This document shows positions 1-64,000 of a stretch of 64,000 nt of DNA, piece by piece. Source of the DNA: Janthinobacterium sp. GW456P (GTDB taxonomy: Bacteria; Pseudomonadota; Gammaproteobacteria; Burkholderiales; Burkholderiaceae_D); the NCBI RefSeq assembly GCF_002127655.1, contig NZ_NEHB01000002.1, forward strand, positions 1-64,000, read 5' to 3'. Position 1 is the stretch's first letter; every line of letters begins with the position of its first letter. Position numbers and translations under genes: made by a program. The notes under the pieces were generated by a model, which worked only from the letters and a program-made list of their open reading frames with translations, did no database searches and was not told the DNA's origin.

Positions 1-2990
1 CGCGCCGGCACCCGCAGGCGCCACTGCGTGCCGCCTCCATCGCGCGCGCCCACGGACAGGCGCGCACCGAGTTTCGCGGCGCGCTCGCGCATGCCGGGCA
101 TGCCCCAGTGTCCGGGAATCTGCCCGTTTGCCGCGACCACCGGCGGCAAGCCCTGACCATCGTCGCGCACGACCAGTTCGATGCCGCCGCGCGCATAGCG
201 CACCGCCACCTCGACCACCTGCGCGCGCGCATGCTGGAAGGCATTGCGCAGCGCTTCGCTGGCGATGCGGTAGATTTCATGCGCGGCGCGCGCATGCAGC
301 AGACGCGATTCGCCTTCCTCCGCATAGCGGAACGCGATGCCGTGCCGCAGCGCCAGCCGCTCGCCTTCGCGCCGCAGGATGGCGCTCCAGCGCGTGCCGG
401 CATCGTCGCCGGCGCGCAGGTCGTGCACGTGGTCACGTCCCTCGCCCAGCATGCGGTCGGCGTCGTCGAGCGCGCGCAGCATGGCGGCGCGCGCGGGATC
501 ATCCTCGGCGATGGCCATGCTGGCATTATGAAAGTGCAAAATCATCGCCTGCGTGCCCTGCAGCAGGGTATCGTGCAGCTCGCGCGCGATGCGTTCTCGC
601 TCGGCCTGCTGCGCCTCCATCCGCACCAGCAGGCGCGCGGCGTGCTGGCGCAGCCGCCAGCGGTAGGCGCCATACGCGGCCGCCAGCAGCAGCGCTGCGC
701 ACAGGCTGCGGAACCACCAGGTCTGGTAAAACGCCGGCAGCACGCGCAACGGCAGTTGCGCCACCACGCTGTCGACGCCATCGCCGTTCGCGGCCACCAC
801 CTCGAAGCGGTAGCTGCCCGGCCCCAGGCCCGTGTACTGCGCCAGGCGCCGGCCGCCCGCCTGCTGCCACTGTGTATCGTAGCCGTCGAGCCGGTAGCGG
901 AACTGCAAACGCGCCGGCGTGCCCAGGCTGGCGGCGTTGTAATGGAATTGCACGTCGCGCGTGCCGGCCGCCAGTTGCAAGGCGCCGCCGGCGGGCGTGT
1001 CGATGCGCCTGCCGTCGGCCAGCAGCGCGCCGATTTCCACGCGTGGCGCGGGCAAGGCCGCCGGCGCCTGGCGCGGATCGATCCAGAAGGTCGCGTTCTG
1101 GCGCGAAAACCAGATCTTGCCATCGTCCGCTTCGGCCACCGAGCGGTTGTGCAGCATGCCGATGCTGCCGTTCAAGCCATCGACGGCGTCGTACGCCGTG
1201 GCGCGCAAGGCATGGGCGGCGTCGCGCAGCGCCAGTTCCACTTCGGCGGCGGGGATGTGCGCGGCACCGCTGCCGTGATTGAGCCACAGGCTGCCGTCGC
1301 GCGCGCGCAGCAGGCCCACCACGCCCTCGAAGACGCTGGCCGGTTCGCTGCGCAGGGCTTGGAAGCGGCCGCCGCGCCACAGCGCCACGCCGCGCTGCCC
1401 GCCCGCCCAGACTTGTCCCTGGTATTCGACCAGCATGGGAATCTTGCCCAGGTCCAGGCCCTGCGCGGGACCGAAGGTGTGCAGCCGCCCCGCTGCCAGC
1501 ATGGCGACGCTGCCATCGGCATACGACAGCCACAGGCGCCCGGCCGCATCGGCCAGCAGCGCCAGCGGCACTTTCGCGCCGCCCTCGGGCAACAGCGGTT
1601 CGCGCCGCCAGGCCCCGTCGCGGTACTGGAACACGCCGGCGCCGCTGAAGACGCCCCAGATACTGCCATCGGGCGCCAGCACACCGGCGCGCATGCGCTT
1701 GACCGCGGCCGCCCCGGACGGATAGGCGACGGTGCGCAGCACGCGCCCATCCTCGCCGGCCAGCCGCTGCAGGCCGGCGCGGGCCGCCACCCACAGGCCG
1801 CCCGGCGCTTCCAGGATGGCGCTGACGGGTCCCAGGCGCGGCGCGCGCAGCACCGTGCCGTCGGGACGCGCCAGCAGCAGCGGCCCCAGGACATCGTCGC
1901 GCGACAGCCACATGGCGCCTGCCGGCCCGGCCAGCATTTCCTGGGTACGGAACACCTCGCCCACTTCGGAGGCCGCACGCGTGCGCAGGACCACGGGCGC
2001 GGCCTGGCGGAAACGGTCCAGGCCGCCGTACGTGGAGACCCAGACGTTGCCTTCATTGTCGTCGCACATGGAGCCGACGAGAACATTGCTCAAGCCATCG
2101 CGCGGCAGGAACGATTCCGTGTCGCCGCTGATGCCCAGCTGCCCCGGCGCCAGCGTGCCGGCGCTGCGCGTGCGGTGCAGGCCGTACTGGCTGTCGAACC
2201 ACAAGGTGCCCGCGCGGTCGACCAGCATGCTGCCGCTGGTGCCGCTGGTGTCGCGGTAAATCCATGGGTGATCGGGCTGGTCGTAGCGTTCGAGGCTGTC
2301 GATGATGCGGATGCCGCGCATCTCCAGCAAATAGATGCGGCCATCGGATCCCTGCTGCGGCGGCGCGCGCAGGTCGAGCCGGCCGATGGGCGGCGCGAAA
2401 CGCGATTGAGTTCCCTGCCAGATGAACAGGCCTTTTTCGCTGAACACGGCGATGCGGCCATCGCGGTCGGCAAACACGGCCGACGCCTTTTGCGCCGTGT
2501 AGCCCTGCGCCGCGCCCATCGCCTGCCAGCGCCGGCCATCGAAGCGCGCAATGCCGGACACGCCGGCCGCCCACACGGCGCCGTCGCCGCCGATGGCGAA
2601 GCCCCAGATGGCGCCCGCCTGCACGCCCTGCGGCTCGGCGTAATTGCGCACCACGCCATCCTTGACGTGACTGATGCCGCCCACCTGCCAGCCTATCCAC
2701 ATGCCGCCGTCGGCGGCGCGCTTGAGCGCCAGCGCCACCGTGTCGGGAAAATGGCCCTGGCGCGCACGCACGGGTTCGAAGCGCAAGCCGTCGAAGCGGC
2801 TCACGCCCGCATGCGTGCCCAGCCACAGGAAACCGTCATTACCCTGGGCCATGACGATGATATCGTCGGGCGCGCCCTCGTTGACCGTCCAGCGCGTGTG
2901 CTGCAGCTGGTGGATGCCGCGCGCGCCATCGATGGCCAGCCCTTGCGGGCTGGCCAGCATCAACATCAGCCAGAGCAGGCAGGCGCGCAT
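1..2990 (-). CDS. Two-component sensor histidine kinase with N-terminal beta-propeller (NarL-type), 3' end outside the window
   Basis: The frame stays open from an ATG at 2990 to the window edge (996 residues visible). It begins with a signal peptide (MRACLLWLMLMLASPQGLA). Propeller repeats follow with typical blocks such as GNDGFLWLGTHAGVSRFDG and EGNVWVSTYGGLDRF, then a Y_Y_Y domain (about residues 655-740, LQFRYRLDGYDTQW), one membrane helix, and a HisKA_3 dimerisation box with ERIARELHDTLLQG, the phospho-accepting His lying near residue 805. The HATPase part ends in GHWGMPGMRERAAKLGARL. The last visible residues (WRLRVPAR) suggest the stop is only a few codons away. Such kinases sense periplasmic ligands and phosphorylate NarL/LuxR-type regulators; the partner would lie beyond the left edge. 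It starts 8 bases after the DUF1275 gene, so the two are probably co-transcribed. Confidence 0.9.
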   Translation of the reverse strand, partial: MRACLLWLMLMLASPQGLAIDGARGIHQLQHTRWTVNEGAPDDIIVMAQGNDGFLWLGTHAGVSRFDGLRFEPVRARQGHFPDTVALALKRAADGGMWIGWQVGGISHVKDGVVRNYAEPQGVQAGAIWGFAIGGDGAVWAAGVSGIARFDGRRWQAMGAAQGYTAQKASAVFADRDGRIAVFSEKGLFIWQGTQSRFAPPIGRLDLRAPPQQGSDGRIYLLEMRGIRIIDSLERYDQPDHPWIYRDTSGTSGSMLVDRAGTLWFDSQYGLHRTRSAGTLAPGQLGISGDTESFLPRDGLSNVLVGSMCDDNEGNVWVSTYGGLDRFRQAAPVVLRTRAASEVGEVFRTQEMLAGPAGAMWLSRDDVLGPLLLARPDGTVLRAPRLGPVSAILEAPGGLWVAARAGLQRLAGEDGRVLRTVAYPSGAAAVKRMRAGVLAPDGSIWGVFSGAGVFQYRDGAWRREPLLPEGGAKVPLALLADAAGRLWLSYADGSVAMLAAGRLHTFGPAQGLDLGKIPMLVEYQGQVWAGGQRGVALWRGGRFQALRSEPASVFEGVVGLLRARDGSLWLNHGSGAAHIPAAEVELALRDAAHALRATAYDAVDGLNGSIGMLHNRSVAEADDGKIWFSRQNATFWIDPRQAPAALPAPRVEIGALLADGRRIDTPAGGALQLAAGTRDVQFHYNAASLGTPARLQFRYRLDGYDTQWQQAGGRRLAQYTGLGPGSYRFEVVAANGDGVDSVVAQLPLRVLPAFYQTWWFRSLCAALLLAAAYGAYRWRLRQHAARLLVRMEAQQAERERIARELHDTLLQGTQAMILHFHNASMAIAEDDPARAAMLRALDDADRMLGEGRDHVHDLRAGDDAGTRWSAILRREGERLALRHGIAFRYAEEGESRLLHARAAHEIYRIASEALRNAFQHARAQVVEVAVRYARGGIELVVRDDGQGLPPVVAANGQIPGHWGMPGMRERAAKLGARLSVGARDGGGTQWRLRVPA

Positions 2991-2998
2991 CGCCGCGA

Positions 2999-3697
2999 TC
3001 AGGGCGCAGTCACGGCGGCCCGTTCGCTACGCCGCTCCACCACGATCAGGCCGCCCAGCAGCACCAGCGGCACGGCCAGCGCCGCGAACCCAAAGGCCAG
3101 GTAGCCAAAGCCGGCGGCGATGGCGCCCAGCGCAAAGGCCAGCAGCGGCCAGAAAAACTTCATGCAGCGCGCATGCGTGGCGCCGTCGGCCGCGCCGCGC
3201 AGCACGTCGACGGTATCGAGCACGATCTGCGTCACGTTACCGGTCATCATGGAGGTGGGCGCCAGGTGCGCCAGCAGCAAACGGCTGGTGGCGCTGTGCA
3301 CGCCCATGGCGGCCGTGCCCAGCAAGCCGGCAAGCATCGCCAGCGTGCCCACCTGCGTGCCGACCGGCTCGGCCAGCACGCCGAACAGCATGAAACCGGC
3401 CAGCAAGACCCATTGCAGCAAAAAGGCCGGGGTCAGCGCCGCGCCGCCACGGCGCTCGATGGCCAGCACCATCAGGCGCGTGACGACGATACCGGCGATA
3501 AAGGCGGGAAAGGCGAGGATTTTCAGCAGGATGGGGATGCGCGTCGGTTCGGCCAGCGCCGCGCCGATCAGCACGAAGTTGCCCGTGACATGGGCGGTAA
3601 ACAAGCCGAACAGGGCGATAAAGCCCAGCGTATCGACAAAGCCGGCCAAAAAACCCAGGCTGGTGCCGTATAAACGGCTGTGTGGTGCTTGCTCCAT
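2999..3697 (-). CDS. DUF1275 (YoaK family) membrane protein
   Basis: This is a 232-residue integral membrane protein with about six hydrophobic segments. The N-terminal block LGFLAGFVDTLGFIALFGLF followed by HVTGNFVLIGAAL is the signature of the YoaK/DUF1275 family, as is SMMTGNVTQIVLDTVD in the second half. The biochemical function of the family is unknown. The start at 3697 has a good Shine-Dalgarno (AAGGAG) nine bases upstream; a longer in-frame extension to 3799 lacks one. It is the first gene of a likely two-gene unit with the propeller sensor kinase, so it may act in or be controlled by the same signal. That link is inferred from spacing only. Confidence 0.85.
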   Translation of the reverse strand: MEQAPHSRLYGTSLGFLAGFVDTLGFIALFGLFTAHVTGNFVLIGAALAEPTRIPILLKILAFPAFIAGIVVTRLMVLAIERRGGAALTPAFLLQWVLLAGFMLFGVLAEPVGTQVGTLAMLAGLLGTAAMGVHSATSRLLLAHLAPTSMMTGNVTQIVLDTVDVLRGAADGATHARCMKFFWPLLAFALGAIAAGFGYLAFGFAALAVPLVLLGGLIVVERRSERAAVTAP

Positions 3698-3946
3698 GAG
3701 GACTCCTTGCGATGCGGTAAACCGCAATAAAAAAATGCACCCGGGCGCAAACCCGGGCGCTACTGCCGGCATGGTAAGCCATGCCGCGTGCCGCCGCACC
3801 CGACCTTAGACCAGTCGGCGCGCCGCGATAGCTGCCCTACCTGATCTTTTGGCCCGTGTTTGCGCGCGGGCCCTGGGCTAGACTGCCCCTCGACCTTCGC
3901 GCCGCACACGCCGGCCCTCCCCGCATTGCCACCATGGAGCTGCATC

Positions 3947-5821
3947 ATGTCCGAACCGACCCTTTCCTCCGCCTCACCGCTGATCCTGATCAACGGCTGC
4001 TTCCATACCGTCGACAAATCGTGCCCACAGGCGAGCGCCGTGGCCATCGCCGACGGCAAATTCCTCGCTGTCGGCGATGCCGACGACGTCATGCGCCACC
4101 GCCAGCCGGACAGCCGCGTAATCGACCTCGGTGGCCGCACCGTCATTCCCGGCCTGAACGACTCGCATCTGCACCTGATCCGCGGCGGCTTGAACTACAA
4201 CCTGGAACTGCGCTGGGAAGGCGTGCCTTCGCTGGCCGACGCCCTGCGCATGCTCAAGGAGCAGGCCTTGCGCACGCCGAACCCGCAGTGGGTGCGCGTG
4301 GTCGGCGGCTGGAACGAATTCCAGTTCGCCGAAAAGCGCATGCCGACGCTCGACGAAATCAACGCGGCGGCGCCCGACACCCCCGTCTTCATCCTGCACC
4401 TGTACGACCGCGCCCTGCTCAACCGCGCCGCCCTGCGCGTGGTCGGCTACGATAAAAATACGCCGAACCCGCCGGGCGGCGAAATCGTGCGCGACGCCGC
4501 GGGCAACCCGACCGGCATGCTGATCGCGCGGCCGAACGCGATGATACTGTATGCGACCCTGGCCAAGGGCCCGACCTTGCCGCGCGAACTGCAGGTGAAC
4601 TCCACGCGCCAGTTCATGCGCGAACTCAATCGCCTGGGCCTGACCAGCGCCATCGACGCGGGCGGCGGCTTCCAGAACTATCCGGAAGACTACGCGGTCG
4701 TCGAGGAACTGGCGCAGAAAGAGCAGCTGACCATCCGCATCGCCTACAACCTGTTCACGCAGAACAAGGGGGCCGAGCTGCAGGACTTCCAGAAATGGAC
4801 GGAGATGGTGACGCCGGGCCAGGGCAACGACTACTACCGCCACAACGGCGCCGGCGAGATGCTGGTGTTCTCGGCCGCCGACTTCGAGGATTTTCTCGAG
4901 CCGCGTCCGGACCTGGCGCCCGGCATGGACGACGAACTGGAAAAGGTCGTGCGCCATCTGGTGTCGAAACGCTGGCCCTTCCGCCTGCACGCCACCTATG
5001 ACGAGTCGATCGACCGCATGCTGACGGTGTTCGAAAAAGTCAACCGCGACATTCCCTTCGACGGCCTGACCTGGATGTTCGACCACTGCGAAACCATCAC
5101 GCCGCGCAATATCGACCGGGTCAAGGCACTGGGCGGCGGCATCGCCATCCAGCACCGCATGGCCTTCCAGGGCGAGTACTTTGTCGACCGCTACGGCGCG
5201 GAGGCAGCCAAGGCCACGCCGCCGATCGCCCGCATGCTGCAAACGGGCGTGCCGGTCGGCGCCGGCACCGACGCCACCCGGGTCGCCAGCTACAACCCGT
5301 GGACGGCGCTGTACTGGCTGGTGTCGGGCCGCACCGTGGGCGGCCTGCGCCTGTACGATGCGGGTTCGCGCCTGTCGCGCGACACGGCGCTGGAACTGTG
5401 GACCACGGGCAGCGCCTGGTTCTCCAACGAGAAAGACAAGAAAGGCCGCATCCAGGCAGGCATGCTCGCCGACCTGGCCGTGCTGAGCGCCGATTTTTTC
5501 AGCATCGATGAGGAAGCGATCAAATCGATCGAGTCGCTGCTCACCATCGTCGGCGGCAAGATCGTCTACGGCCAGGCGGAATTTACCAATCTGGCGCCGC
5601 CCCCGATACCCGTATTGCCGGACTGGTCGCCCGTGAAAAACGTGGCCGGCCACTACCGCGCCGCGCCGCCGCAAACAGCCAGCGTGATGCAGCAGCACCA
5701 GTGCCAGGGTCCCTGCGGCGTGCACGCCCATGCGCACGACGTGGCGCGCAAGAGCGCCATCCCCGTCGCCGCCACCTCCGGCTTCTGGGGCGCCCTGGGG
5801 TGCAGCTGCTTTGCGTTCTGA
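3947..5821 (+). CDS. Amidohydrolase family 3 protein (YtcJ-like)
   Basis: A 624-residue metal-dependent hydrolase of the amidohydrolase_3 group, which hydrolyse amide or related bonds in varied small molecules. Near the N-terminus NDSHLHLIRGG carries the HxH metal ligands. Later blocks include FRLHATYDESIDRML, WMFDHCETI, and VPVGAGTDATRV with the metal-binding Asp. The start at 3947 is preceded by GGAG at seven bases; an in-frame extension to 3860 has no such site. The C-terminal 45 residues are unusual, with two Cys pairs (CQGPC and CSC) and a His-rich stretch VHAHAHD. The gene is eight bases upstream of a porin, so the pair probably forms a uptake-plus-hydrolysis operon for an unknown substrate. 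Confidence 0.85.
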   Translation: MSEPTLSSASPLILINGCFHTVDKSCPQASAVAIADGKFLAVGDADDVMRHRQPDSRVIDLGGRTVIPGLNDSHLHLIRGGLNYNLELRWEGVPSLADALRMLKEQALRTPNPQWVRVVGGWNEFQFAEKRMPTLDEINAAAPDTPVFILHLYDRALLNRAALRVVGYDKNTPNPPGGEIVRDAAGNPTGMLIARPNAMILYATLAKGPTLPRELQVNSTRQFMRELNRLGLTSAIDAGGGFQNYPEDYAVVEELAQKEQLTIRIAYNLFTQNKGAELQDFQKWTEMVTPGQGNDYYRHNGAGEMLVFSAADFEDFLEPRPDLAPGMDDELEKVVRHLVSKRWPFRLHATYDESIDRMLTVFEKVNRDIPFDGLTWMFDHCETITPRNIDRVKALGGGIAIQHRMAFQGEYFVDRYGAEAAKATPPIARMLQTGVPVGAGTDATRVASYNPWTALYWLVSGRTVGGLRLYDAGSRLSRDTALELWTTGSAWFSNEKDKKGRIQAGMLADLAVLSADFFSIDEEAIKSIESLLTIVGGKIVYGQAEFTNLAPPPIPVLPDWSPVKNVAGHYRAAPPQTASVMQQHQCQGPCGVHAHAHDVARKSAIPVAATSGFWGALGCSCFAF

Positions 5822-5828
5822 GGCCCGC

Positions 5829-6920
5829 ATGACGCGTTTGCTTTCATGCACTGCCGGCGCGCTGGCGCTGGCAGCCGCCCTGCCCGCCGCCGCGCAGCAA
5901 AATATGCAGCTGTACGGCCGCCTGAACGTGGCGCTCGAGGCGCTGCACTCGTCCGGCAGCGGCGACAGCGTGCAGCGCCTGTCCAACAACCGCTCCGTGC
6001 TCGGTTTTCGCGGCAGCGAAGACCTGGGCGGCGGCTGGCAGGCGCTGTTCCAGGTCGAGGGCACCCTGGCGCCAGACACGGGTGCCGGGTCCATTGCCGC
6101 GCGCGACACGCGCATCGGCATCCAGGGTCCCTGGGGCACGCTGTTTGGCGGCAACTGGACCTTGCCCTACAACAGCGCCACCTCCGCGCTCGACCCGTTC
6201 TACCCGACCACGGCCGGCTATATGAGCCTGATGGGCAACGGCTCTGCCTCAAACGACAGCAATACCAGCAACACGTATTCCTTCGACCGGCGCCAGCAGA
6301 ACAGCGTGCATTACTGGACGCCGCAGTGGGCCGGCTGGTCGCTGCGCATGGCACGCGGCATGGGCGAGGAACGGCCGGCCAACGGCGCGCGGCCATCGCT
6401 GGCGTCGGCGGCCCTGCTCTACGACGGCGGCGCCTTGTACGCCACCGTGGCGCACGAAGCGCACCACGACTACCAGGGACGCGGCCTGGACGACCATGGC
6501 AGCAAGCTGGCACTGGCCTGGCGTGCCGATGCAGCCACGCAGCTGGCGGTGGCGCTGGAAATCCTGCGCTATACGACGCCCACGGGCGCACTGCACCGGC
6601 GCACGGCGTATGTGTCGGCCACGCGCCAGTTCGGCCGCCACGGCCTGCGCATCGGCCTGGCCCATGCGCAAAGCGCCAGCGGCGACGCGCTGGAAAGCAT
6701 CGGCACCGTGCGCGCGGGAGCGGGCACGGGCGCCACCCACGCCACGGTCGGCTACGACTACCAGCTGTCGAAGCGCAGCAGCCTCTATGCCTATTACACG
6801 CGCCTGGCCAACGGCCGCAACGGCATCGCCGGCTTCGCCATCAACGGACTGGGAGGCGAAGCGGGGACACAGGGCGCCACCTTGTCGGGCATGGCGCTGG
6901 GAATCCGGCACAATTTCTGA
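5829..6920 (+). CDS. Gram-negative porin (Burkholderiales general porin type)
   Basis: A 363-residue outer-membrane beta-barrel. It has a signal peptide ending in LPAAAQQ, the classic porin opening NMQLYGRLNVALEALHSSG, the block RSVLGFRGSEDLGGGWQALF, and a C-terminal phenylalanine (GMALGIRHNF) used as the Bam insertion signal. The ATG at 5829 comes eight bases after the amidohydrolase stop; the in-frame extension upstream would overlap that gene and lose the signal peptide. Diffusion of small hydrophilic solutes is the family role. Specificity cannot be read from the sequence, but the operon suggests it admits the amidohydrolase substrate. Confidence 0.92.
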   Translation: MTRLLSCTAGALALAAALPAAAQQNMQLYGRLNVALEALHSSGSGDSVQRLSNNRSVLGFRGSEDLGGGWQALFQVEGTLAPDTGAGSIAARDTRIGIQGPWGTLFGGNWTLPYNSATSALDPFYPTTAGYMSLMGNGSASNDSNTSNTYSFDRRQQNSVHYWTPQWAGWSLRMARGMGEERPANGARPSLASAALLYDGGALYATVAHEAHHDYQGRGLDDHGSKLALAWRADAATQLAVALEILRYTTPTGALHRRTAYVSATRQFGRHGLRIGLAHAQSASGDALESIGTVRAGAGTGATHATVGYDYQLSKRSSLYAYYTRLANGRNGIAGFAINGLGGEAGTQGATLSGMALGIRHNF

Positions 6921-6927
6921 GCGGCGC

Positions 6928-7368
6928 TCAGTCCCAGCAGACTGACAGCACGGCATAGCCCTCTGATGGATCAGGAGCGTTGGCCGGCTTGCCATAAGGC
7001 CAGCCGGGGATGACACCGTCGGCTTCCATCCCGGCGATCCAGCGCTCCACCTCCTCCTGGGGTGCGGAGGTGAAGATATGCACGTTTTCCGCAGGCGGGA
7101 AACATTTCGCGTCCACGTCCGCCTGGCCATAAACGCACCAGTCCTGGTGCAAGCCGACCAGCACCTTTTCCACGTCCGGCCTGGCGGCGATCTCGCGGAA
7201 CATGTCATACAGCCGCGCAATCGGCGGGCGGCCATAGCCCCACTGGTTCGGCGCGATCGACTCTTCGTCGCTATTGCCTGCGAAGTAGAGATCGAGATCG
7301 ACCGCGGGGGGTGTATCGCCATCGTCCACACCGGGCGAGGTCAGGTACTGATAGATTTTGTCAGGCAT
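6928..7368 (-). CDS. Hypothetical protein
   Basis: A 146-residue acidic soluble protein that I do not recognise. It has no signal peptide or membrane segment. Notable stretches are DTPPAVDLDLYFAGNSDEES near the N-terminus, a helical region ARLYDMFREIAARPDVEKVL, and a C-terminus ending in YAVLSVCWD. I chose the start at 7368 (MPDKIYQ) because the next in-frame Met upstream, at 7386, also lacks a clear Shine-Dalgarno and adds only MNGTFP. It converges with the porin gene, ending seven bases from its stop. Coding bias is like that of its neighbours. Confidence 0.65.
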   Translation of the reverse strand: MPDKIYQYLTSPGVDDGDTPPAVDLDLYFAGNSDEESIAPNQWGYGRPPIARLYDMFREIAARPDVEKVLVGLHQDWCVYGQADVDAKCFPPAENVHIFTSAPQEEVERWIAGMEADGVIPGWPYGKPANAPDPSEGYAVLSVCWD

Positions 7369-7514
7369 GGGAAAAGTTCCGTTCATATGAAAGACGGTGC
7401 AGTATTGTAGTCTGCAAACTTGGCATCCCGGCAACGCGACGTACAGTGTTTTGCTTCGCGGCCTGGTTCCAATGAAAATTGATCCCGTCAGCCAGGGCGC
7501 TGAAATAGCGGACA

Positions 7515-7553
7515 ACAAAAAACCCGCCAACTTTTGCAAGTGGGCGGGTTTTC
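7515..7553 (-). terminator. Rho-independent terminator of the tRNA-Thr gene
   Basis: Read on the minus strand, AAACCCGCC pairs with GGCGGGTTT around a 14-base loop and is followed by TTTGTTG. It lies eleven bases past the tRNA 3' end. Confidence 0.8.
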
Positions 7554-7563
7554 TGATGAAACT

Positions 7564-7639
7564 TGGTGCCGTTGGCCGGAATCGAACTGGCGACCTTCAC
7601 ATTACGAATGTGCTGCTCTACCAACTGAGCTACAACGGC
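7564..7639 (-). tRNA. tRNA-Thr (anticodon CGT)
   Basis: Read on the minus strand, the 76-base gene folds as a full cloverleaf. Acceptor GCCGTTG pairs with CAACGGC, with discriminator A and an encoded CCA end. The D-arm contains AGCTCAGTTGGTAGAGC, the anticodon loop is TTCGTAA (anticodon CGT, reading ACG), and the T-loop contains GTTCGATTCC. It is followed directly by a terminator and seems to be a single-gene unit. Confidence 0.96.
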
Positions 7640-7701
7640 GAAGACCCACATTCTACAAACAATGCACAAAATTTGCTAGTGTCAACGCGAACTTTTTTGC
7701 A

Positions 7702-7730
7702 TTTTTTTAGCGGCCCGGCTGCGGGCCGCT
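7702..7730 (-). terminator. Rho-independent terminator of fbp
   Basis: On the minus strand AGCGGCCCG/CGGGCCGCT forms a nine-base-pair stem with a four-base loop, followed by TAAAAAAATG rather than a T run. On the plus strand the stem is preceded by TTTTTTT, so the tail match for minus transcription is imperfect. Its position 27 bases beyond the fbp stop still favours a role in ending fbp. Confidence 0.5.
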
Positions 7731-7756
7731 GAAAATCGTGGAAAAGTGCGGCTTTT

Positions 7757-8758
7757 TTACTCGGCGTGATACGCGGTGACGCGCGCCACTTCGTCTTTCG
7801 AGCCGAGGAAGACGGGCACGCGCTGGTGCAGCTTGTGCGGGGCGATGTCCATGATGCGCTGCTTGCCGTCGGTGGCGGCGCCGCCCGCTTGCTCGACGAT
7901 GAAGGCCATCGGGTTCGCTTCGTACATCAAACGCAGCTTGCCCGGCATCGAGGTGTCGCGCAGGTCGGCCGGGTACATGAAGATGCCGCCGCGATTCAGG
8001 ATGCGGTGCACGTCGGCCACCATCGAGGCGATCCAGCGCATATTGAAATTGGTGCCGCGCGGCCCCGTGTCGCCGGCCAGCAGTTCGTCGACATAGCGCT
8101 TGACCGGTGGATGCCAGTGGCGCGCGTTCGACATGTTGATGGCGAATTCCTTGGTCGTCGGCGGAATCTGCATATTGCTTTGCGTGAGCACCCACGAACC
8201 CATTTCGCGGTCCAGGGTAAAGCAGTTCACGCCATTGCCGAAGGTCAGCACCAGCATGGTTTGCGGGCCGTACACGGCGTAGCCGGCCGCCACCTGCTTG
8301 GCGCCTGCCTGCATGAAGTCCTGTTCCGTCGGCTGGCCCATGCCGTCCGGCGCCTTCAGCACGGAGAAGATGGTGCCGATCGAGACGTTGACGTCGATGT
8401 TCGACGAGCCATCGAGTGGGTCGAACAGCAGCATGTATTCGCCCTTCGGATAGCGGTTCGGGATCGGGTGGATCGATTCCATCTCTTCCGACGCCATGGC
8501 CGCCAGATGGCCGCCCCATTCGTTCGCTTCCAGCAAAATCTCGTTGGAGATGATGTCGAGTTTTTTCTGTACTTCGCCCTGCACGTTTTCCGTGTCGGCC
8601 GTGCCCAGAACTTCACCGAGGGCACCCTTGCCAACGGCGTGGCTGATGGTCTTGCAGGCGCGCGCGACGACTTCGATCAGCAGGCGCAGTTCGGCCGGAA
8701 TGCTGTTGTTCGAGCGCTGCTCTTCAACCAGGTATTGCGTAAGACTGATGCGTTTCAT
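7757..8758 (-). CDS. fbp: Fructose-1,6-bisphosphatase, class I
   Basis: A 333-residue cytoplasmic enzyme that removes the 1-phosphate of fructose 1,6-bisphosphate in gluconeogenesis. It has the metal-binding motif [13 protein letters not shown] (about residues 112-124), [11 protein letters not shown] with the catalytic acidic residues, and the substrate-binding C-terminal part ([20 protein letters not shown]). Full length matches the class I family. It starts at ATG 8758 and stands alone, downstream of pepN, from which it is separated by a short hairpin repeat. Confidence 0.97.
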
Positions 8759-8809
8759 GAATTCCCTTTTGTTTTAATGAATTTCTTTGCTTAAGCCAAG
8801 GTAAAGGCT

Positions 8810-8836
8810 GGGGTCAGACCCGCCGGGTCAGACCCC
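8810..8836. repeat. Short palindromic element (GGGGTCAGACCC type)
   Basis: Two copies of GGGTCAGACCC lie head to tail around GCC. The whole 27 bases also fold into a hairpin: GGGGTC/GACCCC outside, one A-A mismatch, then GACCC/GGGTC inside. This is a small REP-like unit in the fbp-pepN gap. I recall similar units scattered in Oxalobacteraceae intergenic DNA, but cannot verify that here. Confidence 0.6.
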
Positions 8837-8859
8837 GGAACGCGTCATCCGACATGCAG

Positions 8860-11514
8860 TCAATTGGCCAGCGCCTTGCTGACCACTTCCATTACGTCAT
8901 TCGACAAACTGGCCTGGCCGGCGACTTGCTCGAGCGCCGTGCGCATGTGGCCTTGCAGCGCGGGCACGTAACGGCGCCAGCGGTCCATGGAGCGCGCCAG
9001 GCGGGCCGCCACTTGCGGGTTCAGGGCGTCGAGCGCAATCACCTGCTCGGCCCAGAAGGCATAGCCGCTGCCGTCCTGCGCATGGAACTGCGATGGATTG
9101 CCGTTGGTGAAATTGAAGATCAGGCTGCGCGCGCGGTTCGGATTTTTCAGGGTGAAGGCCGGATGCGTCATCAACTGGCGCACGGCTTGCACGTCGGTCG
9201 CTGGCGCGGCCGCCTGCATGGCGAACCACTTGTCGACCACCAGCGCTTCGTTCTCGAAATCGGCATAGAAGCTGGTCAGGGCGGCCTGCGCATGCGGCTG
9301 CGAGCCGGAATGAATCAGCGCCGCCAGCGCGGCGGCGCGGTCCGTCATGTTGCCGGCATTGTCGAACTGCAGCCGCGCCAGGTCCAGCTCCGCCGCTTCG
9401 GGCGCGATCAGCAGATACGACAAGGCCAGGTTTTTCAAGGCGCGCTTGCCGGCCGACAGGGCGTCGGGGCTGTATTCGCCCGGCGTCTGGTTGGCGTGGT
9501 ATTGCGCCAGCAATTCCCCTTTCAGGGCGGCCGCGATGGTGCGGCGCATGAACTGGCGCGCCGCGTGGATCGCCTGCGGGTCGACTTGCGCCAGGCGCTC
9601 GGCGATGATGGTTTCCGACGGCAGGATCAGGGCCAGTTCGCGGAAGGCCGGGTCGAGCGTGTCGTCGGCCAGCAGGGCGCGCTGCGCTGCGATGAAGGTG
9701 TCGTCCAGCGCCAGGGGTTCGCCGGCGGCGACGGCGGCGGTCAGTTTCAGCAGGCGCTCCATGGCCAGGCGCTGGCCCGCTTCCCAGCGGTTCACCGGAT
9801 CGCTGTCGTGGCGGAACAGGTGCAGCAGCTGCTCGTCGGTATAGCCGTATTCGAGCACCACGGGCGCGGAAAAGTCGCGCAGCAGCGATGGCACGGGTTC
9901 TTCCGTCACGTTCGTGAAGCGGAACGTTTGCGACGCCTGCGTCAATTCCAGCACGACGCTGGCGGCGCCGTTCGACGCCACGCCATCAACGCGCAGCGGC
10001 AGGTCGCGGCCGTCCGCCCCCAGCAAGCCGACGGTGACGGGAATGTGGAACGGCAGTTTTTTCGGCTGGCCCGGCGTGGCGGGGCAGCTTTGCGCCAGGG
10101 TCAGCTCGAACGTCCGGCTGGCGGCGTCGTAGCGCGTGGCAGCGGTGACAACGGGCGTGCCGGCCTGGCTGTACCAGCGTTCGAATTGCGTGAAGTCGCG
10201 GCCATTCGCATCGGCCATGGCGGCGCGGAAGTCGTCGCACTGCACCGCCTGGCCATCGTGGCGTTCGAAATACAGGTCCATGCCCTTGCGGAAACCATCG
10301 CGGCCGACCAAGGTCTGGTACATGCGCACCACTTCGGCGCCCTTTTCGTAGATGGTGACCGTATAAAAGTTATTGATCTCGACGAAGGAATCGGGACGCA
10401 CGGGATGGGCCATCGGGCCCGCGTCTTCGGGGAACTGCGCCTGGCGCAGGGTGCGCACCTGGTCGATGCGCGTGACGGCGCGGCCCGTGTCCGTGCCGAT
10501 CATGTCGGCCGAGAATTCCTGGTCGCGGAACACCGTCAAGCCTTCCTTCAGCGACAGCTGGAACCAGTCGCGGCACGTGACGCGGTTGCCGGTCCAGTTG
10601 TGGAAGTATTCGTGGCCCACCACCGCTTCGATGCCCGCGTAATCGACGTCGGTCGCCACACGCGGATTGGCCAGCACGTACTTGGTGTTGAAGATGTTCA
10701 GGCCCTTGTTTTCCATGGCGCCCATGTTGAAGTCGCCCACGGCGACGATCATGAAGCGGTCCAGGTCCAGCTCCAGGCCGAAACGCTCCTCGTCCCAGCG
10801 GATCGAGTTTTTCAGCGACTGCATGGCGTAATCGGTTTTATCGAGGTTGCCCTCTTCCACCCACACTTGCAGCAGCACTTCGCGGCCGGACTTGAGCGTG
10901 TAGCGCTCTTCCTGGCATACCAGGCGCGCCGCCACCAGGGCGAACAGGTAGGACGGCTTCTTGAACGGGTCTTCCCACTTGGCGTAATGGCGGCCATCGC
11001 CCAGGTCGCCCTCTTCGATCAGGTTGCCATTCGATAGCAGCACCGGATAGCGTTCCTTGTCGGCGCGCAGCATGACCGTATACTTGGCCATCACGTCCGG
11101 GCGGTCAGGGAAGAAGGTGATGCGGCGGAAGCCTTCCGCTTCGCACTGCGTGAAGAAATTATGGTTCGACACATACAGGCCGGACAGCGAAGTATTGTCC
11201 TGCGGCGCCAGCACGGTCTCGATATCGAGCAGTACCTCGTCGGGCGCCTTGGGGATGGTCAGCATGCCGGCCGTCAGCTTGTATTGCGACGGTTTCAGCT
11301 GCTTGCCATTCAGGCGCACCATCACCAGCTCGATGTGTTCGCCGTGCAATTCGATGCTGCGGCTGGTGCTGGCCGGGTTGTGGCGCATGCGGATCCGGCT
11401 CGCCACCACTGTGCGGGCGGGATCAAGATCGAAACCAAGTTCGACGCTGTCGACCAGGAAGCTGGGCGGCGTGTAATCTTTGCGGTAAATCGTCTGAGGG
11501 CTGTCTGTGCGCAT
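8860..11514 (-). CDS. pepN: Aminopeptidase N (M1 family)
   Basis: An 884-residue cytoplasmic zinc aminopeptidase that removes N-terminal residues from peptides. The exopeptidase motif GAMENKGLNIFN sits at about residue 264, and the zinc motif VVGHEYFHNWTGNRV (HExxH) at about residue 301, with the third ligand Glu in the following LKEGLTVFRDQEFS block. Length and domain order match the E. coli PepN group, including the long alpha-helical C-terminal domain. The start at 11514 is the first Met (MRTDSPQTIYRKDYTPP). It is divergent from the DUF4136 lipoprotein gene. Confidence 0.97.
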   Translation of the reverse strand: MRTDSPQTIYRKDYTPPSFLVDSVELGFDLDPARTVVASRIRMRHNPASTSRSIELHGEHIELVMVRLNGKQLKPSQYKLTAGMLTIPKAPDEVLLDIETVLAPQDNTSLSGLYVSNHNFFTQCEAEGFRRITFFPDRPDVMAKYTVMLRADKERYPVLLSNGNLIEEGDLGDGRHYAKWEDPFKKPSYLFALVAARLVCQEERYTLKSGREVLLQVWVEEGNLDKTDYAMQSLKNSIRWDEERFGLELDLDRFMIVAVGDFNMGAMENKGLNIFNTKYVLANPRVATDVDYAGIEAVVGHEYFHNWTGNRVTCRDWFQLSLKEGLTVFRDQEFSADMIGTDTGRAVTRIDQVRTLRQAQFPEDAGPMAHPVRPDSFVEINNFYTVTIYEKGAEVVRMYQTLVGRDGFRKGMDLYFERHDGQAVQCDDFRAAMADANGRDFTQFERWYSQAGTPVVTAATRYDAASRTFELTLAQSCPATPGQPKKLPFHIPVTVGLLGADGRDLPLRVDGVASNGAASVVLELTQASQTFRFTNVTEEPVPSLLRDFSAPVVLEYGYTDEQLLHLFRHDSDPVNRWEAGQRLAMERLLKLTAAVAAGEPLALDDTFIAAQRALLADDTLDPAFRELALILPSETIIAERLAQVDPQAIHAARQFMRRTIAAALKGELLAQYHANQTPGEYSPDALSAGKRALKNLALSYLLIAPEAAELDLARLQFDNAGNMTDRAAALAALIHSGSQPHAQAALTSFYADFENEALVVDKWFAMQAAAPATDVQAVRQLMTHPAFTLKNPNRARSLIFNFTNGNPSQFHAQDGSGYAFWAEQVIALDALNPQVAARLARSMDRWRRYVPALQGHMRTALEQVAGQASLSNDVMEVVSKALAN

Positions 11515-11666
11515 AGGGATTTGGGTGGGAGCGGAGGCAAAAGCCTATTTTACCAACACCAGCCCCGCGATAGTCGCGATTCAGCTCAGGAATGTTGGAT
11601 TCCCTTACACGCCGACATACCAGGTAACATTCTGTAATAATGAATAGAAACAAATAGAACTATTCT

Positions 11667-11672
11667 TATAAT
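11667..11672 (+). promoter_or_regulatory. Probable -10 box of the DUF4136 lipoprotein gene
   Basis: A perfect TATAAT lies 42 bases upstream of the ATG in a locally AT-rich stretch. No clear -35 box is seen at 16-18 bases. Confidence 0.45.
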
Positions 11673-11713
11673 ACTAAGCGATGAATTGCGTCTACTAATC
11701 AGGAGGTCATGCA

Positions 11714-12343
11714 ATGAAACGTTATCTCACCATCATGATGGCCGCATTGACCGTGTTGCTGACCGGCTGCGCCACCACCATACGCAGCGATGTGACCGTC
11801 TTCCATGAGTGGCCTGCGCAATTGCAGGACAAATCGTATGCGTTTGAAACGCCGGATGCCGAAAACGATACGCTGGAATACCGCAGCTACCAGAACCTGG
11901 TGCGCGCGGAACTGGCCAAGCACGGCTTCGGCGAAGCTTCCGGCCCTGCGGCGGCCAATTTGCGCGTGGCGATGAATTTTTCCACCGTCGACTACCCTGA
12001 GCGCGTGCTGCAAGCCACCGACCCGTTCTGGTATGGTCCCGGCTACTGGCCTGGCCGCTATGGCTACCGCTACGGCGCCTGGCCAGGCTATGGCCGCTTC
12101 GGCTACAACCCCTACTGGTATGGTCCGCTGGACCTGGAAGAAAGCGTGCGCCATAAATACGAGCGCGAATTGCGCATCACGATCAATGACCGCAACGGCA
12201 AGAAACTCTACGACGTGACGGTGCAATCGACCAGCAACAAGCGCGCCACCTCGCAAGTGATGCCGGCCATGGTCGCCAGCGCCTTTGCCGACTTCCCCGG
12301 CCAGAGCGGCGTGCCGCGCAAGGTGGAAGTGAAAATCGAGTAA
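11714..12343 (+). CDS. DUF4136 domain lipoprotein
   Basis: A 209-residue lipoprotein. The signal peptide ends in the lipobox LTGC, so the mature chain begins at Cys 19. The middle is rich in Tyr, Gly, Trp and Pro (from FWYGPGYWPGRYGYRYG onward), and the C-terminal half (NDRNGKKLYDVTVQSTS...) fits DUF4136, a periplasmic or outer-membrane-anchored family of unknown function. A strong AGGAGG lies upstream of ATG 11714. It forms a single-gene unit with its own -10 box and terminator. Confidence 0.85.
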   Translation: MKRYLTIMMAALTVLLTGCATTIRSDVTVFHEWPAQLQDKSYAFETPDAENDTLEYRSYQNLVRAELAKHGFGEASGPAAANLRVAMNFSTVDYPERVLQATDPFWYGPGYWPGRYGYRYGAWPGYGRFGYNPYWYGPLDLEESVRHKYERELRITINDRNGKKLYDVTVQSTSNKRATSQVMPAMVASAFADFPGQSGVPRKVEVKIE

Positions 12344-12371
12344 GGACGCGGCAACACAAACGTGGCGACAC

Positions 12372-12408
12372 AACCGGCTTGCGCAGCGCCGCGCAAGCCG
12401 GTTTTTTT
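12372..12408 (+). terminator. Rho-independent terminator of the DUF4136 gene
   Basis: AACCGGCTTGCGC and GCGCAAGCCGGTT form a 13-base-pair stem with a six-base loop, followed by seven T residues. Confidence 0.92.
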
Positions 12409-12422
12409 CACTCTTTTTTCAC

Positions 12423-12542
12423 TCAGGAATAATACGCCTCGGCGGCAAAGGTGAGTACGCCGATCAGCGCCACCGCCAATGCCAGCACGATCAGCAGGCG
12501 GCCAAACTTTGGCCTGCCATCCCTTTCGCTGCCGCCGCTCAT
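12423..12542 (-). CDS. Small predicted membrane protein, 39 residues
   Basis: This frame encodes a 39-residue peptide: a polar, basic N-terminus (about 15 residues, ending KFGR), one strongly hydrophobic stretch (LLIVLALAVALIGVLTFAA) long enough to span the membrane, and a short tail EAYYS. Its ATG overlaps the TGA of the quinone oxidoreductase gene as ATGA, the usual arrangement for translational coupling. I do not recognise a family. Support is the coupling, the clean single-helix architecture and the lack of any other explanation for these bases. Confidence 0.6.
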   Translation of the reverse strand: MSGGSERDGRPKFGRLLIVLALAVALIGVLTFAAEAYYS

Positions 12543-13528
12543 GGCACGATGATGGTCGAGCCGGTCGTCTTGCGCCCTTCCAGGTCCGTGTGCGCCTGGG
12601 CGACATGGGCCAGGCTGTAGTGTTGGTTGATCTCGATCTGCACTTCGCCGCTGCTGACGACACCGAACAGCGAGGTGGCCATCTCTTCCAGGTTGGCGCG
12701 GTTCGAGGCATAGCTGAACAGGGCCGGGCGCGTGATGAAAAGCGAGCCGCGCGAGGCCAGTTCGCTCAGCGTAAATGCCGGCACGGGACCGGACGCGTTG
12801 CCGAAGCTGACCATCATGCCCAGCGGCGCCAGGCAGTCGAGCGAGCCCGTAAACGTATCCTTGCCGATGGAATCGTAGACCACCGAGACGCCCTTGCCGC
12901 CCGTGATCTCGCGCACGCGCTCGACGAAGTTTTCCGTGTTGTAGTTGATGACGTGGGCCGCGCCATGCGCCTTGGCCAGCGCCGCCTTTTCATCGGAACC
13001 GGCCGTGCCGATCAGGTTCACGCCCAGCACCTTGGCCCACTGGCAGGCGATCAGGCCGACGCCGCCCGCGGCCGCGTGGAACAGGATGGTATCGCCCGCC
13101 TTCAGCGCCACCGTGCGGTGGAACAGGTATTGCACCGTCAAGCCTTGCAGCATCATGGCGGCGGCCGTATCGAAAGCGATGCGTTCGGGCAGCACCAGCA
13201 GCAGGGCCGCCGGCAGGTTGCGCTGCTGCGCGTACGCGCCATTGATGCGCGCCGCGTAGGCCACCCGGTCGCCGACTTTCACTTCCGTGACGCCCTCGCC
13301 CACCGCCTCGACGATGCCCGCGCCCTCGACGCCGAGGCCATTGGGCAGCGGCTGCGGGTACAGGCCCGTGCGGAAATACACGTCGATGAAATTGAGGCCG
13401 ATCGCCTCGTGTTTCACGCGCGCCTCGCCGGGCCCCGGCGGCGGCAGTTCCACATCCACGTATTCCATCACTTCCGGGCCGCCCACGCGCTGCATGCGGA
13501 TCGCCTTGGTGGTCATCGTTGCGCTCAT
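12539..13528 (-). CDS. NADPH:quinone oxidoreductase (zinc-free MDR family, QorA-like)
   Basis: A 329-residue medium-chain reductase that transfers hydride from NADPH to quinones. It opens with KAIRMQRVGGPEVMEYVDVE, has GLNFIDVYFRTGLYP at the substrate site and the nucleotide-binding block LFHAAAGGVGLIACQWAK, and lacks the structural zinc cysteines of alcohol dehydrogenases. I place the start at 13528 (MSATMTTKA), six bases after AGGAG; a Met two codons upstream at 13534 is too close to that site. It is followed by a coupled 39-residue membrane peptide. Confidence 0.9.
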   Translation of the reverse strand: MSATMTTKAIRMQRVGGPEVMEYVDVELPPPGPGEARVKHEAIGLNFIDVYFRTGLYPQPLPNGLGVEGAGIVEAVGEGVTEVKVGDRVAYAARINGAYAQQRNLPAALLLVLPERIAFDTAAAMMLQGLTVQYLFHRTVALKAGDTILFHAAAGGVGLIACQWAKVLGVNLIGTAGSDEKAALAKAHGAAHVINYNTENFVERVREITGGKGVSVVYDSIGKDTFTGSLDCLAPLGMMVSFGNASGPVPAFTLSELASRGSLFITRPALFSYASNRANLEEMATSLFGVVSSGEVQIEINQHYSLAHVAQAHTDLEGRKTTGSTIIVP

Positions 13529-13551
13529 GCTCATCTCCTAGTCTGGGTAAA

Positions 13552-13941
13552 TCAGGCGGCCGCGCTGGCCCGCGCCTGCAGTTGCGACAGCACCAGGTGC
13601 GCCGACGACAGATTCGTCGCGCATGCCACGTTGTGCACGTCGCAGGCGCGCACCAGGGCGTTGATGTCCGGCTCGTGCGGCTGCGGCGTCATCGGGTCGC
13701 GCAGGAAGATCACGCAATCGATCAAGCCTTCCACCAGCAGCGAGCCGATCTGCAAATCGCCGCCGAACGGGCCCGAATGCTTGCGCTCCACCGCCAGGCC
13801 CAGCTCGTTGATCAGGCGGCCGCCCGTGGTGCCCGTGGCCGACAGTTCGCAGCCCTGCAAAAAGTCCCGGTATTCGCCCGCCAGGGTAATCATGTCATCT
13901 TTTTTCTTGTCGTGGGCAATCAGGGCGATGCGTGTTTTCAT
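13552..13941 (-). CDS. mgsA: Methylglyoxal synthase
   Basis: A 129-residue enzyme that converts dihydroxyacetone phosphate to methylglyoxal and phosphate, bypassing lower glycolysis when phosphate is short. It begins [17 protein letters not shown]. Phosphate-binding TGTTGGRL and the catalytic Asp block [14 protein letters not shown] are present, and the C-terminus is normal in length. It sits 23 bases upstream of the quinone oxidoreductase start and 29 bases after the EamA permease, so these minus-strand genes may share a transcript. Confidence 0.95.
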
Positions 13942-13970
13942 GGAGAGGACCATTTCAGTGGTTGGAGGAA

Positions 13971-14891
13971 TTATTTCTTTTTCGACAGCAAGTAAATACC
14001 GGCCAATACCAGGCTGGTGCCAGCCAGTTGCCAGTTGGTGATCGGTTCGTCGAGGATCATGGCGCCCAGGAACAAGGTCGACACGGGGCCGATCATGCCC
14101 GCCTGCGAAGCGATGGGCGCGCCGATGCGCTCGACGGCGATCATCGTCATAAAGACGGGCATCACCGTGCAAAAGATGCCATTGAGCAAGGACAAGCCAT
14201 ACACGGGCATGGGCTGGATCAGCAATTCGACGGGGCGCAAAATGAAAAATTGAACGATGCAGGCAAAGCTGGCCACGCACATCGCGTAGCTGACCAGGCG
14301 CATCGAGCCGATGCGTTTCACCAGCTCGCCCGAGCCCAGCAGATAGACGGCATACGAGCAGGCCGAGCCCAGCACGAGAGTCGACCCCAGCGCCACATTG
14401 CTGGCGCCGCCCTGCAAGTCGTGCACGAACACCAGCACGATGCCGCAATACGAGGTGAGCAAGGCCAGCCATTGCAGGCGGCTGATGCGCTGCTTGAAGT
14501 ACACGGTGGTAATCAGCAGCACGAAGGTGGGCGTGAGAAACAGGATCAGGCGCTCCAGCCCCACGGAAATGTATTGCAGGCCCAGAAAGTCCAGATAGCT
14601 GGACAGGTAATAGCCGACCAGGCCCAGCCCGACCAGGCGCCAGCGGTCGCTGTTTGATAAAGGCGGCTCCGTGCGCATCTTCCACCAGGCGATGACGGCG
14701 AACACGGGCAGCGAAAAGATCATCCGGAAGGCGATCAGGGTGACGGCGTCGATCTGGTAGCGGTACAGCAGCTTGGCGACGATGGCCTTGGTGGAAAACA
14801 GCACCGCTCCGCCCACTGCGATGGCCAGGCCACCGAGGTAGACGGAACGGGGAATAGATGGAGAGGTTGCTTGCGGGGAACTGGAGCTCAT
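13971..14891 (-). CDS. EamA/DMT-superfamily permease
   Basis: A 306-residue membrane protein with ten predicted helices in two EamA repeats. The first runs from [23 protein letters not shown] to about residue 150. The second starts near [21 protein letters not shown] and ends [16 protein letters not shown]. Family members export or import metabolites such as amino acids or nucleosides; the substrate is not readable. The start at 14891 (MSSSSPQ) was chosen because the upstream extension runs into the repeat-rich gap at 14936-15091. Confidence 0.85.
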
Positions 14892-14935
14892 GCCCAGATT
14901 GTAATGGCAAAAGCCAAAGGCGGCGTGGGTGGGCC

Positions 14936-14991
14936 GTAGGTCGGGCGTAGGTCGGGCGTAGGTCGGGTTAGCCCAAAGGGCGTAAGCCGAC
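14936..14991. repeat. Tandem 11-base repeats leading into a hairpin
   Basis: Three tandem copies of GTAGGTCGGGC (14936-14968, last base changed) run into a hairpin at 14962-14991. In it GTCGGGTTA pairs with TAAGCCGAC with one mismatch, and GCCC/GGGC closes an AAA loop. Confidence 0.65.
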
Positions 14992-15055
14992 ACCACCGCA
15001 ATGTAACCCAACACTACCGCAACGTAACCCGCCCCCCATCCCCGCCAACCATGTT

Positions 15056-15091
15056 GTCGGATTACGCGCGGCATGGCCGCGCTAATCCGAC
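15056..15091. repeat. REP-like hairpin between the EamA and PhoD genes
   Basis: GTCGGATTA pairs with TAATCCGAC, then after a bulged C, GCGCGGC pairs with GCCGCGC around an ATG loop. It is related in sequence to the hairpin at 14962-14991, which points to a repeat family. It lies seven bases beyond the PhoD-like stop and has no T run, so any terminator role would be secondary. Confidence 0.65.
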
Positions 15092-15098
15092 CTCCCCT

Positions 15099-17582
15099 TT
15101 ACGCCACCACCACCGCCGCCGCGCCCGCCGTCACTGTCGCCGTCGTCACCCGCGCAATCACGTTCGACGGCGCCGCCGTACCGATCAGTTTATTCACCTG
15201 CTTGAACTGCGCCACCAGCTTGCCTGGCGTCAAGGTCACCACCGTGTAGCCCTGCGCATCCGTATTCAAATGCTTGATCCACGGATTGTTGCCCAGGCCG
15301 GACAATTGCTGCGCCAGGCCCAGCAGGGTCACGCTGAAGTCAGTGCTCGCTTTCAAGCCAGCCTGTACGGCGGCGACCGTCGCGTCCAGCTGGGCTTCCG
15401 GCACGCTCTTGGCGGCCAACGCGCCGCGCAGCTGCACGCGCAATTGCTCCAGCAGGCTGTCGACGGTGGGCGCGACCTTGCCCATGGTGTAGTCGAGCAG
15501 GTTGACGTCGAGGTTGACCGTGCCCAGGCCCGTGACGGGAATGGCCAGCGGATAACTGACGAGGGTGCCGATGTCGCCCATGCTGCCGGCGGCCGACTTC
15601 AGGTAACTGAAGAAGGAATCCGAGCTGACGCCGGCCGAGACCAGGTCCACCATGACGGGCGTGCCGCCACCGGCCGCGTCGAAATCGTCGCTGACGGTGC
15701 CGGCAAAGAACGAGTGGATATCGCCCGTGATCGCCACCACATTGCCGATGGCATTGTTTTTCAGGTGCGCCATCAGATTCTTGCGCTCGCTGTTGTAGCC
15801 ATCCCACTGGTCGCAATTGAGCAGGAAGCGCGTGAAGAACGGCGCCAGCGCCGCTTGCTGGCCCGATGCGGCCACAAAACTGGACGCGGCGCCCTTGGCC
15901 TGCACGTCGGGCTTGATCCAGCCGAAGGCGATCACTTGCGCGGCGGCGGCCGGCGAAGCGCTGTTGTAGGCGGCTACGGTGATGCCGGCCTGGGCCGCGC
16001 TCAAGCCGGCGCCCACGGCAGCGGCGCCCTGCGCGCCGGCGTTGGCGGGCGCGCCGGCAATCGCCATGGCCGCCGCCTGCGCAACGTTTTGCGCCGCGCC
16101 CGCCGTGGAAGCTGCCACAATGGCGGACGCCAGCGGCACGCTGCCGCCCACCAATGGCAGGGTGCTGGCGATGGCCTGGCCCACATTCGACATCGCGCTC
16201 AGCGCCAGCAAGGTGGCAATCGCATCCGTGCCATTCAAGCCCATGCGCAGCAGGGACACTTCATTGCCCCACAGCTTCCAGGTTGAGGTGGCCGCCTTCA
16301 TCTTGCCTTTCCACCAGTCGCGCTGCGTGCTGCCCAGCATGCCCACTGCCGCCAGCGGATCGGCGCCGGCCTTGGTGGCGGCCGCCATTTTCTGCCCTTC
16401 CACGCTGTCGAACAGCGCTTGCGGCACCAGGTAGCGGCTGCCGATGCTGCCCAGCGGCTTGCCCGTGGCGAGATTGATGGTCGACTCGGCGATCGCATGG
16501 TCGGCGCGGTACAGGCGCTCGTCCGTCATCACCAGCTGCATCAGCTTGCCGAACTGGAAATCGCGGTAAATCTGGATATTCTGGAACGTTGTCGCGGCGC
16601 TATCGAACGTGACGTCGGCCGGCATGTATTCGAACCACGCCTGGTTGGCGCTGCGGCGGCGGGCCGGCTGGTGCAAATCGCTGCCGTCGGTCGCCACGAT
16701 GCCTTCATAGGTGGACGCGTCCTGCCAGGCGTCGTCCGTGAATTCATGGTCATCCCAGATGGCGATGAAGGCAAAGCGTTCATGCACGGCTTGCAGGCGC
16801 GTATCGGTGCGGTATTTCTTGTACAGGTAGCGGTAATCGGCCACCGTGGTCGCGTATTTCGCGCCGGACGTGCCGCTTTTATACGTGCCGTCGGGCAGTT
16901 TCAGCTGGTCGTGGCGGCTTTCCACGGCGCCGCTCTGGAAGGCCTCGCCCACCGTTTCATAGATGTAATCGCCCAGGTGGACGATGAAATCGAGCGATTC
17001 GTTGGCGGCGATGTGCGACAACGCGCCCCAGTGGTTGATGCTCCAGTCCTGGCACGTCAGGTAGGCGAACTGCAGCTGGGATACATCGGCCGTGGCGGCG
17101 GGCGCCGTCTTGAAGCGGCCCACGTTGGAACGCACGTCGCCGGCGATGAACTGGTAAAAATACACCTGGCCCGACTGCAGACCCGTCACCTTGTGGCGCA
17201 GGGTGTTGTCGAAATCGGCTTTCAGGGGCAGCTTGGCGTCGACGATGGGCGTACCCAACAGGGCCGTATTGCTGCCCAGGGCGGACGTATTGTCGCTGGC
17301 GCTGACGATCAGGCGCACGGCCACGTCCGACTTGCCGGCCACCGCAGGCGCGACGGCGTCGAAACTGGCGGGCACGACGCGCGTCCACAGCATGGCGCTG
17401 TCGGCGCGCGGGTCGCCCGAAGCCACGCTTTGCGGGAATTTCCAGTCGCTGCCCGAGGCCAGCGGCACGCCAGGATCGCTGTGATCGGTGCCGCCGCAGG
17501 CGGCAAGGCCGACAGTGGCCACCGACACGGTGATAAAGCCGCCCAATTTCAGAAATTGCCGCCTGTCCATTTGACTTGCCAT
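15099..17582 (-). CDS. PhoD-like alkaline phosphatase/phosphodiesterase, Tat-exported, with long insert
   Basis: An 827-residue secreted metallophosphoesterase. The N-terminus carries a twin-arginine signal (MDRRQFLKLGGF) followed by a hydrophobic stretch and LAACGG, possibly a lipobox. PhoD blocks follow: SVASGDPRADSAMLWTRV, LDFIVHLGDYIYET, FIAIWDDHEFTDDAW, and VAITGDIHSFFAGTV late in the chain. The family is usually 500-600 residues. Here an Ala/Gly-rich stretch of about 110 residues (roughly 455-560, around AAAMAIAGAPANAGAQGAAA) interrupts the domain, and about 130 residues follow the last catalytic block. The start at 17582 has GAGG ten bases upstream. Likely role: phosphate scavenging from phosphodiesters in the periplasm. 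Confidence 0.87.
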   Translation of the reverse strand: MASQMDRRQFLKLGGFITVSVATVGLAACGGTDHSDPGVPLASGSDWKFPQSVASGDPRADSAMLWTRVVPASFDAVAPAVAGKSDVAVRLIVSASDNTSALGSNTALLGTPIVDAKLPLKADFDNTLRHKVTGLQSGQVYFYQFIAGDVRSNVGRFKTAPAATADVSQLQFAYLTCQDWSINHWGALSHIAANESLDFIVHLGDYIYETVGEAFQSGAVESRHDQLKLPDGTYKSGTSGAKYATTVADYRYLYKKYRTDTRLQAVHERFAFIAIWDDHEFTDDAWQDASTYEGIVATDGSDLHQPARRRSANQAWFEYMPADVTFDSAATTFQNIQIYRDFQFGKLMQLVMTDERLYRADHAIAESTINLATGKPLGSIGSRYLVPQALFDSVEGQKMAAATKAGADPLAAVGMLGSTQRDWWKGKMKAATSTWKLWGNEVSLLRMGLNGTDAIATLLALSAMSNVGQAIASTLPLVGGSVPLASAIVAASTAGAAQNVAQAAAMAIAGAPANAGAQGAAAVGAGLSAAQAGITVAAYNSASPAAAAQVIAFGWIKPDVQAKGAASSFVAASGQQAALAPFFTRFLLNCDQWDGYNSERKNLMAHLKNNAIGNVVAITGDIHSFFAGTVSDDFDAAGGGTPVMVDLVSAGVSSDSFFSYLKSAAGSMGDIGTLVSYPLAIPVTGLGTVNLDVNLLDYTMGKVAPTVDSLLEQLRVQLRGALAAKSVPEAQLDATVAAVQAGLKASTDFSVTLLGLAQQLSGLGNNPWIKHLNTDAQGYTVVTLTPGKLVAQFKQVNKLIGTAAPSNVIARVTTATVTAGAAAVVVA

Positions 17583-17680
17583 GATGTCGCGCCCTCGATA
17601 TGGTGAAAGCGCGTCACTTTAGCAACAGATTGTGTCATCCTGATGACGCGGCCATGCCGCTTCGCAAGGGGCCGATATGC

Positions 17681-17686
17681 TAAAAT
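17681..17686 (+). promoter_or_regulatory. Possible -10 box of yebC
   Basis: TAAAAT lies 39 bases upstream of the yebC Shine-Dalgarno/ATG region. No convincing -35 box is seen, so this is tentative. Confidence 0.3.
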
Positions 17687-17725
17687 GTCGGCCACAATTG
17701 AACACCCGTCTAAGGAAGATTCGAC

Positions 17726-18451
17726 ATGGCAGGACATAGCAAATGGGCCAATATCAAGCATAAAAAGGCTGCCACCGATGCCAAGCGCGGCAAAATCTGG
17801 ACGCGCCTGATCAAGGAAATCACGGTCGCGGCCCGCATGGGCGGCGCCGACGCCATCACCAATCCGCGCCTGCGCCTGGCCGTCGACAAGGCGGCTGACG
17901 CCAATATGCCGAAAGACAACGTCCAGCGCGCGATCAACCGCGGCAGCGGCGGCGTCGATGGCGCCAACTACGAAGAAGTGCGCTACGAAGGCTACGGCGT
18001 GGGCGGCGCGGCCGTCATCGTCGAATGCATGACCGACAACAAGGTCCGCACGGTGGCCGAAGTGCGCAACGCCTTCAACAAGAACGGCGGCAACATGGGC
18101 AATGAAGGCTCCGTCGCCTTCCTGTTCCAGCACTGCGGCCAGCTGCTGTTCGCGCCGGGCACCGATGAAGACAAGCTGATGGAAGCGGCCCTGGAAGCCG
18201 GTGCCGACGACGTCATCGCCGATGAAGAAGGCGGCTTCGAAGTGGTCACGCCCGTGCACGATTTCGCCGCCGTCAAGGAAGCGCTGGAAGCGGCCGGCTT
18301 CAAGGCCGAAGTGGCCGAAGTCATCATGAAACCGGCAACGGAAACCGTGTACTCGGGCGACGACGCCATCAAGATGCAAAAGCTGATCGATGCGCTGGAA
18401 CTGCTGGACGACGTCCAGGAAGTGTTCACCAACGCCCTCATTGAGAATTAA
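17726..18451 (+). CDS. yebC: YebC/PmpR-family protein
   Basis: A 241-residue cytoplasmic protein of the YebC/TACO1 family. It begins [20 protein letters not shown], the hallmark of the family, and has the normal length and three-domain layout ([17 protein letters not shown]..., [14 protein letters not shown]). Members act as transcription regulators in some bacteria and have been linked to ribosome rescue at proline stretches. A good AAGGAAG lies upstream of ATG 17726. It leads the block that continues with purD. Confidence 0.96.
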
Positions 18452-18511
18452 TCACTCTGCACACAAGGGCGGCAGCGCCGCCCTGCAACCCACACTGAAC
18501 GAACGGTCCCT

Positions 18512-19780
18512 ATGAAAATTCTGGTAGTCGGCTCTGGCGGCCGCGAACACGCCCTGGCCTGGAAACTGGCCCAGTCCGAACGCATACAGATGGTGTATGT
18601 CGCGCCGGGCAACGGCGGCACCGCGCGCGATGCGCGCCTGGTCAATCTCGACATCAGCGACCCGCAATTGCTGGCCGATTTCGTTCAGCAGGAACACATC
18701 GGCCTGACGGTCGTCGGCCCGGAAGTGCCGCTGGCAGCCGGCATCGTCAACCTGTTCCGCTCGCGCGGCCTGAAAATCTTCGGTCCGACGAAAGAAGCGG
18801 CACAGCTGGAGTCGTCGAAGGACTTCGCCAAGGCCTTCATGCAGCGCCACGGCATCCCGACGGCCGCCTACCAGACGTTTTCCGAGGTCGCTCCCGCGCA
18901 CGCCTACGTCGACGCCATGGGCGCGCCCATCGTCATCAAGGCCGACGGCCTGGCCGCCGGCAAGGGCGTCGTCGTTGCATTGAGCCTGGAAGAAGCGCAC
19001 CAGGCGGTCGACATGATGCTGTCCGATAACCAGTTCGGCGACGCCGGCGCGCGCATCGTCATCGAGGAATTCCTCGCCGGCGAAGAAGCGAGCTTCATCG
19101 TCATGTGCGACGGCAAGAACATCCTGCCGCTGGCCACCAGCCAGGATCATAAACGCCTGAAGGACCACGACCAGGGCCCGAACACGGGCGGCATGGGCGC
19201 ATATTCGCCGGCACCGATCGTCACGCCGGCCATGCATGCGCGCGTCATGCGCGAAATCATCAATCCGACCATCCAGGGCATGGCCAAGGATGGCATCACG
19301 TTCACGGGCTTCCTGTACGCGGGCCTGATGATCGACGACAAGGGCACGCCGAAGACGCTGGAATTCAACTGCCGCATGGGCGACCCGGAAACGCAACCGA
19401 TCATGGCGCGCCTGAAAACCGACCTGGTCACCGTCATGGAACACGCCGTCAACGGCACCTTGGACGCCGTGGAACTGGAATGGGACCGCCGCACGGCCGT
19501 CGGCGTCGTCATGGCCGCCGCCGGCTATCCGGACGATCCTGTGAAAGGCACGGCGATCGGCGACATCCCGGCCGAAACGCCAGACTCCGTCACCTTCCAT
19601 GCGGGCACCCGCATCGACGGCGAGCGCCTGGTCACCAACGGCGGGCGCGTGCTGTGTGTGGTGGGCCTGGGCGACAGCATCAAGATGGCGCAGAAGCAGG
19701 CATATGAGACCGTGGAAAAAATCCATTTCGACGGCGCGCAGTACCGCCGCGACATCGGCTGGCGCGGCCTGAAGCACTAA
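18512..19780 (+). CDS. purD: Phosphoribosylamine-glycine ligase
   Basis: A 422-residue ATP-grasp enzyme of purine synthesis that joins glycine to 5-phosphoribosylamine. It opens MKILVVGSGGREHALAWKL, has the ATP-grasp block PIVIKADGLAAGKGVVVA, the RTVxDHKR-like element SQDHKRLKDHDQGPNTGGMG, and EFNCRMGDPETQ at the metal site. Length is standard. It follows yebC by 60 bases and is the last housekeeping gene before a two-gene accessory insertion. Confidence 0.98.
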   Translation: MKILVVGSGGREHALAWKLAQSERIQMVYVAPGNGGTARDARLVNLDISDPQLLADFVQQEHIGLTVVGPEVPLAAGIVNLFRSRGLKIFGPTKEAAQLESSKDFAKAFMQRHGIPTAAYQTFSEVAPAHAYVDAMGAPIVIKADGLAAGKGVVVALSLEEAHQAVDMMLSDNQFGDAGARIVIEEFLAGEEASFIVMCDGKNILPLATSQDHKRLKDHDQGPNTGGMGAYSPAPIVTPAMHARVMREIINPTIQGMAKDGITFTGFLYAGLMIDDKGTPKTLEFNCRMGDPETQPIMARLKTDLVTVMEHAVNGTLDAVELEWDRRTAVGVVMAAAGYPDDPVKGTAIGDIPAETPDSVTFHAGTRIDGERLVTNGGRVLCVVGLGDSIKMAQKQAYETVEKIHFDGAQYRRDIGWRGLKH

Positions 19781-19810
19781 GCACCCAGCACGCCGCTTTG
19801 CGGCAAACGG

Positions 19811-19845
19811 CGGGGCCGGCGCGGAAGTCATCCGCCCCGGCCCCG
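19811..19845 (+). terminator. GC-rich hairpin after purD
   Basis: CGGGGCCGG and CCGGCCCCG form a nine-base-pair stem with a 17-base loop 31 bases past the purD stop. There is no T run, so it may only slow or end transcription weakly. Confidence 0.4.
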
Positions 19846-19884
19846 TTCATATTGGCGCACCGGGAAAACCGGCTTTGCGCTAAG

Positions 19885-20709
19885 ATGCAGCCCATGTCCA
19901 GCCCCAGCCAACCCCACCCCGCCCTCACCCAAGTGCGCCAGCTCGGCCTGATCACGGACGATGAACTCGACGACGCCATCGCCGAACTGGACATTATCGA
20001 ACTGCAACGCAGCCATAACGAAGAAGAGGATATCGACGTGCCGGAGCTGGCTACTGACGCGGGGCTGGTCGACACCCTGGCATGGCTGCTGCGCACGGAC
20101 CTGCTGCCACAGCACGACTTCCTGCAGCGGGTGCGCGACCTGCCGCGCCAGCATGGCGGCGCGGCCCTGCTCGAGCGCCAGCAACTGGCCGCTGACGCGC
20201 TGCGGCAAGTCAACCGCCAGGCCATCGATACCCTGTACGACGAGGACCTGCTCGACCAGTGGCAGCGCGACGCCGCGCACGCCAGCTTGCCCACGGACCG
20301 CCTGCTCGCCTCGCCGGTTGCCGCCCTGTGCGACATGCTCCGACAGGGCACCTTGTCCGCGCCCCAATTTGCAGCGCTGCGCCTGCGCGCCCGCCAGCGC
20401 GGCTCGGAACTGGCCGTCATCATCGTCGACGCCGCCGCGCGCCAGGCCCGCCGGGAACGCCCCGCCTATGCGCGCCCGGGAACGTGGGTGAGGGCCGCGC
20501 TGATACTGCTGGTACTGGCCTTTGCGGCCAGCGCCATGATCAGCAAGCAGGCGCCCCCTCCCGTCGCCGCCACCGCTGAGCAGGGCGCCGAACGGCATGA
20601 CCTGCAGCAGCGTGCCGCGCAGGCCGTGGAAAGTGCGCGCCTGCTCGGTGCCGGGCCGGACCTGTCCGTCACCGTGGAGCAGGACAGCGCCGCGCCGCCG
20701 GCGCGCTGA
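19885..20709 (+). CDS. Hypothetical protein with one C-terminal membrane helix
   Basis: A 274-residue protein I do not recognise. The first 190 residues are soluble, acidic and helical (TDDELDDAIAELDIIELQ...). A single hydrophobic segment follows (AALILLVLAFAASAMI, about residues 202-217), and then a short polar tail. The start is either ATG 19885 or ATG 19894; neither has a strong Shine-Dalgarno. With the methyltransferase gene that follows after 70 bases, it sits between purD and hemF. I recall those two as adjacent in related genomes, so this looks like an insertion. Confidence 0.65.
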   Translation: MQPMSSPSQPHPALTQVRQLGLITDDELDDAIAELDIIELQRSHNEEEDIDVPELATDAGLVDTLAWLLRTDLLPQHDFLQRVRDLPRQHGGAALLERQQLAADALRQVNRQAIDTLYDEDLLDQWQRDAAHASLPTDRLLASPVAALCDMLRQGTLSAPQFAALRLRARQRGSELAVIIVDAAARQARRERPAYARPGTWVRAALILLVLAFAASAMISKQAPPPVAATAEQGAERHDLQQRAAQAVESARLLGAGPDLSVTVEQDSAAPPAR

Positions 20710-20779
20710 ACCGCAGCGCACTTCCCGCGCCGGCGGTCATGATGGCATACTGCCGTTTTGCCACCAATGCGGGGAAGCC

Positions 20780-22330
20780 ATGGCCTGGAATGAAGGATAC
20801 GTGTCGGATATCGAGTACACCAACGGTTTTTACAGCGACCTGAGTCCGCATCACCTCAATTTCAGCTGTATCCTCAACGGCATCGAACCTGTCCCCCTGG
20901 ATCAACCCTACACCTACTTTGAACTGGGCTTCGGGCGCGGCCAGACGCTCAACGTACTGGCCGCCGCCAATGCCAACGGCCGGTTCTACGGCAACGATTT
21001 CAATCCGGCCCATGTCGCCGGCGCACGCGCCCTGGCCGCAAAGGCCCAGTCCAGCAATCTGACCCTGCTGGAAAACAGCTTTGAAGAATTGGCGCAGGGC
21101 CGCGTGGCCGATCTGCCGCAGTTCGACTTCATTACCCTGCATGGCATCTACACCTGGGTGAGCCGGGAGAACCGCCAGCATATCGTCGACTTCATCGCGC
21201 GCTACCTGAAACCGGGCGGCATCGTTTCGCTCAGCTATAACGCCATGCCGGGATGGAGTTCCGCCCTGCCGCTGCAACGCCTGCTGCTGGAGTTTGCCGC
21301 CAGCTTCCCCGGTCGCAGCGACAGGCAAATGCAGGCTGGCATCGCCTATGTGCAACAGTTGCAGAATCTGCAGGCCGGCTACATCGCGGACAATCCCGCA
21401 CTCGCGCCGCGCCTCAATGCGCTCATCAACAGCGATCCCCATTACAGCGTGCATGAGTATCTGAACCAGGACTGGGAACCGCTGTACCACGCCGACGTGA
21501 TGCGCGATGTGGCGCGCGCCAAGCTCGATTTTGCCGGCTCCGCCGACCTGCCGTTTGCCTTTCCCGAGCTGTACCTGAACGCCGACCAGCAAGCCACCAT
21601 CGACCTGCTGCCCGATGCGGCCATGCGCGAAACGATGAAGGATTATTTTCTCAATACCAGCTTCCGCAAGGACGTGCTGGTACGGGGCGCGCGCCGCATG
21701 GGGGCCGTGCGCCAGGCCGAATGTTACGCCGACGTGCACCTGGCCATGCTGGTACCGCGCGCAAAAATGACCTTTACCTTCCAGACCAAGGCGGGCGTAG
21801 TGACAGGCAACGAGCAGGTCTACGGCGCCGTCTGCGACGCGCTGGCCAACGGCCCGCATAGCCTGGCCGAATTGGCCGCACTGCCCTCCTTGCCCGGACA
21901 GAGCGTGCAAAGCCTGGCGGAGGTGGCGGCCATGCTCGTCACCGGCGGCCAGGTCGTGATGTATTTCCCGAGTCAGGCGCACGCCGGCAGCGGCGACGCG
22001 GCCGCGCGCCGCCTGAACCAGACCGTCGGCGCGCAGCTGCGCTACGGCGACGACTACCACATCCTGTGCTCGCCATTGACCGGCAGCGGTATCGATACGG
22101 AATTCATCGACCGGCTGCTGTTTTCGCTGCTGACCCAGGAGCAGGAGCAGCCGGACCTGGCCACCCTGCAGGCGCAGGCGGCCACCGCCATGGCGCGCTG
22201 CGGGCGCCGCCTGCTCAAGGATGGCGCTGCATGCGCCGACGAGGCGGCGCACCAGCAGCTGCTCAACGCGGCCATCGAGGAATTCATGCGGGACACGCTG
22301 CCCGTGCTGCAGCAATTGCGCGTGCTGTAG
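20780..22330 (+). CDS. Class I SAM-dependent methyltransferase with regulatory domain
   Basis: A 516-residue protein. The N-terminal half has a SAM-binding fold: YTYFELGFGRGQTLNVLAAA (motif I), YGNDFNPAHVAGARALA (acidic residue for the ribose), and FDFITLHGIYTWVSRENRQ. The following domain, from about residue 215 (RSDRQMQAGIAYVQQLQNLQ), matches the methyltransferase regulatory domain that accompanies this type, and the C-terminal 100 residues are helical. GGGGAAG lies just upstream of ATG 20780. The substrate is unknown; proteins of this layout often sit near surface-glycan genes, but these immediate neighbours give no hint. Confidence 0.8.
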   Translation: MAWNEGYVSDIEYTNGFYSDLSPHHLNFSCILNGIEPVPLDQPYTYFELGFGRGQTLNVLAAANANGRFYGNDFNPAHVAGARALAAKAQSSNLTLLENSFEELAQGRVADLPQFDFITLHGIYTWVSRENRQHIVDFIARYLKPGGIVSLSYNAMPGWSSALPLQRLLLEFAASFPGRSDRQMQAGIAYVQQLQNLQAGYIADNPALAPRLNALINSDPHYSVHEYLNQDWEPLYHADVMRDVARAKLDFAGSADLPFAFPELYLNADQQATIDLLPDAAMRETMKDYFLNTSFRKDVLVRGARRMGAVRQAECYADVHLAMLVPRAKMTFTFQTKAGVVTGNEQVYGAVCDALANGPHSLAELAALPSLPGQSVQSLAEVAAMLVTGGQVVMYFPSQAHAGSGDAAARRLNQTVGAQLRYGDDYHILCSPLTGSGIDTEFIDRLLFSLLTQEQEQPDLATLQAQAATAMARCGRRLLKDGAACADEAAHQQLLNAAIEEFMRDTLPVLQQLRVL

Positions 22331-22459
22331 AAGGCGCTGGCAGCGGACGGCGTGCGCGGCCAGCCCAAAACCACAGCGCAAGCGCCGCCCTATCACAAAA
22401 ACGCGTAACAGGGTACAATCCGTCCTTACTTTTTTATTTCGGCCTCGTCGGCCCACGCG

Positions 22460-23374
22460 ATGTCGTCCACTCCCTCTCCTTCGGCCGTCAAGGCTTATTT
22501 GCTCGATTTGCAAAGCCGTATCGTGCAGGCGCTCGAAGCGCAGGACGGCAAGCCCTTCCTGACCGATACGTGGCAGCGCCCCGAGGGCGGCGGCGGTATT
22601 TCGCGGCTGATCGAGGAAGGCAATGTGTTCGAGCGGGGCGGCGTGAATTTTTCGCACGTCACCGGCGCCGCACTGCCGCCATCGGCCGCTGCCGCGCGCC
22701 CTGAACTCGGCGGCAAGGCGTGGGAAGCGATGGGCGTGTCGCTGGTGCTGCATCCGCGCAATCCCTACGCGCCCACGGTGCACATGAACGTGCGCTTTTT
22801 CAGCACCGTGAATGCCGACGGCGCACCCGTATGGTGGTTCGGCGGCGGCATGGACTTGACGCCGTATTATGGCGACGCGGGCGACGTGAAGCACTTTCAC
22901 CAGGTGTGCCGCGATGCGCTGGCACCGTTTGGCGAGGAACTGCATCCGAAGTTCAAGCAATGGTGCGACGATTATTTCTACCTGAAGCACCGGCGCGAAG
23001 CGCGCGGCGCCGGCGGCATCTTCTTCGACGATTTCAATGCCTTGGGCTTTGACGACAGCTTTGCCATGCTGCGCAGCGCCGGCGACGCCTTCATCGACGC
23101 CTATGTGCCGATCGTGGCACGCCGCAAGGATACGCCCTACGGCGAACGCGAACGCGATTTCCAGTGCTACCGGCGCGGACGCTATGTCGAGTTCAACTTG
23201 GTGTTCGACCGCGGCACCCTGTTTGGCCTGCAATCAGGCGGACGCACCGAGGCGATCCTGATGTCGATGCCGCCCGTGGTCAAGTGGCGCTACGACTGGC
23301 ACCCGGAAGCGGGCAGTCCCGAAGCGGCGTTGTACACCGACTTCCTCGTGCATCGCGACTGGCTGCAGGCGTGA
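22460..23374 (+). CDS. hemF: Oxygen-dependent coproporphyrinogen III oxidase
   Basis: A 304-residue enzyme that converts coproporphyrinogen III to protoporphyrinogen IX using oxygen, in haem synthesis. Family blocks are [45 protein letters not shown], and [20 protein letters not shown]. Length is standard. It overlaps nadD by four bases (GTGA), so the two are translationally coupled, and it opens the run hemF-nadD-rsfS-rlmH-maf-rng. Confidence 0.98.
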
Positions 23375-24066
23375 CGGAAGTTGGCACGGCGGGTAGTACG
23401 GCGGGCAGTACGGCATGCGTGACGCTGCTGGGCGGCAGCTACGATCCGGTGCACATGGGCCATGTCGCGCTGGGCACGCATTTTTCCAGCCTGCTGCACG
23501 CCGATGAACTGCGCGTGATTCCGGCCGGCGCGCCCTGGCAAAAAGGCAGCCTGGGTGCCACCGGCCAGCAGCGCGCCGAGATGGCCGGCCTGGCTTTTGC
23601 CGGCCTGCCCCTGCCCGTGGTGATCGACCGCCAGGAAATCGAGCGCAGCGAACATGGCCAGGCCAGCTACACCATCGATACCTTGCGCCAGGTACGCGCC
23701 GAGCTGGGACCGCGCGCTTCAATCGTTTTCCTGATGGGCGCCGACCAGCTGCAGCGCCTCGCGACATGGCGCGAATGGCAGCAATTATTTGAATACGCGC
23801 ATATCTGCGTCGCGGCCCGCCCCGGCTTCGCGCTGAATGACACAGCAGTGCCGCAAGTGGTCGCCGATGCATTTTCGCGCCGCCTGGGGTCTCTGGAAAG
23901 CATCCGCAACACGCCGCACGGTCTGACTTATCTGGCACAGGACTTCGCGGTGGATATCTCCGCCACCGAAATACGTGCGGCATTACAACGGGGGAATCGG
24001 GCAAACCCGCTTGTTTCCCCGCTAGTGCTAGACTATATTGAACAACATAATTTATACAAAAGCTAA
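23371..24066 (+). CDS. nadD: Nicotinate-nucleotide adenylyltransferase
   Basis: A 231-residue enzyme that makes nicotinate adenine dinucleotide from nicotinate mononucleotide and ATP. It has [15 protein letters not shown] (nucleotide-binding HxGH), [20 protein letters not shown] and [14 protein letters not shown] (ISSTxIR-type motif). I chose the GTG at 23371 because it overlaps the hemF stop as GTGA and no ATG lies in frame until well inside the domain. A short Gly-Ser-Thr-Ala leader ([12 protein letters not shown]) comes from a near-repeat in the DNA just after the start. Its stop touches the rsfS ATG. Confidence 0.95.
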
Positions 24067-24756
24067 ATGGACATCAAAAAACTGCAAACCCTCGTCGTTG
24101 ACGCCCTTGAAGACGTCAAAGGCCAAGACATCGCCGTCTTCGAAACGAGTCACCTGACCAGCCTGTTCGACCGCATCGCGATCGTTTCCGGCACCTCGAA
24201 CCGTCAAACCAAGGCGCTGGCCGCCTCGGTGCGCGACAAGGTCAAGGACGCCGGCGGCCAGATCATCGGCATGGAAGGCGAGGAAACCGGTGAATGGGTG
24301 CTGGTCGATCTGGGCGACATGATCGTCCACATCATGCAAGCGCCTATCCGCGCCTACTACCGCCTGGAAGAAATCTGGGGCGACAAGCCGGTCAAGCTGG
24401 GCGCCGCCAAGCGCGCGCCTAAAAAGGCCGCCGGCGACGAGCCGAAGAAGGTCAGCGGCCATCTGGCGGCAAGCAAGGCGAATGTGGAAGCGACGCCGGT
24501 GATTGAAAAGAAAGCACCGGCGAAGAAAGCCACGGCTGCCACCGCCGCCAAGAAAGCCCCGGCGAAAAAAGCCGCCGTTTCCAAAGCCGTCGGCAAGACC
24601 GTGAAAGTCGCGCCTACCAAGACCGAAGCAGCTGCCGTAAAAGCGCTGAAAGCGCTGCCGGAGAAAAAAGTGCGCGCCCCACGCGCGGCCAAGCCGGCAG
24701 CCGATGCCGCACCGGCAAAAACCGTGATCAAGCGTATCAAAAAAGTCGAAGCGTAA
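24067..24756 (+). CDS. rsfS: Ribosome silencing factor with long Lys/Ala-rich tail
   Basis: Residues 1-114 form a complete RsfS domain (IAVFETSHLTSLFDRIAIVS, DLGDMIVHIMQAPIRAYYRL), which binds ribosomal protein L14 (uL14) and blocks subunit joining in starved cells. Typical members end there. This one continues for about 115 residues of Lys, Ala and Pro, with repeats such as KKAPAKKA and AAKKAPAKK, resembling histone H1-type tails. The tail is probably disordered and strongly positive, so it could bind rRNA or DNA. The ATG follows the nadD stop with no gap. Confidence 0.93.
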   Translation: MDIKKLQTLVVDALEDVKGQDIAVFETSHLTSLFDRIAIVSGTSNRQTKALAASVRDKVKDAGGQIIGMEGEETGEWVLVDLGDMIVHIMQAPIRAYYRLEEIWGDKPVKLGAAKRAPKKAAGDEPKKVSGHLAASKANVEATPVIEKKAPAKKATAATAAKKAPAKKAAVSKAVGKTVKVAPTKTEAAAVKALKALPEKKVRAPRAAKPAADAAPAKTVIKRIKKVEA

Positions 24757-24762
24757 GCCTCG

Positions 24763-25233
24763 ATGCAGCTCATCATCGCTGCGGTCGGCCATAAAATGCC
24801 GGCCTGGATAGAGACGGGCTTCGCGGAATACGCGAAGCGCATGCCGCCTGAATTGCGCATCGTGCTGAAAGAAATCAAGCCGGTGGAGCGTTCCGGCAGC
24901 AAGACCGCCGCCACGGCGATGGCGCTGGAACGCGAACGCATCGAAGCCGTCCTGCCCAAGGGCGTGCGCATCATCGCCCTCGACGAACGCGGCAAGGACC
25001 TGACCAGCGTCGGCCTGTCGCAGCAGTTGATGGCGTGGCAGCAGGATGGCCGCGACACGGCTTTCCTGATCGGCGGCGCCGACGGCCTCGATCCGCAACT
25101 CAAGGCACGTGCCGAAGGCATGCTGCGCATTTCCAGCATGACCCTGCCGCACGGCGTGGTGCGCGTGATCCTTGCCGAGCAGCTGTACCGCGCCTGGTCG
25201 ATCACGCAAAACCACCCCTACCACCGTGTCTGA
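24763..25233 (+). CDS. rlmH: 23S rRNA (pseudouridine1915-N3)-methyltransferase
   Basis: A 156-residue SPOUT-class methyltransferase acting on pseudouridine 1915 of 23S rRNA in the 70S ribosome. It begins [20 protein letters not shown], has [20 protein letters not shown], the knot residues [19 protein letters not shown], and ends [16 protein letters not shown], the usual C-terminus. It starts seven bases after rsfS; the two are neighbours in many bacteria. Confidence 0.98.
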
Positions 25234-25241
25234 ACTCCCCC

Positions 25242-25862
25242 ATGAAAACGGCTGATCACAAGATCTACCTCGCCTCCAAGAGCCCGCGCCGGCGCGAACT
25301 GCTGCGCCAGATCGGCGTCGATTTCGAATTGCTGCTGCTGCGCAGCGACGGCCCGCGCGGCGCCGACGTCACCGAGGAAGTCCTTCCCGGCGAATCGGCG
25401 CTCGATTATGTCGCCCGCGTGTCGAATGAAAAAGCCGCCTTCGCCTGGGACCTGGTGCGCCGCCGCCACCTGACCCCGCGCCCCGTGCTGGCGGCCGACA
25501 CCACCGTCACCATCGACGGCGCCATCCTCGGCAAGCCTGCCGACCGGGCGGAAGCGGTGGCGATGCTGCAGCAGCTGTCGGGCCGCACGCATGAGGTACT
25601 GACTTCGATCGCCGTGCACTACAAGGATTTCGCCGAGCAGCGCACGCAGGTGTCGCAAGTGCGCTTCGGCGTGCTCTCGCCCGCCTCGATCGCCGCCTAC
25701 TGCGCCACGCCGGAACCCTACGACAAGGCCGGCGGCTACGGCATCCAGGGCAGCGCCGCGCTGTTCGTCGAGCATATCGAAGGCAGCCATTCCGGCATCA
25801 TGGGCTTGCCGCTGTACGAAACCGCACAGTTGCTGCGGCTGGCAGGTTTGCCCCTGCCCTGA
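25242..25862 (+). CDS. maf: Maf-family nucleotide pyrophosphatase
   Basis: A 206-residue enzyme of the Maf/HAM1 superfamily that hydrolyses non-canonical or canonical nucleoside triphosphates (dTTP/UTP or m7GTP groups). It begins with IYLASKSPRRRELLRQIGVD, contains VLAADTTVTIDGAILGKPAD and TPEPYDKAGGYGIQGSAALF. The start at 25242 is the first Met after the rlmH stop, eight bases downstream. A 69-codon upstream extension lies in a different frame over rlmH and is not real. Confidence 0.95.
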   Translation: MKTADHKIYLASKSPRRRELLRQIGVDFELLLLRSDGPRGADVTEEVLPGESALDYVARVSNEKAAFAWDLVRRRHLTPRPVLAADTTVTIDGAILGKPADRAEAVAMLQQLSGRTHEVLTSIAVHYKDFAEQRTQVSQVRFGVLSPASIAAYCATPEPYDKAGGYGIQGSAALFVEHIEGSHSGIMGLPLYETAQLLRLAGLPLP

Positions 25863-25905
25863 TCCCGGGTATGATGTCATTCGTTGCCTCCACTCCCGCG
25901 CCTCC

Positions 25906-27369
25906 ATGAACGAAGACATCCTGATCAATATCACGCCGCAAGAAACGCGCGTCGCCCTCATCCTGCAGGGCGCCGTGCAGGAATTGCACATCGAGCGCAC
26001 GCTCACGCGCGGCTTGGCCGGCAATGTGTATTCCGGCAAAGTGGTGCGGGTGTTGCCGGGCATGCAATCGGCCTTCATCGACATCGGCCTGGAACGCGCG
26101 GCCTTCCTGCACGTGGCCGACATCTGGGAAGCGCGCGGCCACGACGGCCAGAACGCCACGCCCACCCCGATCGAGAAAATCCTGTTCGACGGCCAGGTGC
26201 TGACGGTGCAGGTGATCAAGGACCCGATCGGCACGAAAGGCGCGCGCCTGTCGACGCAGATTTCCATCGCCGGGCGCATGCTGGTGTATCTGCCGCAAGA
26301 CAAGCACATCGGCATCTCGCAGAAAATCGAAAAGGAAGCGGAGCGCGAACTGCTGCGCACGCGCCTGCAAAGCCTGCTGCCGCCCGATGAAAAAGGCGGT
26401 TACATCGTGCGCACCATGGCCGAAGACGCGTCCGACGCGGACCTGAAGGCGGATGTCGACTACCTGCGCAAGACCTGGAGCACCATCACGCACGGCGCGC
26501 GCACGCGTCCCGCCACCAGCCTGCTGCACCAGGACTTGAGCCTGGCGCAGCGCGTGCTGCGCGACTTCGTCGGCGATGAAACGGCCACCATCCAGGTCGA
26601 CTCGCGGGAAAATTACATCAAACTGCGCGAATTCGCGGAAATTTACACGCCCAGCGAACTGACGCGCTTGCAGCACTACACGGGCGAGCGCCCCCTGTTC
26701 GACCTGTACGGCGTGGAAGAAGAGATTTTGCGCGCGCTGGGCCGCCGGGTCGACCTGAAATCGGGCGGCTACCTGATCGTCGACCAGACGGAGGCGATGA
26801 CCACCATCGACGTCAACACGGGCGGCTTTGTCGGCGGCAGGAATTTTGCCGATACCATCTTCAAGACCAACCTGGAAGCGGCGCACGCCATCGCGCGCCA
26901 GCTGCGCCTGCGCAATCTGGGCGGCATCATCATCCTCGACTTCATCGACATGGACAACGCCGAGCACCGCAACGCCGTGCTGGCCGAACTGAAACGCACC
27001 TTGTCGCGCGACCGCACCAAGGTCTCGGTGAGCAATTTCTCGCCGCTGGGCCTGGTGGAAATGACGCGCAAGCGCACGCGCGAATCGCTGGCCCACATCC
27101 TGTGCGAACCGTGCCCCGCCTGCGCCGGCAAGGGCCAAGTGAAAACCTCGCGCACGATCTGCTATGAAATCCTGCGCGAACTGCTGCGCGAGGCAAAACA
27201 GTTCAACCCGCGCGAATTCCGCATCCTCGCCTCGCAGGAAGTGGTCGACCTGTTTTTGGAAGAAGAATCGCAGCACCTGGCCATGCTGGGCGACTTCATC
27301 GGCAAGAAAATCTCGCTGCAGGTGGAGAACGCCTACCACCAGGAGCAGTACGACGTGATCCTGATGTAG
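25906..27369 (+). CDS. rng: Ribonuclease G
   Basis: A 487-residue endoribonuclease of the RNase E/G family, acting in 16S rRNA 5' maturation and mRNA decay. It begins MNEDILINITPQETRVALI, has the S1 domain block GNVYSGKVVRVLPGMQSAFI, the catalytic DIDVNTGGF-type motif (TTIDVNTGGFVGG) and IIILDFIDMDNAEHR, and the zinc-link pair CEPCPACAGKGQVK. There is no long C-terminal scaffold, so it is RNase G and not RNase E. It ends the housekeeping run. Confidence 0.97.
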   Translation: MNEDILINITPQETRVALILQGAVQELHIERTLTRGLAGNVYSGKVVRVLPGMQSAFIDIGLERAAFLHVADIWEARGHDGQNATPTPIEKILFDGQVLTVQVIKDPIGTKGARLSTQISIAGRMLVYLPQDKHIGISQKIEKEAERELLRTRLQSLLPPDEKGGYIVRTMAEDASDADLKADVDYLRKTWSTITHGARTRPATSLLHQDLSLAQRVLRDFVGDETATIQVDSRENYIKLREFAEIYTPSELTRLQHYTGERPLFDLYGVEEEILRALGRRVDLKSGGYLIVDQTEAMTTIDVNTGGFVGGRNFADTIFKTNLEAAHAIARQLRLRNLGGIIILDFIDMDNAEHRNAVLAELKRTLSRDRTKVSVSNFSPLGLVEMTRKRTRESLAHILCEPCPACAGKGQVKTSRTICYEILRELLREAKQFNPREFRILASQEVVDLFLEEESQHLAMLGDFIGKKISLQVENAYHQEQYDVILM

Positions 27370-27371
27370 CC

Positions 27372-28148
27372 ATGCCGGGCAGCACCGGCTTCTGGCGCGA
27401 CCCGGCTCTGCCCCATGTGGAAAGCCGGCGCGCCTGCCGCAGCCGGGCGTGCTACAAGCCGCACAGCCATCCCACGTTTTCCATCGGTGCCGTCGACGAA
27501 GGCGGCAGCATCTTTACGGGCAGCAAAGACGGCAAGGTGGCCCTCGGCAATGGCAGCCTGGTGCTGGTGCCGGCCGGCTGCGTGCACGCCTGCAATCCCC
27601 TGCCTGACACCGTCTGGAGCTACCAGATGCTGCATCTCGATGCGCAATGGCTGCAAACGCACGCGCCGGCGCTCGATGGCGATACGGCGACGGTGTTGCA
27701 CTGCCCGCTGCGGTACGCGCAGTTTTGCGCCATGCATGCGCTGCTGTTTTCAACGGCGGGCGCAAGTGAAAAAAATGCGGCGCTGCTGGCGTTCCTGGGC
27801 GCTTGCGCCAGCGCCCGTGCAGACCTGCTGCCCTCGGAACGCAAGTCCGTGCCGCTGCAGCTGGCGCCCGTGCTCGCAACGCTGCGGGCGCACCCCTCGG
27901 CCAGCCTGCGGCAACTGGCGCAAGCGGCAGGCTTGAGCCCGTATCAATTGATTCGCGTCTTTCGCGCCGCCACGGGCATGACGCCGCATGCCTACCAGTT
28001 GAACGCGCACGTGAACCGCGCGCGCAGCCGCTTGCAGGCAGGGACGGCGTTGGCGCAGCTGGCGCATGAGCTGGGCTTCGCCGACCAGAGCCATTTCCAG
28101 CGCGTGTTCAAAGCCCATACGGGCATTACGCCGGGACGCTACCGCTAA
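27372..28148 (+). CDS. AraC-family transcriptional regulator
   Basis: A 258-residue regulator. The N-terminal part is a cupin-like AraC ligand-binding domain (CYKPHSHPTFSIGAVDEG, LVLVPAGCVHACNPLP). The C-terminal 100 residues hold two helix-turn-helix motifs: LRQLAQAAGLSPYQLIRVFR and LAQLAHELGFADQSHFQRVF, ending GITPGRYR. It starts two bases after the rng stop but belongs functionally with the LysE-type exporter 75 bases downstream, a common AraC/LysE pairing. It probably controls that exporter in response to its substrate. Confidence 0.92.
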   Translation: MPGSTGFWRDPALPHVESRRACRSRACYKPHSHPTFSIGAVDEGGSIFTGSKDGKVALGNGSLVLVPAGCVHACNPLPDTVWSYQMLHLDAQWLQTHAPALDGDTATVLHCPLRYAQFCAMHALLFSTAGASEKNAALLAFLGACASARADLLPSERKSVPLQLAPVLATLRAHPSASLRQLAQAAGLSPYQLIRVFRAATGMTPHAYQLNAHVNRARSRLQAGTALAQLAHELGFADQSHFQRVFKAHTGITPGRYR

Positions 28149-28223
28149 GCTGCAATTTTCTTCAATACGGGCTGCCGCCAGCCCCTGCATACTCGCGCAT
28201 CGCCATTGCCGGAGCCGACTTAC

Positions 28224-28847
28224 ATGCAGGATTTCCTCTTCATCGCCGCCGCCCACTTTCTGTCCCTGCTGTCGCCCGGTCCCGATTTTTTCCTGATCGC
28301 GCGCACCTCGCTGGCCCACGGCTGGCGCGCCGCCGCCGGCACGTGCGTGGGCATTACCGTGGCCAATGCGGTGTTTATCGTGGCGGCGTTTGGCGGACTG
28401 TCGGTGCTGCAGGCGGGCAGTACGGCATTCACGGTGGTGCGGCTGGCCGGATGCGCCTATCTGCTGTACCTGGGCTGGCTGTTCCTGCGCCATGCGGGCA
28501 AGAGCAGACTGGATGCAAAGCCCGCCAGCGGCAAGACGCGCTGGCGCGGCGGTCTCGTGATGGGATTCATGTCCGCCATCCTGAACCCGAAGAATGCGCT
28601 GTTCTACGTCAGCCTCGCCACCGTGCTGACCGCCAGGCAGACGAGCCCCGCTGCGATGGCGGGGTATGGCGCGTGGATGGTGTGCGCCGTGCTGGCGTGG
28701 GATATGGCGGTGGCGCTGGCCATCGGCAGCAGCGCCCTGCGCCAGCGCTTTGCGCGCGCGCTGCCGTTGCTGGAACGGCTGTCGGGGGTGATGCTGATCG
28801 TGCTGGCGGTGGTGCTTCTGGTTCAGGCCGGCAGCGGGTCCAGGTAA
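28224..28847 (+). CDS. LysE/RhtB-family amino-acid exporter
   Basis: A 207-residue inner-membrane protein with six hydrophobic segments. Family blocks are FLSLLSPGPDFFLIARTSLA near the N-terminus, GWRAAAGTCVGITVAN, and GLVMGFMSAILNPKNALFYV with the conserved NPK. Family members export basic or neutral amino acids or homoserine lactone-like compounds. The ATG at 28224 has GGAG nine bases upstream; a TTG at 28206 is possible but less likely. Its last 25 bases overlap the convergent gene at 28823. Confidence 0.93.
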   Translation: MQDFLFIAAAHFLSLLSPGPDFFLIARTSLAHGWRAAAGTCVGITVANAVFIVAAFGGLSVLQAGSTAFTVVRLAGCAYLLYLGWLFLRHAGKSRLDAKPASGKTRWRGGLVMGFMSAILNPKNALFYVSLATVLTARQTSPAAMAGYGAWMVCAVLAWDMAVALAIGSSALRQRFARALPLLERLSGVMLIVLAVVLLVQAGSGSR

Positions 28848-29362
28848 AACACGGCATACACTTTCAATGGCGACGTTTCCGTCGCCTTTTCCGAGCGCAC
28901 GACGGAGCAGTCGTCGGCGGCCAGGCTGCGCCAGTTCTGGATGCCGGCCTTGGCGAACATCGCGTGCGCTGGCGCGTTGGCGGCCAGGTCCAGCACCAGG
29001 CAGGCGTTGCGCGGGCCGGCGCCGTAGTTGACGGCGCGGATTTCGATGCCGAAAGTCGTCATCCACGGTTCCCACAAGCCTTTTTCCTTGCCGGCTGCGA
29101 TGCGGTCGAGCATCTCGCCAAAGGTCAAACCTTTTTTGACGGTATCGCGCAATGCCTGCAGCGACGGCGCCAGACGGGGATCGGGTTGCTTGTTGCCGGC
29201 GCGGATCTCGGCGATCGCCTTCAATTCCTTGATGATGGCCGCATCGCGCTCCGTATAGTCGCGCATGCGCGCATAGAATTCGGCGTCCAGAAAAGGATTG
29301 ACGGTCAGCTTGGCGACGCCCTCTTCGCGGCGTTTCGGGGAAGGCGTGTTGGTTTTGGTCAT
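28823..29362 (-). CDS. Conserved hypothetical protein
   Basis: A 179-residue soluble protein I cannot place in a family. It has a basic N-terminal tail (PSPKRREEG), a helical central part (DAAIIKELKAIAEIRAGN, then LRDTVKKGLTFGEMLDRIA), and a mixed C-terminal part ending YAVFYLDPLPA. The start at 29362 (MTKTNTPSP) removes a hydrophobic leader that is not signal-like; the alternative Met at 29410 is possible. It overlaps the LysE gene tail to tail by 25 bases. Confidence 0.6.
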   Translation of the reverse strand: MTKTNTPSPKRREEGVAKLTVNPFLDAEFYARMRDYTERDAAIIKELKAIAEIRAGNKQPDPRLAPSLQALRDTVKKGLTFGEMLDRIAAGKEKGLWEPWMTTFGIEIRAVNYGAGPRNACLVLDLAANAPAHAMFAKAGIQNWRSLAADDCSVVRSEKATETSPLKVYAVFYLDPLPA

Positions 29363-29428
29363 GGCGGTAGAGGGCAAGAGAAACAATGAGGGGCGCCAGT
29401 TTAACATCATGGCGCGTCGTCGGCGGCG

Positions 29429-29908
29429 TTAGCGCCGCTTGAATGTCGCGCCTGGCGGGTGCGGGGCGGCCACTGCGGCGCGCGTGCCAGGCTGCATGAA
29501 GCCGCGCCGCGGCCCGAACAGGTGGACGGCGCCCGCATACAGTCCCGCCAGCGGGAAGCGCACTTCCCTGAGCAACTGGTAAAAAATGGCGATCGAGCGC
29601 GCGCGGGTGACGGGAATCTCGGCGCGCCACTGGCACAGCACGTCATGCACGAGGCTGGCGTGATAGGTCGCCGGCAGGCCCAGGTGCTGCGCGCCATCGG
29701 GCGTGCCCACATAGAACAGGCCGAGCACGCTGATACAGGGCGAACAGCCATCCCAGGCATAGCCGGCGCGGATGCGGATGGCCGATTCGCGGATGATGAC
29801 CCACTGGTTTTCAAACTCGATGCCGTCAAGCAGGGGAGAACAATAGCCATAGTCGCTGTCCAGTGCATAGCGCCAGGCGTTGCCGGGCATGCCGAAATTC
29901 TTCGGCAT
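29429..29908 (-). CDS. DUF1353-like protein
   Basis: A 159-residue protein with the order of motifs typical of DUF1353: an early IRAGYAWDGCSP (family: Gly-aromatic-x-x-Asp-Gly-x-Ser), a central ASLVHDVLCQW with a His-Asp pair, and a late YAGAVHLFGPRRG. DUF1353 occurs in phages and bacteria and has no settled function. The start at 29908 has GGGAGG at seven bases. A perfect FNR-type box lies 63-76 bases upstream of the start, the right place for an activated promoter, so expression may rise without oxygen. Confidence 0.65.
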   Translation of the reverse strand: MPKNFGMPGNAWRYALDSDYGYCSPLLDGIEFENQWVIIRESAIRIRAGYAWDGCSPCISVLGLFYVGTPDGAQHLGLPATYHASLVHDVLCQWRAEIPVTRARSIAIFYQLLREVRFPLAGLYAGAVHLFGPRRGFMQPGTRAAVAAPHPPGATFKRR

Positions 29909-29970
29909 CAGCGGCCTCCCTGCTGTGCTTGCCGCCGTTGTCGCCTATCTGTCGTCTGCATGGCGTTGTC

Positions 29971-29984
29971 TTGATCAATATCAA
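29971..29984 (-). promoter_or_regulatory. FNR/Anr-type binding box
   Basis: TTGAT-CAAT-ATCAA is a perfect match to the TTGAT-N4-ATCAA consensus of FNR, Anr and FixK proteins. Its centre is about 70 bases upstream of the DUF1353-like start. If that promoter is class II (box at -41.5), transcription would begin near 29936 and leave a leader of about 28 bases. The only gene reading away from it is the one at 29429-29908. Confidence 0.6.
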
Positions 29985-30034
29985 TATCAAGATTTAAACA
30001 TACTCTGGCAAAAGATGGGCAACAAGTGGCAGGC

Positions 30035-31060
30035 TCAGGCGCGCGGCGGCGCCGTCGACTCGCGCACCACCAGCTCGGGCTTCAGGCGCACGTCGATCAC
30101 CGGGGAATCGGGCGAGGCGATGGTTTGCAGGATCAGCCGGGCCGCTTCCGTGCCGATGCCGTGGTGGCGGATGCGGATGGTAGTGAGTGGGGGACGGATC
30201 ATGTCCATGTAAGGCATGTCGTTGTGGCCCACCACGGAAATATCTTCGGGACAGCTCAAGCCCAGTTCGCGGATGGCGTCGTAGCAGCCGAGGGCCACCA
30301 GGTCGCTGCCCGTCACCACGGCCGTCGTTTGCGGCGATTGCCGCAGCAGTTCCAGCAGGGCCGCCTTGCCGCATTCGCGCGAATAGCCGCTGCTTTCAAA
30401 GACGAACGCTTGCGAGCGATCGAGTTCGCTGGCCTGGATGGCGGCCAGGAAACCGAGGCGGCGCACGTGGCCCGTGGACAGGTTTTCCGGGCCGGCAATG
30501 TGCGCGATATGGCGATGACCGAGCGCCAGCAAGTGTTCGACGGCCAGGCGCATGCCGACCGCGTCGTCGCTGACGACGCAGGAAGCCACGCCCGTCTCGT
30601 CGCTGCGGTTGACGGTAACGACGGGCACATTCTGGTCGATGCACATCTTGATGACGGGATCGTCGCGCCGTGCGGTAGCCAATATCAGGCCATCGACCTG
30701 CTGCCCCAGCAGGCGGTTGATGACGAACAGCTGCTCTTCCTCGTCGGCGCCCACGTTGGCGACGATGGCCAGGTAGCCATGCTTGCGCAAGCCTTCTTCG
30801 ATGCCCAGCAAAATCGGCGGGAAAACAGCGTTGGTGATGTCAGGCAAGACCACGCCGATGATGCGCGACTTGCGCGTGACGAGGGTGGAAGCGGCGCGGT
30901 TCGGCCGGTAGCCGAGGCGGCCCGCTTCGGCCAGCACGCGCGCGGCCACCTCGGCGCTGACCATTTGACGCGTTGCCGGATTCATCACGCGCGACACGGT
31001 GGAAAAGTGCACGCCGCTGGCCCGCGCAACGTCGCTTAAGGTGGGGTTCTTGTTTGTCAT
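30035..31060 (-). CDS. LacI-family transcriptional regulator
   Basis: A 341-residue repressor-type regulator. The N-terminal helix-turn-helix and hinge run from PTLSDVARASGVHFSTVSRV through RLGYRPNRAASTLVTRKS. The rest is the periplasmic-binding-protein-like sensor domain (IIGVVLPDITNAVFPPILLG to RPPLTTIRIRHHGIGTEAA). The start at 31060 (MTNKNPTL) is the usual position for the family. It is divergent from a malic enzyme gene, and the shared 206-base gap holds two near-identical LacI-type operators, so it probably represses both genes. Confidence 0.95.
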   Translation of the reverse strand: MTNKNPTLSDVARASGVHFSTVSRVMNPATRQMVSAEVAARVLAEAGRLGYRPNRAASTLVTRKSRIIGVVLPDITNAVFPPILLGIEEGLRKHGYLAIVANVGADEEEQLFVINRLLGQQVDGLILATARRDDPVIKMCIDQNVPVVTVNRSDETGVASCVVSDDAVGMRLAVEHLLALGHRHIAHIAGPENLSTGHVRRLGFLAAIQASELDRSQAFVFESSGYSRECGKAALLELLRQSPQTTAVVTGSDLVALGCYDAIRELGLSCPEDISVVGHNDMPYMDMIRPPLTTIRIRHHGIGTEAARLILQTIASPDSPVIDVRLKPELVVRESTAPPRA

Positions 31061-31123
31061 GGGCTTCCCGGATCGCAATACTGTGATTTTATCGTAAAAA
31101 TTCCCCATTTCGTCAAAAACCGA

Positions 31124-31135
31124 GCAAACGCTTGC
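31124..31135. promoter_or_regulatory. LacI-type operator O1
   Basis: GCAAACGCTTGC, embedded in AGCAAACGCTTGCAT, shares 13 consecutive bases with the site at 31201. It lies just upstream of a possible lacI-gene -35 box (TTGACG on the minus strand, 31111-31116). Confidence 0.7.
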
Positions 31136-31191
31136 ATTGAAATAAAGCCGTTGCCCAAAGCGGTTTTGGTACGCTTAAGTACATTCCAGCC

Positions 31192-31220
31192 TTGACAGCG
31201 TGCAAACGCTTGCATACCAT
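31192..31220 (+). promoter_or_regulatory. Malic enzyme promoter with operator O2 in the spacer
   Basis: TTGACA (31192-31197) is a perfect -35 box, followed after 17 bases by TACCAT (31215-31220, four of six matches) as -10. The palindrome TGCAAACGCTTGCA (31201-31214) fills the spacer, so a bound LacI-family protein would exclude RNA polymerase. The promoter places the start of transcription near 31227, leaving a 40-base leader before ATG 31267. Confidence 0.7.
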
Positions 31221-31266
31221 GGCTCGGACTTACCACTTGGGCCTGGTTGCCCCTTCCAGAATTCCT

Positions 31267-32523
31267 ATGTCTACTTCCCACAGCAAGCACGCCGAACAGA
31301 ACGGCGAAACCTTCAACCTGAAAGAAGCCGCCCTCGCCTATCACGCGGAACCCCGCGCCGGCAAGATTTCCGTTACGCCAACCAAACCGCTGGGCGACGC
31401 CCGCGCCCTGACCCTGGCGTACTCGCCGGGTGTGGCCTTCGCCTGCGAAGCCATCGTGGAAGATCCGCGCACGGCCGGCACCTACACGTCGCGCAGCAAC
31501 CTGGTGGCCGTGATCACCAACGGCACGGCCGTGCTGGGCCTGGGCGATATCGGCCCGCTGGCCAGCAAACCGGTGATGGAAGGCAAGGCTTGCCTGTTCA
31601 AGCAGTTCGCCGATGTCGATGTGTTCGACATCGAGCTGGCCGAGAACGATCCCGACCTGTTCATCGACACCGTGGTGCGCATGGAGCCGACCTTCGGCGG
31701 CATCAACCTGGAAGACATCAAGGCGCCCGACTGCTTCTATATCGAGCAGCAATTGCGCAAGCGCATGAACATTCCCGTCTTCCACGACGACCAGCATGGC
31801 ACGGCCATCATCGTCGCGGCCGGCATCCTGAACGGCCTGGAACTGGTGGGCAAGGATATCGGCAACGTGAAAGTGGCCGTCTCGGGCGCCGGCGCGGCCT
31901 CGATCGCCTGCCTGGACTTGCTCGTCTCGCTGGGCCTGAACAAGTCGCTGCTGAAAGTGTGCGACAGCCAGGGCGTGATCTACCCGGGCCGCGATGCCAA
32001 CATGGAAGAGAACAAGGCGCGCTACGCGAACGATACGAGCGACCGCGACCTGGCCGACGCCATGGTCGGCGCCGACATCTTCATCGGCGTCTCGAAGGGC
32101 GGCGTGGTCAGCGCACAGATGGTCGAATCGATGGCCGCCAAGCCGTTGATCTTCGCCCTGGCCAATCCGCATCCGGAAATCGCCCCTGAAAAGGTCCACG
32201 CCGTGCGCGACGACGCCATCGTCGCCACGGGCCGCTCGGATTACCCGAACCAGATCAACAACGTGCTGTGCTTCCCGTACATCTTCCGCGGCGCGCTCGA
32301 CGTGGGCGCCACCACCATCAATGAAGAGATGAAATTGGCCTGCGTGCGCGCCATCGCCGCGCTGGCCAAGGAGCCGTTGCCGGGCCACGAGAGCAGCGCC
32401 CTGACGCCGTTGCAACTGATCCCGTCGCCGTTCGACGAGCGTCTGCGCAGCTGGGTCGCGCCTGCCGTGTCGCAAGCGGCCATCGCCACCGGCGTGGCGA
32501 CGCGCGTGCCAACGCTGGCCTGA
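31267..32523 (+). CDS. NADP-type malic enzyme, short form
   Basis: A 418-residue enzyme that oxidatively decarboxylates malate to pyruvate. It has [15 protein letters not shown], the catalytic block [25 protein letters not shown] (metal and substrate residues), [19 protein letters not shown] and the nucleotide-binding [14 protein letters not shown]. The MaeB type of this family usually carries a C-terminal phosphotransacetylase-like domain to about 760 residues; here the chain stops right after the malic enzyme domain. I start it at 31267 because the promoter leaves the ATG at 31219 untranscribed or at the very 5' end. Control by the divergent LacI-type regulator is likely. Confidence 0.9.
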
Positions 32524-32581
32524 TCGGCACAAGAAAGATTCGCCGGCCTTAATAAAATTACAGTAAGTTACCATTGCTTAC

Positions 32582-32613
32582 AAAAAAACCATGGGTCAAA
32601 ACCATGGTTTTTT
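32582..32613. terminator. Rho-independent terminator after the malic enzyme gene
   Basis: AAAAAACCATGG and CCATGGTTTTTT form a 12-base-pair stem around GTCAAAA, with T runs on both strands. It ends the malic enzyme transcript. Confidence 0.85.
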
Positions 32614-32690
32614 CGTTTATACCCTTGGGTTTGGCTAATTACTTTCCAGGCAGCAACTTTTGCGTCGGCGTTTTTGTATGAACCTTCGAT

Positions 32691-32696
32691 TACAAT
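32691..32696 (+). promoter_or_regulatory. Possible -10 box for the O-antigen ligase gene
   Basis: TACAAT lies 64 bases upstream of ATG 32760 in an AT-richer stretch. No good -35 box is apparent. Confidence 0.35.
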
Positions 32697-32759
32697 GACG
32701 CCTGCTTTATGTTGCTACAGTTGCCATAATGGCGACGACGTGCGTTACCAAGGATATTC

Positions 32760-33971
32760 ATGCTCGGCTTGACCTCTGTTTGTGTTTTTCTCTTTTCGGC
32801 ATTGGCGTTGGCTGTCACCAGCGGATATTCCCTTGGCGCGCTGGTTCTTCTGCTGGCCAGCAGCTGGTTGCTATGGAAACGTCCCCGCCTGAACCTGCAA
32901 CGCCAGGATTATCTACTGCTGGGCACGCTGTTGCTGTATTTCTGTGTTTTCACGGCCAATATGCTGTACCACGCGGATCCGGCCCGTGAACTCGACATCC
33001 CCCTGCGCGCGCTGCTGGCGGCGCCCGTCATGCTGCTGTTGATCGCCTATCCGCCCCGTGCGGCCGCATGGTGGGGCGGCTTGGCTGTCGGCGCCATTGG
33101 CGGTGCCGCTCTTGCATCCTGGCAACTGCTCATGCTTGACATGCCCCGTCCTCAGGCCGCCACCAGCAATGCCATCCATTATGGCAACGTGAGCATACTG
33201 CTGGGGATGTTATGCCTCTGCGGTCTGGGCTGGGCGCGGGCCAGCAGCTATCGCCTGGTATGGATCAGCTTGTTACTGGCCGGTGGCGTGGCGGGCATCC
33301 TCGGTTCCATCATCAGTGGCAGCCGTGGCGGCTGGTTGGCCTTGCCCGTCTGCGGCTGCGTGTTTTCCTTCTATTACTCGAAGGGCCGCAGCACTTACTA
33401 CCTGGGCGCTCTGATGAGCGCACTTGTCGCCGTGTCCATATCTGCCTACATGCTGCCCGACTCCCCCGTACCGCAACGCGTCAAGGCCGCGGTAGAGGAC
33501 ATCAAAGAATTCAAAGACAACGATAATGCGACGACGTCCATCGGCCAACGCATGGAAATGTGGCGTACCGCATGGGCTCTTTCCGATGAGCATATCTGGC
33601 TTGGCATGGGCCGCAGCGGCTACCTTGCCGCCAAGCAAAAGCTTGCGGAGGGGGGCAAAATGGACGCCAGCATCAAAGACTACACCAACGCCCATAATGA
33701 TTACCTCGATGCACTCGTCAAACGCGGTATCGTCGGCGTATTGGCCTTATTGGCGCTCTTCCTCGTGCCGTTGGCGCTGTTTGTGCGAGCACTGCGTCAC
33801 GGCTCTGGCAGCGCCAGGCCGTTCGCGCTGGCCGGCGTGGTGCTATGCACCTGCTACATGATTTTTGGCCTGACGACGAGCTCGCTAACCCTGAATATCG
33901 GCATCATCATGCTGGTCTTCCCGATGGTGATATTGTGGGCCCTGTTGCGCCAGCAAGAGCGCACCGCTTGA
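32760..33971 (+). CDS. waaL: O-antigen ligase family protein (WaaL-like)
   Basis: A 403-residue inner-membrane protein with about eleven hydrophobic segments. The large periplasmic loop before the last helices contains IGQRMEMWRTAWALSDEHIW and DYTNAHNDYLDALVKRGIVG; the conserved His in this NAHNDYL block marks the Wzy_C/WaaL family. WaaL transfers finished O-antigen from undecaprenyl diphosphate to lipid A core. Neighbours MsbA and a heptosyltransferase-like protein support an LPS role over a general polymerase. ATG 32760 has AAGGAT nearby. Confidence 0.87.
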   Translation: MLGLTSVCVFLFSALALAVTSGYSLGALVLLLASSWLLWKRPRLNLQRQDYLLLGTLLLYFCVFTANMLYHADPARELDIPLRALLAAPVMLLLIAYPPRAAAWWGGLAVGAIGGAALASWQLLMLDMPRPQAATSNAIHYGNVSILLGMLCLCGLGWARASSYRLVWISLLLAGGVAGILGSIISGSRGGWLALPVCGCVFSFYYSKGRSTYYLGALMSALVAVSISAYMLPDSPVPQRVKAAVEDIKEFKDNDNATTSIGQRMEMWRTAWALSDEHIWLGMGRSGYLAAKQKLAEGGKMDASIKDYTNAHNDYLDALVKRGIVGVLALLALFLVPLALFVRALRHGSGSARPFALAGVVLCTCYMIFGLTTSSLTLNIGIIMLVFPMVILWALLRQQERTA

Positions 33972-34021
33972 GCTCGTTTTTCGCCTGACCGTTTTGCTGT
34001 CCCCTGCAAGGAACCATACCG

Positions 34022-35755
34022 ATGCTCACGCCTGACCTGAAGCGCCTGACCGCGCTGCACGCGCCCTATAAGAAACACCTGGCCCTAGCCCTGCTGGCGA
34101 TGGTCGTCACGGCGGGCACGGAACCGCTGCTGCCGTATGCGCTCAAGCTACTGCTCGACAATGGTTTTGGCGGCAAAGTGCGTTTTTCCTACTGGCTGGT
34201 GCCGCTGATCGTCATCGGCATCTTTGCCATCCGCGGCGCGTCGACGTTTGCCAGCAGCTACCTGATGAGCTATGTCTCCACGCGCATCCTCAACGAATTG
34301 CGGCGCAGGATGTTTGCCAGCATGCTGAACTTGCCCATCGACTTCTACAACACGCACACTGTGGGCAAGGTCATCAACTCCATCATGTTCGAAGTACAGC
34401 AGATCATCGAGATGGTGACCAAGGTGTTTACCTCGATCGTGCGCTCCTCGCTGACCGTGCTGGGCTTGCTGGCGTGGCTGCTGTACCTGAACTGGGCACT
34501 GACCCTGGTGACCCTGGTGCTGCTGCCCGTGCTGACCATCGTCGTACGCACCACGGGCAAGCGCCTGAAAAAACTCAACCGCGACTCGCTGGCCGTCAAT
34601 GCCGAGCTGACCCAGGTCATCGAAGAAACCACGCGCGCGCAACAAGTGATCAAGATCTTCGGCGGCCAGGCCTACGAGAAAGCGCGCTTCGAAGAGCGCG
34701 CCGAACAATTGCGCCGCTACAGCATGCGCATGACCACGACCTTTTCCGCCACCGTGCCCATCACGCAGGTGATCACGGCCGCTGCCGTAGCCCTGGTCAT
34801 CGTGATGGCCCTGTTCCAGTCGGAGCAGGGGCAGATCACGGTCGGCGGCTTTGTATCCTTCATCACGGCCATGCTGATGCTGCTGACGCCCTTGAAGCAA
34901 CTGGCCGAAGTCAACGGTCCCCTGCAGCGCGGCATGGCCGCCGCCGAGGAAGTCTTTTTGCTGATCGACAAGACGCCGGAACGCACGGGCGGCAAGCCGC
35001 TGGCCGGCCGCAGCGAAGGCCGCATCGAGTTCAAGGACGTGAGCTTTGCCTACCCCGGACATCCGGAACCGGCCCTGCGACACATCGACCTGAACATCGC
35101 GCCAGGACAAACGGTCGCCTTTGTCGGCATGTCCGGCGGCGGCAAATCGACGCTGGTCAGTCTGCTGCCCGGCTTTTACTCGGCCAGCAGTGGTGAAATC
35201 TTGCTCGATGGACAGAATATCGATGCCATCGCCTTGACCAGCCTGCGCAGCCAGATCGCCATGGTCAGCCAGCAGGTGGTGCTGTTCGACGATACCCTGG
35301 CCGCCAATATCGCGTATGGCGATGCGGCCCCGGACCGGCAGCGCATTGAGGCGGCCGCCGCGGCAGCCTTCCTGTCGGACGTCATCGACGGCTTGCCCGA
35401 CGGCCTGGAAACGCGCCTGGGCGACAATGGCTCGCGCCTGTCCGGCGGCCAGCGCCAGCGCGTGGCCATTGCCCGCGCCATTTACAAGGATGCGCCCATC
35501 CTGATCCTCGATGAAGCCACCTCGGCACTGGACACGGAGGCGGAACGGGCCGTGCAAGCGGCACTGGAACACCTGATGCAAGGAAAAACCACCTTAGTTA
35601 TTGCTCATCGACTATCAACAATTGAACGTGCGGACCGTATCGTGGTATTGTCACACGGGAAAATAATGGAAACCGGCAGTCACCAGCAATTATTGGACGC
35701 CAACGGCGCCTATGCCAATCTGCATCGCCTGCAATTTTCCCAGCAAGTGCTATGA
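34022..35755 (+). CDS. msbA: Lipid A export ABC transporter, permease/ATP-binding
   Basis: A 577-residue half-transporter that flips lipid A core across the inner membrane. Six helices (residues 20-310) precede the nucleotide-binding domain with Walker A (VGMSGGGKSTLVSL), signature LSGGQRQRVAIARAI, Walker B (PILILDEATSAL) and the switch His (LVIAHRLSTIERAD). Length and order match MsbA. AAGGAA stands upstream of ATG 34022. It follows waaL by 50 bases, probably on the same transcript. Confidence 0.93.
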   Translation: MLTPDLKRLTALHAPYKKHLALALLAMVVTAGTEPLLPYALKLLLDNGFGGKVRFSYWLVPLIVIGIFAIRGASTFASSYLMSYVSTRILNELRRRMFASMLNLPIDFYNTHTVGKVINSIMFEVQQIIEMVTKVFTSIVRSSLTVLGLLAWLLYLNWALTLVTLVLLPVLTIVVRTTGKRLKKLNRDSLAVNAELTQVIEETTRAQQVIKIFGGQAYEKARFEERAEQLRRYSMRMTTTFSATVPITQVITAAAVALVIVMALFQSEQGQITVGGFVSFITAMLMLLTPLKQLAEVNGPLQRGMAAAEEVFLLIDKTPERTGGKPLAGRSEGRIEFKDVSFAYPGHPEPALRHIDLNIAPGQTVAFVGMSGGGKSTLVSLLPGFYSASSGEILLDGQNIDAIALTSLRSQIAMVSQQVVLFDDTLAANIAYGDAAPDRQRIEAAAAAAFLSDVIDGLPDGLETRLGDNGSRLSGGQRQRVAIARAIYKDAPILILDEATSALDTEAERAVQAALEHLMQGKTTLVIAHRLSTIERADRIVVLSHGKIMETGSHQQLLDANGAYANLHRLQFSQQVL

Positions 35756-35790
35756 CACCACCGAATGAATACCTGAAATCGTACTGATAC

Positions 35791-36891
35791 ATGACGCCTT
35801 TGATTCCCGCCGAACTGCTACAAAAGTCGGACAAAATTCTGTTCATCGCCCATCTGGCGCTGGGAGACTTCACCTATCTGCAAAACGGCTTCCGCGCCTT
35901 TGCCGCGGCCTACCCGCATATCCAGATCCACCTGTGGGTCGACGAAGTCCGACGCACGTCCGACGCCAAACAATGGGAAAGCTTGCGCACCTATTCGCTG
36001 TACGACTGGGTGGAACAGTCGGGCCTGTTCGCCAAGGTGTACCGCAAGACTTACAGCCCCGCGCTGTACGAAGAGTCGCTGCGCGAAGCCAAGGCGGAGC
36101 ACTATCCTGTCGTCGTGTCGCTGGCCCATGTACGGCCACAGCAATATGCGGACCTTGCCCGCGCGATCAGCCCGCACGGGCTGGTGATCGGCACGCGCAA
36201 GCCGTTCAGCCCGCTACGCCCCTGGCATTACCTGGCCTACCGCAAGATCGATGCCGTGCTGGCCTCGTATGCGGGACAGGATGCCGGCGAACACCATATC
36301 AGCAGCGTGTATGCGGACTGGTTCCATCAATTGACGGGACTCGACATTCCCGTGGCCGAACGCTATCCCTTCGTGCACATTCCCGAGCACGCATTGCGGC
36401 AGGCGCAGGAGCAGCTGGCCGCCTGGGGCTTTGCCCCGCGCCAGGGTCCGCTCGTGCTATTGAACCCGTTTGCCAAGTCGCACAAACGCGGCTGGCCCCT
36501 CGAGCGTATTGCCGATCTGATCACGCGCATGCAAGCGATGCCGAAATGGCAGCATGCGTGCTTCCTGATCAATGCCATGCCGCAGGAACTGGCCAAGGTG
36601 GATGCCGTCGTGCAGGCGCACAACTTGCCGCGTACGCAGGCCTTCAGTGCCGTCGACAACTTTTTCCAACTGCCGGCCATGCTGGCGCAATGCGACCTGA
36701 TTATTTCAGTGGAAACATCGATCATGCATCTGGCGAACGCCGTGCATGTGCCCGTAGTGGCATTGATGCGCAAGAAGAATCCCGAATGGGCCCCCTTCGA
36801 CAGCGCCAACAGCACCGTCATCACGGTGGCGCGGCGCAGCGACTGGGTCAAGGCGATTTCAAGCGATCATGTATTGAAGGCCATCGCCTAG
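35791..36891 (+). CDS. Glycosyltransferase family 9 (heptosyltransferase-like)
   Basis: A 366-residue GT-B glycosyltransferase. The N-terminal domain opens with KILFIAHLALGDFTYLQNGF, and the C-terminal nucleotide-sugar domain has LVLLNPFAKSHKRGWPLERI and the GT9 block DLIISVETSIMHLANAVHVP. Family 9 enzymes add heptose or related sugars to the LPS inner core. It follows msbA by 35 bases and ends 16 bases from the convergent response regulator, closing the LPS cluster. Confidence 0.88.
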   Translation: MTPLIPAELLQKSDKILFIAHLALGDFTYLQNGFRAFAAAYPHIQIHLWVDEVRRTSDAKQWESLRTYSLYDWVEQSGLFAKVYRKTYSPALYEESLREAKAEHYPVVVSLAHVRPQQYADLARAISPHGLVIGTRKPFSPLRPWHYLAYRKIDAVLASYAGQDAGEHHISSVYADWFHQLTGLDIPVAERYPFVHIPEHALRQAQEQLAAWGFAPRQGPLVLLNPFAKSHKRGWPLERIADLITRMQAMPKWQHACFLINAMPQELAKVDAVVQAHNLPRTQAFSAVDNFFQLPAMLAQCDLIISVETSIMHLANAVHVPVVALMRKKNPEWAPFDSANSTVITVARRSDWVKAISSDHVLKAIA

Positions 36892-36907
36892 AGAACTCTC
36901 CCCTCGG

Positions 36908-37519
36908 CTAGCCGGTGCCCAGCATGCTGATGCGCACCAGGTCGGCCACATTATCGACGCCCAGCTTGTCCATCAGGCGCGCCTTGTGCACTTCCACCGT
37001 GCGTACGGAAATACCGAGCGCCGGCGCGATATCGCGGTTGTGCTGGCCCGTCACCACCAGATGCATCACTTCGCGCTCGCGCGGCGTCAAGGCGCGCAGC
37101 AAGGCGAGCCCTTCCACCTGGCGCTGCAACTGGCCGCGCGCATGCGCCTCGCGTGAAAACGCTTCATCGATGGCGGCCAGCAGCTTGTCGTGGTCAAATG
37201 GTTTTTCCAGGAAATCGCTGGCCTGCGCCTTGAATGCCTGGCGTGCCAAGGCCACGTCGCCGTGCCCCGTGATGATGATGATGGGCAGCATGCATTTGAG
37301 CGCCAGCAAGCGGCGCTGCAGGCTCAGGCCATCCATGCCCGACATGCGGATATCGATCAGCAGACAGCCGGCCCACTCGGGCCGCCAGCTGTGCAGGAAA
37401 TCCTCGCCGCAGGAAAACAGCGCCGTGCGGTAGCCGCGTATGCCCAACAGCAAACCCAGCGCATCGCGCACGGCGGGATCGTCGTCCACGATAAACACCG
37501 TCAAATTACTTGTCACCAT
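36908..37519 (-). CDS. FixJ/NarL-type response regulator
   Basis: A 203-residue regulator with receiver (TVFIVDDDPAVRDALGLLLG, phospho-acceptor Asp in CLLIDIRMSGMDGLS) and a LuxR-type DNA-binding domain (LTPREREVMHLVVTGQHNRDIAPALGISVRTVEVHK). The start at 37519 is in the upstream kinase gene, overlapping its end by 14 bases, so the two are translated together. This receiver-linker-LuxR layout is typical of FixJ and TodT regulators. Targets are not apparent from the neighbourhood. Confidence 0.95.
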   Translation of the reverse strand: MVTSNLTVFIVDDDPAVRDALGLLLGIRGYRTALFSCGEDFLHSWRPEWAGCLLIDIRMSGMDGLSLQRRLLALKCMLPIIIITGHGDVALARQAFKAQASDFLEKPFDHDKLLAAIDEAFSREAHARGQLQRQVEGLALLRALTPREREVMHLVVTGQHNRDIAPALGISVRTVEVHKARLMDKLGVDNVADLVRISMLGTG

Positions 37520-39101
37520 ACTCTCCCTTGGCGCCCGCACTGGCGTGCGCCAGGGGCAGGATAAAACGAAACATACCATGCTTGCCCACTTCGGCCCATA
37601 GCTGGCCGCCATGCGCTTCGACGATGCTGCGGCTGAGTACCAGCCCCAGCCCCAGGCCGCTGGCCTTGGTCGAGACGAACGGCTCGAACAGGCGCGCGGC
37701 CAGGCTGTTGGAAATACCGGGCCCGCTGTCTTCCACGGACAGGCGCAGCCGCCCGCCCTCGAGCGGCTCGGCCGACACCGTGATGCGGCGCTGGCCGCGC
37801 GGCTGTCCCATCACCGCATCCTGTGCATTGGCCAGCAAGTTACGCAATACCAGTTCGATTTGCAGGCGGTCCGCATTGACGGCCAGCGGCGACGGCGGCG
37901 CCAGCACCAGCTCGATGCCATGCTCATGGAACAGCGGCGTGAACTGGCGCGCCAGGCCCTCGATCAGGGCGCTCGCCTGCACCGCCTCGAGCTGCATCGC
38001 GCCGGTGCGGAAAAAGTCGCGCAGGCGGCGCACCACGTCCGCGGCGCGTCCCGATTCAACGATCATGTGCCCGATGGCGCTTTGCAGCAAGGCGCCGCTC
38101 TCGCCCCGTTCCAGCAGGTATTCGCACGCCTTGCCATAGGTCGACAAGGCCGTCAGCGGCTGGTTCAGCTCGTGCGCCAGGGCGGCCGCCATTTCGCCGG
38201 CGGCCGCCAGGCGCATCGTGTGCTTCAGTTCGTCGGCCACCTGCCGCATTTCATCGACGACGATGCCGATAAAAAAACCCACCAGCGCCAGCACGGCGTC
38301 GAGCAGTTGCAATTCATAAAACTGGATATCGACGGCATGCGTCCATTTCACTAGGGTAATGATGCATAACTGCAATACAAACACGGCCAGCACGGCGCCA
38401 TGCAAGCCCTGGCGCGAGGCGGCCCAGATCACGGGGAGAAACAAAAAATAGAAATGCTTGTATTCGGAACGCACGATGGAACCGAAGACGCTCCACAGCA
38501 CGAAGCAGGCCAGGGCCAGGTACGCCAGGGTTTCCCAGCGCCAGACGGCGGCATGCAGGCGCTCACGCCCGCGTTCGCTGAACAGCACCCAGATCAGCGG
38601 CATCGACACCAGCATGCCGACCGTGTCGCCGATGCCGAAACGCCACACTGCCGTGCCCCATTCGCCGGCCGGTATGCGTCCCGTGAGCGACAGCAAGGAA
38701 ATATAGCCGAGCGCATTGAGCGTGGTGCCCAGCAGCACGATGAGGACCCAGGCGCTCAGGCGGCGCCGGTTGTCGAAGATGTCGCTGCTGCTGAAACTGC
38801 GGCGCAAGACGGCGCCGATACCGCCATAGCCGAGCACCAGCCATGCCGAACAGAGCAAGGTCAGGGGCAAGCCTGCCGGCATGCCGCGCACCAGCACCTC
38901 GCCGGCCACCAGAGCGACGAACCAGGGCAGCGCCGCCTTGCGGCCGTGGATCAGCCAAAATACCAGGCCCAGCGCGGGATCCGGATTCCACGGGGTGATG
39001 TTCAGCCCATACATCGGGTCGATATAGGTCGCCCAGTCAAACAGCAGGTACAGGCCGACGAAGGCGGGATACGGCAGGTAGCGGGACAGGAATGGGCGCA
39101 T
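37506..39101 (-). CDS. MASE1-type membrane sensor histidine kinase
   Basis: A 531-residue kinase. The first 290 residues form an eight-helix membrane sensor of MASE1 type (from LPYPAFVGLYLLFDWATYID). The HisKA box is AAAGEMAAALAHELNQPLTAL, followed by the catalytic domain with N box LRNLLANAQDAVMG, SVEDSGPGISNSLAARLFEP and GLGLGLVLSRSIVEAHGG. The start at 39101 (MRPFLSRYLP) fits the first membrane helix. Partner is the overlapping FixJ-type regulator. The sensed signal is unknown. Confidence 0.93.
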   Translation of the reverse strand: MRPFLSRYLPYPAFVGLYLLFDWATYIDPMYGLNITPWNPDPALGLVFWLIHGRKAALPWFVALVAGEVLVRGMPAGLPLTLLCSAWLVLGYGGIGAVLRRSFSSSDIFDNRRRLSAWVLIVLLGTTLNALGYISLLSLTGRIPAGEWGTAVWRFGIGDTVGMLVSMPLIWVLFSERGRERLHAAVWRWETLAYLALACFVLWSVFGSIVRSEYKHFYFLFLPVIWAASRQGLHGAVLAVFVLQLCIITLVKWTHAVDIQFYELQLLDAVLALVGFFIGIVVDEMRQVADELKHTMRLAAAGEMAAALAHELNQPLTALSTYGKACEYLLERGESGALLQSAIGHMIVESGRAADVVRRLRDFFRTGAMQLEAVQASALIEGLARQFTPLFHEHGIELVLAPPSPLAVNADRLQIELVLRNLLANAQDAVMGQPRGQRRITVSAEPLEGGRLRLSVEDSGPGISNSLAARLFEPFVSTKASGLGLGLVLSRSIVEAHGGQLWAEVGKHGMFRFILPLAHASAGAKGEYGDK

Positions 39102-39219
39102 AACGGTGTTTTTTAACTGTCCTGCATTATGCCTCCCAAGCGTGCGCCACGCCATGCCATCTTGCGTTATAGGCACATGAGATAATCTTCATGCAATATC
39201 GCAAGGCGCGCCAGCGCGG

Positions 39220-40608
39220 TCAGGCTGCGGCCAGCGGCAAGCGTACCTCCACCAGCAAGCCCAGGCCGCCGTTACCGCTGTGCAATTGAATCGTGCCGCC
39301 ATGCTGGCGCACGACGGAAGCGACGATGGACAAGCCCAGGCCGCTGCCTGGCTGCGCCTGCTGCGGCGCGCGGAAAAAGCGGTCGAACACGCGGTCATAC
39401 AGTGCCGGGGCGATGCCCGGTCCCTGATCGGCCACATGCAACACGGCCTGGCCCCGCTCCGCATGCAGCGACACCGTCACGCTGCTGCCGCGCGGGCTGT
39501 ACTTGATGGCGTTTTCCACCAGGTTGTCGATCAGCGACACCAGACTCTCGCGCTGGCCAGGCACACTGAGCGAGACGCTGGCTTGCAATTCGAGTTCAAT
39601 ATCGCCCGCCTGGGCCAGGCCGGACAGGGCTGCCAGGCGGTCTTGCAGCAAGGCATCGAGCGCTTGCCGCCGCGGCAGCTCGCCCGCGCCCGCCTGCACT
39701 TCACTGCGCGTCAGCTGCAGCAGCTGGCCCACCAGGCGCGCGGCGCGGTTGCCGCTGTTCAGGATGCCATCCAGCAGTTCCTTCTGGCGCGCATCATGCG
39801 TCTGGCCCTGCAAGGCCTCGACATTCACGCGCATGGCCGCCAGCGGCGTGCGCAGCTCATGCGTGGCATCGGTGATGAAGCTGCGCTCGCGCGCGGCACT
39901 GGCATCGACGCGCTGCAGCAAGGCATTGATATTGTCGACCAGCGCCGCCAGCTCGCCGTGCGGTGGCTTGAAGGCCAGCGGACGCAAGTCCTGCGGGCCG
40001 CGCGCCGCCACCTCCTGCGCCACCTTGCGCCACGGGCGCATGGCCAGGCGGATCGACAGCCAGGCCGGCAACAGCAGGAAAGGCAAACTGATCAGTAGCG
40101 GCAGCAAATAATAACCGTGTGAATTGATGGTGACGAAAAATTGCCATGGCCCGCCCGCCTCCAGCACGGTGACGCGCGTGGCGCCCTCGGCCAGGCTGTG
40201 GCTGCGCCAGGGCTGGCCCTTGACGTACACCACCTCCATCTGCACGGGACCGGCGCTGCGGATGCCGCTGGGCGCATCGTGCGACTTGTAGACCAGCTGG
40301 CCTTCGCGCCAGACCAGGATGCGCGGCGCCAGTTCCGTCAGCTGGCCCGTTTCAAACTCTTCGCGCAAAGCCTCGTCGATCGCATGCAGGCTTTGCTGCT
40401 GACGCTGCGGCTGGTCGGCCAGGTTGTCGGCCACGCTGATGATGGCGCGCAGCACGCCGCGGCTCACATTGCTCGCTTCGCCCGTGCCCTCGACCAGCAC
40501 GTAGGCGACCGCCAGGCTCCACAATACGGTCAGCATCAGCATTTGCGCCATCATCAGGCGGCGCACCAGCGTGGGGCGCCACAACATCTGCCAGAAACGC
40601 CACATCAT
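39220..40608 (-). CDS. Sensor histidine kinase (QseC/EnvZ-like)
   Basis: A 462-residue kinase with an N-terminal membrane helix (MMAQMLMLTVLWSLAVAYVL), a periplasmic domain of about 130 residues, a second helix near LPLLISLPFLLLPAWLS, a HAMP-like linker, HisKA (RSFITDATHELRTPLAAMRV) and HATPase (LVENAIKYSPRGSS, VLHVADQGPGIAPALYDRVF, GSGLGLSIVASVVRQHGG). It overlaps the OmpR-type regulator by four bases (ATGA), so the two are coupled. Likely function is envelope sensing, given the divergent outer-membrane protein gene. Confidence 0.94.
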   Translation of the reverse strand: MMWRFWQMLWRPTLVRRLMMAQMLMLTVLWSLAVAYVLVEGTGEASNVSRGVLRAIISVADNLADQPQRQQQSLHAIDEALREEFETGQLTELAPRILVWREGQLVYKSHDAPSGIRSAGPVQMEVVYVKGQPWRSHSLAEGATRVTVLEAGGPWQFFVTINSHGYYLLPLLISLPFLLLPAWLSIRLAMRPWRKVAQEVAARGPQDLRPLAFKPPHGELAALVDNINALLQRVDASAARERSFITDATHELRTPLAAMRVNVEALQGQTHDARQKELLDGILNSGNRAARLVGQLLQLTRSEVQAGAGELPRRQALDALLQDRLAALSGLAQAGDIELELQASVSLSVPGQRESLVSLIDNLVENAIKYSPRGSSVTVSLHAERGQAVLHVADQGPGIAPALYDRVFDRFFRAPQQAQPGSGLGLSIVASVVRQHGGTIQLHSGNGGLGLLVEVRLPLAAA

Positions 40609-41291
40609 GCGCCGCTGCCTGGCGGAGTGGATGTCTCGCTCTGCTGATCGATGACATAGCCGACGCCACGCACGGTACGGATATAGCCATCGCCTATCTT
40701 GCGGCGCAGGTTGCCCATATGCACATCCAAGGTATTGCTGGCATTCGCCAGCCCGCCTGGCAGGATATGTTCCTCCAGCACGCGGCGCGTGATGACCCGG
40801 TTGGCGCGCATCAGCAAGGTCTTCAGCAGGGCATATTCACTGGCAGTGAGCTCCACGGGCCGGCCATGCACGCTGACGCGGCGCGTGGGCACCTGCAGCA
40901 GCAGGCCGCGCAACTCGATGGTGTCGCCGTCGAAGCCATAGCTGCGGCGCGCCAGGGCGCGCACGCGCGACAGCAATTCGGCCAGCACAAACGGTTTCAC
41001 CAGGTAGTCGTCGGCGCCGCCATCGAGGCCCCGCAAGCGTTGTTCCAGCGTGTCGCGGGCGCTGAGGATCAGCACCGGCAAGCGGGCCGCGCGCAGCCGG
41101 GCCAGCAAATCGAGGCCATCGCCATCGGGCAAGCCCAGGTCCAGCAGCACCAGTTCGCAACTGTCGTGCTCGATGCTGCGCGCCGCATCCTCCAGGCTGC
41201 GCACCCAGACCACTTGCATGCCCTGGTCGCGCAAGGCGATCCGCACGCCGTTGCCCAGGTCCATATCATCTTCAATCAGCAATATCTTCAT
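40605..41291 (-). CDS. OmpR-family response regulator
   Basis: A 228-residue regulator with receiver (MKILLIEDDMDLGNGVRIAL, phospho-acceptor in LVLLDLGLPDGDGLDLLARL, conserved Lys in ADDYLVKPF) and winged-helix domain (VELTASEYALLKTLLMRANR, NTLDVHMGNLRRKIGDGYIR, VRGVGYVI). It is QseB-like in length and sequence style. It is divergent from the MipA/OmpV gene, which is the obvious candidate target. The start at 41291 lacks a strong Shine-Dalgarno. Confidence 0.95.
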   Translation of the reverse strand: MKILLIEDDMDLGNGVRIALRDQGMQVVWVRSLEDAARSIEHDSCELVLLDLGLPDGDGLDLLARLRAARLPVLILSARDTLEQRLRGLDGGADDYLVKPFVLAELLSRVRALARRSYGFDGDTIELRGLLLQVPTRRVSVHGRPVELTASEYALLKTLLMRANRVITRRVLEEHILPGGLANASNTLDVHMGNLRRKIGDGYIRTVRGVGYVIDQQSETSTPPGSGA

Positions 41292-41448
41292 GGTGAGTAT
41301 TAAACCACCGCAAGCTGAAGAAAGGGTAAAGAAGCGCTCTTCATGCAATCTTAATAAAAGGCTCATTTTTCCTTCATGGCAAGGACAGATACTACCGGCA
41401 GTCAATCGAGCCACTCCGGACTCGGTTCTCCACCTGACGGAAAACTCC

Positions 41449-42270
41449 ATGCACGCATCTACAACCTTGTTGACCTCGCTGGCACTGGCCTGTGGCCTGA
41501 GTCTGAATCCCCTGGCTGCCGCGGCGGCCGAACCGGCGGCGGAAAATGTCTTCACCATCGGCGGCGGCGTCGCCGCCGTGTCCAGCTACTCCGGCGCCGA
41601 CAAGCTGTCGGCCTCGCCGCTGATCATCCTCGACTACGCCATGGCCAACGGCCTGTTCTTCAGCACGTCGCGCGGCATCGGCTATGGCGGCCAGGCAGGC
41701 CCCTTCAGCTACAGCGCCGCACTGGGCTACCGCGGCAACCGCGAAGACCACAAGCGCAACGGCGCCAACGGCTGGGGCGGCAGCGATTACCTGAAGGGCA
41801 TGGGCGAAGTCAAGGGCAACGCCAGCGCCCTGCTCAGCGCGGAGTATTCGCCCTTGCCGGGCCTGTCGTTGAGCGTGTCGAGCGATATTCCCCTGTCGAA
41901 TCGCGAAAATGGCGCGAATGTGCATTTTGGCGTGACGGGCCAGGTCTACGGCAGGTCCGATGCCAAGGGTATGCAGCAAGACAGCGTGACCATCGGTGGC
42001 CAGCTGGGCTGGGGCGAGCGCAAGTACGTGCAAACCATGTATGGCGTGACGGCCACCCAGGCCGCGAATACCTCGTTCAAGCAGTACACGCCGAAAGGTG
42101 GTTTCTATGAAGCGCAGGCCACCGTCAACTGGGAGCACCGCATCGATGCGCGCTGGGGCGTCAACACGCTGGTCGGCGTCGAGAGCCGCCTGGGCGACGC
42201 GGCCAAGAGCCCCATCGTGCAGCGCAAGACCTCCCCGGTCGGCGCCGTGTATGTCACCTACCGCTATTAA
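41449..42270 (+). CDS. MipA/OmpV-family outer-membrane protein
   Basis: A 273-residue outer-membrane barrel protein. A signal peptide ends near LNPLAAAAAEP; the chain opens with FTIGGGVAAVSSYSGADKLS and has the MipA block ASPLIILDYAMANGLFFSTS plus GLSLSVSSDIPLSNRE. It ends AVYVTYRY, an aromatic terminus suited to barrel insertion. Family members scaffold murein enzymes or respond to osmotic stress. The divergent OmpR-type system shares the 157-base gap and probably controls it. Confidence 0.88.
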   Translation: MHASTTLLTSLALACGLSLNPLAAAAAEPAAENVFTIGGGVAAVSSYSGADKLSASPLIILDYAMANGLFFSTSRGIGYGGQAGPFSYSAALGYRGNREDHKRNGANGWGGSDYLKGMGEVKGNASALLSAEYSPLPGLSLSVSSDIPLSNRENGANVHFGVTGQVYGRSDAKGMQQDSVTIGGQLGWGERKYVQTMYGVTATQAANTSFKQYTPKGGFYEAQATVNWEHRIDARWGVNTLVGVESRLGDAAKSPIVQRKTSPVGAVYVTYRY

Positions 42271-42374
42271 AAACACGCGAACATAAGGGAAACCCGTACG
42301 CTGTTTCGCCAATTTACACGGGGTGGCGGCATGGATAAGATGAGCCGGTTTTTCCCACCACGGCCTTCCCTTCC

Positions 42375-42914
42375 ATGCATGCATCGCGCCTTGCCCCGCA
42401 ACGCCACCGCGCCCCCGACAGCGCCGCGGACGCCTGCGGCAAGCCGGGGCAGGATACCTTGCAGCTGCTCTTGCCCGTCAAGCGCGTCAGCGACATCGTC
42501 TATGGCGCGCGCTACGCCAGGCGCTTGCAGGAGTGGGGCATCAAAGTCTGCGTCTGCCTGTTGCACGTGACACCGGCGCCGCGACGCTGCGCCGATGGCC
42601 TGCCCCGGCACAGCGCCAACGAATGCGATGCCCTTGACCTGGCCACGCAGCACATGATGCACGAGGCGGGACTCTATCTGAGCCGCTCTCATATCGATTT
42701 CAGCACCCACATTTTCGCCGGCGAGCTGCTGTTTACGATACTCGATACGGCTGAGCTATTGGGTTGTCACGAAGTGGTCTTGCCCGCGCACAAGCAAGGC
42801 GGCTGGCCGCGCCGTTTTTCGGGCGGACTGGCCGGCAAGCTGGCGCGTGGCAGCCGCGGCACCACCATCCTGCTGGCAAACCACGAGGGCGTCAGCAGCC
42901 CGGTACCCGTCTGA
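42375..42914 (+). CDS. Universal stress protein-like
   Basis: A 179-residue protein with a UspA-like layout: a beta-strand opening LQLLLPVKRVSDIVYGARYA, a helix-strand VKVCVCLLHV, and GCHEVVLPAHKQGG... with KLARGSRGTTILLANHE near the end. The glycine-rich nucleotide motif of ATP-binding members is not clear. The first 25 residues are basic and low in structure. The gene lies between MipA and a VirK/YbjX-type gene; no Shine-Dalgarno is evident before ATG 42375. Confidence 0.65.
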   Translation: MHASRLAPQRHRAPDSAADACGKPGQDTLQLLLPVKRVSDIVYGARYARRLQEWGIKVCVCLLHVTPAPRRCADGLPRHSANECDALDLATQHMMHEAGLYLSRSHIDFSTHIFAGELLFTILDTAELLGCHEVVLPAHKQGGWPRRFSGGLAGKLARGSRGTTILLANHEGVSSPVPV

Positions 42915-42945
42915 GCCGAAACGGCTTCGACGTTCCCTCTTTATC

Positions 42946-43959
42946 ATGGACATGCGCACGATGATGCCAACTATTACCCTGTCTGACGGCTTGATGGCGA
43001 TGCCGAGCGGCATGCGCCGCTGGCGCGAACTGCTCAAGCTGCATCTGCGCGCCCGCGTGCAGCAGCGCCAAACCCGACTATGGCTGCAACTGCTGAACTC
43101 GCATCCGGTGTTTCATGATCTGGTACACGCCTATCCGCACATGATCCACAAGGTTTACCGGCCTTACCTGAGCCTGACCTTGAATTGCCACCAGCGCGTG
43201 GAATTGCTGGCCGAACACTACCATTTCATCTTGCAGCAAGGCTGGGGCAAGCTGATGGCTCAAGCGGCGCACGGGCCCGTACGCCTGGGCACAGTCGCGG
43301 GCAAGTCGGGCGCGTCCTACCACCTGCAACTGTGTTCGCTGCATCCGATGGACCGCGAAGGCGAGATGGTGCTGCAACTGATGGATGACGACGACGTGCT
43401 CTACTCGATCGCCTTTTCCTTCTTCGGCAGCCAGTTGCGCGCCACCCTGGGCATGCGCATCGGCTGCCTGCAAGGCCCGAAGGGCGAAGAAAGCGCACAC
43501 CGCGTGCGCGAGGCAACGCGCGACTTGCACGGCATGCGTCCCAAGACCCTGATGGTGCGCCTGGTGCGCCAGTTGGGGTACGAACATGGCTGCCGCAAGA
43601 TGCTTCTTGTCGGCAATATCAACCGTGCCGTGCACCACTCCGCCAAGAAAGGCCGTTTGTTCGCCGACTACAATGCTCTATGGCAAGAACTGGGCGCACA
43701 GGTGCGCCAGGATGGCGATTTTGAGTTGGCGTGCGAAAACCTGCCCTTGCCGGCGCTGCAAGAAATTCCTTCCAAGAAACGCTCGGAAGCACGCAAGCGC
43801 CACGAATTGACGCTGGCCATCATCGCCAGCCTGCGCAGCGGCCTCGACGCCCATCGCAGCCCGCTGCAGGCCGCCACGGCAGGTGCTGCGGCCGCCGCCA
43901 GCGAGGTGCGGCAAGCGGCCATGCTCGATGACGACGACTACGCTTCCCTTGTCGCCTGA
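42946..43959 (+). CDS. DUF535 (VirK/YbjX family) protein
   Basis: A 337-residue cytoplasmic protein. Family features include LLNSHPVFHDLVHAYPHMIH, KVYRPYLSLTLNCHQRVELL, YSIAFSFFGSQL, and the later GCLQGPKGEESAHRVREATR and GMRPKTLMVRLVRQLG. VirK and YbjX of enterobacteria are linked to virulence and to resistance to antimicrobial peptides, though the mechanism is unknown. The start could be ATG 42946, 42952 or 42961; I use the first. The last 35 residues are Ala-rich. Confidence 0.82.
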   Translation: MDMRTMMPTITLSDGLMAMPSGMRRWRELLKLHLRARVQQRQTRLWLQLLNSHPVFHDLVHAYPHMIHKVYRPYLSLTLNCHQRVELLAEHYHFILQQGWGKLMAQAAHGPVRLGTVAGKSGASYHLQLCSLHPMDREGEMVLQLMDDDDVLYSIAFSFFGSQLRATLGMRIGCLQGPKGEESAHRVREATRDLHGMRPKTLMVRLVRQLGYEHGCRKMLLVGNINRAVHHSAKKGRLFADYNALWQELGAQVRQDGDFELACENLPLPALQEIPSKKRSEARKRHELTLAIIASLRSGLDAHRSPLQAATAGAAAAASEVRQAAMLDDDDYASLVA

Positions 43960-44076
43960 GCGCCGCTCCACCTGCGGCACACGCTACAACCCGTGCACGG
44001 CGCAATCCTGTTACGCTAGCGCTATCGGTACGCATTACGGTGCACCGGTTCCCCCAACGCTTACTAGGAGGCATTC

Positions 44077-44307
44077 ATGCGCGTAGACATCTACCGCCGG
44101 GCCGAGCACGACGGCATTTTTTCCTACCTCGCCGTGCCGGAAGGAAAACTCATTCCGGAAGAAGTGACCAATACCGACTGGCAGCTCGAAGTACGCGCCA
44201 GCGAAGTGGCCGACGATGCCCAGATCTTGCCCGACTACCATATCGAACAGCCGCACCAGCAGATCGCCGCCAAGGGCTATGCGATCACGGGCCTGAAAGA
44301 CATGTAA
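44077..44307 (+). CDS. Small conserved protein, 76 residues (DUF6139-like)
   Basis: A 76-residue protein, MRVDIYRRAEHDGIFSYLAV at the start and ending AIAAKGYAITGLKDM-like (AAKGYAITGLKDM). AGGAGG lies seven bases before ATG 44077 and a hairpin terminator follows, so it is an independent well-expressed unit. I recall DUF6139 as a Burkholderiales family beginning MRVDIYRR, but this cannot be confirmed here. No function is known. Confidence 0.75.
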   Translation: MRVDIYRRAEHDGIFSYLAVPEGKLIPEEVTNTDWQLEVRASEVADDAQILPDYHIEQPHQQIAAKGYAITGLKDM

Positions 44308-44315
44308 ACGTAAAA

Positions 44316-44348
44316 AAAGCCAAACCAGCATGTCTGCGGTTTGGCTTT
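44316..44348. terminator. Shared terminator between the 76-residue gene and dnaE
   Basis: AAAGCCAAACC and GGTTTGGCTTT form an 11-base-pair stem with an 11-base loop. On the minus strand it is followed by TTTTTTT, making it a good dnaE terminator. In the plus direction the tail is short. Confidence 0.85.
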
Positions 44349-44372
44349 GTCGTCTGCGCCGGGCGGTGCCGG

Positions 44373-47300
44373 TCAGTATTCGACCGCCACCTCCTGCGCG
44401 CCCAGCACCTGCTCCAGCGCCGTCTGCAATTCATCCGATGGCGCCACTTTCCACTCATCGCCAAACTGCAGCACGCAGCTGACGCCTTGCGGGCTGACCC
44501 GCGCGGCGATCGGCAAGCCCGTCTCGGCCCGGTGCGGCATGATCACGTCGCGGATGCGCTTGGCGTCCAGGGTGGCGGGCAAGGTCAGGCCCAGCTGGCG
44601 GCCATACTGCACGCGCGCGGCGATGATGTCGAAGGCGCTCTCGGCCGTGATCCGCAAGCCGCCCGAGAAACGGTCTTCCGACACCTTGCCCACGACGGCG
44701 AGGAATTCATCTTCCTTGAAGATTTTCTTGTTGGCCTCAAACAATTCGCCATACACGGTCACTTCCACCGTGCCGCTCTTGTCGTCCAGGGTGACGATGA
44801 GGATCTTGCCGCGCTGCGTCATCTGCGTGCGCAAGCCCGTGATGACGCCGGCCATCATGCGCGGCTCGCGCGACGGAGACAGCTCGGATAATTTCGTGCG
44901 CGCAAAACGGCGCGCCTCGGGCGCATACGAATCGAACAGGTGGCCGGACAGGTAAAAGCCCAGCGCGATCTTTTCTTCCGTCAGGCGCTGTTTATCGGTC
45001 CACACGGGCACCTTGACATACTCGGGCGGCGCCACCATGTCGCTGTCGTCGCCGCCGAACAGGCTCACCTGATTGGCCGCCTTGGCCGCCTGGTCGGCGC
45101 ACTCCATGGCGAACGCCACGGATGCGAGCAGGATGGCGCGGTCGACCTTCAGGCAGTCGAAGGCACCGCTGCGGATCAGCGACTCGATGGTGCGGCGGTT
45201 GATCTGCTTTTTATCCACGCGCTTGCAGAAATCGAACAGGCTCGTAAATGGCCCGCCCGCCTCGCGCGCGGCGATGATGGCTTCGATGGCGTTCTGGCCC
45301 GAGCCCTTCACGGCGCCCAGGCCGTAACGGATCTGCGTGACTTTCTTGCCGCTCACGGACGGCGGTGCGCCGCTCGGCGTGAAGCGGTAATCGGATTCGT
45401 TGATATCCGGCGGCAACAAGGTCAGCTTGCAGATTTCCAGCGAGTCTTCCACCAGGATCTTGATCTTGTCCGTGTCGTCCATGGCCAGCGACAAGTTGGC
45501 GGCCATGAAGGCGGCCGTGTGGTGCGCTTTCAGATAGGCTGTGTGATACGACAGCAAGGCGTAGGCGGCGGCGTGCGATTTGTTGAAACCGTAGCCGGCG
45601 AACTTTTCCATCAAGTCGAAGATCTCGTCGGCCTTTTCCGCCGTCAAGCCATCTTTCGCCGCACCGGCGCGGAAGATCTCGCGGTGCTCGGCCATCTCCT
45701 CGGCCTTCTTTTTACCCATGGCGCGGCGCAGCATGTCGGCGCCGCCCAGCGAGTAGCCGCCGACGATCTGCGCCATCTGCATCACCTGCTCCTGATACAC
45801 CATGATGCCGTAGGTTTCGGACAGAATCGATTCCGTGCGCGGATCGGGATAATCGAAACGTTCACCGTGTTTGCGCTTGCAGAAGTCGGGAATCAGGTCC
45901 ATCGGGCCCGGACGGTACAGCGCCACGAGCGCGATAATGTCTTCGAAACGGTCGGGACGCGCGTCTTTCAGCATGCCCTGCATGCCGCGCGACTCCAGCT
46001 GGAACACGGCCACGGTCTTGGCCTTGGTCAGCAAGTCGTACGACGGCTTGTCGTTCAGCGGCAAGGTCGCCAGGTCGAAGTTCGCCTGCGCGGGATCGAG
46101 CTGCTTGATGTAGCGCACGGCGCGGTCGAGGATGGTGAGGGTCGTCAGACCCAGGAAGTCGAACTTCACGAGGCCGACGGCCTCCACGTCATCCTTGTCG
46201 TACTGCGACACGACGCCCGAGTCGCCGCCCTGCGTGTACAGCGGGCAGAAATCCGTCAGCTTGCCCGGGGCGATCAGCACGCCCCCCGCGTGCATGCCGA
46301 TATTGCGCGTGATGCCTTCGACCTGCTGCGCCAGGTCCAGCAGCTGCTTGACCTCTTCCTCGTTTTCCAGGCGCTCCTTGAGCAGCGGTTCCTCTTCGAT
46401 GGCGTCGGCGATCGACACGGGTTTGCCCGGCTTGAACGGGATCAGCTTGGAGATGCCGTCGCAGAAGTTATAGCCGAAGTCCATCACGCGGCCCACGTCG
46501 CGGATCGCGCCCTTGGCCGCCATGGTACCGAAGGTGGCGATCTGCGAGACGGCCTCCTTGCCATACAAATCCTTGACGTGCTGGATGACGCGGTCGCGCC
46601 CTTCCTGGCAAAAGTCGATATCGAAGTCGGGCATCGAGACGCGTTCGGGATTCAAAAATCGCTCGAACAGCAGGTTGTATTGCAATGGATCGAGGTCGGT
46701 AATGAGCAGCGAATACGCCACCAGCGAACCGGCACCCGAACCGCGGCCCGGGCCGACGGGCACGCCGTTTTCCTTGGCCCACTGGATAAACTCCGCCACG
46801 ATCAGGAAGTAGCCGGGGAATTTCATGTTGCAAATCGTGTCGGTCTCGAACTTCAAACGCGATTCGTAGCGCGGACGCTCCTTTTCGCGGCGCTCGGGAT
46901 CGGGATACAGCTGGATCAAACGCTTTTCCAGGCCGGCCTGCGATTCGGCCACGAGGAACTGGTCGATCGTCATGCCCGGCGGCGTGGGGAAGTTCGGCAG
47001 TTGCGGCTTACCCAGGGTCAAGGTCAGATTGCAGCGCTTGGCGATTTCCACGGAATTGGCCAGCGCGGCCGGGAGGTCGGCGAACAGTTCCTGCATATCC
47101 GCCTGCGACAGAAAGCGCTGGCTGTCATTGAAACGTTTCACCCGCTTGGCGTTGGCCAGCATTTCGCCTTCGGCGATACAGGTGCGGGCTTCGTGGGCAA
47201 TGAATTCCTCAGGGGAAATAAACTGCACGGGATGCGTGGCGACGACAGGCAAGCCCAGCTTGGCCGCCAGCGCCACCGCATGGCGTACCTGCGCTTCCTG

Positions 47301-47924
47301 GTTGGCCTGGCCGCCGCGCTGAATTTCGATATAGAAATGACCGGGAAAAATCTCGGCCCAGCGCTGCGCGTTGCGTTCAGCCAGGGCCAGGTTGCCATTC
47401 TCGATGGCGATACCGACGTCGCCAAAATGCGCGCCCGACAGCACGATCAAGCCATCGGCCGCGCTTTCGCCCGGGTACAGGTCGTAGGTATTCGTCGCCA
47501 GCGCCTGCAGCCACTCGATGCGCAGCTCGGCGCGCCCCTTGTACTGGTTCGTCAGCCAGGCCGTCGACAGCAGTTCGCACAGCTGCAGATAGCCCATGCG
47601 GTTCTTTGCCAGCAACAGCAGGCGCGACGGCTTTTCGCGGTTGTCGTCATTCGTGATCCACACGTCGACGCCGACGATGGGCTTGATGCCCTTGCCGCGC
47701 GCTTCCTTGTAGAACTTGACCATGCCAAACAGGTTCGACAGGTCGGTGACGGCCAGCGCCACCTGCTTGTCCTTGGCCGCCGCCTTAACCACGTCGTCGA
47801 TGCGCACCAGGCCATCGACGATCGAGTACTCCGAGTGCACGCGCAAGTGGACGAAAGCCGGACCGGGCTGCATCGCTTGTTGTGAACCTGCCGGAGCGCC
47901 GGCCTCTTGCATAACCATTTCCAT
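44373..47924 (-). CDS. dnaE: DNA polymerase III subunit alpha
   Basis: An 1183-residue replicative polymerase. The PHP domain opens with [19 protein letters not shown]. The palm has [20 protein letters not shown] and the catalytic [19 protein letters not shown] (two Asp). Later parts include [20 protein letters not shown] and a C-terminal OB fold ([20 protein letters not shown]). The start is ATG 47924 (MEMVMQEAG) or the in-frame 47912; neither has a strong Shine-Dalgarno. Length matches the family. The longer open frame to 48962 runs antisense over trhO and is not coding. Confidence 0.97.
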
Positions 47925-48013
47925 CTGTGTGTACCGTTTCGTGCAAAATTCAATGGGGTCTATTCTACCGCGTCGTGGCCGCGGACCGGGTATCCTGCCT
48001 GGCCTGTCGGGCT

Positions 48014-48019
48014 TATAAT
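48014..48019 (+). promoter_or_regulatory. Probable -10 box of trhO
   Basis: A perfect TATAAT lies 32 bases before ATG 48051, the usual position. The -35 region is weak. Confidence 0.5.
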
Positions 48020-48050
48020 ATCGGCTGTTCAGTCTACGCCGATCGCCATC

Positions 48051-48959
48051 ATGCAAGCCATCACCCCAGCAACACCCGCCGTTTCCGCCGCCGTCAGCCC
48101 GCCCGCCGCCACATTCGTCAATATTGCAGCGTATAAATTCATCACGCTCGCCGATACGGAAGCCATGCGTCCCTTGTATCAGGAGCAATGCCTGGCGCTG
48201 GGCCTGAAAGGCACGATCCTGCTGACGCCCGAAGGCATCAACATGTTCCTGTCGGGCACGCGCGAGCATATCGACAGCTTCCTCGCCTGGGTACGCAGCG
48301 ACGCGCGCCTGGCCGATCTGGAATGGAAGGAAAGCTTGTCGAACGAGCAATCGCACAAGCGCATGCTGGTCAAGCTGAAAAAAGAAATCATCACCATGCG
48401 CATGCCGCTGATCAAGCCGGAGCTGGGCCGTGCCCCGTCCGTCGACGCGCACACGCTCAAGCGCTGGTTGGACGCAGGCGTCGACGATGCGGGCAAACCC
48501 GTGGTCATGATGGAAACGCGCAACGCCTTTGAAGTGGACGTGGGCACGTTCAACAACACGCTCGATTATCGGATCGACAAGTTTACCGAATTCCCTGCCG
48601 TGGCAGCCGCCCACAAGGACGAACTGGAAGGCAAGACCGTCGTCACCTTCTGCACGGGCGGCATCCGCTGCGAAAAGGCCGCCATCCACATGAAGGAAAT
48701 CGGCTACGACAGCGTGTACCAGCTCGACGGCGGCATCCTGAAATATTTTGAAGAAGTGGGCGGCGAGCACTACACGGGCGACTGCTTCGTGTTCGACTAC
48801 CGCACGGCCCTGAACCCGAAACTGGAACCGACGGAAACTGTGCAGTGTTTCGTCTGCCGCGCCGTCGTTACGCCGCGTCAGCAATTGGCGCCGGAATATG
48901 TGTATGAGGTGTCTTGCCCGCATTGTGTTATGCGGAAATCCATGCTCGAAGAGAACTGA
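48051..48959 (+). CDS. trhO: tRNA uridine(34) hydroxylase (rhodanese-like)
   Basis: A 302-residue enzyme of the YceA/TrhO family, which hydroxylates U34 of certain tRNAs on the way to 5-methoxy- or 5-oxyacetyl-uridine. The N-terminal acylphosphatase-like domain ([19 protein letters not shown]) is followed by the rhodanese domain with the active Cys in [15 protein letters not shown], and a C-terminal Cys pair region ([17 protein letters not shown]). The start at 48051 follows a TATAAT box; the in-frame extension to 47907 overlaps the dnaE start and is unlikely. Confidence 0.95.
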
Positions 48960-48989
48960 CAAAACCTGTCCGGAATCGGAAACAGGTCA

Positions 48990-49042
48990 TGCTTTCAGTG
49001 AAATGACGGCGAATCTTGCACGGTTCGCCGTCATTGAAAGCA
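48990..49042. repeat. Long inverted repeat at the glycan-island edge
   Basis: ATGACGGCGAA and TTCGCCGTCAT pair (11 bp, ten-base loop). They are flanked by GCTTTCA/TGAAAGC with a bulged GTGAA on one side. There is no T run. It separates trhO from the convergent end of the AT-rich glycan operon and may insulate both. Confidence 0.55.
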
Positions 49043-49049
49043 AGAATGG

Positions 49050-50132
49050 CTAGACTCCTTCGATTATTTTTTTAAGCGAAGAATTATAGATTGCCGTTCT
49101 GTATTTATTTTCCGCAATACTTCTGTTTAATAAAGAAATAGCAAGTAAACCGCTGCCATCATCCAGGATTTCTTCGATTGCCATCTTGATGGAATTGCTG
49201 GATTGCGGGGCAATTTGATATCCATTGACTCCGCCAGTGAAAATATCCGGAATACCGCCACGGTCGGTAGTCATCACGACACAGCCTGCAGCATAGGCTT
49301 CCAGAATAGAAATCGGCTGCCCCTCAAACAGACTGGTCGGCAAGCAAAAAACATGAGCCGTACTCAAAAGCTCCTTCTTGTCGGCTGCACCGACAATTCC
49401 ATGATACTTTATTTCGGGAGCTGACGCCTTTTTCAGGAAAGCGTTTTTCTGCTCATCCGATTCAAAGGCACCGGCAAAATCTATCCGGACTCTCTGCCGC
49501 TGATCTTGCGTTAATTCCTGGAATGCCCCCAGCAATTCTTCGTATCCCTTGCCATCGATTAAATTACTAAGAAACAGTATTCTCAGCGGTTCTAGTGAGC
49601 AAAATTTATGCGCTATCTGTTCCTTGTGCAAGAACACATATTCTTCAGCGAAATTTGGCACGATGAATATTTTCTCAGGTGCAATAATTTCTTTGAATAT
49701 TTCCACATGGCTGTTACCCAGCACGATCACGGCACCCAGCTTTTTAATGAAAAATCTGTTTATTTTGTATAGCAAAGGGAATCTGTCAAAAATATGCTTT
49801 TTCAGGCTTCCGCCATGCAAATGAATAATCATTTTATTCAGATTACCGCTGCAAATCAGATAAATCAGCAAGTCCTTCAAGTTACCCGCAACAGATTCCG
49901 AAATGGTCAAATAAATTGCATCGACATTGTTTTTTTTATGCCATACCTTTTTCAATATCTTGAATATTTCCACAATTCGGCCTAAAGAATTGGCACCATG
50001 AGTCAATTCCTTCTTGCTCAAGTTAACCACTTCCAACTGATGTTCTTTTTCCAGGCCATCCAGCATGACCTTAACAGCCAAGGAGTGCCCCGTCATAGGA
50101 GGCGGCAAGGGGCCGATGAAGAGAATTTTCAT
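49050..50132 (-). CDS. Glycosyltransferase family 4
   Basis: A 360-residue GT-B enzyme. It begins MKILFIGPLPPPMTGHSLAV, has the acceptor-side helix region up to residue 160, and the donor-site block HVFCLPTSLFEGQPISILEA with the conserved Glu pair (E-x7-E), followed by AAGCVVMTTDRGGIPDIF. It would add one sugar to the lipid-linked repeat unit. The gene is the last of the minus-strand operon. Base composition is clearly lower in GC than the flanking chromosome, as in the next four genes. Confidence 0.9.
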   Translation of the reverse strand: MKILFIGPLPPPMTGHSLAVKVMLDGLEKEHQLEVVNLSKKELTHGANSLGRIVEIFKILKKVWHKKNNVDAIYLTISESVAGNLKDLLIYLICSGNLNKMIIHLHGGSLKKHIFDRFPLLYKINRFFIKKLGAVIVLGNSHVEIFKEIIAPEKIFIVPNFAEEYVFLHKEQIAHKFCSLEPLRILFLSNLIDGKGYEELLGAFQELTQDQRQRVRIDFAGAFESDEQKNAFLKKASAPEIKYHGIVGAADKKELLSTAHVFCLPTSLFEGQPISILEAYAAGCVVMTTDRGGIPDIFTGGVNGYQIAPQSSNSIKMAIEEILDDGSGLLAISLLNRSIAENKYRTAIYNSSLKKIIEGV

Positions 50133-50203
50133 AAATCAAACCAATATCAGATTAAATGTGCGGCAATCATGCCGCGAAAGGAAAAAGCAGGGAATCCTGT
50201 CAC

Positions 50204-51376
50204 TTATGCCAGAGCAGAAAATTCTTGCAATTTTTCTTTAAAATTCCTGATGGCGGTCTTTTTAGAAAAAATAAGCCAATAGCGTTGACTGCTGATTTCA
50301 CCCATGGCACTCCAGTCTTGCTGGCGCGCCATCATCTCTTCGAAGGCCAGTTTAATCGAAACATGCTCGTATGGATCAAATAAATAACCGTTGCTACCCT
50401 CCTCGACTCCCTCGAAATGATTACCGCATCGATTAGACACGAGCAAGGGAAGCTTCATGCACAAAGCCTCCACCAGGGTCAGCGGACTAGCATCGGAAAA
50501 AGAAGGCAACACGAATACATTGGCACTCTGGTACAGCGAGGCCAGCTTTTCGGTACTGCAATGCCCGAGCAGGGAAATATGCGCACCGAGGCTGCGGGAG
50601 GCAACAAACTGTTCGATCATGGCCTTATCCGGTCCATCTCCAGCAAGTAAAAACCGGCCTCGCCGAATATTTTCATCGCCCAGCGCTGAAAAGAAATTGA
50701 CAATACCCTTGACGGTCTCCGTCAACCGGACCGGCAGCAAGAATACCGGGAGCGGATTTTCTTGCCGCGCTGCGACTTCCGCGGCGGTAATCTGAAACTT
50801 GTCTTCTTCGATAGTATTAGGCAAAGGAAGATAGGCATGCACTCTTATCTGCCATTTTTCAAATGTCAATTCAGTCATTTTCCCGGAACTGATTTGTGCA
50901 CCGGTCGACGACTGGTAGACAAATTTTCGGAGAAAGCGTTTGAGTATATTATCGTTCGAGGCGCCGGTGGTAAGATAGTTCGCTTCGGACCAGAAATGCA
51001 GCTGCTGCTTGAAAAGACCCAGGCGCTTGAAAAATGCCAGCGCCAGTACATCGATATCGTTCCAGCTTCCGCCTATAATTACTTCAGTATTTTTTTCTTT
51101 GAATAATTTATACAGCAGGCGTGGGTTGATATGGAGATGATAACGCCCCATCATTTTATAATAGCCATTGTCGATATAATACGGATGCTTCAGCAAAGAT
51201 AGATCGACTTGCCAGCTTCGATCGCCTTCTATGCATCGCATGTAATACACCTCAAAATTCAATCCTTGCTCGTAAAGTTCGTTATATAACGCCGTACGAT
51301 AGGGTGTAGGTATATTGGTAAAGAAAATGTATTTATTCATTGTTCCAGCATCTTTTTCAGTATGCAATTGCAACAT
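50204..51376 (-). CDS. Glycosyltransferase family 4
   Basis: A 390-residue GT-B enzyme. The N-terminal domain starts near IFFTNIPTPYRTALYNELYE, and the donor domain carries VFLLPVRLTETVKGIVNFFS, FLLAGDGPDKAMIEQFV and NVFVLPSFSDASPLTLVEAL (E-x7-E type). I use the ATG at 51376 because it overlaps the stop of the preceding gene as TAATG and has AGGA seven bases before it; a Met twelve codons further in (51340) is a possible alternative. It acts in repeat-unit assembly. Confidence 0.88.
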   Translation of the reverse strand: MLQLHTEKDAGTMNKYIFFTNIPTPYRTALYNELYEQGLNFEVYYMRCIEGDRSWQVDLSLLKHPYYIDNGYYKMMGRYHLHINPRLLYKLFKEKNTEVIIGGSWNDIDVLALAFFKRLGLFKQQLHFWSEANYLTTGASNDNILKRFLRKFVYQSSTGAQISSGKMTELTFEKWQIRVHAYLPLPNTIEEDKFQITAAEVAARQENPLPVFLLPVRLTETVKGIVNFFSALGDENIRRGRFLLAGDGPDKAMIEQFVASRSLGAHISLLGHCSTEKLASLYQSANVFVLPSFSDASPLTLVEALCMKLPLLVSNRCGNHFEGVEEGSNGYLFDPYEHVSIKLAFEEMMARQQDWSAMGEISSQRYWLIFSKKTAIRNFKEKLQEFSALA

Positions 51377-52932
51377 TAAAAATCCTGCTTGATGTATTTT
51401 TTTTCAACCAAAAACTTGGGGAAAGTGATTTTTTTGAAAATCAAATGCTGGGCAAGGTTGAGCGTCCGGAAAAAAACGAGAACGGCAACATAGGGTAACA
51501 GCGACCCCCGGTAGGAATAGCAGCGGGGAACTGACAGGGTTTTGCCTCCAAAGTGCAGCATCTTAAAGTCGAAATCCACATATTTTGGAGGAATGCCGCG
51601 CTTTCCAAAAATATAGAGCGCATATTTCAACGCTCCCTGTCGCAAGCCAGGCGACAAGGTCGCAAAGAGCGCCGAATCCAGTTCGCTCAAGGTACGCGGG
51701 TAATACGCCACGTCCAGGTGGATATAAAAAGATCCGCCTAGCAGCACGACCGGCTTGCCCCAGTAAGCGGCTTCTACCCCCGTGGTGGAACCGAATACGA
51801 AGACTTTTTCACAGCTGTCGATCAAGGCATATGTAGAAACAGAAGAACTGGCGAGGATAACGGTAATGTTATCGAACTCGGAAAATATAGAAGCCAGGCC
51901 GGTATGATAATGAAACTTGATATGCTGCAAATTTGGATGAATGCGCAGATAAAAATGAATCGATGGATCCTGCGCTGCCTTGGCTAGCAGGTAGTGAATG
52001 CCCTCGATCTGATTCTCGAATAACTTATATTTGTCAAACGATTCGCCAACGCAGAAAAATTCATCTTCCGAAGAGTTGAAAATGACGAAATTTCGCTTAT
52101 CCGGATCCCAATTTTCGGGCAGCTCATTCTCCTTTTGCCCCGCGGTATACACCGTGTCGGATGCCATCTCGGCCTTGCGCCGACGCTCAAAAAAGCTCTT
52201 TGCCACAGTATTCTTGTCTTCTTTTTCGTTCCACTCGCTCCAGTTGTTTTCGATAATTTTCGTTCCATTATCAATATCATGAGGCAAGGCATCGAAAAAC
52301 TTTACCTTATGCTGTTTTTCCCGATCGGAAGCGAACGTGCATTCCAAGACCACCGTGCTGATGCCCCGAGCCTGGCTAACTTCCATCACCGGCCTGATTC
52401 CGCTGAAGCGTCCATTAAAAATGCAAACCTGATCGGGTGAGAAATCCTCAAGCATGCCAATGGTGGCTTCGACCAGACGGGCCGAAGCGCGCAACGCGTC
52501 GTCAAAAAACATGCTGTTTTCCTGATTAAATTCAGGTTCCAGATTCCGCGTCATCGACACATAGGAAGACACCACACCCAAGCCGATATTGGCCTCTTGA
52601 TGGCAGATGGTTTTCACCTCGGCAATCGAGTCGTAATCGAAGCGCAGCGCATCCACCCTCCGCACAGCTTCCGCACTGAGAAATGATGACAGTTTCTTGT
52701 GCTTGAAATTCGGATGATCAATTTTACCAACCAGCAAATTCGCAGAAAACATGCACTCCGCGCAGCGGATAGCAGATTGCTCGGCATTCGAATCGCAGGG
52801 CTTGATTTCACCGCTACACGTCACAAAAAGAACTTGATTCGAAGGTTCTTGAAGATATTCCATGGCTTCATCCAGCAAAACCGGCATGCTGTTGTTATCC
52901 AGGGGATAGGGGCTGTAAATAAGAATATTCAT
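51376..52932 (-). CDS. Capsule-synthesis-like (KpsS/KpsC-related) protein
   Basis: A 518-residue cytoplasmic protein. The C-terminal half has the block ILASSSVSTYALIDSCEKVF followed by FGSTTGVEAAYWGKPVVLLG and HLDVAYYPRTLSEL, which resembles the surface-carbohydrate proteins of the Capsule_synth group (KpsS, KpsC, LipB). Those enzymes transfer beta-Kdo onto lipid carriers. The start at 52932 (MNILIYSPYPLDN) is preferred; a 10-residue extension is unsupported. In a Wzx/Wzy operon, without other group-2 capsule genes, it more likely acts as a glycosyltransferase on the repeat unit. Confidence 0.72.
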   Translation of the reverse strand: MNILIYSPYPLDNNSMPVLLDEAMEYLQEPSNQVLFVTCSGEIKPCDSNAEQSAIRCAECMFSANLLVGKIDHPNFKHKKLSSFLSAEAVRRVDALRFDYDSIAEVKTICHQEANIGLGVVSSYVSMTRNLEPEFNQENSMFFDDALRASARLVEATIGMLEDFSPDQVCIFNGRFSGIRPVMEVSQARGISTVVLECTFASDREKQHKVKFFDALPHDIDNGTKIIENNWSEWNEKEDKNTVAKSFFERRRKAEMASDTVYTAGQKENELPENWDPDKRNFVIFNSSEDEFFCVGESFDKYKLFENQIEGIHYLLAKAAQDPSIHFYLRIHPNLQHIKFHYHTGLASIFSEFDNITVILASSSVSTYALIDSCEKVFVFGSTTGVEAAYWGKPVVLLGGSFYIHLDVAYYPRTLSELDSALFATLSPGLRQGALKYALYIFGKRGIPPKYVDFDFKMLHFGGKTLSVPRCYSYRGSLLPYVAVLVFFRTLNLAQHLIFKKITFPKFLVEKKYIKQDF

Positions 52933-53032
52933 GGTTATTATCTGGTTATTTCTCTGGTGCAATCTTGAAGTTATGACTGCCTATAAGCATAAAAATCAAG
53001 GAATGAAAACTTTTTCACGCCTGCAAAACTTC

Positions 53033-54295
53033 CTATTTAAGTATCTTTTTGTGCCCAAATCCATTCAAATAGCCACAAATCAAAAAAGTATAAACAATTA
53101 GAAGATTGTAATATACAGTCTTCATTTCATAATTAAATATTCCCATTGCCGGCAGCAAAAACAATGCCGCGACTGCCATCAATTTCGCAAGCGGCAAGCC
53201 ATTTTTCCCTGGCCGCAGCCAAAGAACAAAAGAAGAATAAATCGCCGCAAATATAAATGTTCCTACATATCCGAAATCGAACAATATATTTGCAGTGATG
53301 CCATTAAATCTATCGTAATATGCACCCCAAAAAACATACAGCCTCGTCTCAATTTCACCTATCGGATAATTGACCAAACCAAGCTTATCCGCAATCAAAA
53401 TAGGAAAAGGAAACGATAACTGTCCGTTTAAAGATTCAAATTGGTAGGAATTAATGACAATACTGCCGTTTCTATACCATTGACATCCATAATCGAACAA
53501 GCTGAATATAATTGGATTAGTGATATAGACATTCGAATCGAGAATGTCGTTATAGCCAATTTCATTTTCAAACCGGTTTGCCGTCACAAAAAAGAAAACA
53601 GTCAAAGCACTTGCCGCCAGGAGTCCAAGCGAAATCTTAATTGTATTTTTTGTTTTTCGGCTACATTTATTGTAAAAAAATGGAAGGTAAGCGCCGTACA
53701 GAAAAACAAAAATAATAAACCCTGAACGACTGAATATGGTTAATCCATGCAATACCACATTCAACGAAAACAACAGGCAAAGATAAGACATTTTCTTATT
53801 GCCAGTCATTAGATAATAAAAATGAAGTGGCATTAAAAAGTAGGCAGTCGGATGCAGATACAGCGCTAGCAAATATAAGGTATTATTGATCGGCAAGGCT
53901 TTTATAAAATCGCCGCTCTCTCCGCCATTTTTGAATGCGGAATAATCCACAATGGATGAAAAACTGTAAAAAATACTAATAGAGAATACGACGAAAATAA
54001 TAATATTAATAGACAGCAATACTAATGTCAGCGTCCTCAGGCGTTGACGATCCGACATCATGATTTTTACACTATAAGGCAAGCAATTCCATGGCAGGAT
54101 AAAAAATGCCAAAATCAATGCCAAGAAAATAAAATTCCAGATCTTTTCTTCAGTATCAATCTTATAATCATAACCAATCGCAACCGCACCGATTAAGGAA
54201 GATATATAAATGAAGAACAGGAAAACAGCCGGAGAAGCCTTACGCCTGAAAGTGAAGGCAAAATAAATAAAAACCAGGTAACATAAAAATAACAT
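53033..54295 (-). CDS. wzy: O-antigen polymerase (Wzy-like)
   Basis: A 420-residue membrane protein with about ten to eleven hydrophobic segments and a large loop (residues 240-330, from NRFENEIGYNDILDSNVYIT to YDRFNGITANILFDFG). This is the usual Wzy shape; sequence conservation in the family is very low, so topology and position next to wzx are the main support. Wzy joins repeat units in the periplasm. The AT-rich composition is typical of O-antigen polymerases. ATG 54295 has AGG at about seven bases. Confidence 0.8.
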   Translation of the reverse strand: MLFLCYLVFIYFAFTFRRKASPAVFLFFIYISSLIGAVAIGYDYKIDTEEKIWNFIFLALILAFFILPWNCLPYSVKIMMSDRQRLRTLTLVLLSINIIIFVVFSISIFYSFSSIVDYSAFKNGGESGDFIKALPINNTLYLLALYLHPTAYFLMPLHFYYLMTGNKKMSYLCLLFSLNVVLHGLTIFSRSGFIIFVFLYGAYLPFFYNKCSRKTKNTIKISLGLLAASALTVFFFVTANRFENEIGYNDILDSNVYITNPIIFSLFDYGCQWYRNGSIVINSYQFESLNGQLSFPFPILIADKLGLVNYPIGEIETRLYVFWGAYYDRFNGITANILFDFGYVGTFIFAAIYSSFVLWLRPGKNGLPLAKLMAVAALFLLPAMGIFNYEMKTVYYNLLIVYTFLICGYLNGFGHKKILK

Positions 54296-54397
54296 AAATA
54301 ACCTAAAGGGTGTCAGGCAGATTTCTGCGCTTCGGCAGCCGCTTGCGGACGGACAATGGGTGGCTAAGGCGGTCCGAGACTACATACAGGCAACAGC

Positions 54398-55720
54398 CTA
54401 TTTGGGCGGTAGTGGCTGCAATTTTTCAACATGCTTCAAGCCCCATGGCAAATCATAAAGCTTATTGGCAAATATGAAAACTGCAACAAATGTCAGAACA
54501 GAAACAAGCAAGCTTGAATATGCCGCCCCCATGATGCCGATATGCTGTACTAGAAGAAAGGTCAGCGCCATCTGCAGTACGGAAGACGAAAAAGTGATAA
54601 TTCCCAGCAGCTTGGTTTTTCTTTTATAAAAAATATAGCCCGACATGATGGAATACATACCGTCAAAAAATAAGGTAGCCATCGTCATCGGCAAAAACAC
54701 CATCGATTCCTGGTATGCAGCTGGGAAAAACAATGGTATTAATAGCTTTAGTAAAAAATAGCCACTGAGTGCTACCAAACTCAAAGCAGCAGAAAATAAA
54801 TAGGTAATGCGTACCAGTTTTCGCTTTAATCTTTTTTTTTCACTCGGCTCAGATTGCTCAATGGAAAGTAAATCCTTGTATAAATGCGGAGCATAGGCAT
54901 TGAAAAAAGCTCCGGTAAACACGCCGATCACGGCGGAAAAAGTCAGCGCCAAAGCGTAAATACCGTTTGCTGCGATACTTATATAATTGGTTATTATTAT
55001 CTTGTCGATGCCGGATTTAAACCAGAAAGATAGGGTATGCGGCAGCAGCGGCAAACCGAAAGAGAATGCGCTGCGAACCTCTTTCATATCAATACTGGAA
55101 AATATATAAGAATTTTTTTTCAGATGCCACATTATCAACAGTGTGACGACCACACCCGAAACGATCATGCTGAGTGCCCGACCTTGCCAGTTCCATTGCA
55201 GGAAAACGACAAATAGTATTGCCAGCCCTCCCGTCAGCAGGGATTGCAATACTTGTGCGACATTAAAGGTATATACCCGCTCCTGGATGCGCAACAGCGA
55301 CGTGTACAGAGTATAAATACAAGTCGACACGGCTGTAATGATAGCAAACACCTGCCACAGCAAAGTGATTCCCAGATATTCGCTGATAGGAAAGGAAAAC
55401 AGGCCTACTATCAGCAAACACGCGACGCCTAAAAACAGAATTAAATAAATCAGATTTGAAAGATAGCCAGCCACATCATCTTTCAATCCATGATAATTAA
55501 TTGTCAGTGCGGTATAGGTATTCATGCCGCAAATTGCCGTAAATACTTGTACTGCAACGCTGAAATTTGTCAGTGTGCCAAAATCCGAGGGTGTCAAGTA
55601 TTTCGCTACAATTGGCAACAGGAGAAAAGGAACCGCCTTGCTGAGCGTGTCACCGAGTGTATAGATCAGTGTGGACCTAAGAAAACTATGGCGTAATATT
55701 TTTTTTATAAAACCAGGCAT
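54398..55720 (-). CDS. wzx: Repeat-unit flippase (Wzx-like, MATE/MOP superfamily)
   Basis: A 440-residue membrane protein with about twelve helices. It opens LRSTLIYTLGDTLSKAVPFL, characteristic of polysaccharide flippases, and has FGLPLLPHTLSFWFKSGIDK in the middle. Wzx moves lipid-linked repeat units across the inner membrane. I start it at ATG 55720, seven bases after GAAG; the TTG five codons upstream is less likely. It sits between the nucleotidyltransferase and Wzy. Confidence 0.9.
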   Translation of the reverse strand: MPGFIKKILRHSFLRSTLIYTLGDTLSKAVPFLLLPIVAKYLTPSDFGTLTNFSVAVQVFTAICGMNTYTALTINYHGLKDDVAGYLSNLIYLILFLGVACLLIVGLFSFPISEYLGITLLWQVFAIITAVSTCIYTLYTSLLRIQERVYTFNVAQVLQSLLTGGLAILFVVFLQWNWQGRALSMIVSGVVVTLLIMWHLKKNSYIFSSIDMKEVRSAFSFGLPLLPHTLSFWFKSGIDKIIITNYISIAANGIYALALTFSAVIGVFTGAFFNAYAPHLYKDLLSIEQSEPSEKKRLKRKLVRITYLFSAALSLVALSGYFLLKLLIPLFFPAAYQESMVFLPMTMATLFFDGMYSIMSGYIFYKRKTKLLGIITFSSSVLQMALTFLLVQHIGIMGAAYSSLLVSVLTFVAVFIFANKLYDLPWGLKHVEKLQPLPPK

Positions 55721-56015
55721 TTCTTCGCAACTCAAGTTGATCAGTCCGGCTTCAAAGCGGACCGGGATGTAAATCGGCTGAATCCTATTTTCAATCTGTA
55801 TTCCGATTTTTTAGCAGAAGACGGTTTTCAATTCCGGTTCGCTTCAGGCCACAGTAATGCCCAGCTTGAAATCTTAATTCAACAACATTCACCTCGATGT
55901 ACCGGCAAGCACAAATGTAAAAAAATAGCACTGGCCGCCTCGCCGGATACCATGCGGAGTTAGCTGCCATCAAAATGCCAGAGAATTTTGAGTGAACGCC
56001 GTTCACAATCATCCG
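55721..56015. other. Non-coding gap inside the glycan operon
   Basis: About 295 bases between the nucleotidyltransferase stop and wzx. A 73-codon minus frame (55791-56012) spans part of it but matches nothing I know and has no Shine-Dalgarno. A small palindrome GTGAAC-GCC-GTTCAC lies at 55992-56006, right after the nucleotidyltransferase stop. Composition is mixed, so this may be the remains of lost sequence. Confidence 0.5.
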
Positions 56016-57059
56016 TCAGGAATGCTCTTCCCTTGCTTTTTTAAGGTCGCTTGGACGTCCAACATCAAGCCAGGGCTCGTGCATCGGATAAACAATGGTG
56101 CGTTCGGCTTGTTCCTGTAGACGCGCAAAAAGAGTCGGCATATCACAATGCTCGCCTTTCGGTATCACTTGTAACGCCATAGGTTCGAGTACGTAAATAC
56201 CGGCGTTGATATGGCTACGAGTAATCGGCTTTTCTTCAATCCCAATAATATCCACGCCATTGGTTTTCACCACACCAAATGGATGTTGCCATTCATGCAA
56301 TTGAACCGCCATGGTCGCGGCAGCCCGGTGCCGACAGTGGAAGTCCAGCAATTCGCCATAACGGATATCGGTCAGAACATCGCCGTTGGAGATCAGGAAA
56401 GGCTCTTCCGGTGATGCCTGCAGCAAACCCAGCGCGCCGGCTGTGCCCAGCGGCTTTTCTTCACGCAAGTAGTCGATTTGTACCTGCAACCGTTCACCAT
56501 TGCCGAAATAATCCTCGATCATGTGCCCGAGATAATGGACCGCCAGCACAAACCGCTCAAATCCGTCTCCTTTGGCGCGTTCGATAATATGTTCCAGCAT
56601 CGGCTTGCCGCCAACTGGCAGCATGGGCTTGGGGCAGTTTTCGGTATGCGGCAGCAATCGCGTGCCACGTCCGCCAGCCATGATCACCATCAAATTCGGC
56701 CGCTTGCCTGGCACCAGCAAGCTGTCGAGCAAATGAACGCCCACTACCCGGTTTTGCTCGTCGACTACGGGTACTTGATGCAATTTATTAAATTTCATCA
56801 ATTGCAGAACCATATCGCGGTTCCATCCAGGCGGCACCACCATCGGATTGCGCTGAATAATGCTGTCGACGGGGCTGGCCAACGTCAAGCCACGCAGCAA
56901 ACCGCGTCGGATATCGCCATCGGTCAGCGTGCCGAGCAATCGTTCATCATCGGTAACGATCAGCACGATCTGCATCCCCGACTCTTCCAGACGGGTGATC
57001 GCTTGTTGTACAGTTGCCGTAGTCGGCAATAAGGTTTTACGCCAGGTATCAGTGTGCAT
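56016..57059 (-). CDS. CBS-domain sugar-phosphate nucleotidyltransferase (PtmE-like)
   Basis: A 347-residue protein with two N-terminal CBS motifs (residues 1-118, VTDDERLLGTLTDGDIRRGL and HQVPVVDEQNRVVGVHLLD). A nucleotidyltransferase domain follows (NLMVIMAGGRGTRLLPHTEN, then CPKPMLPVGGKPMLEHIIE and LISNGDVLTDIRYGELL). This architecture is that of PtmE, the glucosamine-1-phosphate guanylyltransferase of the Campylobacter legionaminic acid route. It suggests that the precursor is GDP-activated. Composition is GC-richer than the wzx-wzy side and matches legB and legC, marking it as part of the resident operon. Confidence 0.82.
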   Translation of the reverse strand: MHTDTWRKTLLPTTATVQQAITRLEESGMQIVLIVTDDERLLGTLTDGDIRRGLLRGLTLASPVDSIIQRNPMVVPPGWNRDMVLQLMKFNKLHQVPVVDEQNRVVGVHLLDSLLVPGKRPNLMVIMAGGRGTRLLPHTENCPKPMLPVGGKPMLEHIIERAKGDGFERFVLAVHYLGHMIEDYFGNGERLQVQIDYLREEKPLGTAGALGLLQASPEEPFLISNGDVLTDIRYGELLDFHCRHRAAATMAVQLHEWQHPFGVVKTNGVDIIGIEEKPITRSHINAGIYVLEPMALQVIPKGEHCDMPTLFARLQEQAERTIVYPMHEPWLDVGRPSDLKKAREEHS

Positions 57060-57090
57060 AATATATAGTCGGATTAAAAGTGCCGGATTC

Positions 57091-57545
57091 TTACCGGCTC
57101 GTCTCGACGCGCGGACTGATATCGGCAAGATCGTAGAAAGATTTTTTCAAAATATGCTCCAGCGGATATTCACCGAGCACTTGAACGATCTTTTGGCTGG
57201 CGCCACCATTGCCATGCAGATTGGTCATGGTTGCCAGCCCGGACTGGAATTCTGTAGAGTACGGATGCTGCAGAGCCGTGCTTATCGATACGGCATCGGG
57301 CTCGCAATCAATCACACTGTCCGTCATTAAACGGCCGCGCTGGCGGTCGCCGATATTGATCGTGCCGATGCCCACGCTTGGCGCTTCGGCAATCCCGTTT
57401 GAGGAATTTTCCACTACGCCATCGAGCATCGAAGACAAGAGGAAACTCCCCGTATCCGCATTCGGCATCGCGAAAATCAAACGGCAATCAGTCACGTCGT
57501 CCAAGGCGTTCAATAGTTCTGGCATTTGCTGAGGCGACGATGCGC
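57091..57545 (-). pseudogene. Remnant of a resident legG/neuC (C-terminal part)
   Basis: The frame retains the tail of a hydrolysing 2-epimerase: CRLIFAMPNADTGSFLLSSM, then ENSSNGIAEAPSVGIGTINI and GDRQRGRLMTDSVIDCEPDA. Alignment by eye with the intact copy at 57753-58862 shows that roughly the first 200 residues are missing. About 27 residues are also missing between SSMLDG and VVENSS, where the intact protein has the block ending CMKHCEF. Composition is GC-rich, unlike the intact copy. It is therefore a decayed resident gene, displaced by the AT-rich one. Confidence 0.85.
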
Positions 57546-57632
57546 TCTCAAGCGTGGCAGGATGAATTGTTTGGCCAGTTCAAGGTCGCCATGATGATTC
57601 ACGCCAGCTTCTGCGATGATAAGGGTTTTCAT
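57510..57632 (-). pseudogene. Remnant of a resident legI/neuB (N-terminal part)
   Basis: From ATG 57632 the frame reads MKTLIIAEAGVNHHGDLELA then KQFI, the exact start of a nonulosonate synthase, and is then lost after 24 residues (57561). What follows in this frame, up to a stop at 57510, is unrelated because the DNA has already switched to the legG remnant in another frame. The deletion that joined the two removed most of legI and the first part of legG. Confidence 0.85.
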
Positions 57633-57658
57633 GTATTTCTTCAACGATCTTTGTTTAA

Positions 57659-57751
57659 TTATTTGGCCAGAACGCCGATGTAAACCGAACTGGCTATGCA
57701 ATCCTGCAAGACCGCCGACCCGGAACCAATCACGGTATCGGCGCCTAAAAC
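57659..57751 (-). pseudogene. Remnant of a resident acyltransferase (LegH/PglD/NeuD type, last 30 residues)
   Basis: One base after the neuC stop, a GC-rich frame reads GADTVIGSGSAVLQDCIASS and VYIGVLAK before TAA. This is the C-terminus of a left-handed beta-helix (hexapeptide) acyltransferase, whose ends usually read like V-GxGS-VVL-DVP-NSVYVG-PAK. It is followed after 26 bases by the start of the legI remnant, the normal legH-legI order. LegH acetylates the 4-amino group before epimerisation. No intact copy is in the window. Confidence 0.75.
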
Positions 57752-57752
57752 A

Positions 57753-58862
57753 CTAAAGTATCTTTTTAATAGCATTTACTATTCTAGATGCGGTATTGCC
57801 GTCACCATAAATGTTGCATTTTTCCGGCAATGGTGTTGCTTCAATTTTTCTCACCGTATTAAGTATATCTTCTTTGGTAACCGGCGTTGTATAGATGTTA
57901 GGTGTTTCAATCCTTCCCTTTTGCCTATCACCAAGATTTATAACAAATTTCGGGAAAAATGATGCTTCAACAAAACCGCTTGAGGTGTTTCCCAACATAA
58001 ATTCACAATGTTTCATGCAGGTCAGGTATCCTAAAGTGCCAAAGGATTCAATTCCTACTGCATTGACATTAGAACTTATAAAATCCTTCAGTTTCAGGCG
58101 GATCATATTACCCATGGTATCAGTATTAGGCATTGTAATGATCAGCTGGTAAGCTTTCAGTTGCGTTAGAGCAGCGATAAGTTCATCTGTATAGGTTTCG
58201 TTCTTCTCAAATGAAACAGTTTCCGGATGAAAAGTGATCAGAATACTCTTTTTAGTCAGATCAATATTGAATTTTTTCTTAAACTCTTCGACAGAAAGAA
58301 AATCAACATTCTTCAGATTATCTATACTTAATGCACCTACGTTAAAGACCGCGTCTTTATGCTCATCTCCGACAATCTTAACGATTTGGTCTTTATACTG
58401 CTCTGTTGATGCAAAATGGAGTTTAGACATTAGCGTCAGGCTATTCCTAAAGATGTTATCAATAGCCCCTAAAGTTATTTCCCCACCCGAAATATGTGCA
58501 ACCGGAATGTTAAATGGCACAGCAGAAGCTACTGCCGCAAACATTTCATAACGATCTCCCAAACAAATGATTAATTTGTAGTTTTCCAGACTCCAGATTG
58601 ATGAAAATTTCATCATCGTCAAACCCATAGAATCAGAAATTGACTCTGGAGATTCACCAAGAACCAAGGCGTCAATTTTGTACTTGACCCTAAAACCATC
58701 CTCTTCAATCCTGCCAACAGAATTACCATAAATCAAGGAATTATGATTGCCAAAAGCTATAATATCCAATTCAAAGATTTTCTGTTTATGAATTTCTTTA
58801 ATCAAAGGATAATATATACTGTAATCTGCTCGTGAACTTGTAAGTAAGGCTATTTTAATCAT
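57753..58862 (-). CDS. UDP/GDP-sugar 2-epimerase, hydrolysing (NeuC/LegG-like)
   Basis: A 369-residue GT-B-fold enzyme that epimerises and releases the nucleotide from an activated amino sugar, giving a ManNAc-type hexose for the synthase. It has MIKIALLTSSRADYSIYYPL at the start, the catalytic block LIICLGDRYEMFAAVASA with HISGGEITLGAIDN, and the C-terminal FMLGNTSSGFVEASFF plus NLGDRQKGRIETPN. Start at 58862 is ten bases after neuB. Whether it uses UDP- or GDP-sugar is unknown, though the PtmE-like gene favours GDP. AT-rich codon use sets it apart from the resident genes. Confidence 0.92.
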   Translation of the reverse strand: MIKIALLTSSRADYSIYYPLIKEIHKQKIFELDIIAFGNHNSLIYGNSVGRIEEDGFRVKYKIDALVLGESPESISDSMGLTMMKFSSIWSLENYKLIICLGDRYEMFAAVASAVPFNIPVAHISGGEITLGAIDNIFRNSLTLMSKLHFASTEQYKDQIVKIVGDEHKDAVFNVGALSIDNLKNVDFLSVEEFKKKFNIDLTKKSILITFHPETVSFEKNETYTDELIAALTQLKAYQLIITMPNTDTMGNMIRLKLKDFISSNVNAVGIESFGTLGYLTCMKHCEFMLGNTSSGFVEASFFPKFVINLGDRQKGRIETPNIYTTPVTKEDILNTVRKIEATPLPEKCNIYGDGNTASRIVNAIKKIL

Positions 58863-58872
58863 GGCTTTCAAT

Positions 58873-59892
58873 TCAAACCAAATCGTCAATCGAAAGTTTA
58901 TGATCTTTCGCTACATCTTTATTTAATTTCTTATTTAAAACATTTTGAATATACATAGGAGAAATTCCATCTCCCGGCCTTTTCATAATCAAATCTTTCT
59001 CAGTTATGATATGCCCTTTCGTTAAGCCATCCACTATATGAATGCTTCTTCTAGCAATAACTATATTCTTCGTTTCAGATTCAGTAGGCAACTTTTCAGC
59101 TGAACCCATAGCCTTTTCAATGTTTCTGATAGAATTAACCATTTCTTTCAATTCATCAGGTTCCAGAGATGCCAAATGGTCAGGACCATCCATTGAACGG
59201 TCTAAAGTGAAGTGTTTTTCAATCACAGTCGCCCCTATTGCCACAGCGGCAACCGGCACTTCAATACCAAGGGTATGGTCAGAATATCCAATTTTTACCC
59301 CAAACACTTCACCGATAGTTATCATCGCTTTAAGATTAACATCTGTCATCTTTGTAGGATAGTCGGTGTTGCAATGTAAAACGGTGATGTTTTCTTTTAA
59401 AGTTCCTTCAGCAATCAAAACTTTTAGCGCTTCACCTATCTCGTCAAGCGTTGACATTCCTGTAGATAAAATTACATTCGTCTTCATTCTTCCTATTGTC
59501 TGAAGATATGGAAGGTTAGTAATTTCTCCCGAAGGTATTTTGAATATATCAAGACCAAGATTATACAAATAATCAATTGAAACATGATCGAAAGGCGTTG
59601 ATAAAAATTTTATCCCCACGCTGTTTGAATAATCCAGTAACTCTTTATAAGCTTCAAGAGGAAGATGAATTTTTTTAGCCATATCCAGCTGGCTTTCAGA
59701 AGCTATACCGGTATTATCAATTTGATAAACTGCTTTTTCCGCCTGCTCAGTCATTACGAGCTCCGGCACTGCTGTTTGAAATTTAACAATATCAGCACCA
59801 GCCTCCTTGGCAACGTCGATTAATTTTTTTGCAATATTAATGTCCGCATTATGGTTTACACCTGCCTCAGCAATGATTAGAACTTTATTCAT
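58873..59892 (-). CDS. Nonulosonic acid synthase (NeuB/LegI-like)
   Basis: A 339-residue enzyme that condenses phosphoenolpyruvate with a six-carbon amino sugar to give a nine-carbon nonulosonic acid. The barrel domain opens MNKVLIIAEAGVNHNADINI, has GADIVKFQTAVPELVMTE, FKIPSGEITNLPYLQ and VIEKHFTLDRSMDGPDHLAS (metal and substrate residues). The C-terminal antifreeze-like SAF domain runs from about residue 275 (IVIARRSIHIVDGLTKGHII). It overlaps the HAD gene by four bases. Sialic versus legionaminic specificity cannot be settled by eye. Confidence 0.93.
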   Translation of the reverse strand: MNKVLIIAEAGVNHNADINIAKKLIDVAKEAGADIVKFQTAVPELVMTEQAEKAVYQIDNTGIASESQLDMAKKIHLPLEAYKELLDYSNSVGIKFLSTPFDHVSIDYLYNLGLDIFKIPSGEITNLPYLQTIGRMKTNVILSTGMSTLDEIGEALKVLIAEGTLKENITVLHCNTDYPTKMTDVNLKAMITIGEVFGVKIGYSDHTLGIEVPVAAVAIGATVIEKHFTLDRSMDGPDHLASLEPDELKEMVNSIRNIEKAMGSAEKLPTESETKNIVIARRSIHIVDGLTKGHIITEKDLIMKRPGDGISPMYIQNVLNKKLNKDVAKDHKLSIDDLV

Positions 59893-60209
59893 TTTTTCTT
59901 TCTTTTTTCGTCTAGAATTTTATTAACATTATCCCATCCATTACAGGTAATAGCACGATCATCGATCCACACATCTCCAATCGGCTTTCCTAACATCAGC
60001 TGATGGTATTTAAAGCCATACCTTGACAACCAGTCCACAGTCATCTCATATTCCATCCAGGTACGCGCAGAATAAATGATTATTGTATGTCCTTCGTCAT
60101 ATAAATTATTTACAGATTCAACTGCATTATCCAACGGCTTAGCCATTGATCTGCTATATGTTTTTTCTTCGGTACAAATTGTACCATCCATGTCTATTAT
60201 TATTTGCAT
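59889..60209 (-). CDS. Small HAD-superfamily protein
   Basis: A 106-residue HAD protein with all four motifs: DMDGTICTEEKTY (motif I), IIIYSART (motif II), LGKPIG (the Lys) and VWIDDRAI (acidic pair). It lacks the cap domain of larger HAD phosphatases. Similar short HADs accompany glycan genes, where they may dephosphorylate a sugar or a nonulosonate 9-phosphate; the true substrate is not known. It overlaps both neighbours (ATP-grasp by ten bases, neuB by four), so the four genes are tightly coupled. Confidence 0.82.
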   Translation of the reverse strand: MQIIIDMDGTICTEEKTYSRSMAKPLDNAVESVNNLYDEGHTIIIYSARTWMEYEMTVDWLSRYGFKYHQLMLGKPIGDVWIDDRAITCNGWDNVNKILDEKRKKK

Positions 60210-61144
60210 ATTTTATAATTTTCTGAAAAACGTCGCATCATTAAGAAACTATCGATCCAATTTCCATCATATGAATTCTTTATTTTATAGAAATCATTTA
60301 AAAGATATTTTGGGGAATTTGCACCGGCAAAAATTGAATTTAGTACAGCGCCACCAAACCTTGGATTAATTTCCATAAAGTAAAGTTCTTTAGTTGCCGA
60401 ATCTTCAATCAACTGAAGCGTAAGAGGGCCAACTAATTTTGTTTTCTCAATAATTTCCCTGCTAAAATTTATTAATCTTTCATCTTTAAGCGTGATAGAT
60501 TTTATAGATTCGCCGCCCTGAGTTTCCAATCGTATCCTTGGAACAATTGAAACTATTTCCTTATCCTGGACAGAGACATAAACATCTACACTGTATTCTT
60601 TACCTTTAACAAATTTCTGAACCAGATAATTTTCTTTATTTGTCAGGTTATCAAAATCTGCAGGTGATTCAAGTATTAAGATACCTTTGGATGCAGACCC
60701 ATGTATCGGCTTTGCTATCAATGGGTAATTATTAGTGTCAGAAGGTATATTTATACTGTTTTCTATGCACCACTCATTAGCAAGGCGCTTGTTGAAAAAA
60801 ACTTCACATATACCTTCGTCCGAAACCGGCATGAAAACGTCTTTATCCTCCACGAGCTTTTTCAGCCTGGCTGATACGATAGTAGCGTAATCCAAAAAAG
60901 GCAGTACAATATTAATCTTTTTTGTTTTAATAGTTTCAAGCAAATGATCGTATAAGTTCTTATCACTCCATCGCAATCCGATAACAATCTCTCCAACCAA
61001 TGAGATTGGAACATTAATATCTAACTCGTATGAAAAGATATTTACATTTAGACCTCTTTCCTTACCTTCATCAATAAATTTTTCGGCAAGAGAAACGCGT
61101 TTGGCGCCTCCGAGGAAAAGTATATTTATATCTTTTTTTTGCAT
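60200..61144 (-). CDS. ATP-grasp domain protein
   Basis: A 314-residue protein that opens like a Rossmann-type pre-ATP-grasp domain (INILFLGGAKRVSLAEKFID). It then has an ATP-grasp fold: NNYPLIAKPIHGSASKGILI (ATP-binding Lys and flexible loop), YLVQKFVKGKEYSVDVYVSV, and YFMEINPRFGGAVLNSIFAG (metal-binding Glu and Asn). ATP-grasp enzymes join a carboxylate to an amine or thiol through an acyl phosphate. Placed between an aminotransferase relic and neuB, it occupies the step where LegH would act. It may therefore acylate the new amino group, for instance with an amino acid. That is inference. Confidence 0.87.
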   Translation of the reverse strand: MQKKDINILFLGGAKRVSLAEKFIDEGKERGLNVNIFSYELDINVPISLVGEIVIGLRWSDKNLYDHLLETIKTKKINIVLPFLDYATIVSARLKKLVEDKDVFMPVSDEGICEVFFNKRLANEWCIENSINIPSDTNNYPLIAKPIHGSASKGILILESPADFDNLTNKENYLVQKFVKGKEYSVDVYVSVQDKEIVSIVPRIRLETQGGESIKSITLKDERLINFSREIIEKTKLVGPLTLQLIEDSATKELYFMEINPRFGGAVLNSIFAGANSPKYLLNDFYKIKNSYDGNWIDSFLMMRRFSENYKICK

Positions 61145-61191
61145 GACAAGTTATTCAATAATGTTGCTTGATGTTTTCACAATTCGCTTTT

Positions 61192-61340
61192 CTAAGAACA
61201 ATGCATTGGCCTGTTCTTCCTTCTGACAAGGTGCATATTTAGCTCTTTTACAAGCTTAATATCATTTGCCACTAAAGCACCGCCTCCGCCTGAAGTAACT
61301 ATTTTATTTCCATCAAAAAAAATCACTCCAGGCCAACATA
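61192..61340 (-). pseudogene. Broken aminotransferase fragment (DegT/LegC-like) of foreign origin
   Basis: In AT-rich DNA between legC and the ATP-grasp gene, one frame reads PGVIFFDGNKIVTSGGGGAL, VANDIKLVKELNMHLVRRK and then reaches a stop at 61192. This is the PLP-lysine region of a sugar aminotransferase (resident LegC: LSFNGNKITTTGGGG). The N-terminal half and the C-terminal half are absent. It is the scar of the foreign legC-like gene, replaced by or recombined with the resident GC-rich legC. Confidence 0.82.
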
Positions 61341-61352
61341 CAATGAGAATAT

Positions 61353-62525
61353 TTACAAGCCTGCACTGCTCGGTAAATTAAGCAGGCGACGTTCGAGCGA
61401 TTCCGCCACGGGCACTGGCGCGCACGGCGCGCAGCTGTAGGGTTGCAGGCGATGCATCAAATGCCATACTGGGCGCGTCATCAGGCCGGCATCATTGGTG
61501 GCGCTGAGAATTTCGTCGCGATAGCTGGCATGCGCTTCGTCGAGCGCCAGGGTCTGCAACCAATAATTGCTGTGCCGGCCGGCCGGTTCCGCCACCATAT
61601 GCATGCCCTCCACACCTGCGAACGCGGCCGCGTAACGGTCAAACAATTGCCGTTTGCTCAAAAGGAAACCAGGCAATTGTTCAAGCTGGGCGCAACCGAG
61701 TGCGGCATTAATGTTAGGCAAACGATAATTGTAGCCAATTTCATCATGCAGGAAATTCCAGCGGTGCGGGATCTTTGCCGTGGTGGTGATGTGCTTGAGC
61801 CGGGCACCCAATTCCGGATCGTTGGTGAGGATCGCCCCGCCGCCGCCAGTGGTAATGGTTTTATTGCCGTTGAAGCTGAGCGTCCCCATCACGCCAAAAG
61901 TGCCAGTATGACGTCCGCCGATAGTGCTGCCCAGCGATTCGGCTGCGTCTTCGATCACTTGCAGATGAAAATCATGGGCCACGCCGAGCAAGGCGTCGAT
62001 ATCGACCGGGTGGCCAAAGGTATGCATCGGCACCATGGCGCGGATGACGCGGCCGGTCTGACGGTTGATGCACTGACCACCGCGCATTTCGGTGCTGCCA
62101 TTCAAATACTCGCGCAAGGCTTGCGCATCCATGCCCAGAGAAGTTTCTTCGCTATCGACAAAATGCGGCGTCGCCCCGCAATAGCTGACGGCATTCGCGG
62201 TAGCGATGAAGGTCAATGCCGGCAACAACACTTCGTCGCCCGGCTCGACGCCGGCCATGCGCAGCGCGACATGCAAAGCAGCGGTGCCGTTGACCACGGC
62301 CACGGCCCGCGCGGCGCCGGTGAATTCGGCCAACTGCTGCTCAAAGCGATCGACGAATTTACCCACCGACGAGACGAAAGTGGAGTCCAGGCATTCTTTC
62401 AGGTAATTCCACTCATTGCCACGGAAACGCGGTTCGTGCAGGGCTGCAGGTCCCTCGCCGACCACCGAGCGGATGGCGGCGACCACTTGCAGCGGCAGGG
62501 AGAGTTGGGAAGAGGTATCGTTCAT
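61353..62525 (-). CDS. legC: LegC-type sugar aminotransferase
   Basis: A 390-residue PLP enzyme of the DegT/DnrJ family that puts an amino group on C4 of the 4-keto sugar made by LegB. Features are NEWNYLKECLDSTFVSSVGK, VVNGTAALHVALRMAGVEPG, VIEDAAESLGSTIGG and the PLP lysine in LSFNGNKTITTGGGGAIL, with RWNFLHDEIGYNYRLPNINA. Overlap with legB by four bases (ATGA) shows coupling. GC content is much higher than the cassette that starts right after its stop, marking it as resident. Confidence 0.92.
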   Translation of the reverse strand: MNDTSSQLSLPLQVVAAIRSVVGEGPAALHEPRFRGNEWNYLKECLDSTFVSSVGKFVDRFEQQLAEFTGAARAVAVVNGTAALHVALRMAGVEPGDEVLLPALTFIATANAVSYCGATPHFVDSEETSLGMDAQALREYLNGSTEMRGGQCINRQTGRVIRAMVPMHTFGHPVDIDALLGVAHDFHLQVIEDAAESLGSTIGGRHTGTFGVMGTLSFNGNKTITTGGGGAILTNDPELGARLKHITTTAKIPHRWNFLHDEIGYNYRLPNINAALGCAQLEQLPGFLLSKRQLFDRYAAAFAGVEGMHMVAEPAGRHSNYWLQTLALDEAHASYRDEILSATNDAGLMTRPVWHLMHRLQPYSCAPCAPVPVAESLERRLLNLPSSAGL

Positions 62526-63523
62526 ACGTTGTAAATATCGGCTTTGTAACTGGCCAAATTGGCGGGATCGCTGAACCAGGCAACGGTTTCTTGCAGACCG
62601 CGGATGAAACCGTCGCGGCCGCCGTATTGCGGTTGCCAGCCGAGCAAGTCACGCGCCTTGCCGTTGGCGGCCCACAACCGCTCGACCTCGCTCTTTTCCG
62701 GACGCAGACGCTGGTCATCGGTGACAACTGAAATTTCCACGCCCATTGCCTCGGCGATCGCGTGCGCGGTGTCGCCGATCGAAATCTCGAAATTACTGCC
62801 CAAATTGATCACTTCGCCTATGCCGCGCTCGGACTCCATGGCGGCGATGAAACCGGCAACGGTGTCGGCGACATAACTGAAATCGCGCGTCGGGTGCACC
62901 GCGCCAAGTTTGATCTCGCGCATGCCTGCCGCGATCTGGGTAATAATTGTCGGTATCACCGCGCGGGCCGACTGGCGCGGGCCGTAGGTATTAAACGGAC
63001 GCAACAGAGTAACCGGGGTACCAAAGGAGGCGTGGAAGGACATCGCGATCTGGTCCGCGCCGATCTTGCTTGCAGAATATGGCGATTGGCCCTGCAAAGG
63101 GTGCTCTTCGGTGATCGGCACGAACCGCGCCGTACCATACACTTCACTGGTCGAGGTTTGCACCACCTTGCCGATGCCCAGGTCGCGCGCGGCCTGGACG
63201 ATGTTCAGCGTACCCTTGATATTCGTATCGACATAAGTATCGGGCGAATGGTAGGAATATGGAATTGCAATCAGCGCAGCCAGATGCAATACGGCATCGC
63301 ATCCCTTCATCGCGGTACGCACGCCGTTCGGGTCGCGCACATCGCCGGCAAACACTTCAAACTTGCCCTTGACGTCGGCCGAACAGCGGTCCAGCCATCC
63401 CCAGGAATTGAATGAATTGTACAAAACAAAGGCACGCACATCATAGCCCGCGCGTACCAGAGCCTCAGTCAGGTGGGAGCCGATAAAACCATCGGCGCCA
63501 GTAATTAATATCTTTTTTTTCAT
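62522..63523 (-). CDS. legB: NAD-dependent sugar 4,6-dehydratase, LegB type
   Basis: A 333-residue extended SDR enzyme that makes a 4-keto-6-deoxy sugar from activated GlcNAc, the first step toward legionaminic acid. NAD-binding opens KKKILITGADGFIGSHLTEA. The block RAFVLYNSFNSWGWLDRCSA is typical of LegB proteins. SEVYGTARF and the YSASKIGADQIA Tyr-x3-Lys pair supply catalysis, and the C-terminus ends at ASYKADIYNV. It overlaps legF by four bases and legC by four bases. Confidence 0.94.
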   Translation of the reverse strand: MKKKILITGADGFIGSHLTEALVRAGYDVRAFVLYNSFNSWGWLDRCSADVKGKFEVFAGDVRDPNGVRTAMKGCDAVLHLAALIAIPYSYHSPDTYVDTNIKGTLNIVQAARDLGIGKVVQTSTSEVYGTARFVPITEEHPLQGQSPYSASKIGADQIAMSFHASFGTPVTLLRPFNTYGPRQSARAVIPTIITQIAAGMREIKLGAVHPTRDFSYVADTVAGFIAAMESERGIGEVINLGSNFEISIGDTAHAIAEAMGVEISVVTDDQRLRPEKSEVERLWAANGKARDLLGWQPQYGGRDGFIRGLQETVAWFSDPANLASYKADIYNV

Positions 63524-64000
63524 ATTTTTTCGTTCAACAATAATTCGGCGAATTTCCAGTCCAGGGGGGTATCGATATCGACCGAACGGTCCGCTGGCAT
63601 GACATAAGCCAGCGTTTCCTCGGCAAGCATGGTGCGGCTGCTCCGCAACCAGTCGGCATTGGCGAAGTATAAAGCACCGTTCAGCGTCAATACAGTCGGC
63701 AGATCCTGGCGTCGAGTGTGCGATTGGGAAGCCAACAACTTTTCCAGTTGCAGCGTTGCCGTCATTCGGTACATCCAGTCAGGATGTGCATCGGGTTCGC
63801 TGACTGACACCACCGAAACGGCTTCCCGCTCGCGCGCCAAAGCAACGCAGGCATCGATGTCGGCACTGCTGCGCAAGGGAGATGTCGGCTGCAGCAGCAG
63901 CACCGCATCATAGTCCGGCAATTGCTGCAGCGCGTGGAGCACAGGCTCCACGCCAGGAGTCTCGTCACGGGCCAATTCGGCCGGACGCAGAAACGGTACT
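63520..64000 (-). CDS. legF: CMP-nonulosonate cytidylyltransferase (LegF/NeuA type), 5' end outside the window
   Basis: The last 159 residues of the gene are in view; its start is beyond 64,000 because the frame is open to the edge. It has DYDAVLLLQPTSPLRSSADI, VVSVSEPDAHPDWMYRMTA and a late LTLNGALYFANADWL, VMPADRSVDIDTPLDWKFAE, all standard for NeuA/LegF cytidylyltransferases. It activates the finished nonulosonic acid as the CMP-sugar. The stop overlaps the legB start as ATGA. Confidence 0.92.
   Translation of the reverse strand, partial: VPFLRPAELARDETPGVEPVLHALQQLPDYDAVLLLQPTSPLRSSADIDACVALAREREAVSVVSVSEPDAHPDWMYRMTATLQLEKLLASQSHTRRQDLPTVLTLNGALYFANADWLRSSRTMLAEETLAYVMPADRSVDIDTPLDWKFAELLLNEKI

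Follow-up and report, generated by a model that had tools for sequence, protein, structure and literature searches.

How does an AT-rich block of genes come to lie in the middle of a GC-richer operon for a surface sugar akin to sialic acid, with scraps of further genes at both of its borders? Modular transfer of glycosylation genes is already known, and the diversification of surface sugars by gene exchange is usually inferred by comparing operons across strains. Here the question is raised by a 64,000-nucleotide stretch of Janthinobacterium sp. GW456P (hereafter the window), which shows the seam itself, with pieces that appear to have been imported, made redundant and lost. In this study, we find strong support for a gene swap that placed a block from a distant phylum in the middle of the operon, and we propose that it also changed the chemistry of the product.

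Results

Gene content of the operon

All genes and gene scraps of the operon lie on the minus strand and are listed below by window position; percentages are identities to comparison loci, which are numbered with an L.

63520..63999, minus strand: legF, putative CMP-nonulosonate synthetase, resident; 5' part outside the window (224 aa in L007)
62522..63523, minus strand: legB, 4,6-dehydratase, resident, intact; TIGR04180; 78% to L040
61353..62525, minus strand: legC, aminotransferase, resident, full length; TIGR04181; 69% to L040
61207..61329, minus strand: donor-type legC' scrap, AT-rich, from mid-gene; TIGR04181 positions 188-218, E 8e-8
60200..61144, minus strand: ATP-grasp ligase, cassette, intact; PF15632, PF02655; 61% to L083
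59889..60209, minus strand: small HAD-type phosphatase-like protein (106 aa), cassette, intact; 69% to L083
58873..59892, minus strand: neuB, nonulosonate synthase, cassette, intact; TIGR03569; 76% to L083
57753..58889, minus strand: neuC, hydrolysing 2-epimerase, cassette, intact; TIGR03568; 66% to L083
57662..57751, minus strand: legH tail scrap, resident; TIGR03570 positions 174-202 of 202, E 8e-4
57558..57632, minus strand: legI head scrap, resident, first 24 codons; TIGR03569 positions 1-22, E 1.4e-6
57091..57552, minus strand: legG tail scrap, resident, 5' half lost; TIGR03568 positions 281-365 of 365, E 2e-25
56016..57128, minus strand: ptmE-like gene, resident, intact; PF00571, PF00483; 64% to L040

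Curated profiles identify LegB (525 bits, cut-off 475) and LegC (532 bits, cut-off 420) among the resident products, and recognise the cassette copies as LegG/NeuC (368 bits, cut-off 236) and LegI/NeuB (460 bits, cut-off 400). The cassette neuB is the sole NeuB-family match in the genome at E 1e-10, and the solved structure nearest to NeuC by sequence is 5xvs, a GDP/UDP-diNAcBac 2-epimerase. LegF scores 275 bits with a home-made profile, and its window part 78.6 bits with TIGR03584 (cut-off 205.7); resident legC is five codons shorter than that of L040, and the ptmE-like product carries two CBS stretches and a nucleotidyltransferase (Pfam), its true start likely lying near 57062 by comparison with L040. 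The ligase belongs to the ATP-grasp superfamily (PF15632 62.6 bits, PF02655 60.9 bits, above the gathering score) and reaches at best 161.6 bits with the carbamoyl-phosphate-synthase-like PRK12767, below the NCBIfam cut-off of 390, while the product of the overlapping HAD gene matches HAD-type families below their NCBIfam cut-offs. LegH, the N-acetyltransferase of legionaminic-type pathways, is represented in the operon by a 30-codon tail only, and the genome holds no LegH-family gene above the cut-off (best 58.9 against 160.8 bits).

Composition and border scraps

The 3.4 kb cassette (ATP-grasp, small HAD, neuB and neuC) has a GC content of 33.8-36.6% and a GC3 of 29.5-33.6%, against 57.3-59.3% and 65.6-69.3% in flanking legC, legB and the window part of legF, which bears out the AT-rich block in a GC-richer leg operon reported in a preliminary description of the locus. 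Composition breaks near 57.75 kb and 61.35 kb, and codon use changes sharply at the same two borders. The ptmE-like gene has 53.0% GC and the dnaE control 62.1%; the codon measure is negative also for neighbouring wzx and wzy and thus does not single out the donor of the cassette. The scraps on the ptmE side had been described as all GC-rich; they are GC-richer than the cassette but fall below legB and legC (legG tail 53.7%, legH tail 55.6%, legI head 46.7%). The legC' scrap has a GC3 of 32%.

When the scraps were aligned locally to intact relatives and compared with 100 shuffles, the legG, legI and LegC scraps scored above every shuffle, the last of these against LegC of L083, L086 and L040 alike, so that curated profiles and alignment agree on the homology claimed for these three. 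The legH tail did not rise above its shuffles (its best score, with LegH of L038, L040 and L044, was 40, and the shuffles reached 54), and its identity therefore hangs, weakly, on its profile match and its place. Relative to L040 the legG scrap, aligned to L040 and L038, has an in-frame internal deletion of about 28 codons, and in the tree it falls in a starred clade separate from the cassette NeuC. The resident scraps keep their old order, all on one side of the cassette. The AT-rich aminotransferase piece on the other side, previously taken for a broken end, is indeed an AT-rich LegC scrap but comes from mid-gene, presumably around the PLP-lysine motif, with a C-terminal-looking piece discernible by eye after it.

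The two parent architectures

The resident order legB-legC-legH-legI-legG-ptmE is intact in L038 and L040 of the same family, and in L039, also of that family, with one extra gene. Within the genus, two other species have complete leg operons in the same chromosomal setting, with the shared neighbours seen on both sides in G003 and on one side in G015, and these sisters were considered as the ancestor of the resident operon; with another gene order and a LegC identity of only 54-58%, they are not its direct ancestor. The recipient operon was itself probably acquired too, judging from the 'resident' clade, which mixes loci from both phyla, and from the GC content of ptmE.

The donor order is intact in Cytophaga aurantiaca (L086), as legB-legC-ATPgrasp-HAD-neuB-neuC-ptmE-legF, and the same four genes follow legC in L083, L088, L089 and L213; in the first and third of these, neuB is preceded by one additional gene. 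The cassette proteins are 61-76% identical to those of L083, the closest Bacteroidota operon, and in the trees the cassette NeuB and NeuC each have L083 as their sister, a placement with starred support; taken together, the pair-bearing loci do not cluster in the NeuC tree (109 of 500 shuffles as low). A scan with a seven-row ATP-grasp alignment kept 80 genome loci, and the 7 that matched best are from Bacteroidota according to their titles. The ATP-grasp protein found no match in the other 39 genomes of the genus (39/39, E 1e-20), nor in 391/391 other genomes of the family sample and 368/368 of the class sample, two overlapping samples searched at E 1e-30. A two-row ATP-grasp alignment matched 241 stretches of genome contigs, none of them a relative, the patterns probably resting on variable positions. 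Single-protein scans of viral contigs gave no match for ATP-grasp and two loci at 41% for NeuB, and ATP-grasp had no match in phage records at E 1e-15. In E. coli 326 of 5426 genomes matched, and the ten listed have just 84 bases of neuB in common. No donor or recipient close enough to place the crossover points was found.

The ATP-grasp-HAD pair and the LegH slot

In the donor operons the ATP-grasp-HAD pair occupies the slot held elsewhere by LegH, or in some loci by a formyltransferase (FMT). As defined here, the module starts directly after LegC with ATP-grasp, continues with a small HAD and precedes NeuB, and it includes neither LegH nor FMT, their presence being called by home-made profiles at 55 bits; the window, L083, L086, L087, L088, L089 and L213 all conform. 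LegH or FMT lies nearby in none of the 7 other pair-bearing LegC loci and in 40 of 47 comparison loci (Fisher p 2e-5, kinship ignored). On the LegC tree this reduces to 4 independent pairs, 0 of them contrary (p 0.125), a number at which significance is unreachable. Of the 7 other loci, 6 have the pair between LegC and NeuB, and L085, the one remaining, has no NeuB in reach. In L090 the pair follows NeuB rather than LegC. Besides Bacteroidota, a Rickettsiales plasmid and viral contigs also carry the pair.

Discussion

The displacement of resident legH-legI-legG by a foreign cassette, as first proposed, agrees with the scraps and with both parents being intact elsewhere, but one clean allelic exchange fits less well: an insertion with separate deletions better explains why the three resident scraps share one side of the cassette and keep their former order. 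The history that we consider likely, of which the order of events is our inference, would have started from a resident operon legF-legB-legC-legH-legI-legG-ptmE. A Bacteroidota fragment, legC'-ATPgrasp-HAD-neuB-neuC, would have entered at the legC/legH joint, after which the redundant copies would have eroded, namely donor legC' on the left and resident legH, legI and legG on the right. The resulting hybrid pathway, part of the same reading, would begin with resident LegB and LegC making an NDP-4-amino-4,6-dideoxy sugar, whose LegC-made amino group the foreign ATP-grasp ligase and its HAD partner would N-acylate instead of LegH; NeuC and NeuB, both foreign, would then yield the nine-carbon acid, and resident PtmE and LegF would supply the nucleotide steps. 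We infer both the acylation by the pair of the LegC-made nitrogen (C-7 of the product) and the identity of the acyl group. Given the place of the pair in the LegH slot, and a genome with no LegH-family gene above the cut-off, the sugar probably came to bear a different N-acyl group at C-7 through the exchange.

A single double crossover replacing legH-legI-legG, with the scraps as ragged borders of homologous exchange, would be favoured by the colinearity of the parent operons (legC-X-synthase-epimerase-ptmE) and by the intact resident legC and ptmE on either side of the cassette; we hold it unlikely, as neither the legH, legI and legG remnants in old order with internal deletions nor a separate legC' scrap next to an intact legC would be expected after one exchange. 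That the operon is a dying relic in which neither parent pathway still works would suit the several border deletions, but breakage is confined to redundant copies, all eight remaining genes (8/8) have their full length and no internal stop, and the seven that were compared are still 61-78% identical to intact relatives, which makes this very improbable. Hardly credible at all is an assembly artefact joining two organisms: apart from the abrupt composition change we saw no support for it, and the cassette, with gene scraps at each of its joints, is embedded in a 369 kb contig of a genome whose reported completeness is 100% and contamination 0.11%.

The chemical part of the proposal meets a different objection, namely that the pair decorates another position while the amine at C-7 stays free or receives its acyl group from an acetyltransferase encoded elsewhere in the genome. 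The window genome has five partial NeuD-family matches (50.0 to 58.9 bits), all below the cut-off, which may be other hexapeptide acetyltransferases, and 4 of the 7 Bacteroidota genomes with the pair carry a NeuD-family gene above the cut-off elsewhere (in L089 about 19 kb from ATP-grasp, on the same contig by coordinates). The stricter idea that no acetyltransferase ever accompanies the pair was rejected, as 2 of the 7 other loci with the pair encode a different type of hexapeptide acetyltransferase nearby, between HAD and neuB in L089 and behind ptmE in L085. The best matches of these two proteins are O-acetyltransferase-type profiles; they match the NeuD profile only in part (49 and 67 bits, cut-off 161) and lack the PglD N-terminal domain, but they could acetylate. 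Moreover, 7 of the 47 pair-free LegC-NeuB loci likewise have neither LegH nor FMT, so the absence of LegH is no proof of a substitute. Against the objection stand the position of the pair between LegC and NeuB without LegH or FMT and the near ATP-grasp subfamily, which also adjoins DegT aminotransferases outside nonulosonate operons, and on balance we regard decoration of another position as possible but doubtful.

With acylation by the pair as the preferred reading, the pair is the likely stand-in for LegH, and a little-described gene pair becomes a testable N-acylation module. A bolder and rather improbable extension is that it N-acylates 4-amino sugars in general: the ligase would couple a phosphorylated carboxylic acid (e.g. 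3-phosphoglycerate) to the amino group that the adjacent aminotransferase has produced, and the HAD protein would dephosphorylate the product to an N-glyceroyl or similar group. If so, the pair would be an interchangeable alternative to LegH or formyltransferase, and a candidate for the Tannerella C-7 glyceroyl enzyme, called elusive in 2018 in the available text of PMC6120980. Elsewhere, the accessible portions of two reports place another ATP-grasp gene in a flagellin cluster (PMC3765264) and tabulate an ATP-grasp gene (PMC6321876).

Among known systems, Halorubrum sp. PV6 has N-formylated legionaminic acid and, by tentative assignment in the portion available of PMC6137143, a possible N-formyltransferase gene in its cluster; it resembles our proposal in that the same sugar carries a different N-acyl group, but according to that portion the formyl group is at N-5 and LegH is listed. 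Flagellin glycosylation islands of Enterobacteriaceae combine low G+C, several separate transfers and exchangeable acetyl- and formyltransferases, and the available part of that report (PMC4875605) describes no scar-marked swap within one sugar pathway, unlike the window. Legionaminic acid operons with GDP/NDP-linked precursors match the resident half in the order and homology of legB, legC and ptmE and in the legH, legI and legG scraps, but in the window these three persist as scraps and foreign genes would carry their steps. The nonulosonate operons of Bacteroidota (L083, L086, L087, L088, L089 and L213) have ATP-grasp, HAD, neuB and mostly neuC ordered as in the cassette; there the pair lies within an operon of its own lineage, whereas in the window only the middle part has been imported.

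Composition and remnants of the operon

The window is part of a 369-kb contig in a genome of 6.27 Mb. Within the plasmid-collection records, the closest match of the host DnaE is to Neisseria (52%), and flanking DNA matches Variovorax and Cupriavidus best, across 4% of the query; on this ground the host probably belongs to the Pseudomonadota near Burkholderiales. The operon is arranged as follows.

Minus strand: legF, legB, legC, a scrap, the ATP-grasp gene, the small HAD gene, neuB, neuC, three scraps, ptmE, followed by a flippase gene and further sugar genes

The preliminary description of an AT-rich block within a GC-richer leg operon was borne out by base composition and codon use. The four cassette genes have GC of 34-37% and GC3 of 30-34%, versus 57-59% and 66-69% in legC, legB and legF; ptmE has 53% GC. 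In codon use, at mean log ratios of -0.78 to -0.97, the cassette is closer to Bacteroidota reference genes than to host dnaE; the reference genes, from the donor-type loci L083 and L086, were picked once the donor was already known. The same measure gives +0.17 to +0.34 for legC, legB and legF and about zero (-0.12 to +0.04) for ptmE and the right-hand scraps. Since wzx (-0.49) and wzy (-0.67) are negative too, the measure flags AT-rich genes and not one particular donor. The genes beside the operon (49050-55735), comprising a flippase backed by Pfam and what we take to be glycosyltransferases and a polymerase, have GC of 36-48%, differing from gene to gene, thus the entire surface-sugar locus is a mosaic.

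All four fragments described at the cassette borders were named by curated profiles: a legG tail (E 2e-25), a legI head (E 1.4e-6), a legH tail (E 8e-4) and, at E 8e-8, part of the middle of a LegC-type aminotransferase. Aligned to relatives, the legG, legI and aminotransferase scraps each scored above all 100 shuffles, but the legH tail did not exceed its 100 shuffles against the three LegH proteins tried. Set against the intact resident-order locus L040, the right side lacks most of legH, everything between roughly codon 25 of legI and roughly codon 208 of legG, and a further 28 codons or so inside legG.

Two parental operons

The reading of a foreign cassette within a resident operon stands, and both parent orders were found intact elsewhere. 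At E 1e-20 among 40 genus genomes, and at E 1e-30 among 392 family-search and 369 class-search genomes, the ATP-grasp gene was found in the window's own genome only. A scan of genome contigs from 84,980 species, which detects only sequences carrying its single peptide pattern, yielded 351 relatives, and the best 80 were retained; the top seven (L083-L089) are Bacteroidota by record title, with 45-61% identity. The HAD gene adjoins ATP-grasp in all seven, LegC stands directly before ATP-grasp in six (L084 has no LegC in reach), and neuB follows the pair in six (L085 has no neuB in reach). Cytophaga aurantiaca (L086) carries the complete operon legB-legC-ATPgrasp-HAD-neuB-neuC-ptmE-legF, and L083 is closest to the cassette (ATP-grasp 61%, HAD 69%, NeuB 76% and NeuC 66%). 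Between HAD and neuB, L083 encodes a 252-aa protein (11237-11995) that matches nothing in NCBIfam or Pfam at E 0.001; by eye, a protein before neuB in L231 (2767-3522) resembles it.

Quick trees, with 65 rows for NeuB and 58 for NeuC, place L083 as sister of the cassette proteins (SH-aLRT 95 and 97), with L086 next to them (95 and 96). With the legG tail added to the NeuC tree, the L083 sister was kept (97) and the set with L086 lost its star. Pair-bearing rows cluster in the NeuB tree (0 of 500 shuffles as low) but not in the NeuC tree (109 of 500), thus neuC was probably exchanged in other pair-bearing operons.

On the resident side, the ptmE-like protein has a match in 21 of 385 family genomes at E 1e-60; nine regions from eight of these were read, plus the genus genomes G003 and G015. 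The order legB-legC-legH-legI-legG-ptmE is unbroken in L038 and L040, is interrupted by a single gene between legI and legG in L039, and takes the form legF-legB-legC-legH-legI-...-legG-ptmE in L044; in the other seven LegC-bearing family loci read (L009, L010, L041-L043, L045 and L046) LegH stands elsewhere in the operon. L039 and L040 are two leg operons of one genome, G370, listed with 9% contamination; the inserted gene is membrane-protein-like, and the genes after both operons presumably encode an amidotransferase, HisF and HisH, judging by eye. Starred sets that mix both phyla contain resident LegC (12 rows), PtmE (14 rows) and the legG tail (11 rows), and among the rows nearest to these are L038, L039, L040 and the Bacteroidota-sampled L216, L217, L220, L224 and L234; the LegB tree has no starred set for the window. 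The mixed sets suggest that the recipient operon type itself moved between phyla, and on this tree evidence "resident" would mean older at this place, not native.

LegB was found in four of the 40 genus genomes at E 1e-80. G003 has a complete leg operon between the same flanks as the window (on one side dnaE and what we take to be trhO, on the other the C12:67 kb flank) and G015 has one with one shared flank seen, thus nonulosonate operons have occupied this spot on more than one occasion within the genus. Gene order differs in both: legB-legC-legG-legI-legH-ptmE-legF.

The position after LegC

The phylum of the Bacteroidota genome G763 was sampled with 375 genomes, of which 39 had a best match above the LegC cut-off, and all 39 regions were read. 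The position after LegC, called by home-made profiles at 55 bits (Pfam confirms the formyltransferase and LegH examples), holds LegH in 20, a formyltransferase in five, both in two, ATP-grasp with HAD in two, one of which is G763 itself, selected because it has the pair, and none of these in 10. In the window's phylum, 24 of 378 genomes exceeded the cut-off, its own included, and the pair was absent from the other 23 loci. A formyltransferase in L232, L235, L236 and L241 takes the very place that LegH has in other operons, so that this position looks like a general site for exchangeable N-acylation genes.

On the same strand from -4 to +7 kb, neither LegH nor formyltransferase was found in the seven LegC loci that, apart from the window, carry the pair (L083, L085-L089 and L213). 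Of 47 surveyed loci that have NeuB but lack the pair, 40 have at least one of the two (28/31 and 12/16, with six and seven loci set aside for want of NeuB; Fisher p 2e-5). Reduced to independent comparisons by means of the LegC tree, four remain, none contrary, which are too few for significance (sign test p 0.125). No match to either was obtained even at E 10 in 19 kb around the window's operon, and the genome has one NeuB and five partial NeuD-family matches (best 58.9 bits).

Against the pair standing in for LegH speak hexapeptide proteins found, at lower scores, in two of the seven pair-bearing loci, in a search of these seven.

L089:11242-11781, hexapeptide protein of 180 aa, between HAD and neuB
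L085:12464-13000, hexapeptide protein of 179 aa, behind ptmE

Their best profiles are of O-acetyltransferase type, all below cut-off; the NeuD profile matches them partly (49.3 and 66.8 bits, cut-off 160.8), and the PglD N-terminal domain of Pfam, present in the LegH examples, is absent. We read both as putative O-acetyltransferases, which may add a second decoration or may rival the pair as N-acylating enzyme. In addition, the NeuD family exceeds its cut-off in four of the seven Bacteroidota genomes behind L083-L089 (G760, G761, G763 and G766). In G766, the genome of L089, coordinates put the gene on the contig of ATP-grasp, some 19 kb away from it; in G763 one lies about 77 kb off on the operon's contig and a second on another contig.

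Further occurrences of the pair

Plasmid 2 of Rickettsiales bacterium Ac37b carries the pair after gmd, aminotransferase, acyltransferase and methyltransferase genes; this 19 kb plasmid (L012, pair at 9001-10255) also has an ABC exporter, and the bacterium comes from the tick Amblyomma cajennense. Among 34 viral-contig relatives, 15 combine a small HAD no more than 1 kb away with a DegT/LegC-like gene no more than 4 kb away, five have HAD alone, eight DegT alone and six neither. The top eight genome loci have HAD in eight and DegT in seven, the other 72 of the best 80 in none and 45, thus HAD belongs to the near ATP-grasp subfamily, and the tie to amino-sugar synthesis extends past nonulosonic acids. 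In L049-L056 and L066, IMG/VR contigs classed as viral, the pair lies near DegT aminotransferases, two also with a LegB-like dehydratase match. In L090, a contig from the candidate phylum Paceibacterota, legF, neuB, ATP-grasp and HAD are consecutive and aminotransferases lie beyond them.

Proposed function and comparison with known systems

According to PMC6388019 and PMC6137143, the pathway runs through LegB, LegC, N-4 acetylation by LegH, LegG, LegI and LegF. The window's operon has an intact gene, a putative one for LegF, for every step except LegH, whose position the pair occupies, thus ATP-dependent acyl-amine ligation is expected; from gene content and position, we infer that it would replace acetyl-CoA transfer and that the pair would perform N-acylation in LegH's stead. 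More speculatively, HAD might strip phosphate carried in by the acyl donor. On chemical grounds, the N-4 group of the precursor ends up at C-7 of the product.

In the literature searched, with most subscription journals outside it, we found nothing that describes the pair in the role of LegH. Legionaminic acid bearing an alanyl group occurs in Vibrio vulnificus CMCP6 (PMC7371886), and Tannerella pseudaminic acid bears N-glyceroyl at C-7, for which a candidate gene "remains elusive" as of 2018 (PMC6120980). Modular transfer in glycosylation islands is already known (PMC4875605); what is new here is that two intact parents were found and that the N-acylation step was likely exchanged.
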